This document shows positions 1 through 64,000 of a stretch of 64,000 bases of DNA, in pieces. Within the stretch, counting starts at the first letter, position 1. Every line of letters starts with the position of its first letter. Origin of the DNA: Sphingomicrobium astaxanthinifaciens (GTDB lineage: Bacteria; Pseudomonadota; Alphaproteobacteria; Sphingomonadales; Sphingomonadaceae); NCBI RefSeq assembly GCF_022865105.1, contig NZ_JAKNYM010000001.1:310001-374000 (forward strand), read 5' to 3'. A model generated the notes under the pieces. It was not told where the DNA came from. It searched no databases and worked only from the letters and a program-made list of their open reading frames with translations. The position numbers were made by a program, and so were the translations under genes.

Positions 1-451
1 TCAGGAGGAACTGGCTGAGCGCCTGACCGGCATAGAGCGCGACCATATAGGCGCCGAGCACCGACCCCCGGCTCGCCGTGCCCGAGCGCGCCGCCAGCCA
101 GCTCTCAAGGCAGATATAGACTCCCGCCATGCAGAACCCCTCGAGCAGGCGCGCCAGCGCCCAGGTGGCAGCGAAGACGTGGATCGCATAGACGAGCGCG
201 AGCGCGGAGAGCACCGAGACGAAGGCGGCGAAGGCGCGGATATGCCCGACCTTGGCGATCAGCCGGAAGGCGATGGTCGAGCCGATGGTAAGGCCGAGGA
301 AATAGGCGGTGGCGACCAGCCCGATGACGGTCGTGTCGACCCCCGCGCCCTCAAGCCGCACCGCGGTCAGCGTGGCGAGCCCGCCGCTCCCGCTAGCCAG
401 CAGGAAGATGGCGAACAGCAGCATTCTGACCGGTGCCAGAACCGATAGCAT
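1..451 (-). CDS. MFS transporter (C-terminus beyond window)
   Basis: An inner-membrane major facilitator superfamily transporter; substrate unknown. Translating from the ATG at 451-449 gives 150 codons with hydrophobic helices: LAPVRMLLFAIFLLASGSGG, then VIGLVATAYFLGLTIGSTIAF, a loop with FRLIAKVGHIRAFA, and further helices around LARLLEGFCMAGVYICLESW. The helix-loop pattern and the basic loop after helix 2 match MFS proteins, most like the YcaD-type group. The start lies 3 bases after the BCCT transporter stop, so the two are probably co-transcribed and translationally coupled. The gene runs off the left edge, so about two thirds is missing. Confidence 0.75.
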   Translation of the reverse strand, partial: MLSVLAPVRMLLFAIFLLASGSGGLATLTAVRLEGAGVDTTVIGLVATAYFLGLTIGSTIAFRLIAKVGHIRAFAAFVSVLSALALVYAIHVFAATWALARLLEGFCMAGVYICLESWLAARSGTASRGSVLGAYMVALYAGQALSQFLL

Positions 452-454
452 GGC

Positions 455-2446
455 TCAGTCCATTCGGCGCGCGTGACGGAAATGCGCATAGCGCGCGAGC
501 ATGTCGCCGATCAGCTGGTCCTGGCTGTAGCCGGTGACGTCATGCTCGGCATCGCCCTCCGAGGAATGCGCAAGGACGCGATAATGGCGCCGCTCGGCCT
601 GCGCCTCGGTGTCGCTCTGGCTCCACGCGAAGCTGGGGAAGCGGAAGGCGCGCACCCGCAGGCAATAGCTGAAGCTGCCCAGCTCGCCATGCGCGATCCG
701 CACCGCGACCCCGCCGGCGGTGGAATCGAGCCAGTGGCTGATGCCGGGCTCGTCCAGTTGCCGCAGCACCTGCTCGAACGCCGGCACGGCCCGCTCGTCG
801 ATGAAGGCGGCGACGTCCTCGCGGCGGTGGAGGCGGACGATCGACTGGAGCTGCTGGCGCCAGTTGGGCGTGGCGGCGGCGGCGATATAGGCGGGGGGCA
901 CGTCGCCTCGTGAGGGCTCGCCCTCCTTCTGGAGCGCGCGCAGCAGCCCGTAGCACATCAGCACCATCACCAGCGCGAAGGGCAGCGCGCTCGCGATCGC
1001 GGCGGTCTGCAGCGCCTGCAGCCCCCCTGCCAGCAGCAGGATGGCGGCGACCACGCCCGCCGACACCGCCCAGAAGACGCGCTGCCAGACATGCGAGGAA
1101 TCGGCCGCGCCCGAGGTGATGGTGTCGATCACCAGCGCGCCCGAATCGGCCGAGGTGACGAAGAAGGTGATGATGAGGAGGGTCGCGATCCCCGAGGTCA
1201 GCGCCGACAGCGGGAACTGCTCGAGCATCGCGAACAGCGCGACCGGCAGGTCGTCGGCCACGACCTGGGCGATCGGCGCCAGTCCCGACAGGTCGAGCGA
1301 AATCGCGCTGTTGCCGAAGACGGTCATCCACAGGAAGGTGAAGAGCACCGGTACCAGCAGCACCCCGGCGATGAATTCGCGGATCGTGCGCCCCCTCGAA
1401 ATGCGCGCGATGAACATGCCCACAAAGGGCGACCAGGCGATCCACCACCCCCAGTAGAATAGCGTCCAGTCGCCGAGCCAGGCATTGGGCTCGTAGGCGT
1501 ACATGCGGAAGGTGCGCGGCACCACGCTGCCGAGGTAGGCGCCGATATTCTGGACATAGGCCTGCAGCAGGAACAGCGTGGGGCCCGCGACAAGCACGAA
1601 CGATAGCAGCCCGACCGCGAGGATGATGTTGAGCTGGCTCAACCGGCGGATGCCGCGATCGAGCCCCATGATGACCGACCCCGTCGCCAACAGGGTGATC
1701 GCGCCGATCAGCATCACCTGCACCGCGGCGCTGACGGGCACCCCGACCAGATAGGCAATCCCCGCATTGACCTGCAGGACGCCGAGCCCGAGCGAGGTCG
1801 CGACCCCGAACATCGTGCCGAGGACCGCGAAGATGTCGACCGCATGCCCGATCGGCCCGTGGATGCGGTTGCCGATCAGCGGGTAGAGCGCCGAGCGGAC
1901 GGTCAGCGGCAGCCCGCGGCGGAAGGCGAAATAGGCCAGCGCCAGCGCCACCACGATGTAGATCGCCCACGCGTGCAGCCCCCAGTGGAAGAAGGTCAGC
2001 GTCATCGCCTCGCGCGCGGCGGCGACCGTCTCGCCCTCCCCGACCGGCGGCGAGACATAATGGAGGACGGGTTCGGCCACCCCGAAGAAGACGAGCCCGA
2101 TCCCCATGCCCGCGCTGAACAGCATCGCGAACCAGGAAAGGTAGCTATAGTCGGGGTCGGCATCGTCGGGGCCGAGCTTGATGTCGCCATGGCGGCTCAC
2201 CAGCAGGAACAGCGCGAACAGCAGGAAGCCCGCCACCGCGAGCACGTAGAACCAGCCGAAGCTGCTCACGATCTGCGCCTGCAGGCGATCGAAAAAGGAC
2301 CCCGCCTGCTCGGAGAACAGCGCCCCGAGCAGGACGAACAGGAGGATCAGCCCCGCCGAGGTGAAGAAGACGGGAGGGTTGATCCGCGCGCGCCGCGCGC
2401 CTGTCTCGATCGCCGGTTGCTGCTCGCCCATCTGCCCTCTCGTCAT
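455..2446 (-). CDS. BCCT-family betaine/choline/carnitine transporter
   Basis: A secondary transporter for quaternary ammonium compounds such as choline or glycine betaine, normally driven by Na+ or H+ and used in osmoprotection. The 663-residue protein has about 12 membrane helices. The signature glycine-rich segment SAGMGIGLVFFGVAEPVLHY lies near residue 112-131, and the Trp-rich stretch around FYWGWWIAWSPFVGMF is typical of the substrate pathway. A hydrophilic C-terminal tail of about 140 residues follows, as in BetT-like members, where such tails sense osmolarity. The start could also be Met6, which has AGAGGG just upstream. An MFS gene follows 3 bases downstream. No choline-oxidation genes are nearby, so the exact substrate is inferred from the family only. 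Confidence 0.9.
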   Translation of the reverse strand: MTRGQMGEQQPAIETGARRARINPPVFFTSAGLILLFVLLGALFSEQAGSFFDRLQAQIVSSFGWFYVLAVAGFLLFALFLLVSRHGDIKLGPDDADPDYSYLSWFAMLFSAGMGIGLVFFGVAEPVLHYVSPPVGEGETVAAAREAMTLTFFHWGLHAWAIYIVVALALAYFAFRRGLPLTVRSALYPLIGNRIHGPIGHAVDIFAVLGTMFGVATSLGLGVLQVNAGIAYLVGVPVSAAVQVMLIGAITLLATGSVIMGLDRGIRRLSQLNIILAVGLLSFVLVAGPTLFLLQAYVQNIGAYLGSVVPRTFRMYAYEPNAWLGDWTLFYWGWWIAWSPFVGMFIARISRGRTIREFIAGVLLVPVLFTFLWMTVFGNSAISLDLSGLAPIAQVVADDLPVALFAMLEQFPLSALTSGIATLLIITFFVTSADSGALVIDTITSGAADSSHVWQRVFWAVSAGVVAAILLLAGGLQALQTAAIASALPFALVMVLMCYGLLRALQKEGEPSRGDVPPAYIAAAATPNWRQQLQSIVRLHRREDVAAFIDERAVPAFEQVLRQLDEPGISHWLDSTAGGVAVRIAHGELGSFSYCLRVRAFRFPSFAWSQSDTEAQAERRHYRVLAHSSEGDAEHDVTGYSQDQLIGDMLARYAHFRHARRMD

Positions 2447-2530
2447 GGCCGCGTCAGTCCCCCAACGGCCCGCGCGGTCGAATGGTGCCCGATGGGGCGA
2501 ACGACCCCGGCGGTCCTCGCGATCTTGCGG

Positions 2531-3508
2531 CTAGACCAGCCCCGCAGTGATGCTCGTATAGGCGGCATAGCCCGCCACCAGCGCCGCCCCCTCGCTCCGC
2601 CGCAGGCGCCCGCCGGTATAGGCGAAAACCATCACCAGCAGCGCGATGCCCAGCAACAGCGGCAGGTCGAAGCCCAGGATGCCGGCAGGGATTTTGGTCG
2701 GCGCGACCATGCCGGTCACCCCGCCGATGAAGAGGATGTTGTAGATGTTCGAGCCGAGCACGTTGCCGAGCGCGATCTCGCCCTGCCGCTTGAACGCGGC
2801 GATCGCCGAAGTGACCAGTTCGGGCAGCGAGGTGCCGACCGCGACCACCGTCAGCCCGATCACATCGTCGCCCACCCCGAGGTCGGAGGCGATCGTGATC
2901 GCCGCATCGACGAGGAGGCTGCCCCCACCGATGATCAGCCCCAGCCCGGCGATGAACTGGACGGCCGCGACGGCGGGATGGCCGGACCGGTCGGGAACGG
3001 CTCCGACCGCCGGGTCCACCCCCTCGAACGCCGCCGCCTTGTCGTAGACCGCGCCGTGAACGGTCGCGGCCTTCTCCTGCCGGTAGGCGAGCAGGACATA
3101 GCCGATCATCGCCAGCACCAGCGCCAGCCCGACCGGGCGGCTCAGGCCGGCGACATGGCCGGCCACGAGCAGCGCCAGCGCGGCGAGCGCCCCCATCCCG
3201 CCGTCGCGCCACAGCACGCCGCGCGGCACCACGAAAGGCGATACCGCCGCCGCGACCCCCAGGATCAACAGCGAATTGGCGATATTCGAGCCCACGATGT
3301 TGCCGAGCGCGATCCCCGGCGACCCGGCGAGCGCGGCCTGCACGCTCGCGGCGAGCTCGGGCATCGACGTGCCCATCCCGACGATCGTGAGCCCGATCAG
3401 CATCGGCGACAGCCCCATCCGCTCGGCGATCCGGACGGCGCCCCTCACGAGCAGGTCACCACCGACGATCAACAGCGCGAGACCGCCGAGGAGCAGGAGG
3501 TAGGTCAT
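2531..3508 (-). CDS. CaCA-family sodium/calcium exchanger (YrbG-like)
   Basis: An inner-membrane cation antiporter, probably exchanging Ca2+ for Na+ or H+. It has the two inverted halves of the family, each with its alpha repeat: one around GIALGNIVGSNIANSLLILG and one around GEIALGNVLGSNIYNILFIGG, both carrying the GNxxGSN residues that coordinate cations. About ten hydrophobic helices and a total of 325 residues fit the family. I chose the ATG at 3508-3506 because CAGGGA lies at a good distance upstream; an in-frame ATG nine codons earlier has no clear ribosome binding site. It is transcribed towards the BCCT gene, and 43 bases separate it from the kinase gene upstream. Confidence 0.88.
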   Translation of the reverse strand: MTYLLLLGGLALLIVGGDLLVRGAVRIAERMGLSPMLIGLTIVGMGTSMPELAASVQAALAGSPGIALGNIVGSNIANSLLILGVAAAVSPFVVPRGVLWRDGGMGALAALALLVAGHVAGLSRPVGLALVLAMIGYVLLAYRQEKAATVHGAVYDKAAAFEGVDPAVGAVPDRSGHPAVAAVQFIAGLGLIIGGGSLLVDAAITIASDLGVGDDVIGLTVVAVGTSLPELVTSAIAAFKRQGEIALGNVLGSNIYNILFIGGVTGMVAPTKIPAGILGFDLPLLLGIALLVMVFAYTGGRLRRSEGAALVAGYAAYTSITAGLV

Positions 3509-3551
3509 GAGCAAGGTTCCCTGTTGCGCGGCCATCTGCTGGCCTTGGGGC

Positions 3552-6500
3552 TTACGCCAGCAGTTGCCCCAGGCGGCGCGTCAACTCGGCGAAGGAGAAG
3601 GGTTTGGTGATGACCTCGACCCCCTGTTGCTTCAATTCCTCGTCGTTCAGCGCATCGCGCGCATAGCCCGTGGTGTAGAGGATCTTGAGCCCCGGCCGCA
3701 CCGCGCGCGCCTTGCGCGCCACCTCGACCCCGTTCATCCCCCCGGGCAGCACGATGTCGGTGAACAGGAGGTCGACCCTCGTATCGTCCTCGAGGATCCG
3801 GATCGCCGCATGCCCGTCGGCGGCCTCGTGGACGGTGCAGCCGATCTCGCGCAGCAGCTCGACCGTATAGGCGCGCACCCCCGCATCATCCTCGCACACC
3901 AGCACGTGCGCGTCCGATTGCAGGGTCGCCTGCCCGCCGCTGCGATCCTCGCCGGGAGCGTCCTCGGCCTGGTCGTGGCGGGGCAGGTAGATCTCGATGC
4001 AGGTCCCCACCCCCGGCTCCGACTGGACGTCGATATGCCCGTCCGATTGCTTTACGAACCCGTAGACCATCGACAGGCCGAGCCCGGTGCCCTTGCCCAC
4101 CTCCTTGGTCGTGAAGAAGGGTTCGAACACGTGGCTCTTGACGTCGGCGTCCATGCCCGCGCCGGTGTCGCGCACCGCGATGCGGACATGGTCGCCGCAC
4201 CGGGCATCGAGGCGCGCGGCATGGTCTTCGTCCAGCGTGACATTCTCGGTCGCGATCGACAGCGTTCCCGCCCCGTCCGCCGATTTGGCGAAGATCGCGT
4301 CGCGCGCATTGACCGCCAGGTTGATGAGCGCGCTCTCGAGCTGGTTGCGGTCGGCGAGGATGGGCCAGGCCTCCGGCGCGAATTCGGTCTCGATCTCGAT
4401 CGTTTCCCCCAGTGCGCGGTGGAGCATGTCGCTCATGTCGCCGATCAGCCGGTTGGGATCGGTGGCCTGCGGTGACAGGGGCTGGCGCCGCGAAAAGGCG
4501 AGCAGCCGCTGGGTCAGCGTGGAGGCGCGCTCGGCCCCGAGCGCGGCATGGTCGAGCGCCCGCCGGACCTTGGGGTCGGCCGCGTCCCCGATCCGCCGCC
4601 GCACGCTGTCGAGGTTGCCCGAGATGATGGTGAGCAGGTTGTTGAAATCGTGGGCGATCCCCCCGGTCAGCTGCCCGACCGCCTCCATCTTCTGCGACTG
4701 GCGCAGGATTTCCTCGGCCTTCTCGCGTTCGGCGACCGCGGCCTCGACGCGCTCCTCGAGCGTCGCGTTGAGTTCGCGCACCGCCGTTTCGGCGCCGCGG
4801 CGCTCGGCGATCTCGCGCTGCGCGTCGGCGAAGAGCCGCGCATTGTCGATCGCGATCGCGGCCTGCCCGGCCAGCCCGACGAGCAGGTCCTCGTGCCGCG
4901 CCGAGAAGCGGCCGGGGTCGGGATGCCCGAACAGCAGGCCGCCGATCACCTCGCCGCCGCGGCTGACCACCGGGACCGCGAGATAGCTGCGCACCGGCAG
5001 GTGGCCCTCGGGCATGCCGTCGTGCGGCGCGTTGCGGCCGTAGCGCGGGTCGGCCTGGATATCCGCCGAGCGCACCACGCCCGAGCCCGAGAAGGTGGGA
5101 TGGAACACCTCGGTGATCCGCGGCATCGGGAAACGCTCGAAATCGGACCGCTTCGCCCCCGACAAGGTGTAGAGCATATAGGCCTGCTCGGCGGTCGCAT
5201 TGTAGAAGAAGGCCCCGAATTTGGCGCCGCTCAAGCGGACCCCGCTGTCGGTGACCATCTGCACGATCTTCTCGAGATCGAGTTCGGCGGCGAGCCCCGC
5301 GCCGACCCGGTTGAGCGTCTCGAGCGTCTGCGCCTGCTCGCTGCGCTCGCGCTCCGCCCGGTCGCGCGCGATCACCAGCGAGGCGGCGCGGCAGACGAAC
5401 TCGACCAGTTCGCGATCCCCGTCCGAGGCCTCGCGCGGTTCGGGATAATAGATCGCGAAGGTGCCGAGGACCTCGCCGTCGCCCGACAGGATCGGGGTGG
5501 ACCAGCAGGCGCGAAACCCGTGCTCGAGCGCGAGATCGCGGAACGGCGCCCATTTGGGATCGTGCTCGATATCGCTGACATGGACCTCGCGCCCATGATA
5601 GGCGGCGCTCCCGCACGAACCGACCTCGGGGCCGATCTCGAGCCCGTCGATGGCCTCGATGTAGGAGGCCGGGAGGTTGGGCGCCGCGCCGTGATGCAGC
5701 CTGCCGTCGCGGTCCAGCAGCAGGATCGAGCCGACCATCGCATTGGTGCTGCTCTGCTCGACCGCGAGGATGAGCTCGCGCAGCGGCTCCTCGACCGGGC
5801 TATTCGCGATCGCCAGCTCGAGCACCCGGTTCTGCGTGTCGCGCAGCAGTTCCTCGCGCCGGCGTTGCGAGATGTCGCGCGCCTCGATGATCGTGCCGAT
5901 CGGCTCGCCGTCGTCGTCGCGGATCGGCGAGGCGGTGAAGGCGACCGGGTAGAAATGCCCGTCCTTGTGCACGAACACTTCCTCGCCCTGCATCTGGTTG
6001 CGCTCGGGGAAGGCGCGGTCGATCGGGCATTCCTCGAGCGGATAGGGGCGGCCATCGGGGTGCGTGTGGTGGATGACGTCGTGCAGCGGACGATCCAACG
6101 TCTCCGCGAGCGTATATCCGGTCAGTTGCTCGGCCGCGCGGTTCATGAACACGCAATGCTGGCGCGCATCCATCATGAAGATCGCCATCTGCGTGTTGTT
6201 GAGGATGGCATCGAGCCGGCGCGAGGTCTCGTGCAGGTCGTCGCGGACGCGGCGGCTGGCGCTGATATCCACCATGCCGCCGACATAACGCGCGGGCCGC
6301 CCTTGCTCGTCGCAGACGATCGCCGAGCGACTGGCCACCCATCGGGTCTGCCCGCTCTTGCGGTGGATGATGCGATAGCTCTGCTCGACCGGCTCCTGGT
6401 TCTCGATGCAGTGGCGCACCTGCGCCACCACCTGCTCGCGGTCATCGGGATGCAGCAGGTCGGACCAGGCCTCGAGCGACAGCGGATCGCCCGGGTCGAT

Positions 6501-6683
6501 CCCGAGAATGTCATAGCAGTGGGGCGTGCACGTCGCCTCGTCGCGCGCGATGTCGTAGTCGAAACCGCCGATCCCGCCCAGCGTTCGCAGGAGCGCGAGC
6601 ACCTCCGCGTTCCGGGGCGAGGTGCCGGTCGCCGGCCCCGCCTCGCGCGATTTGTCCAGATCCCCACCCGCAACGCTCGCCAC
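3552..6683 (-). CDS. Soluble hybrid histidine kinase, PAS-PAS-GAF-GAF-HisKA-HATPase-REC
   Basis: A cytoplasmic sensor kinase of 1043 residues. In order: a PAS domain (about 35-145), a second PAS (about 155-275), two GAF domains (about 290-440 and 455-620), a coiled coil, then the HisKA box [13 protein letters not shown] with phospho-acceptor His678. The ATPase N box ([12 protein letters not shown]), G1 (DTGAGM) and G2 ([14 protein letters not shown]) follow, and the protein ends with a receiver whose phospho-Asp is Asp976 and conserved Lys is in ITKPFSF. All catalytic residues look intact. There is no membrane helix, so it must sense an internal or diffusible signal. Start is GTG at 6683-6681. 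No separate response regulator or output gene is adjacent, so its target is unknown. Confidence 0.9.
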
Positions 6684-6811
6684 CCGTGCCTCCGCCCATA
6701 CAAACGTGTCTCCGCTGAAACTCGTTGCGGACCCGTTAGTTCAATTTCGCCGATCGGTTTTTGGACCGCGTCGGCGCCGCTCGAGCGCGCGGGCGAAAGC
6801 GCATCAGATGG

Positions 6812-6849
6812 CTGCGGCGGCACCGGGCATGGGCCGGGTGCCGCCGCAG
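6812..6849 (-). terminator. Hairpin terminator after the OmpA-like gene
   Basis: A perfect 13-bp stem (CTGCGGCGGCACC pairing with GGTGCCGCCGCAG) around a 12-base loop lies 13 bases beyond the stop codon of the OmpA-like gene. No T tract follows on the minus strand, so termination may need Rho or be incomplete. Confidence 0.55.
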
Positions 6850-6861
6850 GGCGTCACGATG

Positions 6862-7764
6862 TCAACCGCCGGGCTGGTCGATGCCGTCGACGGCCTTGCT
6901 TACGAGAATGTTGACCGCCACGCGGCGGTTCTGCGCCTTGCCTTCCTCGGTCGCATTGTCCGCCGCCGGGTCGGCCTCGGCCATCCCGGTCGGGGTCAGC
7001 ATGCGGTAGGGCGCCCAGCCGCACTTCTGCTGGAGGTGGTTGACGACCTTGCCGGCGCGCTTCTCGCTCAACACCTGGTTATAGTCCTCGTCGCCGACCG
7101 AATCGGTATAGCCGACGACCAGCAGCAGCGCGTTGTCCATGTTCTTGGCCTCGGTCGCCGCGTCACACAGCAGGACTTGCTCCTCGCGGGAGATCGCCCA
7201 CTTGCCGGTGTCGAAATAGACGTTGGTGGTGCGCTTGATATTGTACTGGTCGATGTCGCCGAAGCGCCCGCGAAGCGCTTCGGTCGCCGCCGCATTCTGG
7301 GCGATGGCGGTGTCATGTTCGCCAAAGCGCTGCGCGGTGCCGTTGCGGATCATCGCCGCGGTCTTGAGGTCTTTGCCCTTGAGCTTGACTTGCGTGGCGA
7401 CCAGCCCGTCGCCCCATTGCACCGTCTTGATCGTGACCGGCAGCCCGTTAGACAGCGCGTCCGCCGCCAGCTTGTCCTTGTCGAGCCCGAGGAAACCGCC
7501 GCGCGAGCGGATCTCGGTGTCGGGCACGACGAGGACCGAGGTGCTGGCGCCATCGGCGCTGGCGACCTGCACCTGCGCGCCGCGGCGCGCGGCGATGAAC
7601 CCCTTGACCTCGGGGCCTTCGGGCAGCCCCTCCAGCGTGGCCGGGAACTGGCCGGTGACGGTGATCGGGTCCATTGCCCCGGGCTTCTGCGCCGAAACCG
7701 CGCTCGCCGGGATCGCCACCGCCGCCAGCAGCAGCGATGCTGTCACTCGATTGAAGATGTTCAC
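6862..7764 (-). CDS. OmpA-family outer-membrane/peptidoglycan-binding protein
   Basis: A 300-residue exported protein with a signal peptide (NIFNRVTASLLLAAVAIPAS, cut after AVSA). Residues about 175-295 form an OmpA-like peptidoglycan-binding domain, recognisable from YFDTGKWAIS, VVGYTDSVGDEDYNQVLSEK and AQNRRVAVNILVS. The middle (about 30-160) is a beta-rich region resembling a small OB-like domain rather than a porin barrel, so this is probably periplasmic or outer-membrane-associated and anchors the envelope to the cell wall. Start is GTG at 7764-7762 with AAGGAG eight bases upstream. It is a single-gene unit, bounded by a hairpin downstream. Confidence 0.85.
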   Translation of the reverse strand: MNIFNRVTASLLLAAVAIPASAVSAQKPGAMDPITVTGQFPATLEGLPEGPEVKGFIAARRGAQVQVASADGASTSVLVVPDTEIRSRGGFLGLDKDKLAADALSNGLPVTIKTVQWGDGLVATQVKLKGKDLKTAAMIRNGTAQRFGEHDTAIAQNAAATEALRGRFGDIDQYNIKRTTNVYFDTGKWAISREEQVLLCDAATEAKNMDNALLLVVGYTDSVGDEDYNQVLSEKRAGKVVNHLQQKCGWAPYRMLTPTGMAEADPAADNATEEGKAQNRRVAVNILVSKAVDGIDQPGG

Positions 7765-7893
7765 TGATTTCGCTCCTTGAATTGACCGTCCTGCCGGCTC
7801 GGCAACCCGGTTCCCGCCCCCTTCGGCCTGCCGACTGTTGGTCGAAGCCTTGCTGCCAGATGAACGAATTCGCGCGCTGTTTAGCGCTCGTTA

Positions 7894-7899
7894 ATTATA
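7894..7899 (-). promoter_or_regulatory. Candidate -10 box upstream of the OmpA-like gene
   Basis: The minus strand reads TATAAT here, a perfect -10 hexamer about 130 bases before the GTG start of the OmpA-like gene. No convincing -35 is visible at the right distance. The rest of the 7765-8090 stretch holds no gene I can support. Its far end, near 8041-8068, is a GC-rich imperfect inverted repeat just after galE that may act as a weak terminator. Confidence 0.3.
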
Positions 7900-8090
7900 C
7901 GGGCAGCGCGGGCGAGGAGCGCGGTGAGCCGTTGCGCCCCCGCGCGCGGCAAGCGCGAGATCGACACCGCGCCCGGACGATGAACGCCTCCGCCGCGACG
8001 AACGAAGGCAGCGATAAGCTGCAACGCCACGGGAATCCTCGCGGCGCCCCCGCGCGCGCGGCGCCCGGACCGGGGGTGGAAAGCGGACGC

Positions 8091-9122
8091 TCACGATGCG
8101 GCCTCGCCGCGCGTCGCGAATTGCCAGCTATCGCGGCACATGGCCTCCACCCCGCGCCTCGCGACCCAGCCGAGGGCGTCGCGCGCCGCGGCGGGATCGG
8201 CCACCAGTTCGGCGACATCGCCGGGGCGCCGCTCGGCGAGCCGATAGGGTACGTGATGACCCGTCACCCGCTCGAAGGTGGCGATCAGTTCGAGCACGCT
8301 GGTGCCGCGCCCGGTCCCGAGGTTGAAGGCTTGCACCGGGGGGCGGTCCGCCCGCAGCGCCGAGAGCGCCGCGCAATGCCCTGCCGCCAGGTCCATGACG
8401 TGCAGATAGTCGCGCGCCCCCGAACCATCGGGTGTCGGATAGTCGGTGCCGAACACCGACAGGCACGCCTCATTGTCCCCGTCGCGCCGACCCCGCGCCG
8501 CGCGCACGAGCAAGGGCATCAGGTTGTTGGGACGATCCTTGGGGTTCTCGCCGATCAGCCCCGAGGGGTGCGCCCCGACCGGGTTGAAATAGCGAAGCGA
8601 CACGACCCGCCAGCGCTCATCGGCCGCTGCGAGGTCGGCCAGCAGCTGCTCGCCGACCAGCTTGGTCTGGCCATAGGGATTGGTCGCGCGCAGCGGGTGA
8701 TCCTCGCGCAGCGGGAGCTGCTCGGGCTCGCCATAGACCGTCGCCGAGCTCGAATAGATCAGCTGGCGCACCCCGACCTCGTCCATCGCCGCGAGCAGGG
8801 AAACCATGCCCCCGACGTTGTTGTCATAGTAAGCGAGCGGGCGCTCGACCGATTCGGCGACCGCCTTGAGCGCTGCGAGGTGAACGACGGCGTCGACGCC
8901 GTGCGCGCGTAGCGCCTCGGCGACCGCGCACCGGTCGCGGATATCGGCCTCGACCAGCGGCACGTCGGCCTGCGCGAGGGCGCGGATCGCGGCCACCACC
9001 GACCGGTCGGAGGTGGCGAAATTGTCGAGGATCACGACCCGGTGCCCCGCCTCGAGAAGGGCGAGCGCGCAATGCGAGCCGATGAAGCCGGCACCGCCGG
9101 TGAGAAGGATCGTCTGGGACAT
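8091..9122 (-). CDS. galE: UDP-glucose 4-epimerase
   Basis: Interconverts UDP-glucose and UDP-galactose in the cytoplasm, supplying precursors for the adjacent polysaccharide locus. From the ATG at 9122 the protein has 343 residues, the normal size. It shows the NAD-binding TGGAGFIGSH at residues 8-17, the catalytic Ser in SSSATVYG (124-131) and the Tyr150-x3-Lys154 pair in YGQTK. I chose this ATG because AAGGA lies six bases upstream; the ATG two codons earlier is too close to that site. It lies 37 bases downstream of the sigma-54 regulator gene on the same strand and may be read through from it. Confidence 0.93.
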   Translation of the reverse strand: MSQTILLTGGAGFIGSHCALALLEAGHRVVILDNFATSDRSVVAAIRALAQADVPLVEADIRDRCAVAEALRAHGVDAVVHLAALKAVAESVERPLAYYDNNVGGMVSLLAAMDEVGVRQLIYSSSATVYGEPEQLPLREDHPLRATNPYGQTKLVGEQLLADLAAADERWRVVSLRYFNPVGAHPSGLIGENPKDRPNNLMPLLVRAARGRRDGDNEACLSVFGTDYPTPDGSGARDYLHVMDLAAGHCAALSALRADRPPVQAFNLGTGRGTSVLELIATFERVTGHHVPYRLAERRPGDVAELVADPAAARDALGWVARRGVEAMCRDSWQFATRGEAAS

Positions 9123-9158
9123 GGTCATTCCTTGGTCTGCGGGCATCGGTCGGCGGGT

Positions 9159-10595
9159 TCAGCTGGCGATCCGTCCGCCACCGTCGAGCGCTTCCCAACG
9201 CTCGCGCTTGCGGTAGATGGTCGAAGGGCTGACGTTGAGCGCGCGCGCCGCGCGGGTGATGTTGCCGTCGGCCTTGGCGATCGCAGCCTCGATCAGGATC
9301 TGCTCGACCTCGGCAAAGCTGCGCCCCTCGAGCAGTTCGAGCGCGGCGTCCCGCAGCGGGTCGCCCCAGCCGTTCATCGCCGCGCGCGAGGCCCCCGCCT
9401 CGGGGAGGTCGGCGCGACCTGCGGGCACGGGGCGTGCGCGCCCGACGCGGTCGAGTTCGAGCGGCCCCCCGTCCTGGAGGATGATCGCTCGGCGGATGAC
9501 GTTCTGGAGCTCGCGGACATTGCCCGGCCAGCTGTGCGCGATGAGGAAGGAGTCGCTGTCCTCGCTGAACCCGTCGAACCGCTTTCCCTCCTCGGCGGCG
9601 TAGCGCTCGAGGAAGGCCTTGGCGAGCAACATCACGTCATCGCCCCGCTCGCGCAGCGGCGGCAGTTCGATCGGGATCACGTTGAGGCGATAGTAGAGGT
9701 CCTCGCGGAAACGGCCGGCGTCCACTTCGACGACGGGGTCGCGGTTGGTGGCGCAGACCACCCGCACGTCGACCGGCTCCAGCTTGTTCGATCCCACCTT
9801 CTGGACCAGCCCCGTCTGCAGGAACCGCAGCAGCTTGACCTGCAGCTTGAGCTCCATCTCGCAGATCTCGTCGAGGAACAGCGTCCCGCCGTGGGCGGCC
9901 GAGATCGCCCCCTCGCGATGGTCGAGCGCGCTGGTGAACGCGCCCTTCACATGCCCGAACAGCTCGGATTCGACGAGGCTCTCGGGAATGGCCCCGCAAT
10001 TGAGCGGCACGAACGGCCCCTCGCGGCGGTCCCCGGCCTTGTGGAGCGCCTCGGCGGCGACCTCCTTGCCCGTCCCGCTCTCCCCGGTGATGAAGACCGA
10101 TGCCTTGCTGCCGGCCACGTTCTCGATCGAGCGATAGACCGCCTGCATGACGGGCGAACGACCGACGAAGCCGTGGAACTGCTCGCGGTGGCGCCCGGCG
10201 CGCACGGCCTTGACCTCGCGCCGCAGCCGGTGCCGCTCCGCCGCGTTGCGCACGGTCGTTGCCAGCCGTTGCCCCGGCACCGGCTTGACGAGGAAGTCGT
10301 ACGCGCCGCAGCGCATGGCGGTGATGGCCCGCTCGAGCGACCCGTCGGCGGTGATCACGATCACGCTGCTGCGAGCGAGCTCGCGCTCATGCTCGCGATA
10401 AAGCTCCAGCCCATCGCCGTCGGGGAGTTGCAGGTCGAGCAGCACGACATCGAACGCGGCGCGCTGGAGGATGGACCTCGCCTCATTGGCCGAGGCCGCG
10501 ATCTCGACCGAGAAGCCCTGCTCCTCGAGTTGGCCGGCGTAACCGAGCGCCAAGCTGGTCGCGTCTTCGACGATCAGGACACGCGTTGCGCTCAT
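9159..10595 (-). CDS. NtrC-family sigma-54-dependent response regulator
   Basis: A 478-residue transcriptional activator. An N-terminal receiver (about 3-118) has phospho-acceptor Asp54 in VVLLDLQLPDGDG. A central AAA+ domain (about 140-370) has Walker A GESGTGKE and the GAFTSA loop that contacts sigma-54. A C-terminal Fis-type helix-turn-helix (about 440-470, NITRAARALNVSPSTIYRKR) completes it. All hallmark motifs are intact, so it should activate -24/-12 promoters. Its start codon is one base after the stop of the H-NOX gene, so the two are translationally coupled. It sits at the edge of the polysaccharide locus, whose promoters include sigma-54-like elements; regulation of that locus is an inference from position. 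Confidence 0.92.
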   Translation of the reverse strand: MSATRVLIVEDATSLALGYAGQLEEQGFSVEIAASANEARSILQRAAFDVVLLDLQLPDGDGLELYREHERELARSSVIVITADGSLERAITAMRCGAYDFLVKPVPGQRLATTVRNAAERHRLRREVKAVRAGRHREQFHGFVGRSPVMQAVYRSIENVAGSKASVFITGESGTGKEVAAEALHKAGDRREGPFVPLNCGAIPESLVESELFGHVKGAFTSALDHREGAISAAHGGTLFLDEICEMELKLQVKLLRFLQTGLVQKVGSNKLEPVDVRVVCATNRDPVVEVDAGRFREDLYYRLNVIPIELPPLRERGDDVMLLAKAFLERYAAEEGKRFDGFSEDSDSFLIAHSWPGNVRELQNVIRRAIILQDGGPLELDRVGRARPVPAGRADLPEAGASRAAMNGWGDPLRDAALELLEGRSFAEVEQILIEAAIAKADGNITRAARALNVSPSTIYRKRERWEALDGGGRIAS

Positions 10596-10596
10596 G

Positions 10597-11133
10597 CTAC
10601 TTCTCCATCGCGATACGGAAGGATGCCTGGCGGGGGTCGGAACGGTCGTTCCAGCGAACGGTCCGCGGATCGTTGAAATGCGCGAGGCACCCCGCGATCA
10701 GCCCGTAAGCGATATGCGCCAGCGGGCGCGAGGAGCGATAGTCGACGACCAACGCGTCGCCCTCGCGTCGCCCGGTGACCTGCGGAGGCACCGCATCGGG
10801 GTAGAGCACGACGACCTCGCGGTGGATGTGGCTGCCGACATGTTCGAGCATCGTCTCGGCATCGTCGTAGCGCCCGACGATATCGGGATAGCGCACGGTG
10901 AAGCGCTCGAAGAGCCAGCGCCCGAAGGCCGTGCAAAGCTCCTCGCTCGGGGTCCCCGTGCGCTCGCTCGCGATCTCGACCATCCGCAGCGCCTGCGCGC
11001 TCGGATAGGTGCCGACGGCGCTGTAGGCGGCGGCGTTGGGCAGCTTGGCCGCCTCGATGACCTCCTCGGCAAACAGCGCGCCCCCGGATTCCTCGAGATA
11101 ATTGATGAGTTCGACAAAGATCACACCCTTCAT
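10597..11133 (-). CDS. H-NOX haem nitric-oxide/oxygen-binding sensor
   Basis: A stand-alone haem sensor of 178 residues, the usual size for bacterial H-NOX proteins. It begins MKGVIFVELINYLEE as the family does. The proximal haem ligand is His104 in HIHREVVVLYPDAVPP, and the haem-propionate motif YxSxR is Tyr132-Ser134-Arg136. H-NOX proteins bind nitric oxide and usually control a partner histidine kinase or a cyclic-di-GMP enzyme. Here the partner in the same operon is a sigma-54 response regulator, with no kinase between them. An upstream GAAGGGG serves as ribosome binding site. The gene diverges from the polysaccharide export gene across about 290 bases. Confidence 0.9.
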   Translation of the reverse strand: MKGVIFVELINYLEESGGALFAEEVIEAAKLPNAAAYSAVGTYPSAQALRMVEIASERTGTPSEELCTAFGRWLFERFTVRYPDIVGRYDDAETMLEHVGSHIHREVVVLYPDAVPPQVTGRREGDALVVDYRSSRPLAHIAYGLIAGCLAHFNDPRTVRWNDRSDPRQASFRIAMEK

Positions 11134-11264
11134 GGCCTAGCCCCTTCCGATAAACCCGCGCGATCACCGCCGCGGCTGCTTCCTGCCCCCAAGAGTGCAA
11201 CATGCATGCCAACTCGGCGCGCCTCGGCGACACCCCAGGCGCGCCGCTCCATTCTCCCGCAAAA

Positions 11265-11303
11265 TGCAACATTTCAATGCAAATTGCGAGAGTATTCGCA
11301 TTC
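11265..11303. promoter_or_regulatory. Candidate activator-binding region upstream of the export operon
   Basis: Three short words lie here between the divergent H-NOX and export genes: ATGCAAC at 11265-11271, GCAAATTGC at 11280-11288 and TTCGCATT at 11296-11303. All three recur in the other promoter region of the cluster (19643-19689). They sit about 70-110 bases upstream of a sigma-54-like promoter, the usual place for enhancer sites of NtrC-type activators. The local base composition is AT-richer than the surroundings. Confidence 0.4.
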
Positions 11304-11369
11304 TGCAAGAGCGTGAGGATCGCGTTGGCGGGGTCGCCCTCGCGCCCCGCCGCGCCTCCCAAGATGCGA

Positions 11370-11387
11370 TTGGCATGCTTCTTGAAA
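11370..11387 (+). promoter_or_regulatory. Sigma-54-like promoter of the export/chain-length/polymerase operon
   Basis: TTGGCATGCTTCTTGAAA has the -24 GG and, ten bases later, GA instead of the usual GC at -12. It ends 36 bases before the GTG of the export lipoprotein, giving a leader with the CAGGAG ribosome binding site. The -12 deviation makes it a near match only, but the context (NtrC-type regulator next door) supports it. Confidence 0.4.
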
Positions 11388-11423
11388 CCTCGAGGGCGAC
11401 AGCATCCCTGCAGGAGACCCCCA

Positions 11424-12647
11424 GTGGCGCACGGCAACCTCTTCACGACCCTCGCGGCGGCGAGCCTCCTCGCCGGCTGCGCGGCCGGCCCCGCACCGCG
11501 CAACCTTCCCGGCGCGGGCTGGATGGCGCACCACTATGGCGATGGCAGCCGCCACCCCGCGGCCGCGGCCGAATGGTCCCTCGCGGCGTGCCAGCCGCCG
11601 GCGACCAGCGCCCTGGTGCACGGGCTCGAGCCCGTCGATGCCGCCGCCTTCACCGCGGCGCCCGCGCCGCTCTCGCCCGGCGACCGGCTGCACATCGCGC
11701 TGCTCGGCGACGTCGACGCGCTGACCGGGACCTATGTCGTCGGCAGCGACGGCACCGTCACCCTGCCCGGGCTCGCGCCCCAGCCTGCCGCGGGACTGTC
11801 CCCGGCGCGCTTCGAGCGGGCGCTCGAGGCCCGGCTGGTCGCCGACCGGATCGTTCGTCCGGTCGCCCGCGCGGTGACCGTGTCGCGGCGCGAAGAGGCG
11901 GGCATCGACGTGACGGTCGAGGGCGCGGTGTTCGCGCCGGGGGCCGTGCGCGTCGGCGATCGCCGTCCCGAATCCCTCGGAGCCACCCGCGACGAGGATC
12001 GTTCGGGGGACGACAACCCCGGTCGGGGGCTGGCCGCGGCAATCCGCGCCGCCAGCGGGATCCGGCCCGATGCCGACCTTTCCGCGGTGCATGTGCTGCG
12101 CGGCCGACGCTACGCCAAGCTCGACCTGCGCGCGCCCACCCGGCCCGCCGCGGGAACCGAGATGCGGCTGGCGGCGGGCGACCGCATCCATGTCCCGAGC
12201 CGCGGCTGTTTCGACGAGCTGCTGGTGCGGCCCGGCCCGCTCAGTCCCCCGGGGGTCAGCATCTACGCCTCCAACCTGACCCAGCCTGCCACCAACAATG
12301 CCGGGGCCGCGCTCGACGGCGAGGCGCTTACCCTGCCCTATGGATCGCGGCTCCTCCAGGCGCTCGCGGCAATGAACTGCATCGGCGGCTCCTATTTCAA
12401 CTCGGACCGCCGCGCGGTGCTGATCTCGCGCAATCCGGTGACGCGCCAGTCGATCGTGGTCGAGCGCGATATCGAGGGGCTCGTGCGCCACGCCGATCGC
12501 GATCGCTATGATCCCTACCTGATGCCGGGCGATGCCATCGCCTGCTACGACAGCCGCTGGACCAATTTCTCCGAGGCGCTCGGGATGGTCGGACGGGCGG
12601 TCAATCCTGCGCTGCCCGCCATCGCGCTGTCGAAGACGATCGACTGA
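11424..12647 (+). CDS. Polysaccharide export (Wza/GumB-like) outer-membrane lipoprotein
   Basis: An outer-membrane lipoprotein of the polysaccharide export family, forming the exit channel for the polymer. From the GTG at 11424 (CAGGAG seven bases upstream) the 407-residue protein has a lipobox SLLAGC with Cys19 as the lipidated residue. The export domain begins around LSPGDRLHIALLGDVDALTG and includes YVVGSDGTVTLPGL. SLBB-like segments follow (VTVEGAVFAPGAVRVG and VSIYASNLTQPATNN). It overlaps the next gene by one base (TGATG), so it heads an operon with the chain-length protein and polymerase. Confidence 0.85.
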   Translation: MAHGNLFTTLAAASLLAGCAAGPAPRNLPGAGWMAHHYGDGSRHPAAAAEWSLAACQPPATSALVHGLEPVDAAAFTAAPAPLSPGDRLHIALLGDVDALTGTYVVGSDGTVTLPGLAPQPAAGLSPARFERALEARLVADRIVRPVARAVTVSRREEAGIDVTVEGAVFAPGAVRVGDRRPESLGATRDEDRSGDDNPGRGLAAAIRAASGIRPDADLSAVHVLRGRRYAKLDLRAPTRPAAGTEMRLAAGDRIHVPSRGCFDELLVRPGPLSPPGVSIYASNLTQPATNNAGAALDGEALTLPYGSRLLQALAAMNCIGGSYFNSDRRAVLISRNPVTRQSIVVERDIEGLVRHADRDRYDPYLMPGDAIACYDSRWTNFSEALGMVGRAVNPALPAIALSKTID

Positions 12648-14053
12648 TGACCCGGCCGATCCTCGCGCGGCGCCGGCGCAGTTGGGTGGGCGACCTGATG
12701 CGTCCGCGCGGCGGCGGCGGCCGGGTCCGGCGCTATGTCCCCCTCGTCGTCGCGCCGGTGCTCGCCATCTGGTTGCTCACCATCGCCTATCTCGCGCTTG
12801 CCCCCGCGCGCTACGACAGCCGCTTCACGCTGATCCTCCCCGGCACCGGGATGGGCGCCTCGCTCAATCTCGAATCGATCGGGCAGGCCTCGACCTCGAC
12901 CGCCTCGCCCTTCGCCTCGAGCTCGGTCAGCCCGACCGAGAATTACAAGCGCCTGCTGCTATCGGACCGCGTCCGCGCGGCGGCGGCGGCGCGGCTCGAT
13001 ATCGACCCCGACGAAATGCCCTCGCCGCTGGTCAAGCTGACCGACCAGACCAACCTCATCGAGGTCCGCGTGTCGGCGCGCGAGGCGCGCACCGCGCGAC
13101 AACGCGCCGAGGCGCTGCGCGGGGCCTTCCAGGCGGCACTCGATGCCCTGCGCGACGACGAGGTAGAGCGGCGCGAGCGGGCCGAGGCCGAACGCATCGC
13201 CGGGCTCGCCGCGAAGGTCGACGAGGCACAGCGCGCGCTGCTCGTGTTCCAGGGCGAGACCGGGCTGGTGTCGCTCGACCAGTTCGCCGATCGCATCGCG
13301 GCACTCGACGCGCTGCGCGATCGCGAGCGCGAGGCCCGCACCCAGGTCGCGCGGAGCGGTGTCGCCACCGCGCGCCTGTCGGGCGCGCTCGACGCCGACG
13401 TCGCCACCGCCCGCCACGCCATGCTGCTGCGCGCCGACCCGCTGTTCCAGGAATGGCTCGAACGCTACGCGCGGATCGCGGGCGAGGCGGGCGAGATCGC
13501 GGGCACGCTGGGCGAGGCGCATCCCCGCCTCGCCGAGCTCGAGGCCGAGCGGCTCGCGCTCGAGGACCGGATGGCCGCCCGTGGCGCGCGGCTGACCGGG
13601 CTCGACCGGGCCGCGGTGCTGCGTTTCCGTGACCTCGCGGTGCGTGACGGCCGCTCGGCGCTGATGCAGGCCCTGGTGCAGCGCGACACGGAAGGCGCGG
13701 GTTCGGCAGCCGCCCTCGACGAGATCCAGCGCCAGATCGGCGAGCAGGCGACCGCCGCCGAGGGGCTGGTCCGCCAGGCATCGACGCTTGCCGGGCTGGT
13801 CCGCGACCTGCGCGTGACCGAGGCGGTGTTCAGCTCGGCGCTGGCCCGGCTCGACACCAACAAGACCGATCCCTTCGCCTCCTATCCGCTGGTGCAGACC
13901 CTCGAGACGCCGCAATTGCCCGAGCGTCGCGCCGCGCCCTCGCCCCAGCTCGCCATCGCCGGCGCCCTCGGCGCCACCATCCTCACCCTCCTCGCCTTCG
14001 GCTTGCTATGGCTACGACAGCCCATCATCCGGCATCTGTTCCCGAACGGCTGA
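12647..14053 (+). CDS. Wzz/GumC-like polysaccharide chain-length (co-polymerase) protein
   Basis: An inner-membrane protein controlling polymer chain length and linking polymerisation to export. It has 468 residues. One helix lies near the N-terminus (about 30-52, VPLVVAPVLAIWLLTIAYLA) and one near the C-terminus (about 435-458), and a long periplasmic coiled-coil-rich domain (about 130-400) lies between them. Just before the second helix is the Pro-rich segment PQLPERRAAPSP, typical of the family. There is no C-terminal tyrosine kinase domain, and no separate kinase gene is seen nearby, which separates it from BY-kinase fusions. Its start overlaps the preceding stop and its end overlaps the polymerase gene by 46 bases. 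Confidence 0.82.
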   Translation: MTRPILARRRRSWVGDLMRPRGGGGRVRRYVPLVVAPVLAIWLLTIAYLALAPARYDSRFTLILPGTGMGASLNLESIGQASTSTASPFASSSVSPTENYKRLLLSDRVRAAAAARLDIDPDEMPSPLVKLTDQTNLIEVRVSAREARTARQRAEALRGAFQAALDALRDDEVERRERAEAERIAGLAAKVDEAQRALLVFQGETGLVSLDQFADRIAALDALRDREREARTQVARSGVATARLSGALDADVATARHAMLLRADPLFQEWLERYARIAGEAGEIAGTLGEAHPRLAELEAERLALEDRMAARGARLTGLDRAAVLRFRDLAVRDGRSALMQALVQRDTEGAGSAAALDEIQRQIGEQATAAEGLVRQASTLAGLVRDLRVTEAVFSSALARLDTNKTDPFASYPLVQTLETPQLPERRAAPSPQLAIAGALGATILTLLAFGLLWLRQPIIRHLFPNG

Positions 14054-15291
14054 TCGTCTCCGCGATCCACGCCACCTGGGTCCTGTGGCTGCTCGGCGCG
14101 CTCTACGCGGTGGGGCCGCTGCTCGGCTGGCTGCTCGGCGGGATCGCGGCGCTCGGCGCCTATGGCGGCCGCGCCGCGTTCCGCCCGCACCCGGTCCTCC
14201 TCCTCTGGGGTGGGGCGATGCTGGCGATGTTGCCAGTGCTGTGGATCGGGCATGCCAACTTCGACCTTGGCGCTGCCAAGACGCTGAAATCGACCGTCGG
14301 CTGGGCCAAGGGTTGGGCATTGCTCGCGCTCTTCCCGCTCGCCGCCGCGAGCCTGCCCGTGCGCGAAGCCCCGGTGGTGCGCGCGCTCAACCGGGTCGCG
14401 TTGCACACGCTCCTGCTCCTACCGATCCTGCTCGCCGCCCCGATGCTCGGCCTGCCGGGCACCCTGTGGGTCTCGCCGCTCAAGGTGATCGGCGGGTCGG
14501 GACCCGAATATTTCTCGGCCACCATCTACTCGATCGACCCGGGCAGCGGGCGCCCGCGCTGGCAATTCTTCGCTCCCTGGTCGCCCGCCGCCGGCATGGT
14601 CGGCGTGATGCTGGCGCTGCTCGCCCTTCGCGATCCCTCCCGGGGCTGGCGCGTGATAGGGGTCGCGGGGGGAGTGGCGATGGCCTTGCTTTCGCAATCG
14701 CGGCTCGCGCTCGCCGCGCTCCTGTTCCTGGGGCCGATGGCGGTCTTCGTGCGCCATGTCGCGGCCCCACGGACGTGGTTCCTGATCGCCGGCGCCGTGT
14801 TGCTCGCGGGGTTCGCGGCGCTGCCCATCCTCGATGGAGCGGCGCAGCTGGTCGGCGACCTGCAGGCGGCGCGCGCCGATTCAACGCGGGTCCGCTCGGC
14901 CCTCGGGCGGATCGCGATCGACCGCTGGCAAGCCGAAGCCTTCTGGTTCGGGCACGGCATCGTCGAGAACGGGCCCCACTATGTCGAATATATGCCGATC
15001 GGCAGCCACCACAGCTGGTACGGCCTGCTCTTCGTTAAGGGACTGGTCGGGGCGGTGCTGCTCGCATTGCCGCTCGCGGCTACGCTGGTCATCCTGTTCG
15101 CGAGGGCATCCGGCGGGGGCGAAACGCGCGCCGCGCTGGCGGTCGCGGTCCTGCTCCTCCTCTACAGTTTCGGGGAGAACCTCGAGGTGCTCGGCTACCT
15201 GGTGTGGCCGGGACTGGTGCTGCTCGGGGTCGCACTGCGCCGCCCGCCGCGCGGTGCCACTCCCCCCCGCACGGGAGGCGCCCGACGATAA
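14008..15291 (+). CDS. O-antigen-ligase/Wzy-like polysaccharide polymerase
   Basis: A multi-spanning inner-membrane protein of 427 residues with about ten helices. The Wzy_C features are SQSRLALAALLFLGPM (the Ser-Arg motif) and, near residue 325-350, HGIVENGPHYVEY then HHSWYGLLFVKGLVGA, which matches the conserved His-rich periplasmic motif of O-antigen ligases and Wzy polymerases. In this locus it most likely joins lipid-linked repeat units into polymer. The ATG lies 46 bases inside the preceding gene, and no better start is visible. A bidirectional hairpin terminator follows. Confidence 0.8.
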   Translation: MATTAHHPASVPERLIVSAIHATWVLWLLGALYAVGPLLGWLLGGIAALGAYGGRAAFRPHPVLLLWGGAMLAMLPVLWIGHANFDLGAAKTLKSTVGWAKGWALLALFPLAAASLPVREAPVVRALNRVALHTLLLLPILLAAPMLGLPGTLWVSPLKVIGGSGPEYFSATIYSIDPGSGRPRWQFFAPWSPAAGMVGVMLALLALRDPSRGWRVIGVAGGVAMALLSQSRLALAALLFLGPMAVFVRHVAAPRTWFLIAGAVLLAGFAALPILDGAAQLVGDLQAARADSTRVRSALGRIAIDRWQAEAFWFGHGIVENGPHYVEYMPIGSHHSWYGLLFVKGLVGAVLLALPLAATLVILFARASGGGETRAALAVAVLLLLYSFGENLEVLGYLVWPGLVLLGVALRRPPRGATPPRTGGARR

Positions 15292-15294
15292 GAA

Positions 15295-15324
15295 GGGGCC
15301 GCGCCCGGCGCACGGCGCGACCCC
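15295..15324. terminator. Bidirectional hairpin terminator between convergent operons
   Basis: GGGGCCGCGCC pairs with GGCGCGACCCC (one mismatch) around an eight-base loop, between the stop of the polymerase gene (plus) and the stop of a glycosyltransferase gene (minus). It is placed to end both transcripts. There is no clear T tract. Confidence 0.5.
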
Positions 15325-15340
15325 CTGCCCAAGTCCCCGC

Positions 15341-16324
15341 TCAGGCGGCCTCGGAAAAAATCCCGTCCCAGCCCTCGACCACGCGCTGTTCGAAGCCCCG
15401 GACCGAGGCGCGGGCTGCCGCGGCGAGCTTGTCGAGGGGGCGCTGCGCGAACTGTTCGATCGCGCGCGCGATCTGGGCGGCATCGCCCATCTCGGCGACC
15501 ATCCCTCCCTGCCGCGCCTGTTCGACAAGCCCGTCGACATCGGCGACGAGGATCGGGCGGCCCGCCAGACGCGCCTCGGTAGCGACCGCCCCGAAGCTTT
15601 CGTGCCGCGAGGGGATGACGAGTGCGTCGACATCGGCGAAGAAGGCGCGCAGGTCGGTGACCTTGCCGTGCAGATGGACGTTGGGAACACGGTCGGCGAG
15701 CGCCGCCAGGCAGGGCGCGCGCGGCCCGAAGCCCCCGAGGTGGAGTTCGAACCGGCGCGACGCGAGATGGCCGAATGCAAGGATGAGCTCGTCAAAGTTC
15801 TTCGCCCCGTCGAACCGGCCGATCGCACCGATCCTGAGCGGCGCGCCGCGGGGCCGGCGCGGCAAGGGCAGCTCGCCCAGCTCGTCCCTGCCCGTCCACG
15901 GGTGGATGATGCGGAAGCGGTCGGACGGCAGCCCCGAGGCCTCGACCAGCCAATCGCGCTGGGCATGCGAGACGCAGACGATCCGGAAGGCTCTCCCCAG
16001 CGCGAGGGTGAGCATCGAACGAAAGCGCGGCCGGTTGGCCACGAGGCGCCGCTCGAAGGCACGGGTGTAGCTGTGTTCGACATGCACCCACCGCGCATGC
16101 GGGTTGCGCCGCCCGAGGGTGCGGAAAAACCCCATTCGCGCCCAGCTCGGCGGCATGTTGGTGACGAGCAGGTCGCCCGCCAGCCGCGGCGCGGTCCGGA
16201 ATTTCGTCGTCAGGCAACGCGCGCTGACCTCGGGCCGATGGAGCAGTAAGGGATGCTCGAAGATCCCCATCGAGGCGAGCACCCCGCCCTCGGCCCGATC
16301 CTCGAGGATGTTGATCAGGCGCAT
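15341..16324 (-). CDS. GT4-family glycosyltransferase
   Basis: A cytoplasmic GT-B fold sugar transferase, presumably adding one sugar to the lipid-linked repeat unit. From the ATG at 16324 (AAGGGAG seven bases upstream) it has 327 residues. The C-terminal half carries the family features LRIGAIGRFDGAKNFDELI, ADVDALVIPSRHESFGAVATE (the Glu-x7-Glu-like nucleotide-sugar motif) and GRPILVADVDGLVE. The N-terminal half lacks a clear glycine-rich loop. It overlaps the upstream GT2 gene by 10 bases and is the last gene of the minus-strand operon. Donor and acceptor sugars cannot be read from sequence. Confidence 0.85.
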   Translation of the reverse strand: MRLINILEDRAEGGVLASMGIFEHPLLLHRPEVSARCLTTKFRTAPRLAGDLLVTNMPPSWARMGFFRTLGRRNPHARWVHVEHSYTRAFERRLVANRPRFRSMLTLALGRAFRIVCVSHAQRDWLVEASGLPSDRFRIIHPWTGRDELGELPLPRRPRGAPLRIGAIGRFDGAKNFDELILAFGHLASRRFELHLGGFGPRAPCLAALADRVPNVHLHGKVTDLRAFFADVDALVIPSRHESFGAVATEARLAGRPILVADVDGLVEQARQGGMVAEMGDAAQIARAIEQFAQRPLDKLAAAARASVRGFEQRVVEGWDGIFSEAA

Positions 16325-17304
16325 GTCGCGGCTCCCTTGAGGAAGGGCTGCGAGAGACGGCCGAACAGCCGCGGCCCGAGCGCGAGCGCGGCGAGCGTGG
16401 CGAGCATGGTGGTCAGCGTCTTGCGCGGCTCCGACAGGAGGATGCCGGGCGCGTTGCCGAGCGCTTCGCGCAACAGCTTGCGCGCCGCGCAGGGGTCGCC
16501 CATCTGGATCGCCCGGCGCGCGAGATAGCGCAGCTGGTAGGCGCGCGCCCGTGCGCCGTGCTGATCGACCAGCAGCGGGGCATAGTCCTCTGCCTTGCGC
16601 AGCATCCGTTCCCAGCTCAGATACTGCCGGACGATGTTCGCCGACAGTCCCCCGGCGACGATGCGATAATCGGTGAGCTGTCCCTCGATCCCCTCGAAGC
16701 GAACCCCGTGCCCGCCGGCGAGCCGGACCCACAGATCGATGTCCTCGGACTGGCGAAACCGCTCGTCGAACCAGGCGGGGTGCCCTTCGGGGGCCTCGTG
16801 CCGGACGAGGTCGAAGACTTCCCGGCGGATCACCGCCGCGCTGCCGTTCCCGACCGGATTGCGCTTGAGCACATGCCCCGGGGTAATGCCCGTCAGCCGG
16901 GGCCGCATCGCCACCCCGAGCACGCGCCCGCCGCCGTCGATCAGCCGCGACCCGGCATAGCTCACCCCGACCTCGGGGTTGGCGCACAGATGGATATAGT
17001 GCAGCCGGAGCTTCTCCGGGTGGAACCGGTCGTCGCTGTCGAGAAAGGCAAAGAAGGACCCCCGCGCCGCGGCGATGCCGCTGTTGCGCGCACCCGCCAG
17101 ACCGCGGTTCTCCTGCTCGATGATCCGGATCCGCGGATCCTCGAACGACCGGCAGATCTCGAGCGAGCCGTCGGTGCTGCCGTCGACCACGACCAGCAGT
17201 TCGAAATCCTCGAGGCTCTGGTCGAGCACCGACTGGATCGCCTCGGCGACATAGGCCTCGACATTGTAGACGGGCATCACGACCGAATAGATGGGCTGTT
17301 TCAT
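16315..17304 (-). CDS. GT2-family glycosyltransferase
   Basis: A GT-A fold glycosyltransferase of 329 residues. It has the N-terminal YSVVMPVYNVEAYVAEAI, the nucleotide-binding VVVDGSTDGS, the metal-binding Asp motif FAFLDSDDRFHPEKL and the acceptor-side ED in RQSEDIDLWVRLAGG. A helical C-terminal extension with a weak hydrophobic stretch (LATLAALALGPRLFG) may attach it to the membrane. It lies 23 bases downstream of the other GT2 gene, to which it is related in layout and length, suggesting an old duplication. It probably transfers a sugar to the repeat unit. Confidence 0.87.
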   Translation of the reverse strand: MKQPIYSVVMPVYNVEAYVAEAIQSVLDQSLEDFELLVVVDGSTDGSLEICRSFEDPRIRIIEQENRGLAGARNSGIAAARGSFFAFLDSDDRFHPEKLRLHYIHLCANPEVGVSYAGSRLIDGGGRVLGVAMRPRLTGITPGHVLKRNPVGNGSAAVIRREVFDLVRHEAPEGHPAWFDERFRQSEDIDLWVRLAGGHGVRFEGIEGQLTDYRIVAGGLSANIVRQYLSWERMLRKAEDYAPLLVDQHGARARAYQLRYLARRAIQMGDPCAARKLLREALGNAPGILLSEPRKTLTTMLATLAALALGPRLFGRLSQPFLKGAATCA

Positions 17305-17327
17305 GCGAAATCTCCGTTAGGTCGCGC

Positions 17328-18257
17328 TCAGGCGAACAGGCGCGCGCGCAGGCGCGGGGACATGGCGAGACCGGCGACCGCCCCGGCCAGCGTCAGACCG
17401 CCACGGCGAGGACTGTTGAAGAAGGCGCGCGGCGAGGCGGCCACGCCCTGCAAGGCGTAGGACAAGGCGGTCCCCGCTGCCGCCCCGGTGCGCAGCGCGC
17501 GGCGGCTCAGGAACCGGTAGTAGATCGCCTTCATCCGGCGCGGGTCGACCTTATCCGTGTAGCGCTCCTGCAGCCCGCTCCAGCATTCGCGCATACGGTC
17601 GAGGTTGGCGGACAGGCCGCCCGGGCTGGTGCGATAGTAAAGCAGCGTCCGGTCGATCCCCGCCAGCTTGCCGCCGGAGGCGACCAGTCGGACGATCCAG
17701 TCCTGGTCCTCGTTGTGCGAGAGCCGGGGGTCGAACCCCCCGATGGTGCCGAAGCTGTCGGCGCGGGCGACGAGGTTGGACGAGGCGCACACCGGATTTT
17801 CGCCCAGCACGTCCTCGAGGCCGAGATAGCCCTTGGGAACGTTCGACACCGTGCTCGGGCCGCCCATCAAGCCATCCTCGTCGGGGCAGAAGGCGATCCG
17901 GGCGAAGCTGGCGTCGAGCGTCGGATCCTCCTCGTGGAAGCGGCGATGGACGGCGAGCTTTTGCGGACTCCAGATGTCGTCGGCATCCATCAGGGCGATC
18001 ATGCGACCGCGAGCGTTGGCGAGCGCGAAATTGCGCGACGACGACAGCCCCCGATTGGGGCTCGAGAAGCTGCGGATGCGTCGATCGACCGCGGCATGGC
18101 CCTCGATGATGGCGAGGCTGTCGTCGGTCGACCCGTCGTTGATCACGATCAACTCGAAGTCGCGCTCTTCCTGCGCGCGGATGCTGTGGAGGGCCGCGGA
18201 CAGGGTCCGGGCGCCATTGTAGACGCACAGGATTACCGAAAAATAGGGCGTTTTCAT
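17328..18257 (-). CDS. GT2-family glycosyltransferase
   Basis: A GT-A fold glycosyltransferase of 309 residues from the ATG at 18257, with AAGGAG seven bases upstream. Motifs are YFSVILCVYNGARTLSAAL, VINDGSTDDSL, the metal-binding MIALMDADDIWSPQKL and HNEDQDWIVRL. Its start overlaps the stop of the flippase gene (ATGA), so it is translationally coupled to it. The C-terminal end (PRRGGLTLAGAVAGLAMSPRLR) is weakly hydrophobic, as in the next GT2. Sugar specificity is unknown. Confidence 0.87.
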   Translation of the reverse strand: MKTPYFSVILCVYNGARTLSAALHSIRAQEERDFELIVINDGSTDDSLAIIEGHAAVDRRIRSFSSPNRGLSSSRNFALANARGRMIALMDADDIWSPQKLAVHRRFHEEDPTLDASFARIAFCPDEDGLMGGPSTVSNVPKGYLGLEDVLGENPVCASSNLVARADSFGTIGGFDPRLSHNEDQDWIVRLVASGGKLAGIDRTLLYYRTSPGGLSANLDRMRECWSGLQERYTDKVDPRRMKAIYYRFLSRRALRTGAAAGTALSYALQGVAASPRAFFNSPRRGGLTLAGAVAGLAMSPRLRARLFA

Positions 18258-19549
18258 TGATAGGCTCCTTGGTTGGCGCGAGGGATGCGAGGATCGCGGC
18301 GGGGCGCTGCCAGCTGGGCGAGCGCGGCGGGGAAGAGGACCAGCGCCAGCCCGGCGACATAGGCGAGGATGGCGCGGTCGAGCGAATGCAGGGCCCCCGC
18401 CGCCAGTCCGCCCAGCGCGCAGGTCGCGGCGGCGGCGGTGATCCAGGCATCGCGCCCGGGGCGCATCGCGGCGCGCTGCGCGGCGGTCACGAGCGCGCCC
18501 GCGAGGAGCGGCAGCGCGGCGAGGCAAAGGGTGGCGACGTAGGGCACGGCCGAAGCCCATCCCGCCCCGAAGACAAGGGGCACGTACCACGGGGCAAGGA
18601 AACCCTGCGCCGCCACCAGGGGAAGGAAGACCCCTCCCCCCAAGAGCGCCGCCATCCGGAGCCGTGCCGTGCGTTCGGCACGCCCCTCGGCGGCGCAAAG
18701 AAAGGGAAACAGCGTGTTGCCGAACGCGGTGACCAGCGCCTGCGAGATGCCCAGCCCGGCGTGGAAGGCGAAATAGTAGAGGCCCAGCGCCTCCACCCCG
18801 AGCAGCGCCCCGACCAGCAGCTTGTCGAGGTGCAACCGCGCGGCGGCCGCGAATTCGCCCGCCAGCACGGCGGCGCCGAAGCCGAGGAACCGCGCCGCCG
18901 GCACGACGTCGGCGCGCCGGTCGGGGCGCCACGGGCGGGCGCGCCGGGTGAGCGTCACCCACAGCGGGACCGTCAGCAGCTTGGGCAGGATCAGCGCCCA
19001 CGGCGATGCCCATGCCAGCACGAGCAGCAGCGTCAGGAGGTGGTCGGCGATTGTCTGGGTCGCGGCGATCCGCGCGATCGCGGGTTGGCGCTGCTCGCGG
19101 TGCAGCAGAAAGGTGTGGACCAGCGCCCGCGCCATCAGCGGATAGACGAGCGCCAGCACCAGGAGCATCCGGGCCGCCTCGGTGGCGTCCACTGCGGCAA
19201 GCCCCCCCGCGACCGCGCATTGCACCGCCGCCACCCCCCAGCACCAGCGGCCGAACAGCCGGTGCGCGGTACGGCAGAGCGCGGGCAGTTCGTCCGCCCC
19301 GGCGCGGACGAGCTGCTGCCCGATCCCCACGTTGGCCAGCACGCGCACCAGCTCGAACAGGCTGAGCGCGAGCGCCGCTACGCCGAGCATCGCGGGATCG
19401 ATCTGGCGCGCGATCACGACGACCGAGAGGATCCGCGCGACACGCGCGCTCGCTTCCCCCGCGAAATGGGCCGACAGGCCGGCGACCAGCGGGGCCACCG
19501 ACCGCCGGGACGGCATCGCGGCAAGGGGGAAGAGACGGGCGATCATCAT
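18254..19549 (-). CDS. Wzx-type polysaccharide flippase (MOP superfamily)
   Basis: An inner-membrane flippase of 431 residues with 10-12 hydrophobic helices, predicted to move the lipid-linked repeat unit across the membrane. Early features are the amphipathic AGEASARVARILSVVVIARQ and ALSLFELVRVLANVGIGQQL, the conserved Wzx helix pattern. The gene is first in the minus-strand operon (flippase, two GT2s, GT4). Start ATG at 19549, or the ATG one codon later, has a strong GGGGAGGG immediately upstream. It diverges from the priming-transferase fusion gene across 280 bases. Confidence 0.8.
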   Translation of the reverse strand: MMIARLFPLAAMPSRRSVAPLVAGLSAHFAGEASARVARILSVVVIARQIDPAMLGVAALALSLFELVRVLANVGIGQQLVRAGADELPALCRTAHRLFGRWCWGVAAVQCAVAGGLAAVDATEAARMLLVLALVYPLMARALVHTFLLHREQRQPAIARIAATQTIADHLLTLLLVLAWASPWALILPKLLTVPLWVTLTRRARPWRPDRRADVVPAARFLGFGAAVLAGEFAAAARLHLDKLLVGALLGVEALGLYYFAFHAGLGISQALVTAFGNTLFPFLCAAEGRAERTARLRMAALLGGGVFLPLVAAQGFLAPWYVPLVFGAGWASAVPYVATLCLAALPLLAGALVTAAQRAAMRPGRDAWITAAAATCALGGLAAGALHSLDRAILAYVAGLALVLFPAALAQLAAPRRDPRIPRANQGAYQ

Positions 19550-19560
19550 GCCCTCCCCTC

Positions 19561-19578
19561 ATCAACCCTCGTGCCAAA
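19561..19578 (-). promoter_or_regulatory. Possible sigma-54-like promoter of the flippase operon
   Basis: The minus strand reads TTTGGCACGAGGGTTGAT, with the -24 GG and, ten bases later, GA rather than GC. It shares that variant with the export-operon promoter. The position is awkward: transcription would begin about at the start codon, leaving no room for the GGGGAGGG ribosome binding site, unless translation starts further downstream. Confidence 0.2.
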
Positions 19579-19642
19579 CCCGCCCGAAGCCCGGAAAAGC
19601 GCGATTTCGCTTTGCTCCTTCGGCCCGCGCGAAGAGGCGGCA

Positions 19643-19689
19643 TTCGCATTTCGCAATGCATCGCCGCAAATTGCCATGCAGGATGCAAC
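19643..19689. promoter_or_regulatory. Candidate activator-binding region shared with the export promoter
   Basis: TTCGCATT at 19643-19650, GCAAATTGC at 19666-19674 and ATGCAAC at 19683-19689 repeat the three words found at 11265-11303, in reversed order. The region lies 70-115 bases upstream of the sigma-54-like promoter of the fusion gene and between two divergent operons. Confidence 0.4.
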
Positions 19690-19755
19690 GGGGCCGCGCG
19701 GGATCGACGCGCGAAACCGCCGCAGGGGTCTCGCGCGCAGGGAGCGGGGGCCGGC

Positions 19756-19773
19756 TTGGCACGATCGCTGCAT
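19756..19773 (+). promoter_or_regulatory. Sigma-54 promoter of the priming-transferase fusion gene
   Basis: TTGGCACGATCGCTGCAT matches the -24/-12 consensus well: GG, exactly ten bases, then GC. It lies 57 bases before the ATG, leaving room for a leader with an AGGAGG ribosome binding site. This is the best sigma-54 match I see in the locus. Confidence 0.55.
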
Positions 19774-19829
19774 TGCTCGGGCCGAGGCCGCCATCGCTCG
19801 TGATGCGGCGCCGACCAGGAGGATTCTCG

Positions 19830-21224
19830 ATGCACGCCCTTCCATCCCCCGCAGCGACGCCCGCGCCGGTGCTGGCCCAACGCACCTCGATCTTCGGGAT
19901 CGAGCTCGTCCACGCCGGGCGGGGAACCGCCGCCGCCGCGCTCGTGCAACGCGCCGCAGAGCGACGCGACACGGTCGTGAGTTTCGTCAACGCGCATTGC
20001 ATCAATACCGCGGTGGACGATGCGGCCTATCGCGACTGCCTGCGGCGCAGCGACCTCCTGTTGCCCGATGGCGTGGGCATGGCGATTGCGGCGCGGCTCG
20101 CGGGCAAGAGCCTCGGGGAGAACCTCAACGGTACCGACCTCTATCCCGACCTTTGTCGCCATGCCGCGCGCGAGGGCGTCGGATTGTTCCTGCTCGGCGG
20201 CGAGCACGGGATCGCGAGCGAGGCGGGCGCGGCGATGCAGGAGCGCTTCGCCAGCCTCAAGATCGCGGGAACGATGCACGGCTATTTTCGCGCCTGCGAC
20301 GACGCCGTGGTCATCGAGCGGATCAACCGTAGCGGGGCGGGCATCTTGCTGGTCGGCATGGGGGTCCCGCACCAGGAACGGTGGATCGCGCGCAACCGCC
20401 ACCGCATCTCCGTGCCGGTGATCCTCGGCGTGGGCGGGCTGTTCGATTATTACTCGGGACGGATCGCGCGCGCCCCCCGTTGGGTGCGCGCGGCGCGCTG
20501 CGAATGGATGTGGCGCTTGGCCCAGGAGCCGCGGCGACTGGCGCGGCGCTATCTCGTTGGCAACGTCCGCTTCCTCGCGCACACCCTGCGCCACGCGCTC
20601 GTCACCCACCGCCAGCATCGCCTGTTCGGCCGGCTGTTCAAGCGCCTCACCGATGGCGTCGGGGCCCTCGTCGCGCTGGTGCTGCTGGCGCCGCTGCTGC
20701 TCCTCGTCGCGCTCGCGATCCGGTGCGAGGACGGGGGGCCGATCCTCTTCGGGCAGGTCCGCGTCGGCCGCAACGGCAAGAATTTCCGGATGTGGAAGTT
20801 TCGTTCGATGGTCACCGACGCGGAGGCCCGCCGCGCCGCGCTGCTCGCGCGCTCCGAGCGCGACGACGTCTGCTTCAAGATGAAGCGCGATCCGCGCATC
20901 ACCCGCGTCGGGGCCCTCATCCGGCGCTTCTCGATCGACGAACTGCCGCAGCTGTTCAATGTCCTCGGCGGGACCATGTCGCTGGTCGGCCCGCGCCCGG
21001 CGCTACCCGCGGAGGTGCAGACCTATCGCGAGCGTAGCTGGGGGCGGCTCGGGGGCAAACCGGGGATCACCTGCATCTGGCAGGTGTCGGGCCGGGCCGA
21101 GATCCCGTTCGACCAACAGGTGCTGATGGACATCGACTATCTGACGCGGCGAAGCTGGTGGCTCGATTTCCAGCTGATGCTGCGGACCATCCCCGCGATT
21201 GTCTCGGGGCGAGGCGCCTACTGA
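19830..21224 (+). CDS. Fusion of WecG/TagA-type (GT26) glycosyltransferase and undecaprenyl-phosphate sugar-phosphate transferase
   Basis: A 464-residue two-domain protein. Residues about 20-215 are a GT26 glycosyltransferase (DGVGMAIAARL, LNGTDLYPDL, GILLVGMGVPHQERWI, GVGGLFDYYSG). Residues about 266-464 are a bacterial sugar transferase that loads the first sugar phosphate onto undecaprenyl phosphate (one hydrophobic hairpin at 278-297, then MWKFRSMVTDAE, DPRITRVGALIRR, DELPQLFNVLGGTMSLVGPR and PGITCIWQVSGR). One polypeptide could therefore perform steps one and two of repeat-unit synthesis. Order of domains is reversed relative to reaction order. Start ATG at 19830 has AGGAGG at seven bases. 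Confidence 0.88.
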   Translation: MHALPSPAATPAPVLAQRTSIFGIELVHAGRGTAAAALVQRAAERRDTVVSFVNAHCINTAVDDAAYRDCLRRSDLLLPDGVGMAIAARLAGKSLGENLNGTDLYPDLCRHAAREGVGLFLLGGEHGIASEAGAAMQERFASLKIAGTMHGYFRACDDAVVIERINRSGAGILLVGMGVPHQERWIARNRHRISVPVILGVGGLFDYYSGRIARAPRWVRAARCEWMWRLAQEPRRLARRYLVGNVRFLAHTLRHALVTHRQHRLFGRLFKRLTDGVGALVALVLLAPLLLLVALAIRCEDGGPILFGQVRVGRNGKNFRMWKFRSMVTDAEARRAALLARSERDDVCFKMKRDPRITRVGALIRRFSIDELPQLFNVLGGTMSLVGPRPALPAEVQTYRERSWGRLGGKPGITCIWQVSGRAEIPFDQQVLMDIDYLTRRSWWLDFQLMLRTIPAIVSGRGAY

Positions 21225-21227
21225 TCG

Positions 21228-23252
21228 CTAGCCGTCGCCGAAGAAGGTGCCGTAGAGCTCGTCGATCGAGCCGACGCTGCGCTCGATCCGTTCCTCGACG
21301 AGGGGGAGGTGTTGCGCAGCGAGCGCGAATGGCTGCTCGCGCAACTGCGCGAGCGCGTCGAGGATCGCCACCGCCCCGGCATTGACCGCGACGCCCTTGA
21401 GCGCGTGCGCGGCGCGCCGGGTCGCTTCCTCGTCGCCCTCCCCCACGGCGCGCGCGAGATCGTCCCCGAACGCGCGCAGGTCGCTCTTCAGCGCGCCGCG
21501 GAAACGGTCGCGATAGGAACCGGGGAGGTCCGAAAAGGCCTCGCGAAAGCGGGTCAGGTCGAACAGCGCCTGCGCCCCGCCCTGCGCGGTCCCCGCCGCG
21601 AACGCGGTCTTGAGCGCGGTCACGAGCTTGTCGCGCTCGATCGGCTTGGCGAGGCAGGCCGACATGCCCGCCGCCAGCAGGCGATCGCGCTCGGCCTGGA
21701 GGCCATGCGCGGTGACCCCGATGATCGGGGTCTGCGAATGGGGACCGCCCGAGGCGCGGATCGCGCGTGTCGCCGCCTCGCCGTCGAGGACGGGCATCCG
21801 GACATCCATCAAGATGGCATCGAAGCGGGTTGCGGCAGCGGCCTCGACGGCCTCGGCGCCGTTGACCGCGATCTCGCTCTGGCACCCGATCGACTGCAGC
21901 AACCCGCCGAGGACCTGGCGGTTGGTCTCGGTATCATCGACCACCAGCACGAGCGGCTGCTCGCCGGTAGCGGTGCGCAGTTGCTCGGGCGTCGCCTTGG
22001 TGGTCGGCGCCCGTTCGGTCGGTGCCAGCGGCACCCGCACCTCGACGTGCCGCTCGGCGATCTTGGAACGCCCTTCGAAGGCCGCGATCAGCGGGCTCGG
22101 CACATCAAGCGTGGGGGGCGCGCCCGCGCCCGCCAGCTCGATCCGCAACCCATCGTCCCACGAGGCCGCGAAGCGGACCTCCTGCTCGGCACCGCCGGCG
22201 ACAGCCGCCTCGAGCAGTTGGTCGAGCAGCTCGCGCAGGCGCATCGGGTCGCTCAGGACCGCGGGGGGAAAGCCCCCCTTGATGTCGAAGCGCAGGCGAT
22301 CGCCCAGTTCGGGGCGGGTCAGCCGCCAATATTCCTCCGTGCCCGACAGGATCGCGGCAAGATCGAGCGGCTCGGTGGCGAGCTGATATTCGATCGTATC
22401 GCCCCCCGCCTGTTCGATCATGTCACCAATCAGGAGGCTCAGCTGCTCGCCCGCTCGCGCGGCGGCGCGCAGTCGCTTGGCGTCCTCGGGGGTCCGCGGT
22501 TCGATCGACAGGAGGTCGAGGGTGCCAACCAGCGTGTTGAGGGGCGTGCGCAGCTGGTCCGCCATCTGCGACAGGAAACGCGTGCGGGTGCGCATCGCGG
22601 CTTCGACCTCGGCCTTGGCTTCGGCGAGATGTTGGCTCAGCCGATCGAGCTGCGCCGCGCGACGCTCGGCACGCAGCTGCAGCGCCCGCATGCGGCGTTC
22701 GGTCGCTCGCTCCTCGGTGATGTCCTGGACGGTCCCGAGCACCGCCGCCGCGCGCGTGTTGGCGGCGCGGAGCTTGCGCAGCGACCAGCGCAGCCAGCGA
22801 AGCTCGCCGTCACCGCGGATGATGCGATGGGTGTAACTCAGGTCGACGCCATAATCCTCCTCCGCATAGAAGCGGCGCTGCTGGTCGAGCACCCGCGCGG
22901 CGTCGAGCGGGTGGATCATCGTGAAGATGTCGTCGAGCTGGATCCGCGCCCCGGCGGGCAGCCCCAGCATCCGGTTCAATTCGGCCGAACTGCGCGGTTC
23001 CTTGCCCTTTTCGAAATAGACGGTGGCGAACCCCGCGGTGCGCTGCGCGGCGACGAGCCGGCTGCTCTCGAGGTCGAGCCGCTCGGCCAGTTCCTCCTCG
23101 CGGCGGCTGAGTTCGACATTGGCCTCGTGCAGCTCGCGCATGCGACGCTCGAGCGCGACCTCGACTTCCTCGAGCGCCTTTTGCGCCCGCGCATGGCGGC
23201 GCTGCCAGAAAGCGACCTGGTCGGCCGGCGGCAGGTCCTCGAGCCGGGTCAC
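21228..23252 (-). CDS. PAS-pseudokinase-REC-HPt phosphorelay protein
   Basis: A cytoplasmic signalling protein of 674 residues. A coiled coil (about 15-75) is followed by a PAS domain (about 80-190) and a HisKA-like region in which the usual SHELRTP reads ADQLRTP, so the phospho-acceptor His is Asp232. The ATPase region has lost its N box (LRELLDQLLEAAVAGG) and glycine-rich loops. By contrast, the receiver is intact (VVDDTETNRQ, phospho-Asp483, Lys in CLAKPIERD), as is the C-terminal HPt domain (AHALKG, His616). It should receive and pass on phosphate but not make it. Its GTG start overlaps the stop of the upstream kinase gene by four bases. Confidence 0.88.
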   Translation of the reverse strand: MTRLEDLPPADQVAFWQRRHARAQKALEEVEVALERRMRELHEANVELSRREEELAERLDLESSRLVAAQRTAGFATVYFEKGKEPRSSAELNRMLGLPAGARIQLDDIFTMIHPLDAARVLDQQRRFYAEEDYGVDLSYTHRIIRGDGELRWLRWSLRKLRAANTRAAAVLGTVQDITEERATERRMRALQLRAERRAAQLDRLSQHLAEAKAEVEAAMRTRTRFLSQMADQLRTPLNTLVGTLDLLSIEPRTPEDAKRLRAAARAGEQLSLLIGDMIEQAGGDTIEYQLATEPLDLAAILSGTEEYWRLTRPELGDRLRFDIKGGFPPAVLSDPMRLRELLDQLLEAAVAGGAEQEVRFAASWDDGLRIELAGAGAPPTLDVPSPLIAAFEGRSKIAERHVEVRVPLAPTERAPTTKATPEQLRTATGEQPLVLVVDDTETNRQVLGGLLQSIGCQSEIAVNGAEAVEAAAATRFDAILMDVRMPVLDGEAATRAIRASGGPHSQTPIIGVTAHGLQAERDRLLAAGMSACLAKPIERDKLVTALKTAFAAGTAQGGAQALFDLTRFREAFSDLPGSYRDRFRGALKSDLRAFGDDLARAVGEGDEEATRRAAHALKGVAVNAGAVAILDALAQLREQPFALAAQHLPLVEERIERSVGSIDELYGTFFGDG

Positions 23253-26200
23253 CGCAGCGCCGCGTGGAGCGCCTCGCGCAGCGCATCGGCATCGAGCGGC
23301 TTGGAGAGGATGCGAGCCCCTACCGCATCGGCACGGGCCGCTGCCGCGCCGCGCAGTTCGGCAACCTGGGCCAGGAGATGGATGTCCGGTGCTACGGGTG
23401 GCTCGCCCTCGAGATTGTCACCGTCGAACAGGATCACGTCCCCCTTCTGCAATTCGTCGATACTCGCGACCGCGGCGAAACCCAGCGTGGCAAGCTGTGC
23501 CTCGGCGGCGATTCGTCCCGTCGCGCTCGCCCCAAGCACCAGCGCGCGCCGATGGCGTCCGATTTGCTGGTCGCCGCTCGAGGCCCCGATGGCGAGCGGC
23601 ACGGAAAGGAAGAATTCGCTGCCCTCGCCTTCGACGCTGCTGGCCCCGACGGTGCCCCCCATCGCCTCGGCCAGCCTGCGGCAGATCGACAGCCCGAGCC
23701 CGGTGCCGCCGAACTTGCGCGCGGTCGAGGTGTCAGCCTGCTCGAACGGGTTGAACAATTGCTCGACCCGGTCGGCGGGAATGCCGATCCCGCTGTCGCG
23801 CACCGCGAACCGCACCACCGCTTCCTCGTCGCTCGTCGATTCGCAGGACACGACCAGCTCGACCTTGCCGCTGGCGGTGAACTTAATCGCATTGGAAAGG
23901 AAATTGGCAAGGATCTGCTGGATCCGGTTGGTGTCGCCGAGCAGCGACAGGCGGCACTCGACCCGTTCGACGAGTTGGAGCCCCTTGCGCCGGGCCAGCG
24001 GGCGGAACAGTTCCGCGACGCGGCCGATGAACGCGTCGGTCTCGAAGGGAGCGCGCTCGATTTGCAGCGTTCCGCTTTCCGCGCGGGCATGTTCGAGCAG
24101 GTCGTCGAGCACGCGCATCAGCGCCTCGGCCGACTGTTCGATCACGGTCAGCGCGCGCGCCCGGCTCACGGTCCGCTGGTCGTGTCGCATCAGGTCGATC
24201 ATGCCCAGTATGCCCGTCATCGGGGTTCGGATCTCATGGCTCACCGTCGCCATCAGCCGCATCCGCCGCTCGGCCTCGGCGCGCGCTTCCTCGAGCGCGC
24301 TCCTGATCCGCATTTCGCTCTCGCGCTGCTCGGTGACGTCACGCACCACCCCGAAGATGCGCCTCGCCCCGGGCTCGTGGGCGCGCAGTCCCGCCTTGAT
24401 CTCGATCACGCGTCGCTCGCTGCCATCGCGCGAGACGGGCACCACCATCTGGAAGCCCTTCCCCTGCTCGAGCGCCTCCTGCGCGGCCACCTGCACCTCG
24501 GCCCGCCGGTCGGCGTCGAGCAGCCCGACGAGGTCGTCGATCGGCACCGACCGGCACTCGCCGAGATTGAGGAAATCGCGGATCGAGCGCGATAGCGTGA
24601 CCTCGCCGGCGTCGTTCATGACGAAATAGCCGATCTCCGCGATGTCCTCGGCAAGCTGCTGCAGCCGGAGCCTCTCCTCGAGCTCGAGCCGCTGCTGCCG
24701 AGCCTCCGTGCGGTCTTCGATGATCAGCGCATATCCCGCCAGTTCCCCCTCGGCGTTGTGAATGGGTTCGAGCAACTCGAGCGCCCAGAACCCCGTCCCG
24801 TCGTGGCGATACCGGCGATCCTCCCCACCGAGCTTGCCCTCGCGCGCCTGCGCGAAATGGCGCGGTGCCTCGCTCGCCCCCTCCGCTCCGGGAGCGAAAA
24901 GGAAGTCGACCCGCGCACCCCGGCGCGGATTCCAGCCGAGGATGCGCTCGACGCCGATATTGCCGCGCAACAGCCGGCGGTCCGGGTCAAGCAACATGAT
25001 CGCCCGATCGGGCAGGGCGTCGGCGAACAGGTCGAACGAGCGTGCGAGCCGTTCGCGCTCGCGTTCGATCCGGACTTCCATCGCGTCGAAGGCCTTGTTG
25101 AGCCGCTCGATTTCCGAGCCCTCGGGACCGTCGAGCGGCGGCGCCTCACCGTCGAGGGCGATGGAATCGGCGCGAGCCGCCAGGCGGCGAAGCGGCTGCA
25201 CGACCTGGTGGCGCAGGAACAGGCCGCTGACGAGGACGAAGGCGAGCGTCGCGACGATCCCCCCGATGAGGATCGGGCGCGCGGCGGCGAGCGCGTTGGC
25301 CCGCACCTGGCGCGCCGGGAGGAGCGACACGACAAACCATTCGGGTTGCTCGAGCCGCTCGAGCGAATAGAAGGCGTCGAGCCCCGGGGCGTAACCCCCG
25401 CCCGCGCGGGTGCCCGCCCCCGCGACCAGCCGCCAGAGCGCCGCGAGTTCGGGATTGCGCGTCTCCTTGAGCTGGAGATGTTCTCCGGTCTCGGCGCGCG
25501 ACTGGATGGTATAGTCGGGGTGGCGGACAAGCCTGCCTTCGGCGGTGATGACGATACGCTTCACATTGTCGCCCGCCGCCATCGGCGGGTCCCCGATCAG
25601 CTGCTCGAGCGGGATGCTACTGCCGAACGCCCCGACCTGGCGCCCTTCGAGGCGCACCGGTCTCATGCATCCGGTGGTCCAAGTTCGCCGGGTCTCGTCA
25701 TAGAGGATCGGTTGCAGGCTGGTGCACCGCATGCCCCCGTCCGGATTGGCCTCCGGCTGGGTGACGAGGGTGAATTCCTCCTGCTGGAAGTCGAGCGAGG
25801 CGGGCGCGTCCCTGCGATAGAAGACAAGCTCGTCGGAACGCTCGGGCGCGTACATGACGAGATCGTTCTCGGGGGTGAAGAAATAGAGGTTGCGCACCAC
25901 CGCGGGAAGGCCTTCAGACATCGCCTTGATGACGTCAAAGGCGGCGAGCAGGCGACGCTGGCGCTCGGGCGACACGCGCTCGGACCCGATGAAGGCACCG
26001 AACCCCCGCGGTGGGACCCCCTCGGCCGCCGATAGCGTCCCGTCCCACAGCGCATCGGCGCCGCGCCGGGTGCCATCGCCGCGTCGAGGGAATAGCCGGT
26101 CGAACCGCGCGAGGTCGCCCTCGCCCGCCGCCAGCCGCGCCGCGAGCATTCGTGCCGCGCGGGCCTCGACCCGCTCGAGTTCGTCGATCCGCGCACTCAG

Positions 26201-26410
26201 CGCCATCGCGGTCTCGGTGCGGTCGACCTCGAGCGCGCGCGTGGCGGCGTCGATCTCGCGGTCGATCGCATCCGAATAGGCACGCCATGTCAGCAGCCCG
26301 AAGACGAGCAGCGCGAAGGGCAGGAGAATGACGATCGCACGGCGGCTGATGGTCGCTGGCAACAGTGGCAAAGACCTCAACCCCACCTCCGACAAAGCAC
26401 GCCCGCGCAA
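23249..26410 (-). CDS. Membrane histidine kinase with degenerate receiver domain
   Basis: A sensor kinase of about 1050 residues. An N-terminal helix (IVILLPFALLVFGLLTW) and a second near residue 385 (ILIGGIVATLAFVLVSGLFL) flank a large periplasmic dCache-like domain. HAMP, two PAS domains, and a HisKA with His725 in ATVSHEIRTPM follow. The ATPase motifs are complete (NFLSNAIKFT, DSGIGIP, GGTGLGLSICRR). The C-terminal receiver-like domain has lost its acidic pocket (ALVLGASATG) but keeps the fold and a Lys (ILSKPLD). The longest frame begins with TTG at 26410; a start within the next 15 codons, near GGAGGTGGGG, is equally likely. It is coupled to the downstream pseudokinase gene. Confidence 0.88.
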   Translation of the reverse strand: MRGRALSEVGLRSLPLLPATISRRAIVILLPFALLVFGLLTWRAYSDAIDREIDAATRALEVDRTETAMALSARIDELERVEARAARMLAARLAAGEGDLARFDRLFPRRGDGTRRGADALWDGTLSAAEGVPPRGFGAFIGSERVSPERQRRLLAAFDVIKAMSEGLPAVVRNLYFFTPENDLVMYAPERSDELVFYRRDAPASLDFQQEEFTLVTQPEANPDGGMRCTSLQPILYDETRRTWTTGCMRPVRLEGRQVGAFGSSIPLEQLIGDPPMAAGDNVKRIVITAEGRLVRHPDYTIQSRAETGEHLQLKETRNPELAALWRLVAGAGTRAGGGYAPGLDAFYSLERLEQPEWFVVSLLPARQVRANALAAARPILIGGIVATLAFVLVSGLFLRHQVVQPLRRLAARADSIALDGEAPPLDGPEGSEIERLNKAFDAMEVRIERERERLARSFDLFADALPDRAIMLLDPDRRLLRGNIGVERILGWNPRRGARVDFLFAPGAEGASEAPRHFAQAREGKLGGEDRRYRHDGTGFWALELLEPIHNAEGELAGYALIIEDRTEARQQRLELEERLRLQQLAEDIAEIGYFVMNDAGEVTLSRSIRDFLNLGECRSVPIDDLVGLLDADRRAEVQVAAQEALEQGKGFQMVVPVSRDGSERRVIEIKAGLRAHEPGARRIFGVVRDVTEQRESEMRIRSALEEARAEAERRMRLMATVSHEIRTPMTGILGMIDLMRHDQRTVSRARALTVIEQSAEALMRVLDDLLEHARAESGTLQIERAPFETDAFIGRVAELFRPLARRKGLQLVERVECRLSLLGDTNRIQQILANFLSNAIKFTASGKVELVVSCESTSDEEAVVRFAVRDSGIGIPADRVEQLFNPFEQADTSTARKFGGTGLGLSICRRLAEAMGGTVGASSVEGEGSEFFLSVPLAIGASSGDQQIGRHRRALVLGASATGRIAAEAQLATLGFAAVASIDELQKGDVILFDGDNLEGEPPVAPDIHLLAQVAELRGAAAARADAVGARILSKPLDADALREALHAALR

Positions 26411-26508
26411 TGGCTGGCACGCGCGCCGGTCCAGTCTGCCCCTTGCCCGGCCCTAGCGGGAACCGCGATCTCGCCTCCCGCCACCGACTTTAACAGGTGA
26501 ACACGATC

Positions 26509-26525
26509 TTACCAATAATTGGTAA
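26509..26525. promoter_or_regulatory. Perfect 17-base palindrome upstream of the kinase operon
   Basis: TTACCAAT-A-ATTGGTAA reads the same on both strands and lies about 100 bases before the membrane kinase start. Its symmetry and AT-rich content in GC-rich DNA suggest a binding site for a dimeric regulator. No regulator gene is adjacent. The rest of 26411-26616 holds no gene I can support. Confidence 0.45.
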
Positions 26526-26626
26526 ACAGGGTTGCGCGCGCCTACGCGTGACCGGCACCGCTGGCTGGCTTGATGCTGCCCGACAGGTTTTTGCCCAGTG
26601 TAAATGGGCGCAATTCACATTCGACC

Positions 26627-26654
26627 TTGACGCCGAAATCCAGAAATCTATGAG
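26627..26654 (+). promoter_or_regulatory. tRNA-type promoter of the truncated tRNA-Gly, copy A
   Basis: TTGACG, 16 bases, then TATGAG, ending 14 bases before the tRNA 5' end. Expected transcription start is near 26661, as for a tRNA gene. Conserved in repeat copy B. Confidence 0.5.
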
Positions 26655-26668
26655 CGTCCCAACGCGAT

Positions 26669-26708
26669 GCGGGTGTAGCTCAATGGTAGAGCAGGAGCTT
26701 CCCAAGCT
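26669..26708 (+). pseudogene. Truncated tRNA-Gly(CCC), 5' half, copy A
   Basis: Identical to the first 40 bases of the intact tRNA-Gly at 45246: acceptor 5' strand, D arm and anticodon arm through the CCC anticodon and AAGCT. It then diverges into island sequence, so the T arm and acceptor 3' strand are missing. It is probably the original chromosomal 5' half, left behind by integration within the anticodon arm. Confidence 0.85.
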
Positions 26709-26996
26709 ACCCAAAATGGCGGTTTTCCGCCATCCCTGCTGTAAACTGCGCAAAAATCGATCGTTTAAGATCAACAGTTTACAGATGGCCTGTAAACCAA
26801 ATCGCGAAATCCCCTGCCCTCGCCCTAAGGACCATCAAGCGTCTGGTCAGCGCCCCATTTCGGTCCTCCGGCATGGCGTTCGTTGAGAAGCAAAATGCTG
26901 CCAGGCAGCATCTGGCCTGAGTTGATTTGAGGTCTGACTTTCGGACAGAGATGGGAACCGGTCTCCACCGTCAGCCCAAATCTTGAACAGCCCCCA

Positions 26997-27758
26997 TCAT
27001 CTACGCCACTCGTTGGTGATCAACATCGCCTCAGTTTCACGACCAAAAGCATCCCCGTTCATCACATCGCTCACATAGCTGCTCACCAAGCGATCATCGG
27101 ATGCCGAGGCGGTCTGGTAGCCAACATTTGAGCGAACCTTCTTCGTCCGAACGGCAAAATCAATGCGCCATGCGTTTTGTTCTCGACAGGCTACGGCACG
27201 CACGACGTCGTTCGGATTGGTGAATTCGAGCTCGCGGCACGGCTCTCCGCTCACGCTCGCGAAGCTAAGCACAGGTTGCACCTTTGAAGCGACGTCCTCG
27301 AGGTCCACTGTTGCACCACTAGGCGACGTTTCGAGCGCCGCGAACAAGGGTTCGCCAGGTACGATGCGAGCGGCAATCGCTGGAGTGCCATAAGGTGGAT
27401 CTCCCAATAATGCACCCTGATAGAGCGCACCGGTGGTCAGTCCCACCACGAGCGCAATCGACGCGGCCATTGCCGTTGGCCGAAAACGCCCGCCGTCCCC
27501 GCGATGACGCCGATGGCCTTCCAGATCATTGGCCGCATATCTGTCGCCGGCCATCAGTGCCATGACGGATTGAGGCAATCGACGGTCCGCGGCCTTGGAA
27601 GTTGCCTGCCGCATCGACCTATCCGCCTGCCTGAATTGGTTCAGCCGAGCCCGGAGAGCCGGATCATTGTCCAGCGCTGCCCGAACTTCATCGGTCTGCG
27701 ATGTGCCCAGTTCGCCGTCTAGAAAGGCGGAAAGCATTTCATCTGTGACTGTCATCAT
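26997..27758 (-). CDS. Anti-sigma factor, single membrane helix
   Basis: A 253-residue membrane-anchored anti-sigma factor that should hold the sigma factor encoded just upstream. The N-terminal cytoplasmic part (TDEMLSAFLDGELGTSQTDEVRAALDNDP) is the typical anti-sigma start. It lacks the His-x3-Cys-x2-Cys of zinc anti-sigma proteins, so redox sensing by that route is unlikely. One helix spans about 95-117 (TAMAASIALVVGLTTGALYQ) and a periplasmic domain of about 135 residues follows, with two Cys (CRELEF, ACREQN) that could pair. It overlaps the sigma gene by four bases. Signal and protease are unknown. Confidence 0.82.
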   Translation of the reverse strand: MMTVTDEMLSAFLDGELGTSQTDEVRAALDNDPALRARLNQFRQADRSMRQATSKAADRRLPQSVMALMAGDRYAANDLEGHRRHRGDGGRFRPTAMAASIALVVGLTTGALYQGALLGDPPYGTPAIAARIVPGEPLFAALETSPSGATVDLEDVASKVQPVLSFASVSGEPCRELEFTNPNDVVRAVACREQNAWRIDFAVRTKKVRSNVGYQTASASDDRLVSSYVSDVMNGDAFGRETEAMLITNEWRR

Positions 27759-28309
27759 TTTCCACCTCGATTGATCGGGACAACATTTGCGCTTTCACCT
27801 TGGTCGCAGGCATCGCCACCTAGCGAGCCGTAGGCCGCGAGTTGGTCTCTCGCGCGGGCAACACGGCTCATTACAGTTCCAATAGGGATGCCGATGAGTT
27901 CAGCGGCTTCCCGATATTTCATTCCTTCGACCGCGATGAGCATCAGTACCTCTCGATACTCTTGCGATAGCGAGGCGATTGCCCGTTCCACCTGCGACAA
28001 TTCGATGCGACGCTCGATCGATGCCTCACCATCAACGACTGCTGCATCAGGCACGTCATCGATATTTTGAGCCGTTCTCACATTCCGAAACCGCACTTCG
28101 TCTATCCATCTGTTGCGACAGATGCGGAACGCCCAGCGGCGAATGTCGTCGACGCCTGCCGCTCCACGCTGCAGCAATCGCTCGAGCGTGTCATGCAAGA
28201 GATCGTCCGCGTCATGTGCGTTGCCGGTGAGCGAGTAACAGTAGCGCCTGAGCGGCGTTAGCACCTCGACCAACTCGGCGCGAAATCCGGCGGAATTCTT
28301 ACGTTGCAT
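27755..28309 (-). CDS. ECF-type RNA polymerase sigma factor
   Basis: A 184-residue sigma-70-family factor with region 2 at about 13-78 (LRRYCYSLTGNAHDADDLLHDTLER, IRRWAFRICRNRWID) and region 4 at about 105-158 (IASLSQEYREVLMLIAVEGM, YREAAELIGIPIGTVMSRVARAR). There is no region 3, as expected for ECF factors. No ribosome binding site precedes the ATG at 28309. A promoter-like element ends only nine bases upstream, so the mRNA may be leaderless. It is co-transcribed with the anti-sigma gene and likely activates its own promoter and that of the acidic-repeat gene, which share one pattern. Confidence 0.88.
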   Translation of the reverse strand: MQRKNSAGFRAELVEVLTPLRRYCYSLTGNAHDADDLLHDTLERLLQRGAAGVDDIRRWAFRICRNRWIDEVRFRNVRTAQNIDDVPDAAVVDGEASIERRIELSQVERAIASLSQEYREVLMLIAVEGMKYREAAELIGIPIGTVMSRVARARDQLAAYGSLGGDACDQGESANVVPINRGGK

Positions 28310-28317
28310 GTCGAATG

Positions 28318-28343
28318 GACGTGTGAGGGAGCGGCTTTATTCC
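28318..28343 (-). promoter_or_regulatory. ECF-type promoter of the sigma/anti-sigma operon
   Basis: On the minus strand GGAATAA, 15 bases, CGTC. The same two elements with the same spacing occur before the acidic-repeat gene at 31717-31742. The element ends nine bases before the sigma ATG. Confidence 0.55.
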
Positions 28344-28375
28344 AGCTGACCAGCGCTGTTGCCCACACGCAAAAA

Positions 28376-29845
28376 TCATGGCTGGATCAGGCCGTGGCCA
28401 TAAACCTCGTCGCGTCCCCGTTCGCCCAGGTCAATTGCCTGACTTGCCAAGTCCCGGTAATGGCGATGCAGATTGTCGCAACGTCCCGAACGTGCACCGC
28501 ATCGCAACAAGAACGTTGCGGCCACAAAAGGGGAGGCAAAGGATGTTCCTGTTTGGAGGTCATAGCTTTGCGTGCCCGCCATCGCGGTTTGGACATTAAC
28601 GCCCGGAGCCGCGAAGGTGATGTGGCTTCCGCGCCCGGCCAGTCGATAGACGCGATTTTCTGGCCCGATGGCCGTAATCGCAATCACTCCGGGATAGGCT
28701 GCGGGGTAAGCGGGTCCTGCAGTCGGCCCTCCATTGCCTGCGGCTGCGACGATCACCACCCCTCGTGCCTGGGCTCGCTTAATCGCGGTGTGCAAAATAG
28801 CATTTGGGGGGCCTGAAAGACTCATGTTGATGACCGGCACCCGCGCTTCGATCATCCAGTCGATGGCGCGCACCAGATCTGCGGCGGTCGTCGTGACACC
28901 TGACTCCCGGTAAGAAACGAAAACGGAAGCGGAATAGAGTCTCGCGTCGGGAATCAGGCCTTCGAAATTCCGATCACGCCCCACCAGGATAGATGCAACA
29001 GCCGTTCCGTGCGCGCGTGGCCTGGCTGCATCGCCGCTGGTGAAGTTACGGGTTGCAATATTGCTCTCTTCAAAGGCGGGATGGGCCAAATCGATCTCGC
29101 TGTCGATCAGGCCGATCCGACGGTTCGCTACTTTTGAGGCATCGCGACGGCTCATGAAGGAGGCAGGTCGATAGACGGCGCTGTCCGCGACCTTTCCGCG
29201 CTGCCACGCGTCGGGGCGATAGACGTGATTGTCATCTACTCGGACACTTGAATTTTCGGGAATCAATTGCTCCAAATCGCGGTCGAAATCGGTGCCGGTC
29301 GTAGCAATCTTGACCAGCACCAGGCCGATGCCTTCCAGATCGTTCCTGTCAACCAGCTTAAAACCGCTATCCTGCAATCGTGCGACGTCTTTGGCTTCGA
29401 CCAGCAAGAGCTTTTCACCAAGCCGGATCTCATGGCCTTCATCGTCAATGCCGATTTCGAGCTCCGGAACGGAAACGCTCCCGAGCCGCTTCCCACGATC
29501 GTCGATATCGCTTTCGTCCTCGTCGGCCTCGCGGTCGCGACGTTCCTCTAGCTCATCGGCTCCTTCATCGAATTGCTCCTCGGCGTTCTCGGCTGCTTCC
29601 TCGGCGGCCTCCTGCGCCTCCTCTGCAGCGTCTTCCGCAGCCTGTTCAGCGGCCTCCTGAGCCTCCTCGACAGCTTCTTCCGCCGCCTCTTCGGCCGCTT
29701 CTTCAGCCGCCTCTTCTGCCGCCTCTTCCGCAGCTTCTTCAGCTTCTTCTGCGGCGTCCTCGTCAAAATCCTGCGCGCCGACGGGAGCCGTCAACACGGC
29801 CCCAAACAGCATGGCTGCGAAGAGGGGGAAGGGCGTTTTCATCAC
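28376..29845 (-). CDS. Secreted subtilisin-like (S8) protease with acidic Glu/Ala repeat
   Basis: An exported serine protease of 489 residues. A signal peptide (FPLFAAMLFGAVLTAPVGA) is followed at about 26-115 by a highly acidic, low-complexity stretch built from EEAAEEAAEEA units. A small domain at about 140-200 (KLLLVEAKDVARLQDSGFKL) resembles an inhibitory propeptide. The S8 catalytic domain has Asp248 (GLIDSEID), His279 (AHGTAVAS), oxyanion Asn371 (AAAGNGG) and Ser435 (GTSFASP), so it should be active. The repeat tract is encoded at about 29553-29757. It lies between the sigma gene and an outer-membrane protein gene. Target unknown. Confidence 0.88.
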   Translation of the reverse strand: MMKTPFPLFAAMLFGAVLTAPVGAQDFDEDAAEEAEEAAEEAAEEAAEEAAEEAAEEAVEEAQEAAEQAAEDAAEEAQEAAEEAAENAEEQFDEGADELEERRDREADEDESDIDDRGKRLGSVSVPELEIGIDDEGHEIRLGEKLLLVEAKDVARLQDSGFKLVDRNDLEGIGLVLVKIATTGTDFDRDLEQLIPENSSVRVDDNHVYRPDAWQRGKVADSAVYRPASFMSRRDASKVANRRIGLIDSEIDLAHPAFEESNIATRNFTSGDAARPRAHGTAVASILVGRDRNFEGLIPDARLYSASVFVSYRESGVTTTAADLVRAIDWMIEARVPVINMSLSGPPNAILHTAIKRAQARGVVIVAAAGNGGPTAGPAYPAAYPGVIAITAIGPENRVYRLAGRGSHITFAAPGVNVQTAMAGTQSYDLQTGTSFASPFVAATFLLRCGARSGRCDNLHRHYRDLASQAIDLGERGRDEVYGHGLIQP

Positions 29846-29966
29846 TTTGCTACTCGTTGGCCTGTCCAGCCCTTGGAGCCGGAACGCTGGAGACTTTCTA
29901 GGTTCTGGTGCGAGCCATCGTCAAATTGGATATGTCGCTTGGACCCAGCGACGGCTTGAAGCGAAA

Positions 29967-30009
29967 GGGGGCGGAGCATGGCGAAAGCATTCCTTTCCAA
30001 TCCGCCCCC
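29967..30009 (-). terminator. Hairpin terminator after the outer-membrane protein gene
   Basis: GGGGGCGGA pairs with TCCGCCCCC around a loop that itself forms a small GGAAAG/CTTTC stem. TTTC follows on the minus strand. It lies 27 bases after the stop of the barrel-like gene. The remaining intergenic DNA to 29846 shows no clear promoter for the protease gene. Confidence 0.6.
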
Positions 30010-30035
30010 AAGCATCGTCGCAATTGCCGTTGGCG

Positions 30036-30941
30036 TTAAAGCTCCAATACCATACCAGCGCTCAGGCGGTTTTCGGTGTAATCGGCCGAGGGCAGGTTCG
30101 AACTGCGATTGGTGTAGCGATAGCCAATTTCCGCGCTGAGGCCCGCGCCGACAGGCACCGAAAGTTCGACCTCGCCGCGAAAACGATCCTCCGTACGGAT
30201 TTCGCCGATTGACGGGGTGATCGCTTTGTAATCGCGATCCCGATAATCGATACCGAACTGCACGTGGGGTCCGTCACGACCGCCTGCGATCGGGAGTTTC
30301 AGGTCGGCTCCGACAACAAAGCCATCATAGTCGAACGCTGGATCGACCGCATCCTCTTCTTCCCACCGGCCGCTGACGGAGACGAACCCGGCATTGTTGT
30401 TGAAGAATTTGAACACGCTCGCGCCGAGCTGGTTTCCGGTCGCGTCGCGTCCGTCGAGGACCGAGAAGTCCTTGTCGTTATAGGTATAGAATGCACGCGC
30501 GAACACACCGTCAGCGACGAACCCCGAGATGCTCGGCGCAATCGACTGCATATCGAACAGCGCGTCACCGCCCAATCGATAGTGCGAAAAAGCATAGCGC
30601 GCGCCCAGGCGAGCGCCGGCGATGCGTGTCGAGGCATTCACATCAGCGACATGCGACTGAAGATTGAATTCGTCGAAGTCGAGGTAGATGGACTGACCGA
30701 AATCGTAGCCGAATTCGAGCTCGAATGCGTCGGTATCGACCGGTTGATATTCGAGGTCTGCGCCAAGCCGGAAAGCGACATCCCCGTCCGCCTGTTCAAG
30801 GTCGATTTCATCGACGACCAGCTGACTGTCATACACCGCGCCCGCTTCGAGTTTGAGCGAGAAATCGTCCTGTGCGAGGGCGCTGGCCGGGGCCAGTAGC
30901 GTCGCGCAAGCCAAGAACCGCGCAACTCCGGAAATTCTCAT
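30036..30941 (-). CDS. Predicted outer-membrane beta-barrel protein
   Basis: An exported protein of 301 residues with a signal peptide cut after SALA. The rest alternates polar and hydrophobic residues in strand-length pieces ending in aromatic residues (FELEFGYDFGQSIYLDF, ARLGARYAFSHYRLGGDALF, VQFGIDYRDRDYKA, LSAEIGYRYTNRSSN), which fits a barrel of about 12-14 strands. The last residues are MVLEL rather than the usual C-terminal Phe. I do not recognise a named family. AAGGAG sits seven bases before the ATG but directly after a terminator-like hairpin, which may limit expression. Confidence 0.7.
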   Translation of the reverse strand: MRISGVARFLACATLLAPASALAQDDFSLKLEAGAVYDSQLVVDEIDLEQADGDVAFRLGADLEYQPVDTDAFELEFGYDFGQSIYLDFDEFNLQSHVADVNASTRIAGARLGARYAFSHYRLGGDALFDMQSIAPSISGFVADGVFARAFYTYNDKDFSVLDGRDATGNQLGASVFKFFNNNAGFVSVSGRWEEEDAVDPAFDYDGFVVGADLKLPIAGGRDGPHVQFGIDYRDRDYKAITPSIGEIRTEDRFRGEVELSVPVGAGLSAEIGYRYTNRSSNLPSADYTENRLSAGMVLEL

Positions 30942-30960
30942 ACTATTACTCCTTAAAAGA

Positions 30961-30996
30961 GGAGAGCGCGCCAGATCCCGATGGTGCGCGCTCTCC
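30961..30996 (-). terminator. Intrinsic terminator between the acidic-repeat and barrel genes
   Basis: An 11-bp perfect stem (GGAGAGCGCGC with GCGCGCTCTCC) around a 14-base loop, followed on the minus strand by TCTTTT. It lies 21 bases after the acidic-repeat stop, and its T tract runs straight into the ribosome binding site of the barrel gene, so it could act as an attenuator. Confidence 0.7.
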
Positions 30997-31017
30997 GATA
31001 TTCCTTATCGGTTCGAC

Positions 31018-31656
31018 TTAGTCGTCGACCTCATCCTCGGCATCTTCCTCGGCTGCTTCTTCTGCAGCTTCTTCGGCGGCCTCGCGGGCTTCTTCTTCGG
31101 CTTCCTCGGCGGCCTCGCGCGCTTCTTCTTCGGCTTCCTCGGCGGCCTCGCGAGCTTCCTCCTCGGCCTCCTCGGCAGCCTCACGGGCTTCTCTCGCAGC
31201 GTCATCGGCATTATCCGCCAGATCCTCGAGGCGATCTTCTTCGATGTCGGCGAGGTCCTCCTGGAGATCCTTCTCCAAATCAGCCAGCTCTTCGGCGAGT
31301 TCGGCCTCTTCCTCGGCGAGCTCCTCGTCGAGTTCGGCCATTTTCTCGTCAAGGTCGGCCTGTGCGTTGGCAATATCGTCGGCGGTCGCGTCGGGGTCGT
31401 TCAGCACGGCATCGAACTCACGCTGGGCCTCCGCCCGCTCTGCTTCGATGTCGGCGACCTCATGATCGAATTCCGCGAGAGCGTTGGCTGCATCCGCCTC
31501 ATATTCGGCCTGCGCCTCGTCCGCTTCGGCGTCATGTTCGCTTTGGATCTCCACGGACTCATCGTCCGCGATTACCTGCGCGGCAAGCGGGGTGCTCATC
31601 CAGCCGGCCGCCGCAGCAAGCGCTATCAGGGAAGTGGTGTTCTTGATCGTCGTCAT
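31018..31656 (-). CDS. Secreted acidic coiled-coil protein with 11-residue repeats
   Basis: From the ATG at 31656 (AAGGAA upstream) this is a 212-residue protein with signal peptide TSLIALAAAAGWMSTPLAAQ. The mature part is extremely acidic and helical: a Glu/Ala/Asp-rich stretch, then ELDEELAEEEAELAEELADL, then four tandem EEAREAAEEAE units, and an acidic tail ending EDEVDD. The 11-residue period suggests a right-handed or straight coiled coil. It resembles the acidic tract of the nearby protease in composition. No known family. A promoter matching that of the sigma operon lies upstream, making it the likely main target of the island sigma factor. Confidence 0.75.
   Translation of the reverse strand: MTTIKNTTSLIALAAAAGWMSTPLAAQVIADDESVEIQSEHDAEADEAQAEYEADAANALAEFDHEVADIEAERAEAQREFDAVLNDPDATADDIANAQADLDEKMAELDEELAEEEAELAEELADLEKDLQEDLADIEEDRLEDLADNADDAAREAREAAEEAEEEAREAAEEAEEEAREAAEEAEEEAREAAEEAAEEAAEEDAEDEVDD
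31067..31190 (-). repeat. Tandem 33-bp coding repeats
   Basis: Near-identical 33-base units (phase marks at 31088, 31121, 31154 and 31187) encode the EEAREAAEEAE repeats of the acidic protein. They are in frame and contiguous, so copy number could vary by slippage without breaking the gene. Confidence 0.75.
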
Positions 31657-31716
31657 GTCTCGTTCCTTCAGGATTGAAGCCATCTCATGCGCCGTCATCT
31701 GCGCAGTCTCACCGAA

Positions 31717-31742
31717 GACGATCAGGGTCGCGGGTTTATTCC
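31717..31742 (-). promoter_or_regulatory. ECF-type promoter of the acidic-repeat gene
   Basis: On the minus strand GGAATAA, 15 bases, CGTC, the same pattern and spacing as at 28318-28343. It gives a leader of about 50 bases with a normal ribosome binding site. Confidence 0.55.
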
Positions 31743-31955
31743 CGCTAGCGTTCAAGATGTGTCGAGCGGATCTCGAAACGACCATCCATCCCAAAGATCT
31801 GGGTCGCCGAGCATGGCTCGGAGGCTCAGATTGCATGCCTACTGCCCCTCGCAGTTTACACGCTAAAAAGCATGGAATGGTGAGTAAGGCATTGTTTTTT
31901 CATGCAAAGGTACGGGATCGCCTTAAGCTCAAATGAGTGCGGTTTACATTCGACC

Positions 31956-31983
31956 TTGACGCCGAAACTAAGAAATCTATGAG
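31956..31983 (+). promoter_or_regulatory. tRNA-type promoter of the truncated tRNA-Gly, copy B
   Basis: TTGACG, 16 bases, TATGAG, as in copy A, placed correctly for a tRNA start at 31999. Confidence 0.5.
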
Positions 31984-31998
31984 CGTCTTCAACGCGAT

Positions 31999-32038
31999 GC
32001 GGGTGTAGCTCAATGGTAGAGCAGGAGCTTCCCAAGCT
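31999..32038 (+). pseudogene. Truncated tRNA-Gly(CCC), 5' half, copy B
   Basis: The same 40 bases as copy A and as the first 40 bases of the intact tRNA, again ending after AAGCT. Without a 3' half it cannot make a tRNA. It is best read as a recombination site between two tandem elements. Confidence 0.85.
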
Positions 32039-32332
32039 ACCCGAAATGGCAGTTTTCCGTAATCGCTGCTGTAAACTGCGCGAGAATCGCTCGTTTCAGA
32101 TCAATAGTTTACAGATGGCCTGTAAACTGGATTGAGCAGTCCTCTGCCCTCGCCTCCACCACCGTCAAGCGTCTGCTATGCGCCCCATTCCGGCCTTTCG
32201 AACGTCCGAGACATTTCGCCGTAGGCCGCCGGACCGGTTCGGATACAAAGCCTAGCGAACCACCTCGGTCCTATCCGCCTTCCCGTGCGCGGCCGTTTCT
32301 TTCCTGGCCATGCCGGCCAGAGGAGAAGTCAG

Positions 32333-32965
32333 ATGGGAATGTCAGAATTCGATCCGCGCGCGCGTTCGATTCGTCCTTGGAATGTAGGCACACAGGTTGG
32401 CTTAAAGCGACCGCTGACGCAGAAGCAAATATGGGCGATCCGTTTTCACCTCGATCGTAAGCAACGCTTTCGTGACAGGGCGCTGTTCGATCTCGCGATC
32501 GACAGCAAGCTACGAGGTTGCGATCTCGTCGAGCTGAAGATCGGCGACTTGGTTGCAGGCGCCGAGATCCGACACCGAGCCACGATCATTCAACGGAAAA
32601 CGAAGCGACCGGTGCAGTTCGAAATCGCTCAGGACGCTAGAGCGAGCCTCTTGGTCTGGCTCGAGCTTCGCGGAGGCAGCGTCGAGGACTTCGCCTTCCC
32701 CAGTCGGGTCGATCACGATCGGCATCTGAGTACGCGCCAGTACGCTAGGCTCGTCGATGAATGGGTCACCGCAGTCGGGCTGCGACGAAAGGATTATGGC
32801 ACCCATTCACTGCGACGCACGAAAGCGTCGATCATTTACAAAGCGACAGGCAATCTCCGAGCCATTCAAATCCTGCTCGGTCATTCCAAGATCGAGAACA
32901 CCGTGCGCTACCGCGGCGTCGACATCGAAGACGCCCTCACGTTGTCGGAGAAAATCGAGATCTAA
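32333..32965 (+). CDS. Short tyrosine recombinase (integrase)
   Basis: A site-specific recombinase of 210 residues from the ATG at 32333 (AGGAG seven bases upstream). It contains the catalytic set Arg61 (KLRGCDL), His158 and Arg161 (HSLRR), His184 (LGHSKIENT) and nucleophile Tyr193 (VRYRGVD). It lacks the N-terminal arm-binding domain and most of the core-binding domain of typical 350-420-residue integrases, but the catalytic domain is complete. It starts 138 bases inside island 2, next to repeat B, where an integrase is expected. Whether it drives movement of the island is unproven; a second integrase survives as a fragment at the other end. Confidence 0.88.
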   Translation: MGMSEFDPRARSIRPWNVGTQVGLKRPLTQKQIWAIRFHLDRKQRFRDRALFDLAIDSKLRGCDLVELKIGDLVAGAEIRHRATIIQRKTKRPVQFEIAQDARASLLVWLELRGGSVEDFAFPSRVDHDRHLSTRQYARLVDEWVTAVGLRRKDYGTHSLRRTKASIIYKATGNLRAIQILLGHSKIENTVRYRGVDIEDALTLSEKIEI

Positions 32966-32970
32966 GGACC

Positions 32971-32997
32971 GCGCCAGTCTCCTTAGGAGGCTGGCGC
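32971..32997 (+). terminator. Hairpin after the integrase gene
   Basis: GCGCCAGTCTCC pairs with GGAGGCTGGCGC (one wobble) around a three-base loop, six bases after the integrase stop. No T tract follows. Confidence 0.5.
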
Positions 32998-33121
32998 ACC
33001 AACCAAGCGGCCGCTTTCATTTGATCTTGAGCGCTTCAGCAGCGACCGATTAGGGGTGGGAAGCGGACATTGATCAGCCTACTTGTCCGCCCCCTCCTGC
33101 AATCTTCTGGTGGTTTGGCGG

Positions 33122-33469
33122 TCAACCCGTCGTCTTGAGTGCCGCCATGTCCTCGAACAAACCCTCCGGAGTAGTCTCTTCGCCCCTGGCGTTGACCTGT
33201 TCGAACAGGTCATGAAACCCCGCCGCTTCGACGTCTCGTTCCAGGGTCTCAGCAGCACGACGGTCTGGCATTTTCCAAACAGCGAGATAGCGGTAATCGA
33301 CTGAATGCGGGACATCTTTATCAAGCAGCGCGAAGTGAAGAGGCTCTATTCCCAAACTTACCAAGTTACCGATGCTCTCTTGAACTCGCGACAAATAGTT
33401 CTTTCTGTCAGAGTGCTCCATATCTAGCCATTTCTGCTTGGCTTTCCATAGTTCGACATAAATATACAT
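33122..33469 (-). CDS. Small conserved-type protein (DUF6616-like)
   Basis: A 115-residue soluble protein from the ATG at 33469; an in-frame ATG eleven codons earlier is possible. It begins MYIYVELWKAKQKWLDME and has a ferredoxin-like alpha/beta pattern with YLAVWKMPDRRAAETLERDV near the middle, similar in my judgement to DUF6616 proteins (related to dimeric alpha/beta-barrel folds). Function unknown. It is convergent with the integrase and lies alone, 277 bases from the MgtC-like gene. Those 277 bases hold no clear gene. Confidence 0.6.
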   Translation of the reverse strand: MYIYVELWKAKQKWLDMEHSDRKNYLSRVQESIGNLVSLGIEPLHFALLDKDVPHSVDYRYLAVWKMPDRRAAETLERDVEAAGFHDLFEQVNARGEETTPEGLFEDMAALKTTG

Positions 33470-33746
33470 CGTTTCCCAGTCTCCCCATTTTAGATCGAGC
33501 ATTAGCTCAGTCCCGACTACCCAATTTATTGGTCATAGGCTGTAGGTCAACAGGAGCCATCCCGTTCGTAATCTTGGCTTCGAAGCATCGATGCCCATTC
33601 CGCGATGGGGTCGATCGCAGCCGTGTCGCTTTCGGGATGCTTGAACCCGTCCTCACGGTGCGGCATCGTCCGCCCGCTCGAGGTAGCGCAATTCATTGGC
33701 TGAGCTCAGGCCCTCGCGACTGCGCTTGATCGCGGTAATTCGACCG

Positions 33747-34244
33747 TCAGGAATGCATATCGGCATTATCGGTCTCATCGGCGTCGCTCGTGTGAGCGTC
33801 CCACTGAGACGTGAAAGGGCCGCTTGCAACCAGCGTGATGAGCACAATGGCGGCCATCAGGATTGCGAGCCAAAGTTCCCCCATGCCGCAGGCCAGCCCG
33901 ATCGCTCCGGCGCTCCAGATTGCCGCCGCCGAACCAGCGCCCTGGACGAACCCGCCCTGTCGGAACATTGCACCCGCTCCCAGAAACCCGATCCCGGTGA
34001 TGACGCCCTCGACTACGCGGGTCGGGTCGATGCGCGTTTGCGGATCGGACGTGGCAGCCAGCATTTCGATCGACGCGATAAGAAGCCCGCACGAGCCTAC
34101 CGAGATGATGATGAAAGGGCGGAAATCGATCGGCTTCTTTCTGAAGAAGCGTTCCAGCCCGATCAGGAACGGTAAGACCGTAGCGGCTCCAAGGCGCAGA
34201 AATGACTCGCTCCAGCTTAATGCACTCGGGGAAAAAGCCTCCAT
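33747..34244 (-). CDS. MgtC/SapB-family membrane protein
   Basis: An inner-membrane protein of 165 residues with four hydrophobic helices: LRLGAATVLPFLIGLERFFR, FIIISVGSCGLLIASIEML, VVEGVITGIGFLGAGAMFRQ and AIWSAGAIGLACGMGELWLA. The ITGIGFLGAGAM and TAAAIW-type motifs are hallmarks of MgtC/SapB. Family members relate to growth at low Mg2+ or acid stress. The longer open frame upstream lacks family similarity, so I start at the ATG at 34244, though no good ribosome binding site is visible. It diverges from the SDR gene. The polar C-terminal tail SQWDAHTSDADETDNADMHS is unusual. Confidence 0.82.
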   Translation of the reverse strand: MEAFSPSALSWSESFLRLGAATVLPFLIGLERFFRKKPIDFRPFIIISVGSCGLLIASIEMLAATSDPQTRIDPTRVVEGVITGIGFLGAGAMFRQGGFVQGAGSAAAIWSAGAIGLACGMGELWLAILMAAIVLITLVASGPFTSQWDAHTSDADETDNADMHS

Positions 34245-34295
34245 GGCCGAGTAATGAATGTGCGGCTTCGATGGTTGCAGGCGCCGTGCGCTGTT

Positions 34296-34320
34296 GAAAC
34301 CTTGAAGGCGGTGTACCGTT
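34296..34320 (+). promoter_or_regulatory. Possible EcfG-type stress promoter of the SDR gene
   Basis: GAAAC, 16 bases, CGTT, close to the alphaproteobacterial general-stress consensus GGAAC-N16/17-CGTT. It ends 39 bases before the SDR ATG, leaving room for a leader with AAAGGA. Confidence 0.3.
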
Positions 34321-34359
34321 GAGGCGCTTGGGGGCGTGTCTGCGCTTGAAAGGAAACTC

Positions 34360-35229
34360 ATGGCGACTGACCAGACTTTCCAATCCCGAATAGATGAAGA
34401 ACCCGATCTGCCGGGTGCCGAAGCCGAACTCGACGAACAGCCCAACTGGCAACCGCGTTATCGCGGGTCGAAGCGGCTCGAGGGCAAGGTCGCCATCGTC
34501 ACGGGTGGCGACAGCGGGATCGGCCGTGCCGTGGCCGCGCTCTTTGCTCGCGAGGGCGCGGATATCGCCATCGTGTATCTGGCTGACGAAGAAACCGAAG
34601 ATGCGCGCACGACCCAAGAAGCCATTAAGGCCGAAGGGCAGGAAGCTATCCTGCTGCAAGGCGCCCTGGGATGCGAGATGTTTGCGCGTGAAGTGGTCGA
34701 ACGCACGGTCAGGCAATTCGGGCGGCTCGATGTGCTGGTGAACAATGCGGGAGAGCAGCATCCCGACGACGAAATCAGAGCAATTACCGACGAACAACTT
34801 CGCCGTACCTTCCAAACCAATGTCTTCTCGATGTTCTATTTGGTTCAGGCTGCGCGCCCCCATCTCGAACGCGGCAGCGCGATCATCAACTGCACGAGCG
34901 TTACGATGTACAAGGGATCGGACAATCTCCTCGACTATTCCGCGACGAAGGGGGCCATCACGGCCTTTACCCGTTCGCTGTCCGAAGCTCTGGTTGGCGA
35001 CGGCATTCGGGTCAACGCCGTGGCTCCCGGACCGATCTGGACGCCGCTCAATCCTTGTGGAGGCCAACCTCCCGAGGAGATGGATGATTTCGGCAAGGAT
35101 ACGCCGATGGGTCGGCCGGGCCAGCCAAACGAGGTCGCCCCAGCCTTCCTGTTTCTTGCGTGCGAGGATTCGAGTTACATGTCAGGTCAGGTCCTGCACC
35201 CAAATGGCGGTATCGTCGTCGGGAGTTGA
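34360..35229 (+). CDS. SDR-family oxidoreductase (YghA-like)
   Basis: An NAD(P)-dependent short-chain dehydrogenase of 289 residues from the ATG at 34360, which has AAAGGA upstream. The N-terminal extension (SRIDEEPDLPGAEAELDEQP) is typical of the YghA/GsiD-like stress group. Motifs are the dinucleotide-binding VTGGDSGIGRAV, NNAG in VLVNNAGEQHPDD, a catalytic Ser in CTSVTMYKG and the YSATK motif. Substrate unknown; relatives are general-stress proteins. It is followed after 35 bases by a DUF3008-type gene, and the two are probably one transcript. Confidence 0.9.
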   Translation: MATDQTFQSRIDEEPDLPGAEAELDEQPNWQPRYRGSKRLEGKVAIVTGGDSGIGRAVAALFAREGADIAIVYLADEETEDARTTQEAIKAEGQEAILLQGALGCEMFAREVVERTVRQFGRLDVLVNNAGEQHPDDEIRAITDEQLRRTFQTNVFSMFYLVQAARPHLERGSAIINCTSVTMYKGSDNLLDYSATKGAITAFTRSLSEALVGDGIRVNAVAPGPIWTPLNPCGGQPPEEMDDFGKDTPMGRPGQPNEVAPAFLFLACEDSSYMSGQVLHPNGGIVVGS

Positions 35230-35264
35230 AGCCCTGCCGCTATAACAAACGAAGGAGGAGCCCA

Positions 35265-35453
35265 ATGCCTGCCAAGTCGAAGGCCCAGCAGAAAGCAGCC
35301 GGGGCCGCTCTGTCCGCGAAGCGCGGGGAGACAAAGGTCAGTGACCTCGAGGGGGCGTCGCGCGAGATGTACGATTCGATGGCAGAGCGCGAACTGGAGG
35401 AATTTGCGAGCACCCCCCGGAAAGGCAAACCGGAGCACAAATCGTCGACCTGA
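35265..35453 (+). CDS. DUF3008-type small basic protein
   Basis: A 62-residue soluble protein with a strong ribosome binding site (AAGGAGG). It begins MPAKSKAQQKAAGAALSAKR and ends with FASTPRKGKPEHK, the pattern of the DUF3008 family, a group of small proteins often found with stress genes in alphaproteobacteria. Function unknown. It follows the SDR gene on the same strand. The next 290 bases (35454-35744) hold no gene I can support, only an AGCGGACGTT word near 35583 that recurs elsewhere in the window. Confidence 0.8.
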   Translation: MPAKSKAQQKAAGAALSAKRGETKVSDLEGASREMYDSMAERELEEFASTPRKGKPEHKSST

Positions 35454-35744
35454 GCGGTCCTTACCGCTCGGAGCGCCGGAATCGTCTCCTGCTCGCCGCA
35501 GTGCGGAAAAGGTTGTCCGCCTAGGCGCTCTCAACCCTCTCAATGTCACCAATGCTTCGGCGAACGACCGCTATGGGGTCGTTAGCGGACGTTGAGGCCT
35601 GGCTCTTGCTCAAAGGCTGCTGTGATCGAGGGCGAAACCAAGAGCGGACCGCCTGCTACCGGCCCAGCAAACGACATTGGCTTTATGTGCCAAGCATCCG
35701 CTATCTATCAAATCACCACGAGACTGTTCTTCTGGATGCGCCAA

Positions 35745-35939
35745 TCACGTCCGCGGTGACTTATCTGTCACAATCCGACCACTGTCGTCCAAACCTACAC
35801 CGACGCCCAGCTCTCGCCGCCGAGCGAAATAAACACTTTCCTTTGCAGATGGCTTTTTAAGGGTATTGGCAATCTCTTGCGCTGACGGAGTGGAATTATG
35901 CGCATTTCGTCCCTGCCCAGATGAATTGCTCTCTTCCAT
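35745..35939 (-). CDS. Small hypothetical protein
   Basis: A possible 64-residue soluble protein from the ATG at 35939, with GGAGG eight bases upstream. The sequence MEESNSSGQGRNAHNSTPSA is polar and disordered; the C-terminal part SVYFARRRELGVGVGLDDSG is more structured. I recognise no family. Support comes from the good ribosome binding site only. Nothing is recognisable in 35940-36100. Confidence 0.45.
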   Translation of the reverse strand: MEESNSSGQGRNAHNSTPSAQEIANTLKKPSAKESVYFARRRELGVGVGLDDSGRIVTDKSPRT

Positions 35940-36100
35940 CGTTGCTTCCTCCATAACGCTTAACCCATCTCTCAATAGCACAGATTTGGTTCATGATCGC
36001 GAGCACGGAGTTCGACAGAGATTCCGTTTAGGGCTCAGCGCCGGGCGTTATCGGACAGTCGGCTGTCGGCCCAAAAACGCGGGTCTTGGCGAGGCTATAG

Positions 36101-36373
36101 TCAAACAGGCGTGATGGTTACGAGACAGTGGTCGCCGGTTTCCAATCGTGCCTTTTGGCATTGTGAGCTGGGAATATTGAAAAAGAAAACGTCAGAGCCT
36201 TTTCCCCAAGGTCGAATATTCCCCTTGAATTGGGGAGTACCGTTTAAGCTGATTAACGCCTCGAACGCTTGTTTTGCCCCAAGCAGGTCCTCAGGCTTGA
36301 TCACAATGTAACGGGGAAGATCGGTACGCTTCCGCAGTATCCGCGCCGAAAATTCAATCCTTGGCTTCTCCAT
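36101..36373 (-). CDS. Small DUF1905-like beta-barrel protein
   Basis: A 90-residue protein from the ATG at 36373. The sequence EKPRIEFSARILRKRTDLPR followed by FKGNIRPWGKGSDVFFFNIP and LETGDHCLVTITPV has the layout of DUF1905 proteins, small barrels whose central motif is GxxRPWGRG. Function of the family is not established. The longer open frame upstream has no family similarity. An AGGGA lies too close to this ATG, so the start is uncertain. Confidence 0.55.
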   Translation of the reverse strand: MEKPRIEFSARILRKRTDLPRYIVIKPEDLLGAKQAFEALISLNGTPQFKGNIRPWGKGSDVFFFNIPSSQCQKARLETGDHCLVTITPV

Positions 36374-36487
36374 ATCCCTGACCCCATTCATCACGGCGTT
36401 CTGGCGTCCATCTGCACGACGCCCCCCCATCCAACCAGCCTGTCCGCAATTGGAGTAGTAAGCGGACGTGAGTTCAACGTCCCCCAA

Positions 36488-36715
36488 TCAACTACCGCAG
36501 CAACCGCCGGAGTTTCCGGCAGCGCGAGCTTCTTGGATAGGCGGACAAGGCACATTTGCGTGGGAGCAGAACACGCAACAATCGCCTTTCTTAGGGCGTA
36601 GGATCTCACCGCAATGCCGGCAGTCGTAGAAAAACTGGCAGGCATCTGTCGGCATTGTTTCTGTCGAGACACCGCCACAAGTTGGGCAGGTGATAGTTGA
36701 GCGAAGTTCGGTCAT
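36488..36715 (-). CDS. Small Cys-rich protein with paired CxxC sites
   Basis: A 75-residue protein from the ATG at 36715. It has four putative metal-binding pairs: CPTC near the start, CRHC in the middle, GDCCVFC (Cys-Cys plus Cys) and a terminal GGCCGS. The first two form a zinc-ribbon-like layout (TCPTCGG and YDCRHCG). The GDCCVFCSHANVPCPP block is, to my knowledge, characteristic of a small protein that accompanies MerT-like transporters. Its start overlaps the stop of the MerT-like gene by four bases, so the two act together. A role in handling a thiophilic metal such as mercury is an inference. Confidence 0.72.
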   Translation of the reverse strand: MTELRSTITCPTCGGVSTETMPTDACQFFYDCRHCGEILRPKKGDCCVFCSHANVPCPPIQEARAAGNSGGCCGS

Positions 36716-37116
36716 TGTTGGAGCAACCAAGACCGGATCGGCCCTTCGAAAAGGCTTTTCCACGCTAGGGATAGCAGCACGAATGCGGTTGCCGCGCTAA
36801 GGAGTGCGAACGTGCGTCGACTTGGTTTCGTAGCAAAGCAATCGCCCTCGATGCTGCATCGCCGCTGCCTAGCGAAATAACTCGCCCACCCCACGACGAC
36901 CGCTAGACCAGCAATGATAGTCAACGGCCAATGGTAGGGCACGACCAAGGCCAATCCGCCCGCACTCATTCCGGCAAGCGCGAGCGCGACGGGAAGGACG
37001 CAGCAGGCCGCAGCGGAGAAAACAGCTCCAACGCTTGCTGCAAAGCCGACCGCCATGACGGATTGCTCGCGCTTGGTTGAAGAGTTGGGCGGATTTGAAG
37101 TCTCACTAATCATCAT
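36712..37116 (-). CDS. MerT-like membrane transport protein
   Basis: An inner-membrane protein of about 134 residues with three helices. The first carries the vicinal Cys pair in FSAAACCVLPVALALAGMSA, which in MerT takes Hg2+ from the periplasm and passes it inward. A second pair-like site is in the loop (RRCSIEGDC). There is no mercuric reductase or merR in the window, so mercury detoxification is not complete here. I use the ATG at 37116; a GTG two codons earlier is possible. It is coupled to the small Cys-rich gene downstream. Confidence 0.7.
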   Translation of the reverse strand: MMISETSNPPNSSTKREQSVMAVGFAASVGAVFSAAACCVLPVALALAGMSAGGLALVVPYHWPLTIIAGLAVVVGWASYFARQRRCSIEGDCFATKPSRRTFALLSAATAFVLLSLAWKSLFEGPIRSWLLQQ

Positions 37117-37482
37117 CGCCACATGCGTTATGGAATGAATGGGGTCAACGAAACGCCCGCAACGGGTTGGTGGCCGTCGTTGGCGGCACGGGCGTGCCGA
37201 GTGTCTGTTTGCCCAGTTCTCGGCGCTGGAAGCGGGCAGTCAGCTATCGGCCCAAGTTCGGTCAGAAAGACTTGCACCCAACCAAGCTTGGAGGAGCCAG
37301 CGCAGAACGATCAGCGATGAGCTTGAGCGCGACTAGCTCCGCGACGCGCAAGACGTCTTCGGCCGGTTCGATCATCTCGGTCTTGGGCGCAGCGCTCATC
37401 AGGGGAGCTTTTTGGACCGCTGGATAGTTAACGAGGAAGAATCGCTCCGGGGACGGATCGCGCTTCACACTGGAGTCATCAG
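37117..37482. other. Intergenic region, nothing recognised
   Basis: 366 bases between the MerT-like gene (leftward) and the GT4 gene (rightward). It should contain both promoters, but I see no convincing -35/-10, ECF or sigma-54 pattern. A 45-codon minus-strand frame at 37262-37399 lacks a ribosome binding site. Confidence 0.4.
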
Positions 37483-38547
37483 ATGCGCATCGCTCTCGTC
37501 GCCCCCCTCGCCGAGTCCATCCCGCCGCGGCTTTACGGTGGCACCGAACGCGTCGTCGCATGGCTCGCAGACGCGCTTGTAGATCGAGGTTTAGACGTCA
37601 CCCTTTTCGCCAGCGGGGATAGTTGCACGAAGGCAGAACTCCATCCGTGCGCGGAGGAAGGTCTTCGCCTAAAGAATATCGATGATCACTTACCGCACAT
37701 GTTTTGCATGTTCGATAAAGTCCGCGAACGGGTGGACGAATTCGATATCCTCCATTTCCACACCGATTTTTTCCACTTCCCTGTATTCCAGCCCTACGTC
37801 GAACGCTGTTTCACGACTCTTCACGGGCGCCTGGATCTTCCCGACACATTTTGCGCCTACGAGCATTTCGACAGGATGCGGCTGGTAAGTATCTCAGATG
37901 ACCAACGCCGGCCGATGCCGAATGCCAATTTCTCGCGAACGATCTATCACGGCATGCCTGCCGATTTGCTGCCCTACTCGCCTCAATCCGGGGACTACCT
38001 TGCCTTTCTCGGTCGAATATCGCCGGAAAAACGCCCAGATCGCGCAATCGAGATTGCGAAGAGGGCCGGCCGTAAACTCAGGATTGCCGCCAAGGTAGAC
38101 AATGCCGATCGCGACTATTTCGAGCGCGAAATCAAACCGATGCTGGACCACCCTCTTATAGAATTCATCGGCGAGATCGACGATCGCGAAAAAGCCGAAT
38201 TTCTGGGCGGCGCGATCGCCTTGTTGTTCCCCATCGATTGGCCTGAGCCCTTCGGACTTGTCATGATCGAGGCCATGGCGACTGGTACACCGGTTATCGG
38301 CTGGCGCAACGGTTCGACGCCAGAGGTCATCCGGGATGGAAGAAGCGGACTTCTGGTGAAGACTATCGAAGAAGCGGTCGAGGCGGTGGAAAAATGCGCC
38401 TCGCTATCTCGTTCGAAGGTGAGGGAAAGTTTTGACCAAAGATTCACTGCGGATATCATGGCCGCAAATTACGCGGACCTGTTTCGAGGAGCATTAGTGG
38501 AGACGACGAGTCCTTCGGTTGAAGGGCAATCACTATTATTCCGGTAA
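37483..38547 (+). CDS. GT4-family glycosyltransferase
   Basis: A cytoplasmic GT-B fold glycosyltransferase of 354 residues with GGAG eight bases upstream of the ATG. Features are IPPRLYGGTERVVAWLADAL near the N-terminus (the glycine-rich loop), YLAFLGRISPEKRPDRAIEI, ALLFPIDWPEPFGLVMIEAM (Glu-x7-Glu) and GTPVIGWRNGSTPEVI. It abuts the debranching-like enzyme gene with no gap (TAA then ATG), so the pair is an operon. Together they suggest synthesis and trimming of an alpha-glucan or similar glycan, possibly under stress; this is inferred from pairing only. Confidence 0.87.
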   Translation: MRIALVAPLAESIPPRLYGGTERVVAWLADALVDRGLDVTLFASGDSCTKAELHPCAEEGLRLKNIDDHLPHMFCMFDKVRERVDEFDILHFHTDFFHFPVFQPYVERCFTTLHGRLDLPDTFCAYEHFDRMRLVSISDDQRRPMPNANFSRTIYHGMPADLLPYSPQSGDYLAFLGRISPEKRPDRAIEIAKRAGRKLRIAAKVDNADRDYFEREIKPMLDHPLIEFIGEIDDREKAEFLGGAIALLFPIDWPEPFGLVMIEAMATGTPVIGWRNGSTPEVIRDGRSGLLVKTIEEAVEAVEKCASLSRSKVRESFDQRFTADIMAANYADLFRGALVETTSPSVEGQSLLFR

Positions 38548-40728
38548 ATGGAGCGCACGAACATTGCGATGAACGACGCAGATTTCGAACAGCTGGATTA
38601 CCACGTCGAGGCCACGGCATCCCTCGTCGATCAACCTCTGCGGACCCTCAAGTCCGGCGATGTTTTCGCGATCTTCGATCAACAGGGTAATTTTCACGGG
38701 GGCGCGGACGGGCTGTTCTTTCTCGATACCAGATTCCTGTCGCGCTATCAGCTCAGAATAGCCGGTAGCGAACCGCTTCATCTGGGCGCTGTGGTGAGCG
38801 ACGATGATATCGTAATGGTGGTGGATCTCACCAATGCCGACGTCGGCAGCGGGAGTTCGCGGCATCCTTGGCTCCACAGCGATACGCTTCACATATCGCG
38901 AATGAAACTCATACGAGATCAAGTCGCTTACGAGCGTTTGCACATACGCAGCTATAATCCGATAGGCCGACCTGTCCCGGTTGAAGTGCGTTTCGATGCG
39001 GATTTCGCCGACCTATTCGAGGTGCGAGGTGCAAGGCGCGATCGCCGCGGCAAACGTCGAGTTCGTGTGGAAAAGAACGCGGTGCGTATGCAATATCGCG
39101 GGTTGGACGCGATCCTGCGCGAAACCGTTTTGACCTTCTCACCACCCCCGGACCGGCTCGATAAGAACGCCGTCCAATGGGACCTCGACTTCGACGAGGC
39201 GAACGAGATTGTCCTCGAAATCGCAATCGGCTGTCGCCTCGGCGATCAGGAAGCTACCGAGCGGTCTTTTGACGAAGCGCTAGCGTTGTGCCGCGGCGAG
39301 CAGCAGGAGTTTGAGCGATATTGGCCATCGATCGAAGGCGACGATACCGATTTCAATCGTTTGACGAAGCGCAGTGCGTCGGATCTGCGCATGCTTGCCA
39401 GCGAAACGGAACATGGTTGGTATCCCTATGCAGGCATACCTTGGTACAGCACGGTCTTTGGTCGAGACGGCATCATTACGGCCATGCAGTCGCTCTGGCT
39501 TGCCCCCGAATTCGCCCGTGGCGTCTTAATAACACTGGCCGCAACCCAGGCGTCCGAAATCGATGCGAGCGCCGATTCCGAGCCCGGCAAAATCCTTCAT
39601 GAAACACGATCCGGGGAAATGGCGCGCCTCGGCGAAGTGCCATTCCGCCGATATTACGGCACGGTCGATGCTACCCCGCTCTACGTGTGGCTCGCCGCTC
39701 TTTATTACGAGAGAACCGGCGACCTTCGCACGATTGAAGTCATCTGGCCCAACATCTTATCTGCCATCGATTGGATGGAAGAATTTGGTGACGTCGACGG
39801 CGATGGGTTTATCGAATATTCCCGCGCCAAGGATAGCGGCCTGTCCAATCAAGGCTGGAAAGACAGCGGAGACGCTATCTTCCACGACGATGGACGATTG
39901 GCGATTGGCCCCATCGCGCTTTGCGAAGTCCAAGGATATGCATTTGCCGCGTTCAAAGGAGCAGCGGCTCTCGCCGAAGTGTTTGGGGACACGGATCGCA
40001 GCACAACGCTACGCAAGCGGGCGGCAGACCTCCGTGAAACATTTGAAGAGGCATTCTGGCTGGACGGTCTGGGTACCTACGCTCTCGCGCTCGATGGTCA
40101 GAAGAGACCATGCACCGTCGTATCCTCAAATGCCGGCCAATGTCTCGCTACGGGCATTGTTTCGAGGGATCGCGCCGATCGGGTCGCTGCGACCCTCTTC
40201 GACGAAAACTCTTTCACAGGTTGGGGAATACGCACGATCCGGTGTGAAGAAGCCCGATACAATCCCATGAGCTATCATAACGGCTCGATATGGCCTCATG
40301 ATAATAGTCTGATCGCGTGGGGTTTGTCCCGCTATGGCCATCAGGACAAGGCCGCACGACTTCTCACCAGCATGGTGGACGTCGCCAGATATGACGAAAA
40401 CCGGCGCCTGCCCGAGCTATTCTGTGGCTTTAGCCGCGAACCCGGCCGCGGACCAACCTCCTATCCCGTGGCTTGTTCGCCGCAGGCTTGGGCCGCCGCG
40501 GCACCGTTCGCGATGCTGAAAGCAAGTCTCGGGTTGAATATCGACTGCCTCACCAATCGCATAACCCTTCAGAGACCAACACTTCCGGATTTCCTAACAG
40601 AATTGCACATAAACAGGATTACTGTTGGAGAAAGTCTGGTTTCGCTACGAATCCGGCGAAGCGCTGAGAGCGTGACATGTTCGGCCAGCCGGCACCGCGG
40701 CGAGACTGAAGTAGTCATTTTTCATTAA
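38548..40728 (+). CDS. Amylo-alpha-1,6-glucosidase (glycogen-debranching-like enzyme)
   Basis: A glycoside hydrolase of 726 residues. The N-terminal domain (about 25-225, LKSGDVFAIFDQQGNFHGG and LFFLDTRFLSRYQLRI) matches the bis-type debranching N-domain. The C-terminal (alpha/alpha)6 barrel (about 270-700) has WYPYAGIPWYSTVFGRDGII, IDWMEEFGDVDGDGFIEY, GLSNQGWKDSGDAI and SYHNGSIWPHDNSLIAWGL, typical GDE_C catalytic-cleft motifs. It probably removes alpha-1,6 branches from a glucan in the cytoplasm. Start may be Met8. It forms a two-gene unit with the GT4 gene. Confidence 0.87.
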   Translation: MERTNIAMNDADFEQLDYHVEATASLVDQPLRTLKSGDVFAIFDQQGNFHGGADGLFFLDTRFLSRYQLRIAGSEPLHLGAVVSDDDIVMVVDLTNADVGSGSSRHPWLHSDTLHISRMKLIRDQVAYERLHIRSYNPIGRPVPVEVRFDADFADLFEVRGARRDRRGKRRVRVEKNAVRMQYRGLDAILRETVLTFSPPPDRLDKNAVQWDLDFDEANEIVLEIAIGCRLGDQEATERSFDEALALCRGEQQEFERYWPSIEGDDTDFNRLTKRSASDLRMLASETEHGWYPYAGIPWYSTVFGRDGIITAMQSLWLAPEFARGVLITLAATQASEIDASADSEPGKILHETRSGEMARLGEVPFRRYYGTVDATPLYVWLAALYYERTGDLRTIEVIWPNILSAIDWMEEFGDVDGDGFIEYSRAKDSGLSNQGWKDSGDAIFHDDGRLAIGPIALCEVQGYAFAAFKGAAALAEVFGDTDRSTTLRKRAADLRETFEEAFWLDGLGTYALALDGQKRPCTVVSSNAGQCLATGIVSRDRADRVAATLFDENSFTGWGIRTIRCEEARYNPMSYHNGSIWPHDNSLIAWGLSRYGHQDKAARLLTSMVDVARYDENRRLPELFCGFSREPGRGPTSYPVACSPQAWAAAAPFAMLKASLGLNIDCLTNRITLQRPTLPDFLTELHINRITVGESLVSLRIRRSAESVTCSASRHRGETEVVIFH

Positions 40729-40827
40729 GTTTCCCGAACGGCCCATCAGGTCTTGGCTCAGCGTTTTTTCTGCGCTTCGTTTTTTCGTTTCGTGGACGGA
40801 TCGATGATATCGATATAAGGCGGGGCT

Positions 40828-42345
40828 ATGAAGCGCGTCAGCCATTATATCGATCCAGCTATCCTCGAGGGCATATTGGCGACGGCGCTTGACGCCGTCA
40901 TCGTCTCGGATGCCGACGGCAAAATTGTCGAATGGAATCAACAAGCCACCACGACGCTCGGCTGGAAGCGCGAGGACATCATCGGCAAGACGCTGAAGCG
41001 CACTATCGTCCCCGAATGCCATCGTGAAAGCCACGCGGCCGGAATGGCGCGTCTAAAGAATGGCGCGCCGGCACGCATCCTGAATCGCAGGCTGGAATTG
41101 ATGGCCCGTCACCGGTCGGGCGAGGAGATTCCGGTCGAGATGGCGATTACCGAGATTGGCAAGAACCCCAACAACCTCTTCATCGGCTTCCTGCGCGACA
41201 TCACCGAACGGAAGAAATACGAGGACGCTTTAACCCGAAGAGCCGTTGAGGCGGAATCCATCGCCACCATGTCGGGGGAAGTCGCCAACGCCCGCGATTT
41301 CGAAAGCGCCCTCACCCGCAGCCTCGATGCAATTCTTCAACTCACCGAGTGGCCAGTCGGTCATGCCTTCATTCGTCCTAATCCCGACCCGGTGCTCGTC
41401 TCCTCGGGGGTGTGGGTCGAACGTGATGCCGATTGCGCTCGACTCAAGGCCGCGACGAAGGATGCGGTTTTCCCCATTGGGGTGGGAATGCCTGGCAAGA
41501 TCCTCGCCACGGGAGAGCCGATGTGGATCGAGAACATCGAGCGATATCCCGAATTTATTCGTCAGGATCACGAATTCGGGAGCGCGTTCGGGTTTCCGCT
41601 GAAGTCGGAAGGCATCGTGATCGCGGTGCTGGAGTTCTTCGCAAACTCGGCTACCCGCCCCCCCGAGGAGCTCCTGAAGACCGTGAAGGTGCTGGGTGAG
41701 CAACTGGGCGTTGTGATCGAGCGAAAACGCCAGGAGGACCGCCAGAAGACCCTAGTGAACGAACTCAATCACCGAGTGAAGAATACGATCTCGATCGTCC
41801 AGGGAATAGCTCACCAGACCTTCGTGGACGGCGCCCCGATGGACCAAGCGCGCGAAATCTTCATGCGACGGCTCAATGCGGTGGCCTCCGCACACCAGCT
41901 GCTCATGTCGGAGAACTGGAAGCACGCATCGATTACCGACATCGTGGCGCACGCGATCGAAGGATGCGGCGGTGCGCTCGACCGGATTCGCATTACCGGT
42001 CGCGATTTTGATGTTCGGCCCGAGATAGCCGTGTCGATAGCGCTCGCCATCCACGAATTGTGCACCAACGCTTATAAGTATGGGGCGCTTTCCGTGCCCG
42101 AGGGGCACGTCGAAATTCGCTGGACGTTGGCACCAGAGGCCGATGCCCCTACCTTTCTATTCAGGTGGGCTGAGTTCGACGGCCCTCCGGTCAGTCCGCC
42201 GACGAAAAGGGGTTTCGGATCGCGACTGCTCGAGCGCGGTCTTTCGAAGAGCTTAGGTGGTAAGGTCGACCTGATTTTCGACCCGGCGGGGTTTCGCGCT
42301 CGCTTTACGTCTCCACTTAGCAGGAAGGACAACGAGACGGAGTGA
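40828..42345 (+). CDS. PAS-GAF HWE-family histidine kinase
   Basis: A soluble sensor kinase of 505 residues. PAS domain at about 14-130 (DADGKIVEWNQQATTTLGW, FIGFLRDITERKKYE), GAF at about 145-300, then an HWE/HisKA_2 kinase core: phospho-His in NELNHRVKNTISIVQGIA, the ATPase His-Glu in IHELCTNAYKYGAL, the W-x-E motif in FRWAEFDGPP and GFGSRLLERGL. Kinases of this type feed the alphaproteobacterial general stress response (PhyR/NepR/EcfG) or blue-light and redox signalling. The PAS lacks the NCRFLQ flavin-cysteine motif, so it is not a LOV photosensor. No partner regulator is adjacent. Confidence 0.88.
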   Translation: MKRVSHYIDPAILEGILATALDAVIVSDADGKIVEWNQQATTTLGWKREDIIGKTLKRTIVPECHRESHAAGMARLKNGAPARILNRRLELMARHRSGEEIPVEMAITEIGKNPNNLFIGFLRDITERKKYEDALTRRAVEAESIATMSGEVANARDFESALTRSLDAILQLTEWPVGHAFIRPNPDPVLVSSGVWVERDADCARLKAATKDAVFPIGVGMPGKILATGEPMWIENIERYPEFIRQDHEFGSAFGFPLKSEGIVIAVLEFFANSATRPPEELLKTVKVLGEQLGVVIERKRQEDRQKTLVNELNHRVKNTISIVQGIAHQTFVDGAPMDQAREIFMRRLNAVASAHQLLMSENWKHASITDIVAHAIEGCGGALDRIRITGRDFDVRPEIAVSIALAIHELCTNAYKYGALSVPEGHVEIRWTLAPEADAPTFLFRWAEFDGPPVSPPTKRGFGSRLLERGLSKSLGGKVDLIFDPAGFRARFTSPLSRKDNETE

Positions 42346-42541
42346 TCGTCACACGTCTGCCGCCCGGGTAGCCCGAGTGAGATGCGCCAGGAGGCCCGGC
42401 CGGGCGTTCAGGACCCACCTCCAATCCGCCCACGAGGATCGGCTTGCGACGCGTTAGCGCCTTCTCTCCCTTGACCGATCGACTACGCGAGTAAATTGTC
42501 GAAGACAGTCTTGTCGTCGTACCTGCCGTCGGAGATGGATC

Positions 42542-42982
42542 ATGTATGAGCGCGCCATAGTTGCCGTCGATGTCTATGACGAAGCCGGAACGACGCAAAC
42601 CCTACGCAAGGCGAAACACCTCGCCGAGGCGTTTGGCACCGCACTTCACATCGTCTTCGTGAGACCGAAACTGCCAGCACGATACATGATGCTCGTGCCT
42701 GACGACTTCCAAGCGATCCGACAGGATGAAGCACTCCAAAAGCTCATCGAAGCGGGTGAAGTGGCTGAACTGAATATCACCGACTCCGATTTCACCTCCC
42801 CCCAAGGCTCGGTTTCGGATGAAATCCTCAATGCCGTGGAAGAATTGAAGGGTGATCTCATCATCCTCGGTGCTCAGCAATCGAATTTTGCCCGATTGTT
42901 TATCGGGTCGAACAGCAACTCGATCATGCGCCATTCGACCGTTGACGTGTTGCTGGTTCGTTTCACCGCTTCGAACGACTAG
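42542..42982 (+). CDS. Universal stress protein (UspA family)
   Basis: A 146-residue soluble protein. It starts MYERAIVAVDVYDEAG and ends with the ATP-binding-type block LIILGAQQSNFARLFIGSNS followed by STVDVLLVR, which gives the G-x2-G-x9-GS layout only in part, as Gln and Asn replace the first residues. It may therefore not bind ATP in the usual way. GGAG precedes the ATG. It lies seven bases before the antiporter gene, and UspA proteins are known to pair with Kef-type transporters. Confidence 0.85.
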   Translation: MYERAIVAVDVYDEAGTTQTLRKAKHLAEAFGTALHIVFVRPKLPARYMMLVPDDFQAIRQDEALQKLIEAGEVAELNITDSDFTSPQGSVSDEILNAVEELKGDLIILGAQQSNFARLFIGSNSNSIMRHSTVDVLLVRFTASND

Positions 42983-42989
42983 ACCGAAC

Positions 42990-44702
42990 GTGGAAGCCCA
43001 CGCCCACATCCCTCATCTAAGGGAAGTACTGCTGTTTCTTGCCACAGCAGGGATTGTCGTGCCGATGCTTCAACGACGGATCAGCCCTGTTCTTGGCTAT
43101 TTCATCGTCGGCGGTCTCATAGGGCCTTTCGGACTGGGGCTCTTGGCAGGTGAATTTGACGCCCTCCAATGGCTCGTAATCGACGATCTGGAAGGCGTAA
43201 CGGCGCTTGCCGAACTAGGAGTTATCTTCCTCCTATTCGTCATCGGGCTGGAACTCTCCTTCGCACGTCTATGGTCAATGAGACGGCTCGTTTTCGGGCT
43301 CGGCAGCGCACAGATCATTGCCACTGGGGCGGTTATTGCCATCATCGCGATGTCCTGGGGCAACCCCCTCGCCACTTCGATCATTCTGGGCGCCTGCCTA
43401 GCCCTTTCCTCGACCGCGATCGTCACTGAGATACTTGTCAGCCGCGGTCAACTAGGCTCAACCTCGGGCCGCGCCACCTTTTCCATCCTGCTGATGCAGG
43501 ACTTGGCGGTGGTGCCCATCCTTTTCGCGGTCAGCATACTCGGTGCACTTGCCGTCGATAATCTTCTTATCGGCCTCGGGATCGCGCTGGGCGAGGCGCT
43601 GTTGACCATACTCGTCATCTACCTCGTCGGTCGCCTGGCGATCCGACCTCTCCTGCGTCTCGTAGCCGACACGCATAGTCGCGAGGCCTTCGTGGCTGCG
43701 ATCCTGCTTATTGCGGTCGGCACGGCAGCGCTGAGCGGGGTCGCCGGTCTTTCGATGGCGCTCGGCGCTTTTCTCGCCGGACTGCTCATCGCGGAGACCG
43801 AATTTCGCCATCAGGTGAAAGTCGATATAGAACCCTTCAAGGGCCTCATGCTTGGCCTCTTTTTCATGTCCGTTGGCATGGGGATCGATTGGCGATGGGT
43901 CATCGAGAACCCCTTTTGGATTTTCGCCTCAGCCGTGGGCCTCGTCCTCCTCAAGGTCGCGGTAATTTGCCCAATCGCCATCCTATGGAAGCTTCCAAGA
44001 GCACGCGCGATCGAGGTCGCCATCCTTCTTGGCCAAGCGGGTGAGTTCGGGTTCTTGATCATCGGCCTTTCGACCAGTGTGGGCTTGCTCGATGCGGAAG
44101 TTGGGCAGTTCATGCTGATCGTGGTAGGCATCACCATGCTCGCAACCCCCGGACTTGCATGGCTCTCCCGCGTCGTCGGGCTGAAACTCGAGCATCGGGA
44201 CGATTATCACGATGCGGCCGAGCGCATAACTTTACCAAGCCATCTCGAGGGTCATGTCCTCATCGCGGGCTTCGGCCGCGTCGGGCGTCACGTTGCCGAA
44301 GTCCTCGACGAACATGATATTGCTTATGTCGCAATCGAAAAGGATGCCGCATCCGTCAGGCGATCGGACACTGGGCCGATGGTACATGTCGGCGACGCGG
44401 CCCGAGTCGACTTCTTGAAAGAAGTCGGTCTCGATAGAGCGGGGGCCATTGTCGTTACGCTTGGTGACCCCGAAGCGTCAGAAGCACTGGTCGAGCAAAT
44501 CCGACAAATCGCCCCAGGCCTACCCATCTTTGCCCGGGCGCGTACCGCCGCCGACGCCGAGGCACTTCTCGCGAAGGGCGCGCATACCGCGGTACCGGAG
44601 ACCTTTGAAGGAAGCCTGCGCCTCGCTATGCGCGTTCTGTCTGAATATGGCCGCGACGAGCCAACTCTTGAACGCTGGATGGCAGGCCAGCGCGCCGACT
44701 GA
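42990..44702 (+). CDS. Kef-type monovalent cation:proton antiporter (CPA2) with TrkA-N domain
   Basis: An inner-membrane antiporter of 570 residues. About 12 helices at 10-385 include VIFLLFVIGLELSFARLW, SSTAIVTEILVSRGQL and LLGQAGEFGFLIIGLS, all CPA2 hallmarks. A C-terminal RCK-type NAD-binding domain starts at about 420 (HVLIAGFGRVGRHVAEVL). It resembles KefB/KefC K+ efflux systems used against electrophile or acid stress, or YbaL-like relatives; no glutathione-specific ancillary subunit gene is next to it. Start is GTG at 42990, preceded by a weak ribosome binding site, and probably coupled to the UspA gene. Confidence 0.87.
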   Translation: MEAHAHIPHLREVLLFLATAGIVVPMLQRRISPVLGYFIVGGLIGPFGLGLLAGEFDALQWLVIDDLEGVTALAELGVIFLLFVIGLELSFARLWSMRRLVFGLGSAQIIATGAVIAIIAMSWGNPLATSIILGACLALSSTAIVTEILVSRGQLGSTSGRATFSILLMQDLAVVPILFAVSILGALAVDNLLIGLGIALGEALLTILVIYLVGRLAIRPLLRLVADTHSREAFVAAILLIAVGTAALSGVAGLSMALGAFLAGLLIAETEFRHQVKVDIEPFKGLMLGLFFMSVGMGIDWRWVIENPFWIFASAVGLVLLKVAVICPIAILWKLPRARAIEVAILLGQAGEFGFLIIGLSTSVGLLDAEVGQFMLIVVGITMLATPGLAWLSRVVGLKLEHRDDYHDAAERITLPSHLEGHVLIAGFGRVGRHVAEVLDEHDIAYVAIEKDAASVRRSDTGPMVHVGDAARVDFLKEVGLDRAGAIVVTLGDPEASEALVEQIRQIAPGLPIFARARTAADAEALLAKGAHTAVPETFEGSLRLAMRVLSEYGRDEPTLERWMAGQRAD

Positions 44703-44709
44703 GCCGCCT

Positions 44710-45003
44710 TCAGCCGCGCGGGTCGACAACCAGCGTGTCGATAGGCAAAGAGTCTATCAGCTCGCTAGAACTACCAATCGTAGCCGCTTTCACTCCGCTT
44801 GCGCCATGAGTGCCGAGCACTACGAGATTGGCGTTATGCTTCTCCGCCTCCTGTGTCACTGCGACATATAGGCGATCGGTTACGACATTGCTGGTAAGCC
44901 GGTCACCCTCGCCGATCTTATTCACAAGTTTAGTCATACGCTGCTCAGCCTCGGCTCGGAGTTCGCGTTCGACTGCAGGGTGGTACGCAAGAAGCATTTG
45001 CAC
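44710..45003 (-). pseudogene. UspA C-terminal fragment
   Basis: About 97 codons matching only the C-terminal two thirds of a universal stress protein: AVERELRAEAEQRMTKLV, ANLVVLGTHGASGVKAATIG and SSELIDSLPIDTLVVDPRG, with the G-x2-G-x9-S layout. The first 45-50 residues (the IL-x-PTD strand) are missing. The frame breaks off at about 44995-45003, exactly where integrase sequence on the other strand begins, so the gene was cut by a recombination or deletion event. Confidence 0.75.
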
Positions 45004-45198
45004 GATGCGAGAGGCACCTTCGCTACCTTCTTGATGACAGAAACCGATCTCACCGATGTTGAGATCGCGGGCGTTATGGGGTGGTCGCCCGACGAAGTTG
45101 CGCGAATTCGAAAAGTGTATGTTGACGAGCGCGCAACAGTCGTGGCAATCGGCCAGCGGATCGCACGCGGTGTAAACCGGAACTGTAAACCGGAATGA
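44980..45198 (+). pseudogene. Tyrosine recombinase C-terminal fragment
   Basis: The recognisable part, from about 44995, reads HLHDARGTFATFLMTETDLT, EIAGVMGWSPDEVARI and VYVDERATVVAIGQRI. This is the His-x2-Arg helix, the WSP-type loop and the Tyr-containing end of a phage-type integrase. The N-terminal three quarters are missing, replaced by the UspA fragment on the opposite strand. It lies 47 bases before tRNA-Gly, the usual place for the integrase of an element inserted there. Unlike the short integrase at 32333, it belongs to the larger phage-like class. Confidence 0.75.
45171..45190 (+). repeat. Paired TGTAAACCGGAA words near the right island end
   Basis: TGTAAAC occurs at 45171-45177 and 45184-45190, each followed by CGGAA. 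The same TGTAAAC word appears three times just inside the left end of each island. Such short repeats at both ends are typical of integrase arm-binding sites. Just downstream, GGCGG-AAAA-CCGCC (45226-45239) is a hairpin related to that at 26716-26733. Confidence 0.45.
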
Positions 45199-45245
45199 TC
45201 ACGGCGAACGATTGTTAGGAAATTCGGCGGAAAACCGCCATCCGT

Positions 45246-45319
45246 GCGGGTGTAGCTCAATGGTAGAGCAGGAGCTTCCCAAGCTTAAGACGAGGGTTCG
45301 ATTCCCTTCACCCGCTCCA
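45246..45319 (+). tRNA. tRNA-Gly(CCC), intact
   Basis: 74 bases folding as a complete cloverleaf: acceptor GCGGGTG with CACCCGC, D arm GCTC/GAGC, anticodon loop TTCCCAA (anticodon CCC), T loop TTCGATT, discriminator T and encoded CCA. In the anticodon stem, pair 28-42 is G-T and 27-43 is G-A, so it is slightly weak. Bases 1-40 match the two truncated copies at 26669 and 31999. The upstream DNA here is island-derived and lacks the TTGACG/TATGAG promoter seen before those copies. Confidence 0.95.
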
Positions 45320-45354
45320 TTTTCCGCCATTTCGACCGCGCCGCCGGGCGCGGC

Positions 45355-45990
45355 TCAGCCCGCGGGGCGTGCCTGGTCCGCCGCGGCGGCTTCGGCTTCG
45401 ACCGCCGCTTCCTGCGCCTCCAGCGCGCGCCGCTCGATCACCGCCTCGACCGTACCGATCGCGATCTCGACGCGGCGGTTGCGGGCCTGCCCCTCGGGGT
45501 CGGGCTCGCCCGCTAGCGTGAAATTGGGCGCGACCGGATTATGTTCGCCCAGCGCGACGATGGTCAGGCGCTCGGGGTCCACCCCCCGCGCCTCGAGATA
45601 GTCGGCGACCAGCTGCGCGCGCGCCCGGCTGGCGCGCGCGTTGGCCGCGTCCGAACCGACCGAATCCGAATGCCCGAACAGGGTGATGGGCTCCTCGCTC
45701 GCGATCCGCTGGTCGCCGAGGAAGGCATCGATCGCTTCCCTCGCGGCGGGATCGAGCCCGTCCGCCACCGCGCCGACGCCGACGGTGATCTCCATCGGCA
45801 CCTCGATCGCCGCCTCGACCGGCACGGTCGAGGCGATGTCCTCGCGGATGATCGAGCGCAGCGGCGGCGCGGGGTCCTCGACCTCGGGCTCGGGGCCGGC
45901 GGGGGCGGGTTCGCGGCACCCCGCCAGCGCGCCCAGCACGAGCAGGGACAGGGCAAGGCGCGGAGAGGCCGGCCGGTTGCGGGGGGTCAT
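45355..45990 (-). CDS. OmpA-family lipoprotein
   Basis: A 211-residue lipoprotein with lipobox LGALAGC (Cys25). An acidic Pro-rich linker follows, then an OmpA-like peptidoglycan-binding domain at about 85-185: LFGHSDSVGSDAANARASRA, LTIVALGEHNPVAPN and EGQARNRRVEIAIG. The Ala/Glu-rich C-terminal tail (RRALEAQEAAVEAEAAAADQ) is probably helical. It should tie the outer or inner membrane to the cell wall. Its start overlaps the stop of the antiporter gene by four bases, an unusual pairing of an envelope lipoprotein with an ion transporter. Confidence 0.87.
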   Translation of the reverse strand: MTPRNRPASPRLALSLLVLGALAGCREPAPAGPEPEVEDPAPPLRSIIREDIASTVPVEAAIEVPMEITVGVGAVADGLDPAAREAIDAFLGDQRIASEEPITLFGHSDSVGSDAANARASRARAQLVADYLEARGVDPERLTIVALGEHNPVAPNFTLAGEPDPEGQARNRRVEIAIGTVEAVIERRALEAQEAAVEAEAAAADQARPAG

Positions 45991-47945
45991 CGCTTGCTCT
46001 CCTCTTCCTCGTCGCCGGGGTCCGGCAGCGCGTCGGGCCGGGCGGCCGCCGCCCCGGCCTCTGTCGCCGCCTCCTCGCGCCGCTCCTCCTCTCGGTCGGG
46101 CAGCACCTCGTCGAGCGGATGGCGGGTGCCCGGCGGGACATAGGCGACGATCGTGTCGCCCGGTCGCCCGTCGGGGCGCGAGGCGTGGGTGTAGAAGCGC
46201 AGCCGCCCGTCCTCGCGCAGGACGAACAGCGGTAGGTGCTCTTCGGGCAGGTGGCTGCGCATCAGGTTGGTATCGAGCGTGAGCGTCAGTTCGATCGGCA
46301 TCAATTTCCAGCCGCGCGCGACATGGTCGGCGACATCCTCGACCCCGTGGCCGGTATCGAACAGCGAACGGCCGCGCAGCGAGGTCGGCAGCGCATGCGG
46401 GTCGTCGCCGCTGGCATCGCCCAGTTGGTAGACGTTGTCGGACCCGATCTCGGGCGCGAATTCGGAGCAGACGAGCGCGTTATACGCCTCGTTGCCGGTG
46501 GTCGCGACGAGCACCTGGAACTGGTTGAAATCGAGATCCTCCTCGGTCGCCTCGGCGAGGATCTCGCCGTGGAAGGTCGGCAGCTTCTCGGCCCGCGCCG
46601 CCCCCAGCCGCTGCCAGCTGGTGTCGGCGATCATCACCGGCACCTTGAGTTCGCGCAGCGTCTTGGCGAGCTGGAGCGAGAAGGGCGTGGTGCCGACGAT
46701 CAGCACACCGTTGCTGTCGGGGCCGTTCAGCCCCAGCAGCCGAGCGAGCGGGGCGGCGGTGAACCCGTGCGCGACGATGGTCGCGGCGACCACCGCGAAG
46801 GACAGGGTGATGAGCAGCATGCCCCCCGAATAGCCGAGCTCGTCGAGCCGCAGCGCGAACAGCCCCGAGATGGCGACCAGCACGATCCCGCGCGGGGCGA
46901 TCCAGGCGACGAACAGGCGCTCCTTCCACGGCACCTTGGAGAAAGCGAGGCTGATCAGCACCGTCGCCGGACGGACGAGGAACAGCAGGACGAGGAGGAA
47001 GGCGGCCCAGCGCCACTGGAACTGCTCGATCATCGACCAGTCGAGGCTTGCCGACAGCGTCACGAACACCCCCGAGACGAGGATGATCGTGATATTCTCC
47101 TTGAACGGCAGGTAGGTGCGCGCGCTCGACAGGTGCATGTTGGCGAGCGCGATCCCCATCACCGTGACCGCGAGCAGCCCGGTCTCCTGCTGCACCAGGT
47201 TGGACAGGACGAAGGTCCCGATCACGGTGACGAACAGGATCGGCGCCTTGAGATATTCGGGAACCATGCCGCGCGGGAAGCTGAAGGCCACCGCCTTGGC
47301 CGCGCCCCAGCCGACCGCGCCGGCGGCCAGGCTGGCGATGACCAGCCCGATGATATTGTCGATGAAGCTGGTGCCCTGCTGCTGCTGAAGCAGGAATTCG
47401 TAGGTCACCACCGCGGCCAGCGCGCCGAGCGGATCGTTGACGATGCCTTCCCATTTGAGGATCGCGCGCGGGCGCTGCGCCAGGTTGGTCTGGCGCAGCA
47501 GCGGGATGATCACGGTGGGGCCGGTGACCACGAGGATCCCCGCGAACAGCACCGAGACCGCGAGCGTCAGCCCCGCCACCTCGTGCAGCGCCAGCGCGCC
47601 CAGCGCCCAGCCGACCGGCACGCCGATGAGCACCAGCCGCGGCACCGCGCCGCCCGTCTTCTTGAGTTCGTTGAAGCGTAGCTGGAGCCCGCCCTCGAAC
47701 AGGATGATCGCGACCGCGAGCGCGACCGCAGGCTCGAGCAGTTCGCCGAAATCCTCGTTGGGGCGCACCAGCCCGGTCACCGGGCCGAGCAGGATGCCCG
47801 CGACCAGCATCAGCGCGATGGCGGGCAGCCCGGTCCGCCACGCCACCCATTGCGCCCCCATCCCGGCGAGCCCGATCAGCGCGATCGAGATGACGACATG
47901 GTTGTCGCCGGCGGCGAGCAGGAAAGGCGCGAGGGCGTCGATCAT
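45987..47945 (-). CDS. CPA1-type sodium(cation):proton antiporter
   Basis: An inner-membrane antiporter of 652 residues from the ATG at 47945; the longer frame upstream adds unlikely residues. About 13 helices at 1-400 include ALMLVAGILLGPVTGLV, AIILFEGGLQLRFNEL (the FEGG motif) and LKWEGIVNDPLGALAAVV, which carries the Asn-Asp of the ion site. A regulatory domain from about 410 (GVLIVGTTPFSLQLAKTLRE) resembles a TrkA-N fold, and an acidic tail ends the protein. It probably manages Na+ or K+ and pH. It is co-transcribed with the OmpA-type lipoprotein gene. Confidence 0.88.
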   Translation of the reverse strand: MIDALAPFLLAAGDNHVVISIALIGLAGMGAQWVAWRTGLPAIALMLVAGILLGPVTGLVRPNEDFGELLEPAVALAVAIILFEGGLQLRFNELKKTGGAVPRLVLIGVPVGWALGALALHEVAGLTLAVSVLFAGILVVTGPTVIIPLLRQTNLAQRPRAILKWEGIVNDPLGALAAVVTYEFLLQQQQGTSFIDNIIGLVIASLAAGAVGWGAAKAVAFSFPRGMVPEYLKAPILFVTVIGTFVLSNLVQQETGLLAVTVMGIALANMHLSSARTYLPFKENITIILVSGVFVTLSASLDWSMIEQFQWRWAAFLLVLLFLVRPATVLISLAFSKVPWKERLFVAWIAPRGIVLVAISGLFALRLDELGYSGGMLLITLSFAVVAATIVAHGFTAAPLARLLGLNGPDSNGVLIVGTTPFSLQLAKTLRELKVPVMIADTSWQRLGAARAEKLPTFHGEILAEATEEDLDFNQFQVLVATTGNEAYNALVCSEFAPEIGSDNVYQLGDASGDDPHALPTSLRGRSLFDTGHGVEDVADHVARGWKLMPIELTLTLDTNLMRSHLPEEHLPLFVLREDGRLRFYTHASRPDGRPGDTIVAYVPPGTRHPLDEVLPDREEERREEAATEAGAAAARPDALPDPGDEEEESKR

Positions 47946-47989
47946 TGGATCGGGAGCGTTAAAGCCCCGCCGATGGTTCCACAACCGGC

Positions 47990-48313
47990 ATGAAATACCC
48001 GGTCACCCCCGACAAACGCTATTTCCTCGTGCGCGGGCGGCTGTGGCGGATGAGCGATCCCGCGCTCGACCCCGCGCGGCGCGAGGAGCTGGTGCGCGCG
48101 CTGATGGCGGCGCGCTCGGTCAAGGGGCGCGCAATGCGCGCGGGCGATGCGCAAGCGCGCGAGGAGGCGCGGCAACGGGTCGATGCGGCCAAGCATGCGC
48201 TGGGCGAGCGCGGCCCCGTCTGGTGGGACGACGGCGCGCCCGACTATAATCGCAAGCTGGCGAGGAACACGCCCTATGCCGACTGGGCGGCCGCGCTCGA
48301 CGAGACCGGCTAG
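47990..48313 (+). CDS. Small conserved-type hypothetical protein
   Basis: A 107-residue soluble basic protein: MKYPVTPDKRYFLVRGRLWR, then RREELVRALMAARSVKGRAM and ERGPVWWDDGAPDYNRKLAR. I recall similar proteins annotated as hypothetical in alphaproteobacteria; no function is established. It diverges from the antiporter gene across 44 bases and its end overlaps no other gene. Codon use and high GC match the backbone. Confidence 0.7.
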   Translation: MKYPVTPDKRYFLVRGRLWRMSDPALDPARREELVRALMAARSVKGRAMRAGDAQAREEARQRVDAAKHALGERGPVWWDDGAPDYNRKLARNTPYADWAAALDETG

Positions 48314-48338
48314 CGCGACATCGCGCCGCGCCCGGTCG

Positions 48339-49094
<756 letters not shown>

Positions 49095-49144
49095 GCGCGC
49101 CTCATGCCACGCCGCGCGCGCGGGCGATAGCCATGCATTGCCCG

Positions 49145-49621
49145 CTAGCCGCGCGCCGCCGCCTTCCAGCGCCGCATCTGCTCCTCGCTCCAGAAATCGC
49201 GCGCGTCGTAGAAGTCCTCGAACGCGGGGACCTCGGGATCGAGCGAGACCCAGTCCATCTTCGCGCGCGTGTGGATATGCACGTCGGGGGCGATCCCCGC
49301 CTTGTCCTCGAGCACGCCCGCGCGCACGAAATGGATCTTCTCGCGCGCATGGCTGTAATGCCCCGAGACCGCGACATGGCACTCGGCGCAGCGCAGGATC
49401 CACTGGTCCTTGCCGCTCGCCGAGGGGGTCACCACCCGCTCCACCGGCCCCTCGATCGCGACCGCGTCGGCCGCGTGCAAGCAGTTGAGCCCGAACGCCG
49501 AGCCGCTCTCGCGCTGGCAATAGGTGCAGTGGCAGGCGTGGGTAATGATCGGCGGCCCCGTCACCGCGATCCGCACCGCCCCGCAGGCGCAGCGCCCGCT
49601 CCTTGCCCGTGCCTCGTCCAT
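49145..49621 (-). CDS. GFA/CENP-V-domain zinc protein
   Basis: A 158-residue protein with the zinc sites of the glutathione-dependent formaldehyde-activating (GFA) fold: CACGAVR (first pair), CHCTYCQRESGS (three Cys) and LRCAECH. The sequence HCTYCQRESGSAFGLNCLHA is typical. Members are usually annotated as GFA family; most have unknown function. The start ATG at 49621 is the first that fits the family. It diverges from map across 61 bases. Confidence 0.83.
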   Translation of the reverse strand: MDEARARSGRCACGAVRIAVTGPPIITHACHCTYCQRESGSAFGLNCLHAADAVAIEGPVERVVTPSASGKDQWILRCAECHVAVSGHYSHAREKIHFVRAGVLEDKAGIAPDVHIHTRAKMDWVSLDPEVPAFEDFYDARDFWSEEQMRRWKAAARG

Positions 49622-49682
49622 GCTCGCCGTCCCCTTCGCTTGCGCCTCGCCTTTTGCCGGCGGGCAGCCTATATCGCCCTCC

Positions 49683-50872
<1,190 letters not shown>

Positions 50873-50881
50873 GCGGTGACG

Positions 50882-51100
50882 ATGGTGTCCGAGCGCGACC
50901 CCCGCCTCGCCTCGATGCCGCCCGAGGAACTGCGCCGGATCATGCGCGCGCTGGGCTATCGCACCCAGTCGGACCTTGCCAACGCGATCGGCGTCTCGCG
51001 CTCGAGCGTCTCGCTCTGGCTCGACGGCAAGGTCGGGGTGCCGCGCCCCGTCGCGATGCTGCTGCGCATGCTCCACGGTGCCCAGCGTCGCGCCTATTAG
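50882..51100 (+). CDS. Small helix-turn-helix protein between glnB and glnA
   Basis: A 72-residue protein that is almost entirely an XRE-type DNA-binding domain: IMRALGYRTQSDLANAIGVS with turn and recognition helix RSSVSLWLDGKVGVPRPVAM. The start may be GTG at 50876 or the ATG used here; it begins only nine bases after glnB. It probably binds DNA as a dimer. The position within the nitrogen operon suggests a role in nitrogen control, but that is only positional. Confidence 0.7.
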   Translation: MVSERDPRLASMPPEELRRIMRALGYRTQSDLANAIGVSRSSVSLWLDGKVGVPRPVAMLLRMLHGAQRRAY

Positions 51101-51103
51101 GCG

Positions 51104-51499
51104 ATGATCGACGTCCTGCGCGACGACGTGCACGCCGCCGATCTCGACAACCGCTGCCGCCTGCCGTTGCCGTCCCCGGCGCAGCGCGCCGACCCGCGCG
51201 GGCTCGAGACGATGGTCCGGCAGCTCGCGCGCGGGGGTTTCTTCCCCTGCATTCGCGGCGGTAGCCGCTGGGCCGTGCTCGTCGATGGCGACCCGGTCGG
51301 CGCGTTCGAGGTGCCCGGCCGCGGTGCAAGGAGGCTGCGCCGCCTTCGCCTCGAGGGGCATGGCGAACGCCCCCCGCCGCTTCCGCGTGCCCGCCTCGAG
51401 TTCCGGCGCGCGCCCGCGCCGTGGCGCCTTGCCGACTGGCTCCACGGGGTGCTCCATCCGCTCCCCTTACGCCTGTTGAATTGTTCACCGCACGGCTGA
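51104..51499 (+). CDS. Possible small hypothetical protein between glnB and glnA
   Basis: A possible 131-residue protein starting three bases after the helix-turn-helix gene. The middle (LARGGFFPCIRGGSRWAVLV and DGDPVGAFEVPG) reads like a folded domain, but the C-terminal half is Arg/Pro/Leu-rich (RRLRRLRLEGHGERPPPLPR) and could be a GC-rich chance frame. No family recognised. If real, it forms a two-gene insert with the preceding gene. The 92 bases before glnA hold no clear promoter. Confidence 0.35.
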   Translation: MIDVLRDDVHAADLDNRCRLPLPSPAQRADPRGLETMVRQLARGGFFPCIRGGSRWAVLVDGDPVGAFEVPGRGARRLRRLRLEGHGERPPPLPRARLEFRRAPAPWRLADWLHGVLHPLPLRLLNCSPHG

Positions 51500-51592
51500 T
51501 CGCGCTTGTCGGAACGCGGCCCCCTGCCCGAACATAGGGACCGGTGACCGGGCGAGCGCGACTCGCCCTTTTCGCATCCAACGGAGACTTTC

Positions 51593-53002
51593 ATGACCAG
51601 CGCCAAGGACATCCTCGCCCGGATCGAGGAAGAAGAGATCGAGTATGTGGAGCTGCGCTTCACCGACCCCAAGGGCAAGTGGCAGCACCTCTCGATGGTC
51701 GCTTCGGCACTGGACGAGGACCAGCTCGAGGACGGCTTCATGTTCGACGGCTCCTCGATCGCCGGCTGGAAGGCGATCAACGAGAGCGACATGATCCTCA
51801 AGCCCGACTTCGACGCGGTCTATGTCGATCCCTTCATGGCCACCTCGACGCTGGTCGTCTTCTGCAACATCGTCGATCCCGGCTCGGGCGAACTCTATTC
51901 GCGCGACCCGCGCTCGACCGCGACCCGCGCCGAGACCTACCTCAAGTCGACCGGCATCGGCGACACCATCTACGTCGGCCCTGAGGCCGAGTTCTTCATG
52001 TTCGACGACGTGCGCTTCCACGACGGCTATGCCGGCAACGGCTACCAGCTCGACGATGTCGAACTACCCTCGAACAGCGCGACCGAATATGAGCAGGGCA
52101 ACATGGCCCACCGCCCGCGCGAGAAGGGCGGCTATTTCCCCGTCGCCCCGGTCGACAGCGCTTCCGACATCCGCTCGGAGATGGTCTCGACCATGCTCGA
52201 GATGGGGCTGCCGTGCGACAAGCACCACCACGAGGTCGCGCCGGCGCAGCACGAACTCGGGCTGACCTTCGGCGAACTGGTCGAGACCGCCGACCGCATG
52301 CAGCTCTACAAATATGTCGTCCACATGGTGGCGCATGCCTATGGCAAGTCGGCGACCTTCATGCCCAAGCCGATCGCCAAGGACAACGGCTCGGGGATGC
52401 ACGTCCATATGTCGATCTGGAAGGACGGCAAGCCCTTGTTCGCGGGCGACGGCTATGCCGGGTTGTCCGAGACCGCGCTGTTTTTCATCGGCGGCGTGAT
52501 CAAGCATGCGCGCGCGCTCAACGCCTTCACCAACCCCTCGACCAACAGCTACAAGCGCCTGGTTCCCGGCTTCGAGGCGCCGGTGCTGCTGGCCTACAGC
52601 TCGCGCAACCGCTCGGCCTCGTGCCGCATCCCCTACGGGACCGGCGAGAAGTCGAAGCGCGTCGAGTTCCGCTTCCCCGACGCCACCGCCAATCCCTATC
52701 TCGCCTATGCCGCGCTGCTGATGGCGGGGCTCGACGGGATCGAGAACCGGATCCACCCGGGCGAGGCGATCGACAAGAATCTCTACGACCTGCCGCCCGC
52801 CGAGCTGGTCGACGTGCCGACCGTCTGCGGCAGCCTGCGCGAGGCGCTCGTCGCGCTCGACCAGGATCGCGCTTTCCTGACCAGGGGCGATGTCTTCACC
52901 GACGACCAAATCGACGCCTATATGGATCTCAAGTGGGAAGAGGTGATGCGCTGGGAAACCACCCCGAGCGCGGTAGAATTCGACATGTATTACAGCGCCT
53001 GA
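51593..53002 (+). CDS. glnA: Glutamine synthetase type I
   Basis: Makes glutamine from glutamate, ammonia and ATP; a dodecamer in the cytosol. The 469-residue protein shows [18 protein letters not shown] (the Asp50 loop region), the [12 protein letters not shown] metal site, the ATP-binding [19 protein letters not shown] and the KNLYDLPP segment, whose Tyr is the adenylylation site. Regulation by GlnE adenylyltransferase and P-II is therefore expected. It lies downstream of glnB with two small genes between, and is followed by a strong terminator. Confidence 0.97.
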
Positions 53003-53029
53003 GCGTTCGCGCCTTGCCGCGACGACGGG

Positions 53030-53057
53030 ATCGGGGGCCACGCGGCCCCCGATTTTG
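53030..53057 (+). terminator. Intrinsic terminator after glnA
   Basis: A perfect 10-bp stem (ATCGGGGGCC with GGCCCCCGAT) and loop ACGC, followed by TTTTG. It lies 28 bases after the glnA stop and is the clearest intrinsic terminator in the window. Confidence 0.85.
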
Positions 53058-53132
53058 TCTCGCCTCCGTACGCTGCGTTAACCAGCAACCATAAGGCGAG
53101 CGTAACCAATATCGCCTACCCCGCTTCTCCTG

Positions 53133-54107
53133 ATGGCAGAAGAACGTCCCATGAAGCATTTCCGCGAGCGGCTGCGGCTGCCCGAACCGGGGAACAAGCG
53201 CCCCGTGCCGCTCCTGCGTCCCGCTGGCGAGAAGCGCCCGACGACCCGCGAGGACGACCTGCTTTCGGTCTCGATCCCGCGCGGCGAATCGCGCTGGAAG
53301 AACATGCGCGAGGACGAGCGCCACCGCCTCAAAGCCGAGGAAGCGATGGTCACCACCGTCGACGGGGAGCGCCGCGTCGTCGAGCTGGTCAACTTGTCGG
53401 GCGGGGGCGCGATGATCGCCACCGACTATGCCCCCGACCATTTCGAACCGATGTTCCTCGACCTTGGCGACGGCGGCGAGATCGAGGCCGCGGTGCGCTG
53501 GGTCAAGGGCGGCCGCGTCGGGCTGCAATTCGTCGAGGAAACGCAGATCGGCTGCGATGCGGCGACCCGCGACAATCTTCTCCTCGATACCATTCGCAAG
53601 AGCTTCCCCGACGCCAACATCGCCGGCATGGCCCATGGCCCCTCGCCGTTCGAAAAGCGTGAGGGCGAGGAAGACGAGACGCCGCGCCAGCCGCGGTCGG
53701 CCCGCCGCCACCCGCTGATCTGGCGAGGCCACGTCCACTACGATCACGACACCCACCCGGTCCGGCTACGCAATATCTCCGAGACGGGGGCGATGATCGA
53801 GACCCGCACCAGCTTGCCGCGCGGGGCCGGACTGCTGCTCGACCTTGATGCCGCGGGCACCATCTTCGCGCATGTCAGCTGGTCGCGCGGCGGGCAGGCC
53901 GGGCTCCACTTCGAGACCCCGTTCAACGTCTCCAAGCTGGCCGAGAGCAAGCCGCAGGTCGCCTCGGGCTGGAAGCAGCCCGACTATCTCAAGCGGCACG
54001 AGGAGCGCGCGCGCCGCGATGGCGACGAGAGCCCCTGGTCCTCGCATTGGGATTCGCCCAGCGTCGAGGCGCTGCGCGAGGAACTCGAGGGCTATCTCAA
54101 ATATTAG
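53133..54107 (+). CDS. Tandem PilZ-domain protein
   Basis: A 324-residue soluble protein with two PilZ domains, the cyclic-di-GMP-binding fold. The first (about 50-135) has the motif NLSGGG and a possible arginine motif in DERHRLK. The second (about 185-270) has RRHPLIWRG preceded by RSARR (RxxxR) and NISETGAMI, so it looks the more canonical. Cyclic-di-GMP binding is likely for the second and uncertain for the first. Tandem PilZ proteins usually control motility or polysaccharide production. Start ATG at 53133 or six codons later. It stands alone between two terminated operons. Confidence 0.8.
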   Translation: MAEERPMKHFRERLRLPEPGNKRPVPLLRPAGEKRPTTREDDLLSVSIPRGESRWKNMREDERHRLKAEEAMVTTVDGERRVVELVNLSGGGAMIATDYAPDHFEPMFLDLGDGGEIEAAVRWVKGGRVGLQFVEETQIGCDAATRDNLLLDTIRKSFPDANIAGMAHGPSPFEKREGEEDETPRQPRSARRHPLIWRGHVHYDHDTHPVRLRNISETGAMIETRTSLPRGAGLLLDLDAAGTIFAHVSWSRGGQAGLHFETPFNVSKLAESKPQVASGWKQPDYLKRHEERARRDGDESPWSSHWDSPSVEALREELEGYLKY

Positions 54108-54173
54108 GTCGGGCCGTCGCGGATCGCCGCCGTCCGCGCCCTGGCCTCCGCCTGCGCCGCCCCGCGCGCCGGG

Positions 54174-57100
54174 CTAATAGTCTCGCGAGAAGCGCGCGTT
54201 GACCCCCGCGCGCCCGAGCGAGTTGACGCTGGCGAGGATCGCCAGCCAGCGGGTGACCTGGAACTCGGCCTGCGTGGCGGTATAACCCTGCCCGTCGGTG
54301 ATCACTTCGACATAGAGCCGCCGCGTGATGTACTTACCCGCGCCGATCGCGGTTTGCTGCCCGGTGGTGACGTCGGCGGGCAGGATGCGCAGCCGGTCGA
54401 GCCCGATGGCCGAGCGCACCGCGTTGATCGGGTCGAGCCCGCCGCCCCCGCCTTGCAGGCTCGCGACCGCCGCCCCCAGCTGGACCAGTTCGGCCGCCGA
54501 GAGGTTGGCCGCCGAGGTCCCGAACAGGAGCCGCGACAGGATCTCGTCCTGATCGGCGATGCCGGGGCTGGCGAATTCGATGTTGGGGGCGAGCGCGTTG
54601 CCGGTGACCCGCACCTGCGCCTCGATCCCCACCCCGTCGGCGACCGCGAGGATGTCGAGGCTGGGGTTGGGCGGCGAGTTGCCGGTGAAATCGATGTCGC
54701 CGCGTTCGACCCGGAAGCGGCGCCCGGCGAAGCTGTATTCGCCCGACTGGAGGTCGGCCGAGCCGCGGATCCGCGGTTCGAGCACGCTGCCGCCGATGCG
54801 CACGTCGGTGGTCCAGCGCGAATCGAGCCCCAGCCCCTTGACGAACAGTGGCCCGCCGCTGACCCCGACGTCGAGCCGCCACGGCGCGATCCGCGCGGTC
54901 TCGATGATGCTGTCGGGGTCGGCCCCGCGCTCGATCACCTCGAGCGAGGGGACCGCCGCGACGCGCCCCGCCTGCCCCAGCTGGTAGCGCCCCTCGATCA
55001 GCGTGAGGTCGCCCGAGATGGTGCCCCCGGTGCCGCTCGCCGAGCGGATCCGCAGCGGCCCCGACACGGTGGCGGCGATATCGTCGCGATTGAGCAGCCG
55101 CGCGCGCTCGGTGGTGATGCCGAGGTCGATGCCGATCCCCCCCGGCAGGAAGACGAAATCGCCGCTGCCGCGCACCTGCCCGCCGTCGCGCGTGCGCCCG
55201 CTCATCCGGTCGATGATCAGCCGCGAGCCGCGAAAGCGCCCGCTCGCCTCGAGCCCGGTCACCTCGGTGCCCGTCACCGGGCTCTCGAGCCGGGCGTTGG
55301 ACAGCTGCAGGGTGCCGCTGATCCGCGGCCGCAGCAGCGAGCCGCGCGCATCGAGCGCCACGCGTATCGGCCCCGTTAGGTCGAACAGCTCGACGTTGGA
55401 CAGCCGCCAGAGTGTGCCTGCCGGGCCGTCGAAGCGGAATTGCGCGAACAAGGGTGCGCGCAGCAACGCGCTGGCGATCGGTCCCTCGGGCAGCGGCGCG
55501 AAGCGCACCTGCGCGCGCCCGATCGACTCGCCCTCATGTTCCATCACGATCCGCGCCCCGGCGACATCGCCCGCAATCCGCGCGTTGACCGCCATGTCGA
55601 TCGGGCGCGAGGCGAGCAGCAGCCCGGCCCGGCTGAGCCCGCGGACTTGGAGGCTGGCCTCCCCGTCGCGGGTGCGCGGATCGTAGCTCGCGGTCCCGCT
55701 GAGCGTGCCCGACAACCCGAGGTCGGGCGCGAACAGGTCGGCGAGCCGCAGCGGCAGTCCCGACAGCGCGATCTCGACGGGCCCGCCGTCGGTCAGTCCC
55801 GACACGCGCGCGCGACCGCGCCCGTAGCGAAGGTCGACCTCGCCGAGCACCCATTGCCCGTCGACCATCTCGAAGCGCGCGGGGCGGACGAAGGCGAGCC
55901 GCCGCCCGTCGAGGCTCCCCGAGCCCGACAGCACGATCGACTGCCCGGGGTCCTCGATAACCTCCATGTCGATCTGCGCGGCGAGGTCGAAGCTGAAGTC
56001 CGAGCGCCCGCGCCCTTCGAGCGCGGCGTCGATCACGCCCTTGCCATTCTCGAGCCGCCCGCTGCCGCTCACCCGCTCGAAATCGAGCCCGGCGATCGTC
56101 GCGCGCTCGAGCGCGAAGTCGAAATCGGACCCGATCCCCGTTTCGGTCAGCAGCACCACCCCGTCGAGCCGGCCCGAACGCGCGGCGATCGCGGGCGGGC
56201 CGGGGAAGGCGGCGTTGTCGAAGGCCAGGTCCATCGCGATGCGCTGCGCCGAGACCCCCGCGGGCGTGCCCGCGGGCACCGAGAAGGCGAGCGTGCCCGC
56301 GATCTCGCCGCCGGCGAGCGCGAGCGTGCCGTCGAACCCGCCGGGCACGATGCCGAGGCGGCCCCAACCGCTCGAGCCGGCGACGCGCAGCGCGGCGACG
56401 TCGATCGCCGCCTGCCCCTCGCCCGCGGGCAGCAGGATGTCGCCCTCGCTGGTGAAGGGGCCGAACCGGCTCATCCCTTCGGCGGCATAAGCGAACCCGC
56501 GATCGTTGGGATCAAGGGTGACGGTGACGTCGCGCAGTCCCAATGCGGCGTTGGGGCTTTCGAGGAAAAGCTCGACGCTGGGGCGGCTGATCCGCCCGTC
56601 GACGATCACCGACAGCGGCCCGTAGCTCTCGTGCGTCCCCTCGGCCTCGAAACGGAAGGTCCCGTCGTTGCGCCGCAGCCCCGAGCCGCTCAGCGCGAGC
56701 AGCGGCGATTCGAGCCGCGTGTCGGCAAAGCGGATCACCCCGTCGGCACCGCGCGCGATCCGGGTCTCGATCACCGGGTTGCCCCCGAGCAGCCCGGCGA
56801 AGAAGCTGTTGTCGAGCCGCCGCACGGTGGCGGTGGCGCGCCCGTCGAGCTGGAGCCCGCCGCCGCCCGGGCGCAGCGCTAGGTCGGTCTCGACATCGAC
56901 CAGCCCCAACCCGGGCACGAGGTAGCGATCGAGCCGGGCGTTGAGCGCGAAGTCGATCGCGCCGGTGTCGAAATCGACCACCAGCTCGCCGGTGCCGCTG
57001 CCCTTGGCCGAGCGGAAGCGCAGGTTCTCGCTGCGCAGCCCGGTATCGCTGACGACGAGCATGGTCTCGAGCGAGAAGTTCTCTAGAATCTGTTCGAACT

Positions 57101-58379
57101 CGAGCCCGAGCCCCACGACGCGGCGCGCCGAGGCAGTGAGCGGGACCCGGCGCGGCGGCCGCGACCAGCGACCGCTGCCCTCGGCAGCGAGCGCGAACAG
57201 AGTGATCGCATCGACCCGCAGCTCGGGGCTGGTCAGCCGATAATCGTAGGCGAAGGACGAAAATCCTCCGTCGAGACGCGCGACCAGCCGAAGCCGCTCG
57301 CCCCCGAGCCCGTCGAACAGCGCCTCGGGGCGCCGCAGGTCGAGCCCGAGGTCGAGCCCCTCGAACCGGTTGTCGCGCAGGTCGACCCCGCCGTCGGCGA
57401 CCAGCCGCATGGCGCGCGAGGTCAGCATCGCCTCGCCCGCGATCACGCCCTCCTCGAAGGTGAAGGCCGCCTCGACCCCGACCCCGCCCGCGACCGGCTC
57501 GGCGAGCACGCCCTCGACCAGCCCGGACAGGTCGACCCGCCCCTCGAGCCGGTAGGTCCCCGCGGACAGCGCGATCGCGAGATCGATCGCCTCGGCCTGC
57601 CCGACCCCCCCGCTGGCGCGCCCCCGCCAGTCGGTCCAGCTGCCCTCGCCCGCGATCTCGAGCGCGAGCGGGGCGTCGAGCCCGAGCAGCTGGGGCAGCA
57701 GCCCGTCGGCGGGTGCCTCGGCGACGAGCGAAAGGTCGAAGCGGTCGGCATCGGGCTCGGCATCGAGGTCGAGCGCGACCCGGTCGCCGCCCTCGAGCGC
57801 GGCCTCGAGCCGCGCCAGCGCCCGCCCCGAGCGGACCGTCACCGCGCCCTCGACGCGGCCCTCGCGCGCGGTGCCGGTGACGGCTTCCTCGACCAGCAGC
57901 CGCTCGACGACAAGGTCGCCGACATGGATGTCGAACCCCGGCAGCAGCGGCTGGTCGGGGTCGCGCTCGACCGGGCACAGTTCGGGCAGTCGCCGCACCG
58001 TCAGCAGGTCGGCGTGGAGGCGGTCGATGTGCAGGTCGTTGTAGAGCCAGGCGAGCGGCGACCAGTCGACCTCGGCGCGGCTGATGGTGACGAACTCGCC
58101 CTGCGGGTCGCGCAGTTCGACGTTGCGTAGCACCATCTCGTCATAGATCGACCCCTCGATCCGGCCGATCCGGATCTCGAGGCAGTCCTCGCGCTCCATC
58201 GCGGCGATGCGGTCGGCGATGAAGCGATGGCCGATCCCGCTGTCGAGCACCAGCAGCCCGATCGCGGCGAGCCCGACGAGGATCAGCACCAGCGTGAGCA
58301 GTTCCTTGCCGAACCGCCGTGCGGCGCGCCGCGGAAGGCTCTTGCGCCCGGTGCCCTGTTTGCGCCCCGCCGCCGCCAT
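54174..58379 (-). CDS. tamB: TamB-like translocation/assembly module protein
   Basis: A very large protein of 1401 residues with one N-terminal helix (ELLTLVLILVGLAAIGLLVL) anchoring it to the inner membrane. The rest is periplasmic and beta-rich (repeated LDLDAE/LRLVARLDG-type strands), ending in the C-terminal TamB domain (about 1080-1400) with DLQSGEYSFAGRRFRVERGD, DEILSRLLFGTSAANLSAAE and a final FSRDY. It bridges the periplasm as a hydrophobic groove and is now thought to move phospholipids to the outer membrane with TamA. The start overlaps the tamA stop by one base. Confidence 0.9.
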   Translation of the reverse strand: MAAAGRKQGTGRKSLPRRAARRFGKELLTLVLILVGLAAIGLLVLDSGIGHRFIADRIAAMEREDCLEIRIGRIEGSIYDEMVLRNVELRDPQGEFVTISRAEVDWSPLAWLYNDLHIDRLHADLLTVRRLPELCPVERDPDQPLLPGFDIHVGDLVVERLLVEEAVTGTAREGRVEGAVTVRSGRALARLEAALEGGDRVALDLDAEPDADRFDLSLVAEAPADGLLPQLLGLDAPLALEIAGEGSWTDWRGRASGGVGQAEAIDLAIALSAGTYRLEGRVDLSGLVEGVLAEPVAGGVGVEAAFTFEEGVIAGEAMLTSRAMRLVADGGVDLRDNRFEGLDLGLDLRRPEALFDGLGGERLRLVARLDGGFSSFAYDYRLTSPELRVDAITLFALAAEGSGRWSRPPRRVPLTASARRVVGLGLEFEQILENFSLETMLVVSDTGLRSENLRFRSAKGSGTGELVVDFDTGAIDFALNARLDRYLVPGLGLVDVETDLALRPGGGGLQLDGRATATVRRLDNSFFAGLLGGNPVIETRIARGADGVIRFADTRLESPLLALSGSGLRRNDGTFRFEAEGTHESYGPLSVIVDGRISRPSVELFLESPNAALGLRDVTVTLDPNDRGFAYAAEGMSRFGPFTSEGDILLPAGEGQAAIDVAALRVAGSSGWGRLGIVPGGFDGTLALAGGEIAGTLAFSVPAGTPAGVSAQRIAMDLAFDNAAFPGPPAIAARSGRLDGVVLLTETGIGSDFDFALERATIAGLDFERVSGSGRLENGKGVIDAALEGRGRSDFSFDLAAQIDMEVIEDPGQSIVLSGSGSLDGRRLAFVRPARFEMVDGQWVLGEVDLRYGRGRARVSGLTDGGPVEIALSGLPLRLADLFAPDLGLSGTLSGTASYDPRTRDGEASLQVRGLSRAGLLLASRPIDMAVNARIAGDVAGARIVMEHEGESIGRAQVRFAPLPEGPIASALLRAPLFAQFRFDGPAGTLWRLSNVELFDLTGPIRVALDARGSLLRPRISGTLQLSNARLESPVTGTEVTGLEASGRFRGSRLIIDRMSGRTRDGGQVRGSGDFVFLPGGIGIDLGITTERARLLNRDDIAATVSGPLRIRSASGTGGTISGDLTLIEGRYQLGQAGRVAAVPSLEVIERGADPDSIIETARIAPWRLDVGVSGGPLFVKGLGLDSRWTTDVRIGGSVLEPRIRGSADLQSGEYSFAGRRFRVERGDIDFTGNSPPNPSLDILAVADGVGIEAQVRVTGNALAPNIEFASPGIADQDEILSRLLFGTSAANLSAAELVQLGAAVASLQGGGGGLDPINAVRSAIGLDRLRILPADVTTGQQTAIGAGKYITRRLYVEVITDGQGYTATQAEFQVTRWLAILASVNSLGRAGVNARFSRDY

Positions 58380-60421
58380 CAGAAGGCCTGCCCCAGCCCG
58401 ACCACCACCGCGACCGGGCTGTCGCCCTCACGCGGGTTGAGCGGGGTGCCGACATCGACCCGGATGGGGCCGAAATTGCTGTGGTAGCGCAGCCCGATCC
58501 CGGTGCCGAACTGCCAGTCGCTGGTGCCCGGCCACGGCTCCTCGCCCACGCGCCCGCCGTCGAAGAAGGGCACCACCGCGAACGGCCCCCAGACGCGCAC
58601 CCGCGCCTCGAGCGCGAACTCGCTCAGCGAGCGGCCGCCGATCGGGTCGCCGAAGATGTCGCGCGGGCCGAGCGCCTGGAAGCCGTAACCGCGCACCGAG
58701 CCCCCGCCCCCCGCATACCAGCGCCGCGTCGGCGCGACCGCGTCGCGGCTGGTCCCGGCGATGGTGCCGACCTTGACCTTGGCGGCGGCGACCACCTTCT
58801 CGCCGAACGGGCGGAAGAGCGTGCCCTTCACGCTCGCGCGGACATAGGTGTCGCCGTTGTTGTTGAGGTTGATCTCGGGGCTGACGAACCCCTCCAATGT
58901 CCAGCCCCGGGTCGGGTCGAGCAGGTCGTTCGACTGGTCGATCTCGGCGACCAGCGGCAGCGCGCCGATATAGAAGGCGCGGCGGCGTTCGAGCCCGAGG
59001 TCGGGATCGCGATCGAGCTCGCTCGAGGCGAACAGCTCGATCCCCGCGCCCCAGGTGAATTCCTTCTGCCAGAGGAAATCGGAGACGCGTTCGACGCGCA
59101 CCGTCGCCTGCGCGAGGTCGGCTTCATAGGCGTCGCGGCGGATCGAACTGGCGAGCAACTGCATCGACAGGCGCTGGTCGCGGCGCAGCCAGTTCGAGCG
59201 CAGCAGCGTGGCGGCGGCGAGCTGTTCCTGCGTCCCGAGCACCCCGTCGAGCGTGAGCGCGCCCTCGGGGTTCCAGAAATTGCGGTGCTGCCACTGCCCC
59301 TCGATGCGGAACCCCTCGCCGGTGCCGTAGCCGACCTCGCCCGCGATGGTGCGCAGCTTGGCCGGTTGGAGCGTCACCGCGACGTCGACCACCTCGCCCC
59401 CCGCGCGCGGCTCGGTCTCGATCACCACGCTCGAGACCAGCCCGGTGGCGATCAGCGCGCGGCGCAGGTCGACGATCTCGCTGCGGTCGTAGATCTCGCC
59501 CGGCGCGAAGCGCGCCAGCCGGGCGACGTGGCGCGCCGGGAAGGGCGGTTCGCCCTCGACCCGGATCTCGCCATAGACCGCGAGCGGGCCCGCCTCCACC
59601 GGCTGGAGCAGCGTGGCGGTCGCGCTGTCATAGTCGATGATCACCTGGCGCTCGCCCAGCTCGGCCTGCGGGTACCCGCGTTCGCCCAGCGCGGTGAGCA
59701 GGTCGGCGGTGCCGGCGATGACCTCGGCGGCGCGGACCGGGTCGCCGACCTCGACCCCGAAGGCCTCGCGCAGCGCCGCCTCGTTCTCGCCGGTCGCCGC
59801 GAGGCCGGGCAGCTGCACCTCGGTGAAGACGAATTGCGCGTCCGGCTCGACCTCGAAGCGGACCAGCAGTTCCGCGCCCTGCGGGACATAGTCGAGCGCG
59901 ATGGTGGCGGCATGATAGCCCTTGGCATCGAGGATCTGCTCGAGCAGCGCGACATCGGTCTTGGCGCGGCGATCGATCTGCGCGGCATTGTCGGCTTCGC
60001 CGTCGCCCGCGGCGAGCGCGGACAGCGCCTCGAATTCCTCCTCGATCTCGCCCGCCACCGCCTCGGGTAGCCCGACCAGCGTCCAATCATAGTCGCGCAG
60101 GTCGGTCTCGAACAGCTGCGCCTCGCTGCCCTCCTCCTCGGCCTCGCCCTCGATCAGCTCGGCGAGCGGGGCGAAGACGGGGTCGCCTTCGGCGCCCTCG
60201 ATCTCGGGCCATGGCAGGTCGAGTTCGGGCAGCGGCGCGAGCGGCGCCTCGACATCGACATCGACGTCGCTTTCGACCGTGGCATCGGCGTCGATCGGGG
60301 GGGGCGGCTCGCCGCTGGGCGCGCGGGCGGGTTCGGGCACGGCGTCCTGTGCCCAGGCGGGCGACAAGCCCATCCCGCACATCAGGAGAGCTGCAACGCC
60401 GCGACCCGCGATCCCTTTCAT
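58379..60421 (-). CDS. tamA: TamA-like Omp85-family outer-membrane protein
   Basis: An outer-membrane beta-barrel of 680 residues. A signal peptide (AALLMCGMGLSPAWAQ) is followed by an acidic linker at about 25-100, rich in Asp/Glu/Pro (VESDVDVDVEAPLAPLPELD, EGEAEEEGSEAQ) and unusual for the family. POTRA domains (about 100-330) and the Omp85 barrel then follow, with RRWYAGGGGSVRGYGFQALG (the RGY motif) and LRYHSNFGPIRVDVGTPLNP. It partners TamB in envelope assembly. It heads a two-gene operon with tamB (TGATG overlap). Confidence 0.9.
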   Translation of the reverse strand: MKGIAGRGVAALLMCGMGLSPAWAQDAVPEPARAPSGEPPPPIDADATVESDVDVDVEAPLAPLPELDLPWPEIEGAEGDPVFAPLAELIEGEAEEEGSEAQLFETDLRDYDWTLVGLPEAVAGEIEEEFEALSALAAGDGEADNAAQIDRRAKTDVALLEQILDAKGYHAATIALDYVPQGAELLVRFEVEPDAQFVFTEVQLPGLAATGENEAALREAFGVEVGDPVRAAEVIAGTADLLTALGERGYPQAELGERQVIIDYDSATATLLQPVEAGPLAVYGEIRVEGEPPFPARHVARLARFAPGEIYDRSEIVDLRRALIATGLVSSVVIETEPRAGGEVVDVAVTLQPAKLRTIAGEVGYGTGEGFRIEGQWQHRNFWNPEGALTLDGVLGTQEQLAAATLLRSNWLRRDQRLSMQLLASSIRRDAYEADLAQATVRVERVSDFLWQKEFTWGAGIELFASSELDRDPDLGLERRRAFYIGALPLVAEIDQSNDLLDPTRGWTLEGFVSPEINLNNNGDTYVRASVKGTLFRPFGEKVVAAAKVKVGTIAGTSRDAVAPTRRWYAGGGGSVRGYGFQALGPRDIFGDPIGGRSLSEFALEARVRVWGPFAVVPFFDGGRVGEEPWPGTSDWQFGTGIGLRYHSNFGPIRVDVGTPLNPREGDSPVAVVVGLGQAF

Positions 60422-60515
60422 GCGGGCGAGCCTAGCGGCGAAAAACCCCGCTCGCCAGCGCTTTCGTTACGTCAGCGGACTGTTCGTCGCGCGCGCGCCT
60501 CTGGCGGGCGCGACG

Positions 60516-60725
60516 CTAGTGGACGGTGCCGACCACGTCGGGGTCGACGAGGTGGCCGACCAGCCGCTCGATCTGGCGCCAGTGGCAGAAGCGCAGCACA
60601 TTGTCGCTGGCGCGCGCACGGTCGGCGCGCGCGCGCGCTTCCTCGCCCGCACGCGGGCCGAAATCGTCGAGCAGCAGGGTGGCGTCCGCGAGCGCGTCGC
60701 GGTCGGCGATGAACAACGGGACCAT
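60516..60725 (-). CDS. Small hypothetical protein
   Basis: A 69-residue soluble protein with MVPLFIADRDALADATLLLD at the start and ASDNVLRFCHWRQIERLVGH near the end. I recall short proteins with an FCxWRQIERL motif in sphingomonads, all uncharacterised. No ribosome binding site is obvious. Upstream of it (60726-60791) nothing is recognisable. Confidence 0.6.
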   Translation of the reverse strand: MVPLFIADRDALADATLLLDDFGPRAGEEARARADRARASDNVLRFCHWRQIERLVGHLVDPDVVGTVH

Positions 60726-60791
60726 GGCGCTGGCGATACCGGCAAAGCGTGAAGGATCCGGCTACCGAACAGGGTTAACGCGCTTCGCCGA

Positions 60792-60930
60792 TCAGCGCAG
60801 CCGCCGCGCGATCCACAGCACCCGGCCGACGAGGTCGATCTCGTCGAGCGCGCAGCCGGGAAAGTCGATATAGGCGGGGTTGTCCGACTGGATCGTGACG
60901 CTCTTCCCCAACGCCTTTTGGTTGAAAAGT
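60792..60930 (-). pseudogene. S24 (LexA/repressor-type) peptidase remnant
   Basis: The minus strand reads CKRLFNQKALGKSVTIQSDN, then PAYIDFPGCALDEIDLVGRV and LWIARRLR before a stop at 60794-60792. This is the C-terminal end of an S24 peptidase of the LexA/CI-like type, including the Lys (KRL) but not the catalytic Ser or DNA-binding domain. There is no start codon, and a stop lies upstream in the frame. It is a decayed fragment, probably of a phage-type or error-response repressor. Confidence 0.7.
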
Positions 60931-60980
60931 CTCTTACACGGCCCCGGAGCGCGGTTGAGAAGAAGATTTTCCGCGACAGG

Positions 60981-61526
60981 TCAAGTGCTTACCTCGGCAA
61001 TCGCCGCGGCGATCGCGGCGCAGAAGGCGGGTACGTCGTCGGGATTGCGGCTGGTGATGAGATGCCCGTCGGTGCACGATTCGCGATCGACCACCTCGCC
61101 GCCGGCGTTGCGCAGGTCGGTACGGATCGAGGGCCAGCAGGTCACCTTGCGCCCCCGCACGACGTCGGCCTCGACCAGCAGCCACGGCCCGTGGCAGATC
61201 GCCGCGACCGGCTTGCTCGCCGCGTCGAACGCCTTGATCAGGTCGATCGCCTCGGCATGGGTGCGCAGCTGGTCGGGGTTGATCACCCCGCCGGGCAACA
61301 CCAGCGCGTCGAAGTCCGCCACGTCGGCCTCGCCGATCAGCAGGTCGGGCTGGACCCAGATGGTCGGCTCGTCCTTGACCCGGCCGCGGAACGGGTTGCG
61401 ATCGACCGAGGCGATGACGACCTGCGCCCCCGCCGCGCCGAGCCGGTCGCGCGGCCCCGTCAGCTCGAGTTCCTCGAACCCCTCGGTGGCCATGATGAGC
61501 ACCCGCTTGCCGGTCAGGTCTTGCAT
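60981..61526 (-). CDS. DJ-1/PfpI-family protein
   Basis: A 181-residue protein of the class I glutamine-amidotransferase-like fold. It has Glu15-region GFEELELTG, Cys111 in the nucleophile elbow AAICHGPWLL, and TCWPSIRTDLRNAG, matching the PfpI/YhbO group linked to protection against glycation and oxidative stress. A protein-deglycase or chaperone role is typical but debated. The gene diverges from topoisomerase IB across 71 bases containing GGAAC near 61542, which may be a stress-type promoter. Confidence 0.88.
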   Translation of the reverse strand: MQDLTGKRVLIMATEGFEELELTGPRDRLGAAGAQVVIASVDRNPFRGRVKDEPTIWVQPDLLIGEADVADFDALVLPGGVINPDQLRTHAEAIDLIKAFDAASKPVAAICHGPWLLVEADVVRGRKVTCWPSIRTDLRNAGGEVVDRESCTDGHLITSRNPDDVPAFCAAIAAAIAEVST

Positions 61527-61597
61527 CTTTCGTCTCTCCTCTTTGGAACCGCCAACGCGAGCCCGCGCTTTGCGTATCCGATAGTGAAGGACGAAGC

Positions 61598-62638
61598 GTG
61601 CGCCAACTGCGGCATTCGAGCGACGAGGAACCCGGGTTGACGCGCGTGCGCCGCGGCAAGGGGTGGAGCTACCATCATCCCGACGGCCGCCGCGTCAAGG
61701 ACGCCGCGACGATCGAGCGGCTCAACGCGCTCGCGGTCCCGCCCGCCTACCGCGACGTCTGGTACTGCCGCGATGCCAACGGCCATGTCCAGGCCACCGG
61801 CTATGACGAGAAGGGGCGCAAGCAATATCGCTACCACGATGATTTCCGCGCGCTCGCCGAGGCCGAGAAATTCGCGCGGCTCGCCGATTTCGGTCGGCGG
61901 CTGCCGCGCATCCGCAAGCGCGTCGAGAAGGCGCTGCGCCGCCGCACGCTCGATCGCGAGACGGTCGTCGCGGCGGTGGTCCGGCTGATCGACGAGAACC
62001 ACCTGCGGGTCGGCAACCGGCGCTATGCGCGCTCGAACCGGAGCTATGGCGCGACCACGCTGACCAGCAGCCATGTCGAGCGGCTCAAGACCCGGCTCAA
62101 GCTGTCCTATCGCGGCAAGCACGGGACCGTGCGCGACATCACCATCACCGACCCCGCGCTGGTGCGCATCGTCGGCGAATGCCACGAGCTGCCGGGGCAG
62201 CACCTATTCCAATATGTCGGCGAGGACGGCGCGCCGCGGCAGGTCGACAGCAATGAAGTCAACGACTTCCTCAAGGCGACCGCGCGCGCGCCGGTGACGG
62301 CCAAGCATTTCCGCACCTGGGGCGCGAGCGCGATGGCGGTCGAGGAACTGCTCGCCGCGCTGGGCGAGGAGGGGCCGGTGACGCTCAAGCGGATCGTCGA
62401 ACCGGTCGCGCAGGCGCTCGGCAACACCCCCGCGGTGACCCGCGCCTCCTATATCCACCCCGCCATCCTCGAGGCAATCAAGGAGCGCCCGACCGACCCG
62501 CTCGCGGGGATCCGCCGCCCGCGCCGCGCGCGCCGCCGCATGAGCCGCGAGGAAAGCCTGCTCCTCGCCATGCTCGACGCGCACGGGCCGCCGCCGAGCT
62601 GGCAGCGGCGGCTCGCGCGCCGCTTCCTCGGCCGCTGA
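61598..62638 (+). CDS. DNA topoisomerase IB
   Basis: A 346-residue eukaryotic/poxvirus-type topoisomerase that nicks one DNA strand and relaxes supercoils. It has the N-terminal DNA-clamp region (GWSYHHPDGRRVKDAATIER), Arg in LRVGNRRYARSNRSYGATTL, KHFRTWGASAMA with the catalytic His/Arg, and the nucleophile Tyr in RASYIHPAIL. Bacterial members are scattered and often near stress genes. Start GTG at 61598 has AAGGA six bases upstream. It diverges from the DJ-1 gene, with which it could share a stress-controlled intergenic region. Confidence 0.92.
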   Translation: MRQLRHSSDEEPGLTRVRRGKGWSYHHPDGRRVKDAATIERLNALAVPPAYRDVWYCRDANGHVQATGYDEKGRKQYRYHDDFRALAEAEKFARLADFGRRLPRIRKRVEKALRRRTLDRETVVAAVVRLIDENHLRVGNRRYARSNRSYGATTLTSSHVERLKTRLKLSYRGKHGTVRDITITDPALVRIVGECHELPGQHLFQYVGEDGAPRQVDSNEVNDFLKATARAPVTAKHFRTWGASAMAVEELLAALGEEGPVTLKRIVEPVAQALGNTPAVTRASYIHPAILEAIKERPTDPLAGIRRPRRARRRMSREESLLLAMLDAHGPPPSWQRRLARRFLGR

Positions 62639-62677
62639 GGTTGAAACTTGGCGCCATCCCCGCCACACAAGGCCGCG

Positions 62678-64000
62678 ATGACCCAGACTTCGCAGAACAC
62701 GCTCGACCACGCCGCCGAGATCCTGACCGCCGACGAAGCCTCCCTCGAGGAGACGGTCGAGAGCCTCGAACGCCCGGTGTCGGGCACGATCGACTGGCTC
62801 GTCGACTATTGGGAAGAGCTGCTGATCGGCGGCGTCGTGGCGCTCGGCCTTGCCGGGATCCTGCTGATCCTGCGCTCGCTCGGACGGCGCTATCGCAAGG
62901 CGACCAAGGATCGCACCAGCTGGAAGGGGATCGTGGCGGGCGTGCTCGCCAAGACCACCCTCACCTTCATGCTGGTCACCAGCTTCTTCATTGTCGTCAG
63001 CCACACCGAGATCCCCGCCAACCTCGAACGCATCTTCGAGATCGCCTTCATCGTCTCGGCCACGCTGCAGGGCGCGATCTGGGCGCGCGAGCTGATCATC
63101 GGGGTGATCAAATCGAAAGCCGCGACCGAGGAGGACGATCCCGACAGCACGCTGGGCAATGCGCTCAACATCATCCGCGTGCTGGTCAACGTGGCGGTCT
63201 TCGCCATCGCCATCATCGTCATCCTCGACAACCTCGGGGTCGACGTCACCACGCTGGTCGCGGGGCTGGGGATCGGCGGTATCGCCATCGGCCTTGCCGC
63301 GCAGGGCATCTTCTCCGACCTCTTCGCCGCGCTCTCGATCGTGTTCGACCGCCCCTTCCGCCGCGGCGACGTGATCAATTACGGCGGCGCCGCCGGCACC
63401 TTCGGCACGGTCGAGAAGATCGGGCTCAAGACCACCCGCCTGCGCGCCCCCTCGGGCGAGCTGGTGGTCATCGGCAATACCCAGCTGCTCGAGCAGGAAG
63501 TGAAGAATATCGCGCTGGCCGAGCGCCGCCGCGTCGAGATCCCCTTCGGCGTCATCTACCAGACCCCGCCCGAGCTGCTCGGGCGGATGAAGGCGCTGGT
63601 CGAGAGCACCATCGCCGACCATGAGGACATCACCCCGGTGCGCACCATCTGCACGGGCTTTGGCGACTCATCGATCGACTTCCTCTTCATCTACGACCAT
63701 TACACCACCGACTATGAAGAGCTGGTCGGCGCCAAGAGCCTCGTCCTGATCGCCATCACCCGGCTGTTCGCCGAGCAGGGCATCGAGTTCGCCTATCCCA
63801 CCCAGACCACCTTCACCTCGGCGCCCGACGGCACGATGATCATGCCCTATCCCGAAAACGGCTTCCGGCTGGTCGAGGAAGAGGCCGCGCCCGCCCCGTC
63901 CCGCCCGCTCCCGTCGGCCGCGACCAGCGTGAAGAAGGCGCCGCCGCGCGGCGACGGCGACATCGAGGGACCGGGCGCCAGCGATACCGGCGGCAGCGAG
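62678..64000 (+). CDS. MscS-family mechanosensitive channel (3' end beyond window)
   Basis: An inner-membrane channel that opens under membrane tension. From the ATG at 62678, 441 codons stay open to the edge of the window. Three hydrophobic segments lead to the pore helix VTTLVAGLGIGGIAIGLAAQ, followed by the MscS beta domain (FDRPFRRGDVINYGG, TTRLRAPSGELVVIGNTQLL). An N-terminal extension of about 45 acidic residues precedes the first helix, and a Pro/Ala-rich tail begins near 63880. It follows topoisomerase IB by 39 bases on the same strand. Confidence 0.9.
   Translation, partial: MTQTSQNTLDHAAEILTADEASLEETVESLERPVSGTIDWLVDYWEELLIGGVVALGLAGILLILRSLGRRYRKATKDRTSWKGIVAGVLAKTTLTFMLVTSFFIVVSHTEIPANLERIFEIAFIVSATLQGAIWARELIIGVIKSKAATEEDDPDSTLGNALNIIRVLVNVAVFAIAIIVILDNLGVDVTTLVAGLGIGGIAIGLAAQGIFSDLFAALSIVFDRPFRRGDVINYGGAAGTFGTVEKIGLKTTRLRAPSGELVVIGNTQLLEQEVKNIALAERRRVEIPFGVIYQTPPELLGRMKALVESTIADHEDITPVRTICTGFGDSSIDFLFIYDHYTTDYEELVGAKSLVLIAITRLFAEQGIEFAYPTQTTFTSAPDGTMIMPYPENGFRLVEEEAAPAPSRPLPSAATSVKKAPPRGDGDIEGPGASDTGGSE

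Follow-up and report, generated by a model that had tools for sequence, protein, structure and literature searches.

Five genes on the minus strand of a 64,000-nt stretch of the Sphingomicrobium astaxanthinifaciens genome (hereafter, the window) very likely form one module under its own sigma factor, to judge from their sequences. All five are co-directional and encode, in order, an acidic protein, an outer-membrane barrel, a subtilase, an ECF sigma factor and an anti-sigma factor (Table 1). The sigma, anti-sigma and S8 protease core has the sequence features of an ECF26-like system. What looks new is an extension built on this known switch, comprising the acidic protein, the barrel and a matching of repeats between the acidic protein and the protease. 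As a whole, the locus is best explained as a self-contained, sigma-switched envelope module in which a polyanionic layer is combined with a matched protease, an explanation that we favor by a modest degree.

The five genes and their setting

The five genes lie in a low-GC island (GC ≈0.58, against ≈0.69 outside), which extends from about 26.6 to 45.1 kb according to the composition of the window. The 5′ half of a tRNA-Gly gene (41 nt) is present in three identical copies, at 26668–26708, 31998–32038 and 45245–45285. The last of these belongs to a tRNA-Gly(CCC) gene, the sole complete tRNA of the window, whose first 40 nt recur exactly in both half copies flanking the five-gene set. These two copies are embedded in longer direct repeats (211 nt at 85% identity and 57 nt at 86%). 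The original prediction placed the genes between two tRNA-Gly half repeats, and all of the ORFs and repeats were present. The five genes are found between the first two half copies with no recombinase of their own, so the stretch looks like a passenger element next to a larger tRNA-Gly island; the tyrosine recombinase of the neighboring element could plausibly have mobilized it.

The closest relatives of the locus, L063 and L064, had neither a tRNA nor a sharp drop in GC in the 16–17 kb read. The description of the set as island-borne thus holds in the window, but being on an island is not in the nature of the system. Resolvase-like and integrase-like ORFs are located a few kb away from the homologous five-gene locus in L064 (14274–16981). 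The neighboring tRNA-Gly island of the window (32285–45003) carries stress-type cargo: MgtC, a short-chain dehydrogenase, a glycosyltransferase, a glycogen debranching enzyme, an HWE histidine kinase, Usp and an Na/H exchanger with TrkA_N. Within it, on the minus strand at 36488–37122, a MerT-like membrane protein is followed by a small Cys-rich protein in which a GDCCVFC motif was recognized by eye.

Table 1. Features of the five-gene locus, its flanks and related genes (window positions unless a locus is named).
Feature	Position	Strand	Basis
Direct repeat (~270 nt), left copy, with tRNA-Gly 5′ half	26602..26870	.	Repeat families D3, D5, D6
Membrane anti-sigma factor, 253 aa	26997..27758	-	Pfam/NCBIfam, homologue alignment
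ECF sigma factor, 184 aa, ECF26-like	27755..28309	-	Pfam/NCBIfam; context and promoter as in PMC6180224
Predicted ECF promoter GGAATAAA-N14-CGTC, upstream of sigma gene	28318..28343	-	Motif search
S8 subtilase, predicted exported, with acidic region	28376..29842 (first ATG)	-	Pfam/NCBIfam, composition
Outer-membrane beta-barrel, 301 aa, about 14 strands	30036..30941	-	Alignment, structure model, Foldseek
GC-rich hairpin between acidic and barrel genes	30961..30996	-	Sequence comparison; terminator scan did not flag
Secreted (predicted) acidic helical repeat protein, 211 aa	31018..31653	-	ORF, composition
Predicted ECF promoter GGAATAAA-N14-CGTC, upstream of acidic gene	31717..31742	-	Motif search
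Direct repeat, right copy, with tRNA-Gly 5′ half	31931..32200	.	Repeat search
Tyrosine recombinase of neighboring element, outside five-gene set	32285..32965	+	Pfam/NCBIfam
Intact tRNA-Gly(CCC), right boundary of island	45246..45319	+	tRNA and repeat search
(SSSN)n protein genes beside RpoE6	L099 3702-4067; L102 1560-2042; L103 1501-2055	-	ORF reading

The sigma factor contains Sigma70 r2 and r4_2 domains (Pfam/NCBIfam). The anti-sigma gene lies downstream of the sigma gene and overlaps it, and its product matches RseA_N/zf-HC2-like domains at scores slightly below the cut-offs. It consists of a helical N-terminal anti-sigma domain, one predicted transmembrane helix and a periplasmic beta domain with a Cys pair that is invariant in 12 homologues. 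A structure search with this sensor domain gave no confident structural relative.

Export of the module products was called by eye from signal-like N-termini. In the subtilase (Peptidase_S8, E = 1.9e-32), the catalytic residues D246, H278 and S432 are in place, and the signal-like sequence is followed by a 95-residue acidic region, an A/E-rich repeat with a net charge of −42. The protein appears to include a propeptide-like region. It scored far below the cut-offs of the S8 equivalogs mycosin (TIGR03921; 111.7 versus 278.75 bits) and QhpE (NF049966; 84.1 versus 165 bits). Both resemble it in the S8 catalytic domain, but have no such N-terminal acidic repeat region.

The acidic protein carries a net charge of −74 across 185 mature residues. 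It shows an α-helical periodicity of ≈3.65 and had no credible match in Pfam/NCBIfam. A longer ORF (31018–31836) was rejected as the gene: it contains the promoter at 31742–31717, and a signal-like sequence follows position 31653, making the latter the likelier start. Between genera, the protein is 75% identical, with dN ≈0.15 and silent sites near saturation, pointing to purifying selection, and it is the best conserved of the five. The GGxGxDxUx nonapeptide repeats of RTX calcium-binding proteins are absent from the window acidic protein. By eye, RTX-like GGxGxD repeats, which are of the calcium-binding type, were seen only in acidic proteins of L079 (13371–15464), L082 (2110–3507) and L084 (12738–14267), where the gene lies beside the anti-sigma gene with a sigma-type motif upstream.

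The barrel gave weak BBP2_2/DUF481 matches, is strongly acidic (pI 4.2) and was modeled with a pLDDT of 90.9. In Foldseek, the model resembled the monomeric 14-strand barrels OmpG and CymA (E about 1e-9 to 1e-10, TM 0.5–0.6), a likeness of overall fold at 10–13% identity. OmpG and CymA have always been studied without acidic-protein or protease partners of this kind. A search of plasmids for the barrel yielded no match.

Promoters and recurrence of the locus

The predicted promoter GGAATAAA-N14-CGTC occurs upstream of both the sigma gene, where it begins 34 nt ahead of the start, and the acidic gene, with 0.01 chance occurrences expected in the window. The slightly looser pattern GGAATAA-N14-16-CGTC has exactly two matches in the 2.24 Mb genome, both of them at the promoters of the five-gene locus. 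In genome G407, both matches likewise fall within the homologous locus, as do two of three in G365. Among the five-gene loci, GGAAT-N15-17-CGT was found upstream of the sigma gene in 15 of 17, the subtilase gene in 13 of 17 and the acidic gene in 10 of 14, compared with 3.4% of random windows, and upstream of neither the barrel nor the anti-sigma gene (0/17 each). A chance promoter was ruled out by the whole-genome count and this background rate. A scan of the module for sigma-70 promoters found none.

The subtilase gene adjoins the sigma gene, divergently in most homologous loci and co-directionally in the window, L063 and L064. In these three, where it follows the barrel gene, the subtilase has no motif of its own, as would be predicted for a gene transcribed from the promoter of the acidic gene. 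These patterns support the original claim of an own sigma switch well at the level of sequence, and the sigma factor very probably drives its own expression and that of the acidic-barrel operon from one type of promoter that is specific to the locus. The genus-core sigma/subtilase loci, in which the subtilases lack acidic regions, use another promoter: in L021 and other loci of the genus, a palindromic, overlapping divergent promoter, GGATGAAACG...CGTTTCATCC, lies between the subtilase and sigma genes. The hairpin in the gap between the acidic and barrel genes is present in several loci and may be an attenuator that sets their stoichiometry.

A pattern scan derived from the barrel alignment, covering genomes of 84,980 species, returned 22 loci; barrel loci were also found in 32 of 398 genomes of the order and, within the class, in 8 of 385, where several matches were weak or incomplete. 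A locus was counted as carrying all five genes when sigma, anti-sigma and subtilase genes were present and the barrel gene was immediately preceded by an acidic gene; 17 of the 52 non-duplicate barrel loci qualified. The automatic count of 20 also took in L079, L082 and L084, which were excluded because the acidic stretch ahead of their barrel genes belongs to the subtilase. The five-gene loci are from Alpha- and Gammaproteobacteria, and include Marinicaulis, other Alphaproteobacteria and one MAG labeled Gammaproteobacteria (L050). The five families are thus found together elsewhere, as the original prediction required, and their recurrence in distantly related bacteria suggests a real envelope system.

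Partial versions also exist. Some Halieaceae and Hyphomonadaceae loci have the barrel, protease, sigma and anti-sigma genes with no acidic gene detected. An acidic-barrel pair with no sigma, protease or motif nearby was found in L065, L066, L068 and L069 (own genome, C2:338000–354000), and the same genome has a separate sigma/anti-sigma/subtilase locus, L021, without the pair. A sigma-linked protease without acidic protein or barrel is found in the genus-core loci and on rhizobial plasmids. The two halves of the module can therefore apparently work apart.

Where acidic protein and acidic subtilase region occur together, their repeats match locus by locus: as a rule, an A/E repeat in the subtilase goes with an A/E acidic protein, and a D/V/I repeat with D/V/I. 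Across 15 loci, which are phylogenetically non-independent, so that shared ancestry remains in the statistic, the Spearman correlation between the two was 0.77 for A versus V/I/L and 0.85 for D versus E. These values were 0.75 and 0.84 after control for GC and the composition of the barrel and catalytic domain; a by-product of genome composition therefore does not explain the correlation. The A versus V/I/L match fails in L041 and L023, and L067 was left out of the scoring because its subtilase has no acidic region.

Relation to ECF26 systems

The sigma factor RpoE6 of S. meliloti belongs to group ECF26, and its gene is divergent from that of the serine protease SMa0142; this layout is reported to be conserved across much of the group (PMC6180224). 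RpoE6 was shown experimentally to induce its own operon and SMa0142; the group promoter consensus is −35 GGAATA/−10 (C)GT, and no function has been assigned to RpoE6-type systems (PMC6180224). The window likewise has an ECF sigma factor with GGAATA/CGT at its own operon, a downstream membrane anti-sigma factor with a predicted transmembrane helix and a periplasmic C-terminal domain, and an adjacent S8 protease under a predicted sigma promoter, co-directional rather than divergent. Both proteases have an acidic stretch after a signal-like sequence, but the S. meliloti protease has about 7 Asp where the window subtilase has 95 residues. The best plasmid matches of the window sigma factor include Sinorhizobium sigma genes beside an S8 protease.

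The S. meliloti locus lacks a barrel and an acidic repeat gene, and has a secreted (SSSN)n protein instead. This protein is encoded next to RpoE6 in both S. meliloti and S. medicae by a gene with a conserved GGAATA-type promoter; it is possibly SMa0146, which has been reported as an RpoE6 target. On the opposite strand, RefSeq has an acidic hypothetical protein, which was considered as a homologue of the acidic protein and rejected, since the (SSSN)n ORF, having a signal-like N-terminus and a sigma-type motif that persists in S. medicae, is more likely to be the gene. On an Aminobacter plasmid (L101 7283–9595), an ECF26-type S8 protease adjoins genes for DUF4956, a polyphosphate polymerase-domain protein and a phytase-like esterase.

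The statement that no such system had been described stands for the five-gene whole, but not for the ECF/anti-sigma/S8 core, which corresponds to RpoE6-EcfR6-SMa0142 of ECF26 (PMC6180224). A literature search for an acidic-repeat subtilase system found nothing, and no description of the barrel, the acidic protein, the long acidic region or the repeat matching was found in the literature searched, with a mention in the 2021 ECF reclassification being possible. We suggest, tentatively, that RpoE6-type ECF26 systems share a conserved and so far overlooked output, in which an S8 protease is accompanied by a secreted protein of low-complexity repeats (acidic here, SSSN in Sinorhizobium); in the acidic version, the protease repeat would be tuned to that protein and a dedicated barrel would be added.

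Proposed mechanism and alternatives

The module probably protects the cell from cationic or envelope stress by forming a polyanionic layer in the envelope, combined with a matched protease. By analogy with its family, the membrane anti-sigma factor would hold the ECF26-like sigma factor until a periplasmic signal releases it. Free sigma would then transcribe from two promoters, which are well supported by sequence, the sigma/anti-sigma operon and the acidic-barrel-(subtilase) operon. The acidic protein would be exported, and the hairpin between the two genes would cause more of it to be made than of the barrel. Acidic protein, acidic barrel and the acidic region of the subtilase may act at one site, presumably the outer membrane, where the matched repeats would let the acidic protein and the protease co-assemble, probably by cation bridging between helical polyanions. 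Most speculatively, the layer could capture cationic attackers or divalent cations, and the co-localized subtilase degrade captured protein or trim the layer. Capture and degradation of polycations as the role of the module is doubtful, albeit a serious candidate.

Some of the same evidence could be read differently. The acidic protein might be the substrate, inhibitor or chaperone of the subtilase itself, with an acidic pro-region that mimics it and a protease that matures or turns over an acidic fiber. A locus-by-locus repeat match is what would be expected of a pro-region competing with a free ligand or substrate, but a common cation ligand would yield the same match and acidic-barrel pairs without a protease exist, and we consider this reading rather unlikely. 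We give slightly less weight still to a subtilase placed in the signaling path, as a site-1 protease of the anti-sigma periplasmic domain, with sigma-dependent expression as positive feedback and the acidic region as a regulatory pro-region. The protease does remain with the sigma factor where acidic protein and barrel are absent, in the genus-core loci and on rhizobial plasmids, and in most loci it is predicted to be transcribed by the sigma factor. However, its fold is S8, not HtrA; RseA is cut at site 1 by DegS, a protease of a family other than S8, and no S8 enzyme is known to us in such a role. This reading would also leave the repeat match between subtilase and acidic protein unexplained.

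Equally improbable, in our view, is a Ca2+, Mg2+ or metal buffer or matrix, whose acidic protein and barrel would retain divalent cations at the outer membrane, leaving quality control as the only task of the protease. The extreme negative charge of the acidic protein and the sigma-linked, RTX-like acidic proteins of three loci would fit such a role, but the window acidic protein has no conserved metal-specific residues, and none of the loci read is accompanied by a metal transporter. That the genes came together by accident, on an island that also carries unrelated stress genes, is scarcely credible, being contradicted by co-occurrence at 17 loci in two classes, the shared promoter and purifying selection.

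The matching of repeats appears to be a rare case in which low-complexity sequence carries pairing information, and, contrary to what is usually expected of such sequence, no other product of the module is as well conserved between genera as the acidic protein. The locus adds two more conserved, exported products to an ECF26-type sigma factor and protease, and supplies promoters open to direct testing. If the tentative reading of the RpoE6-type output is correct, the module would be an envelope device that pairs a protease and a polymer through matched low-complexity repeats.
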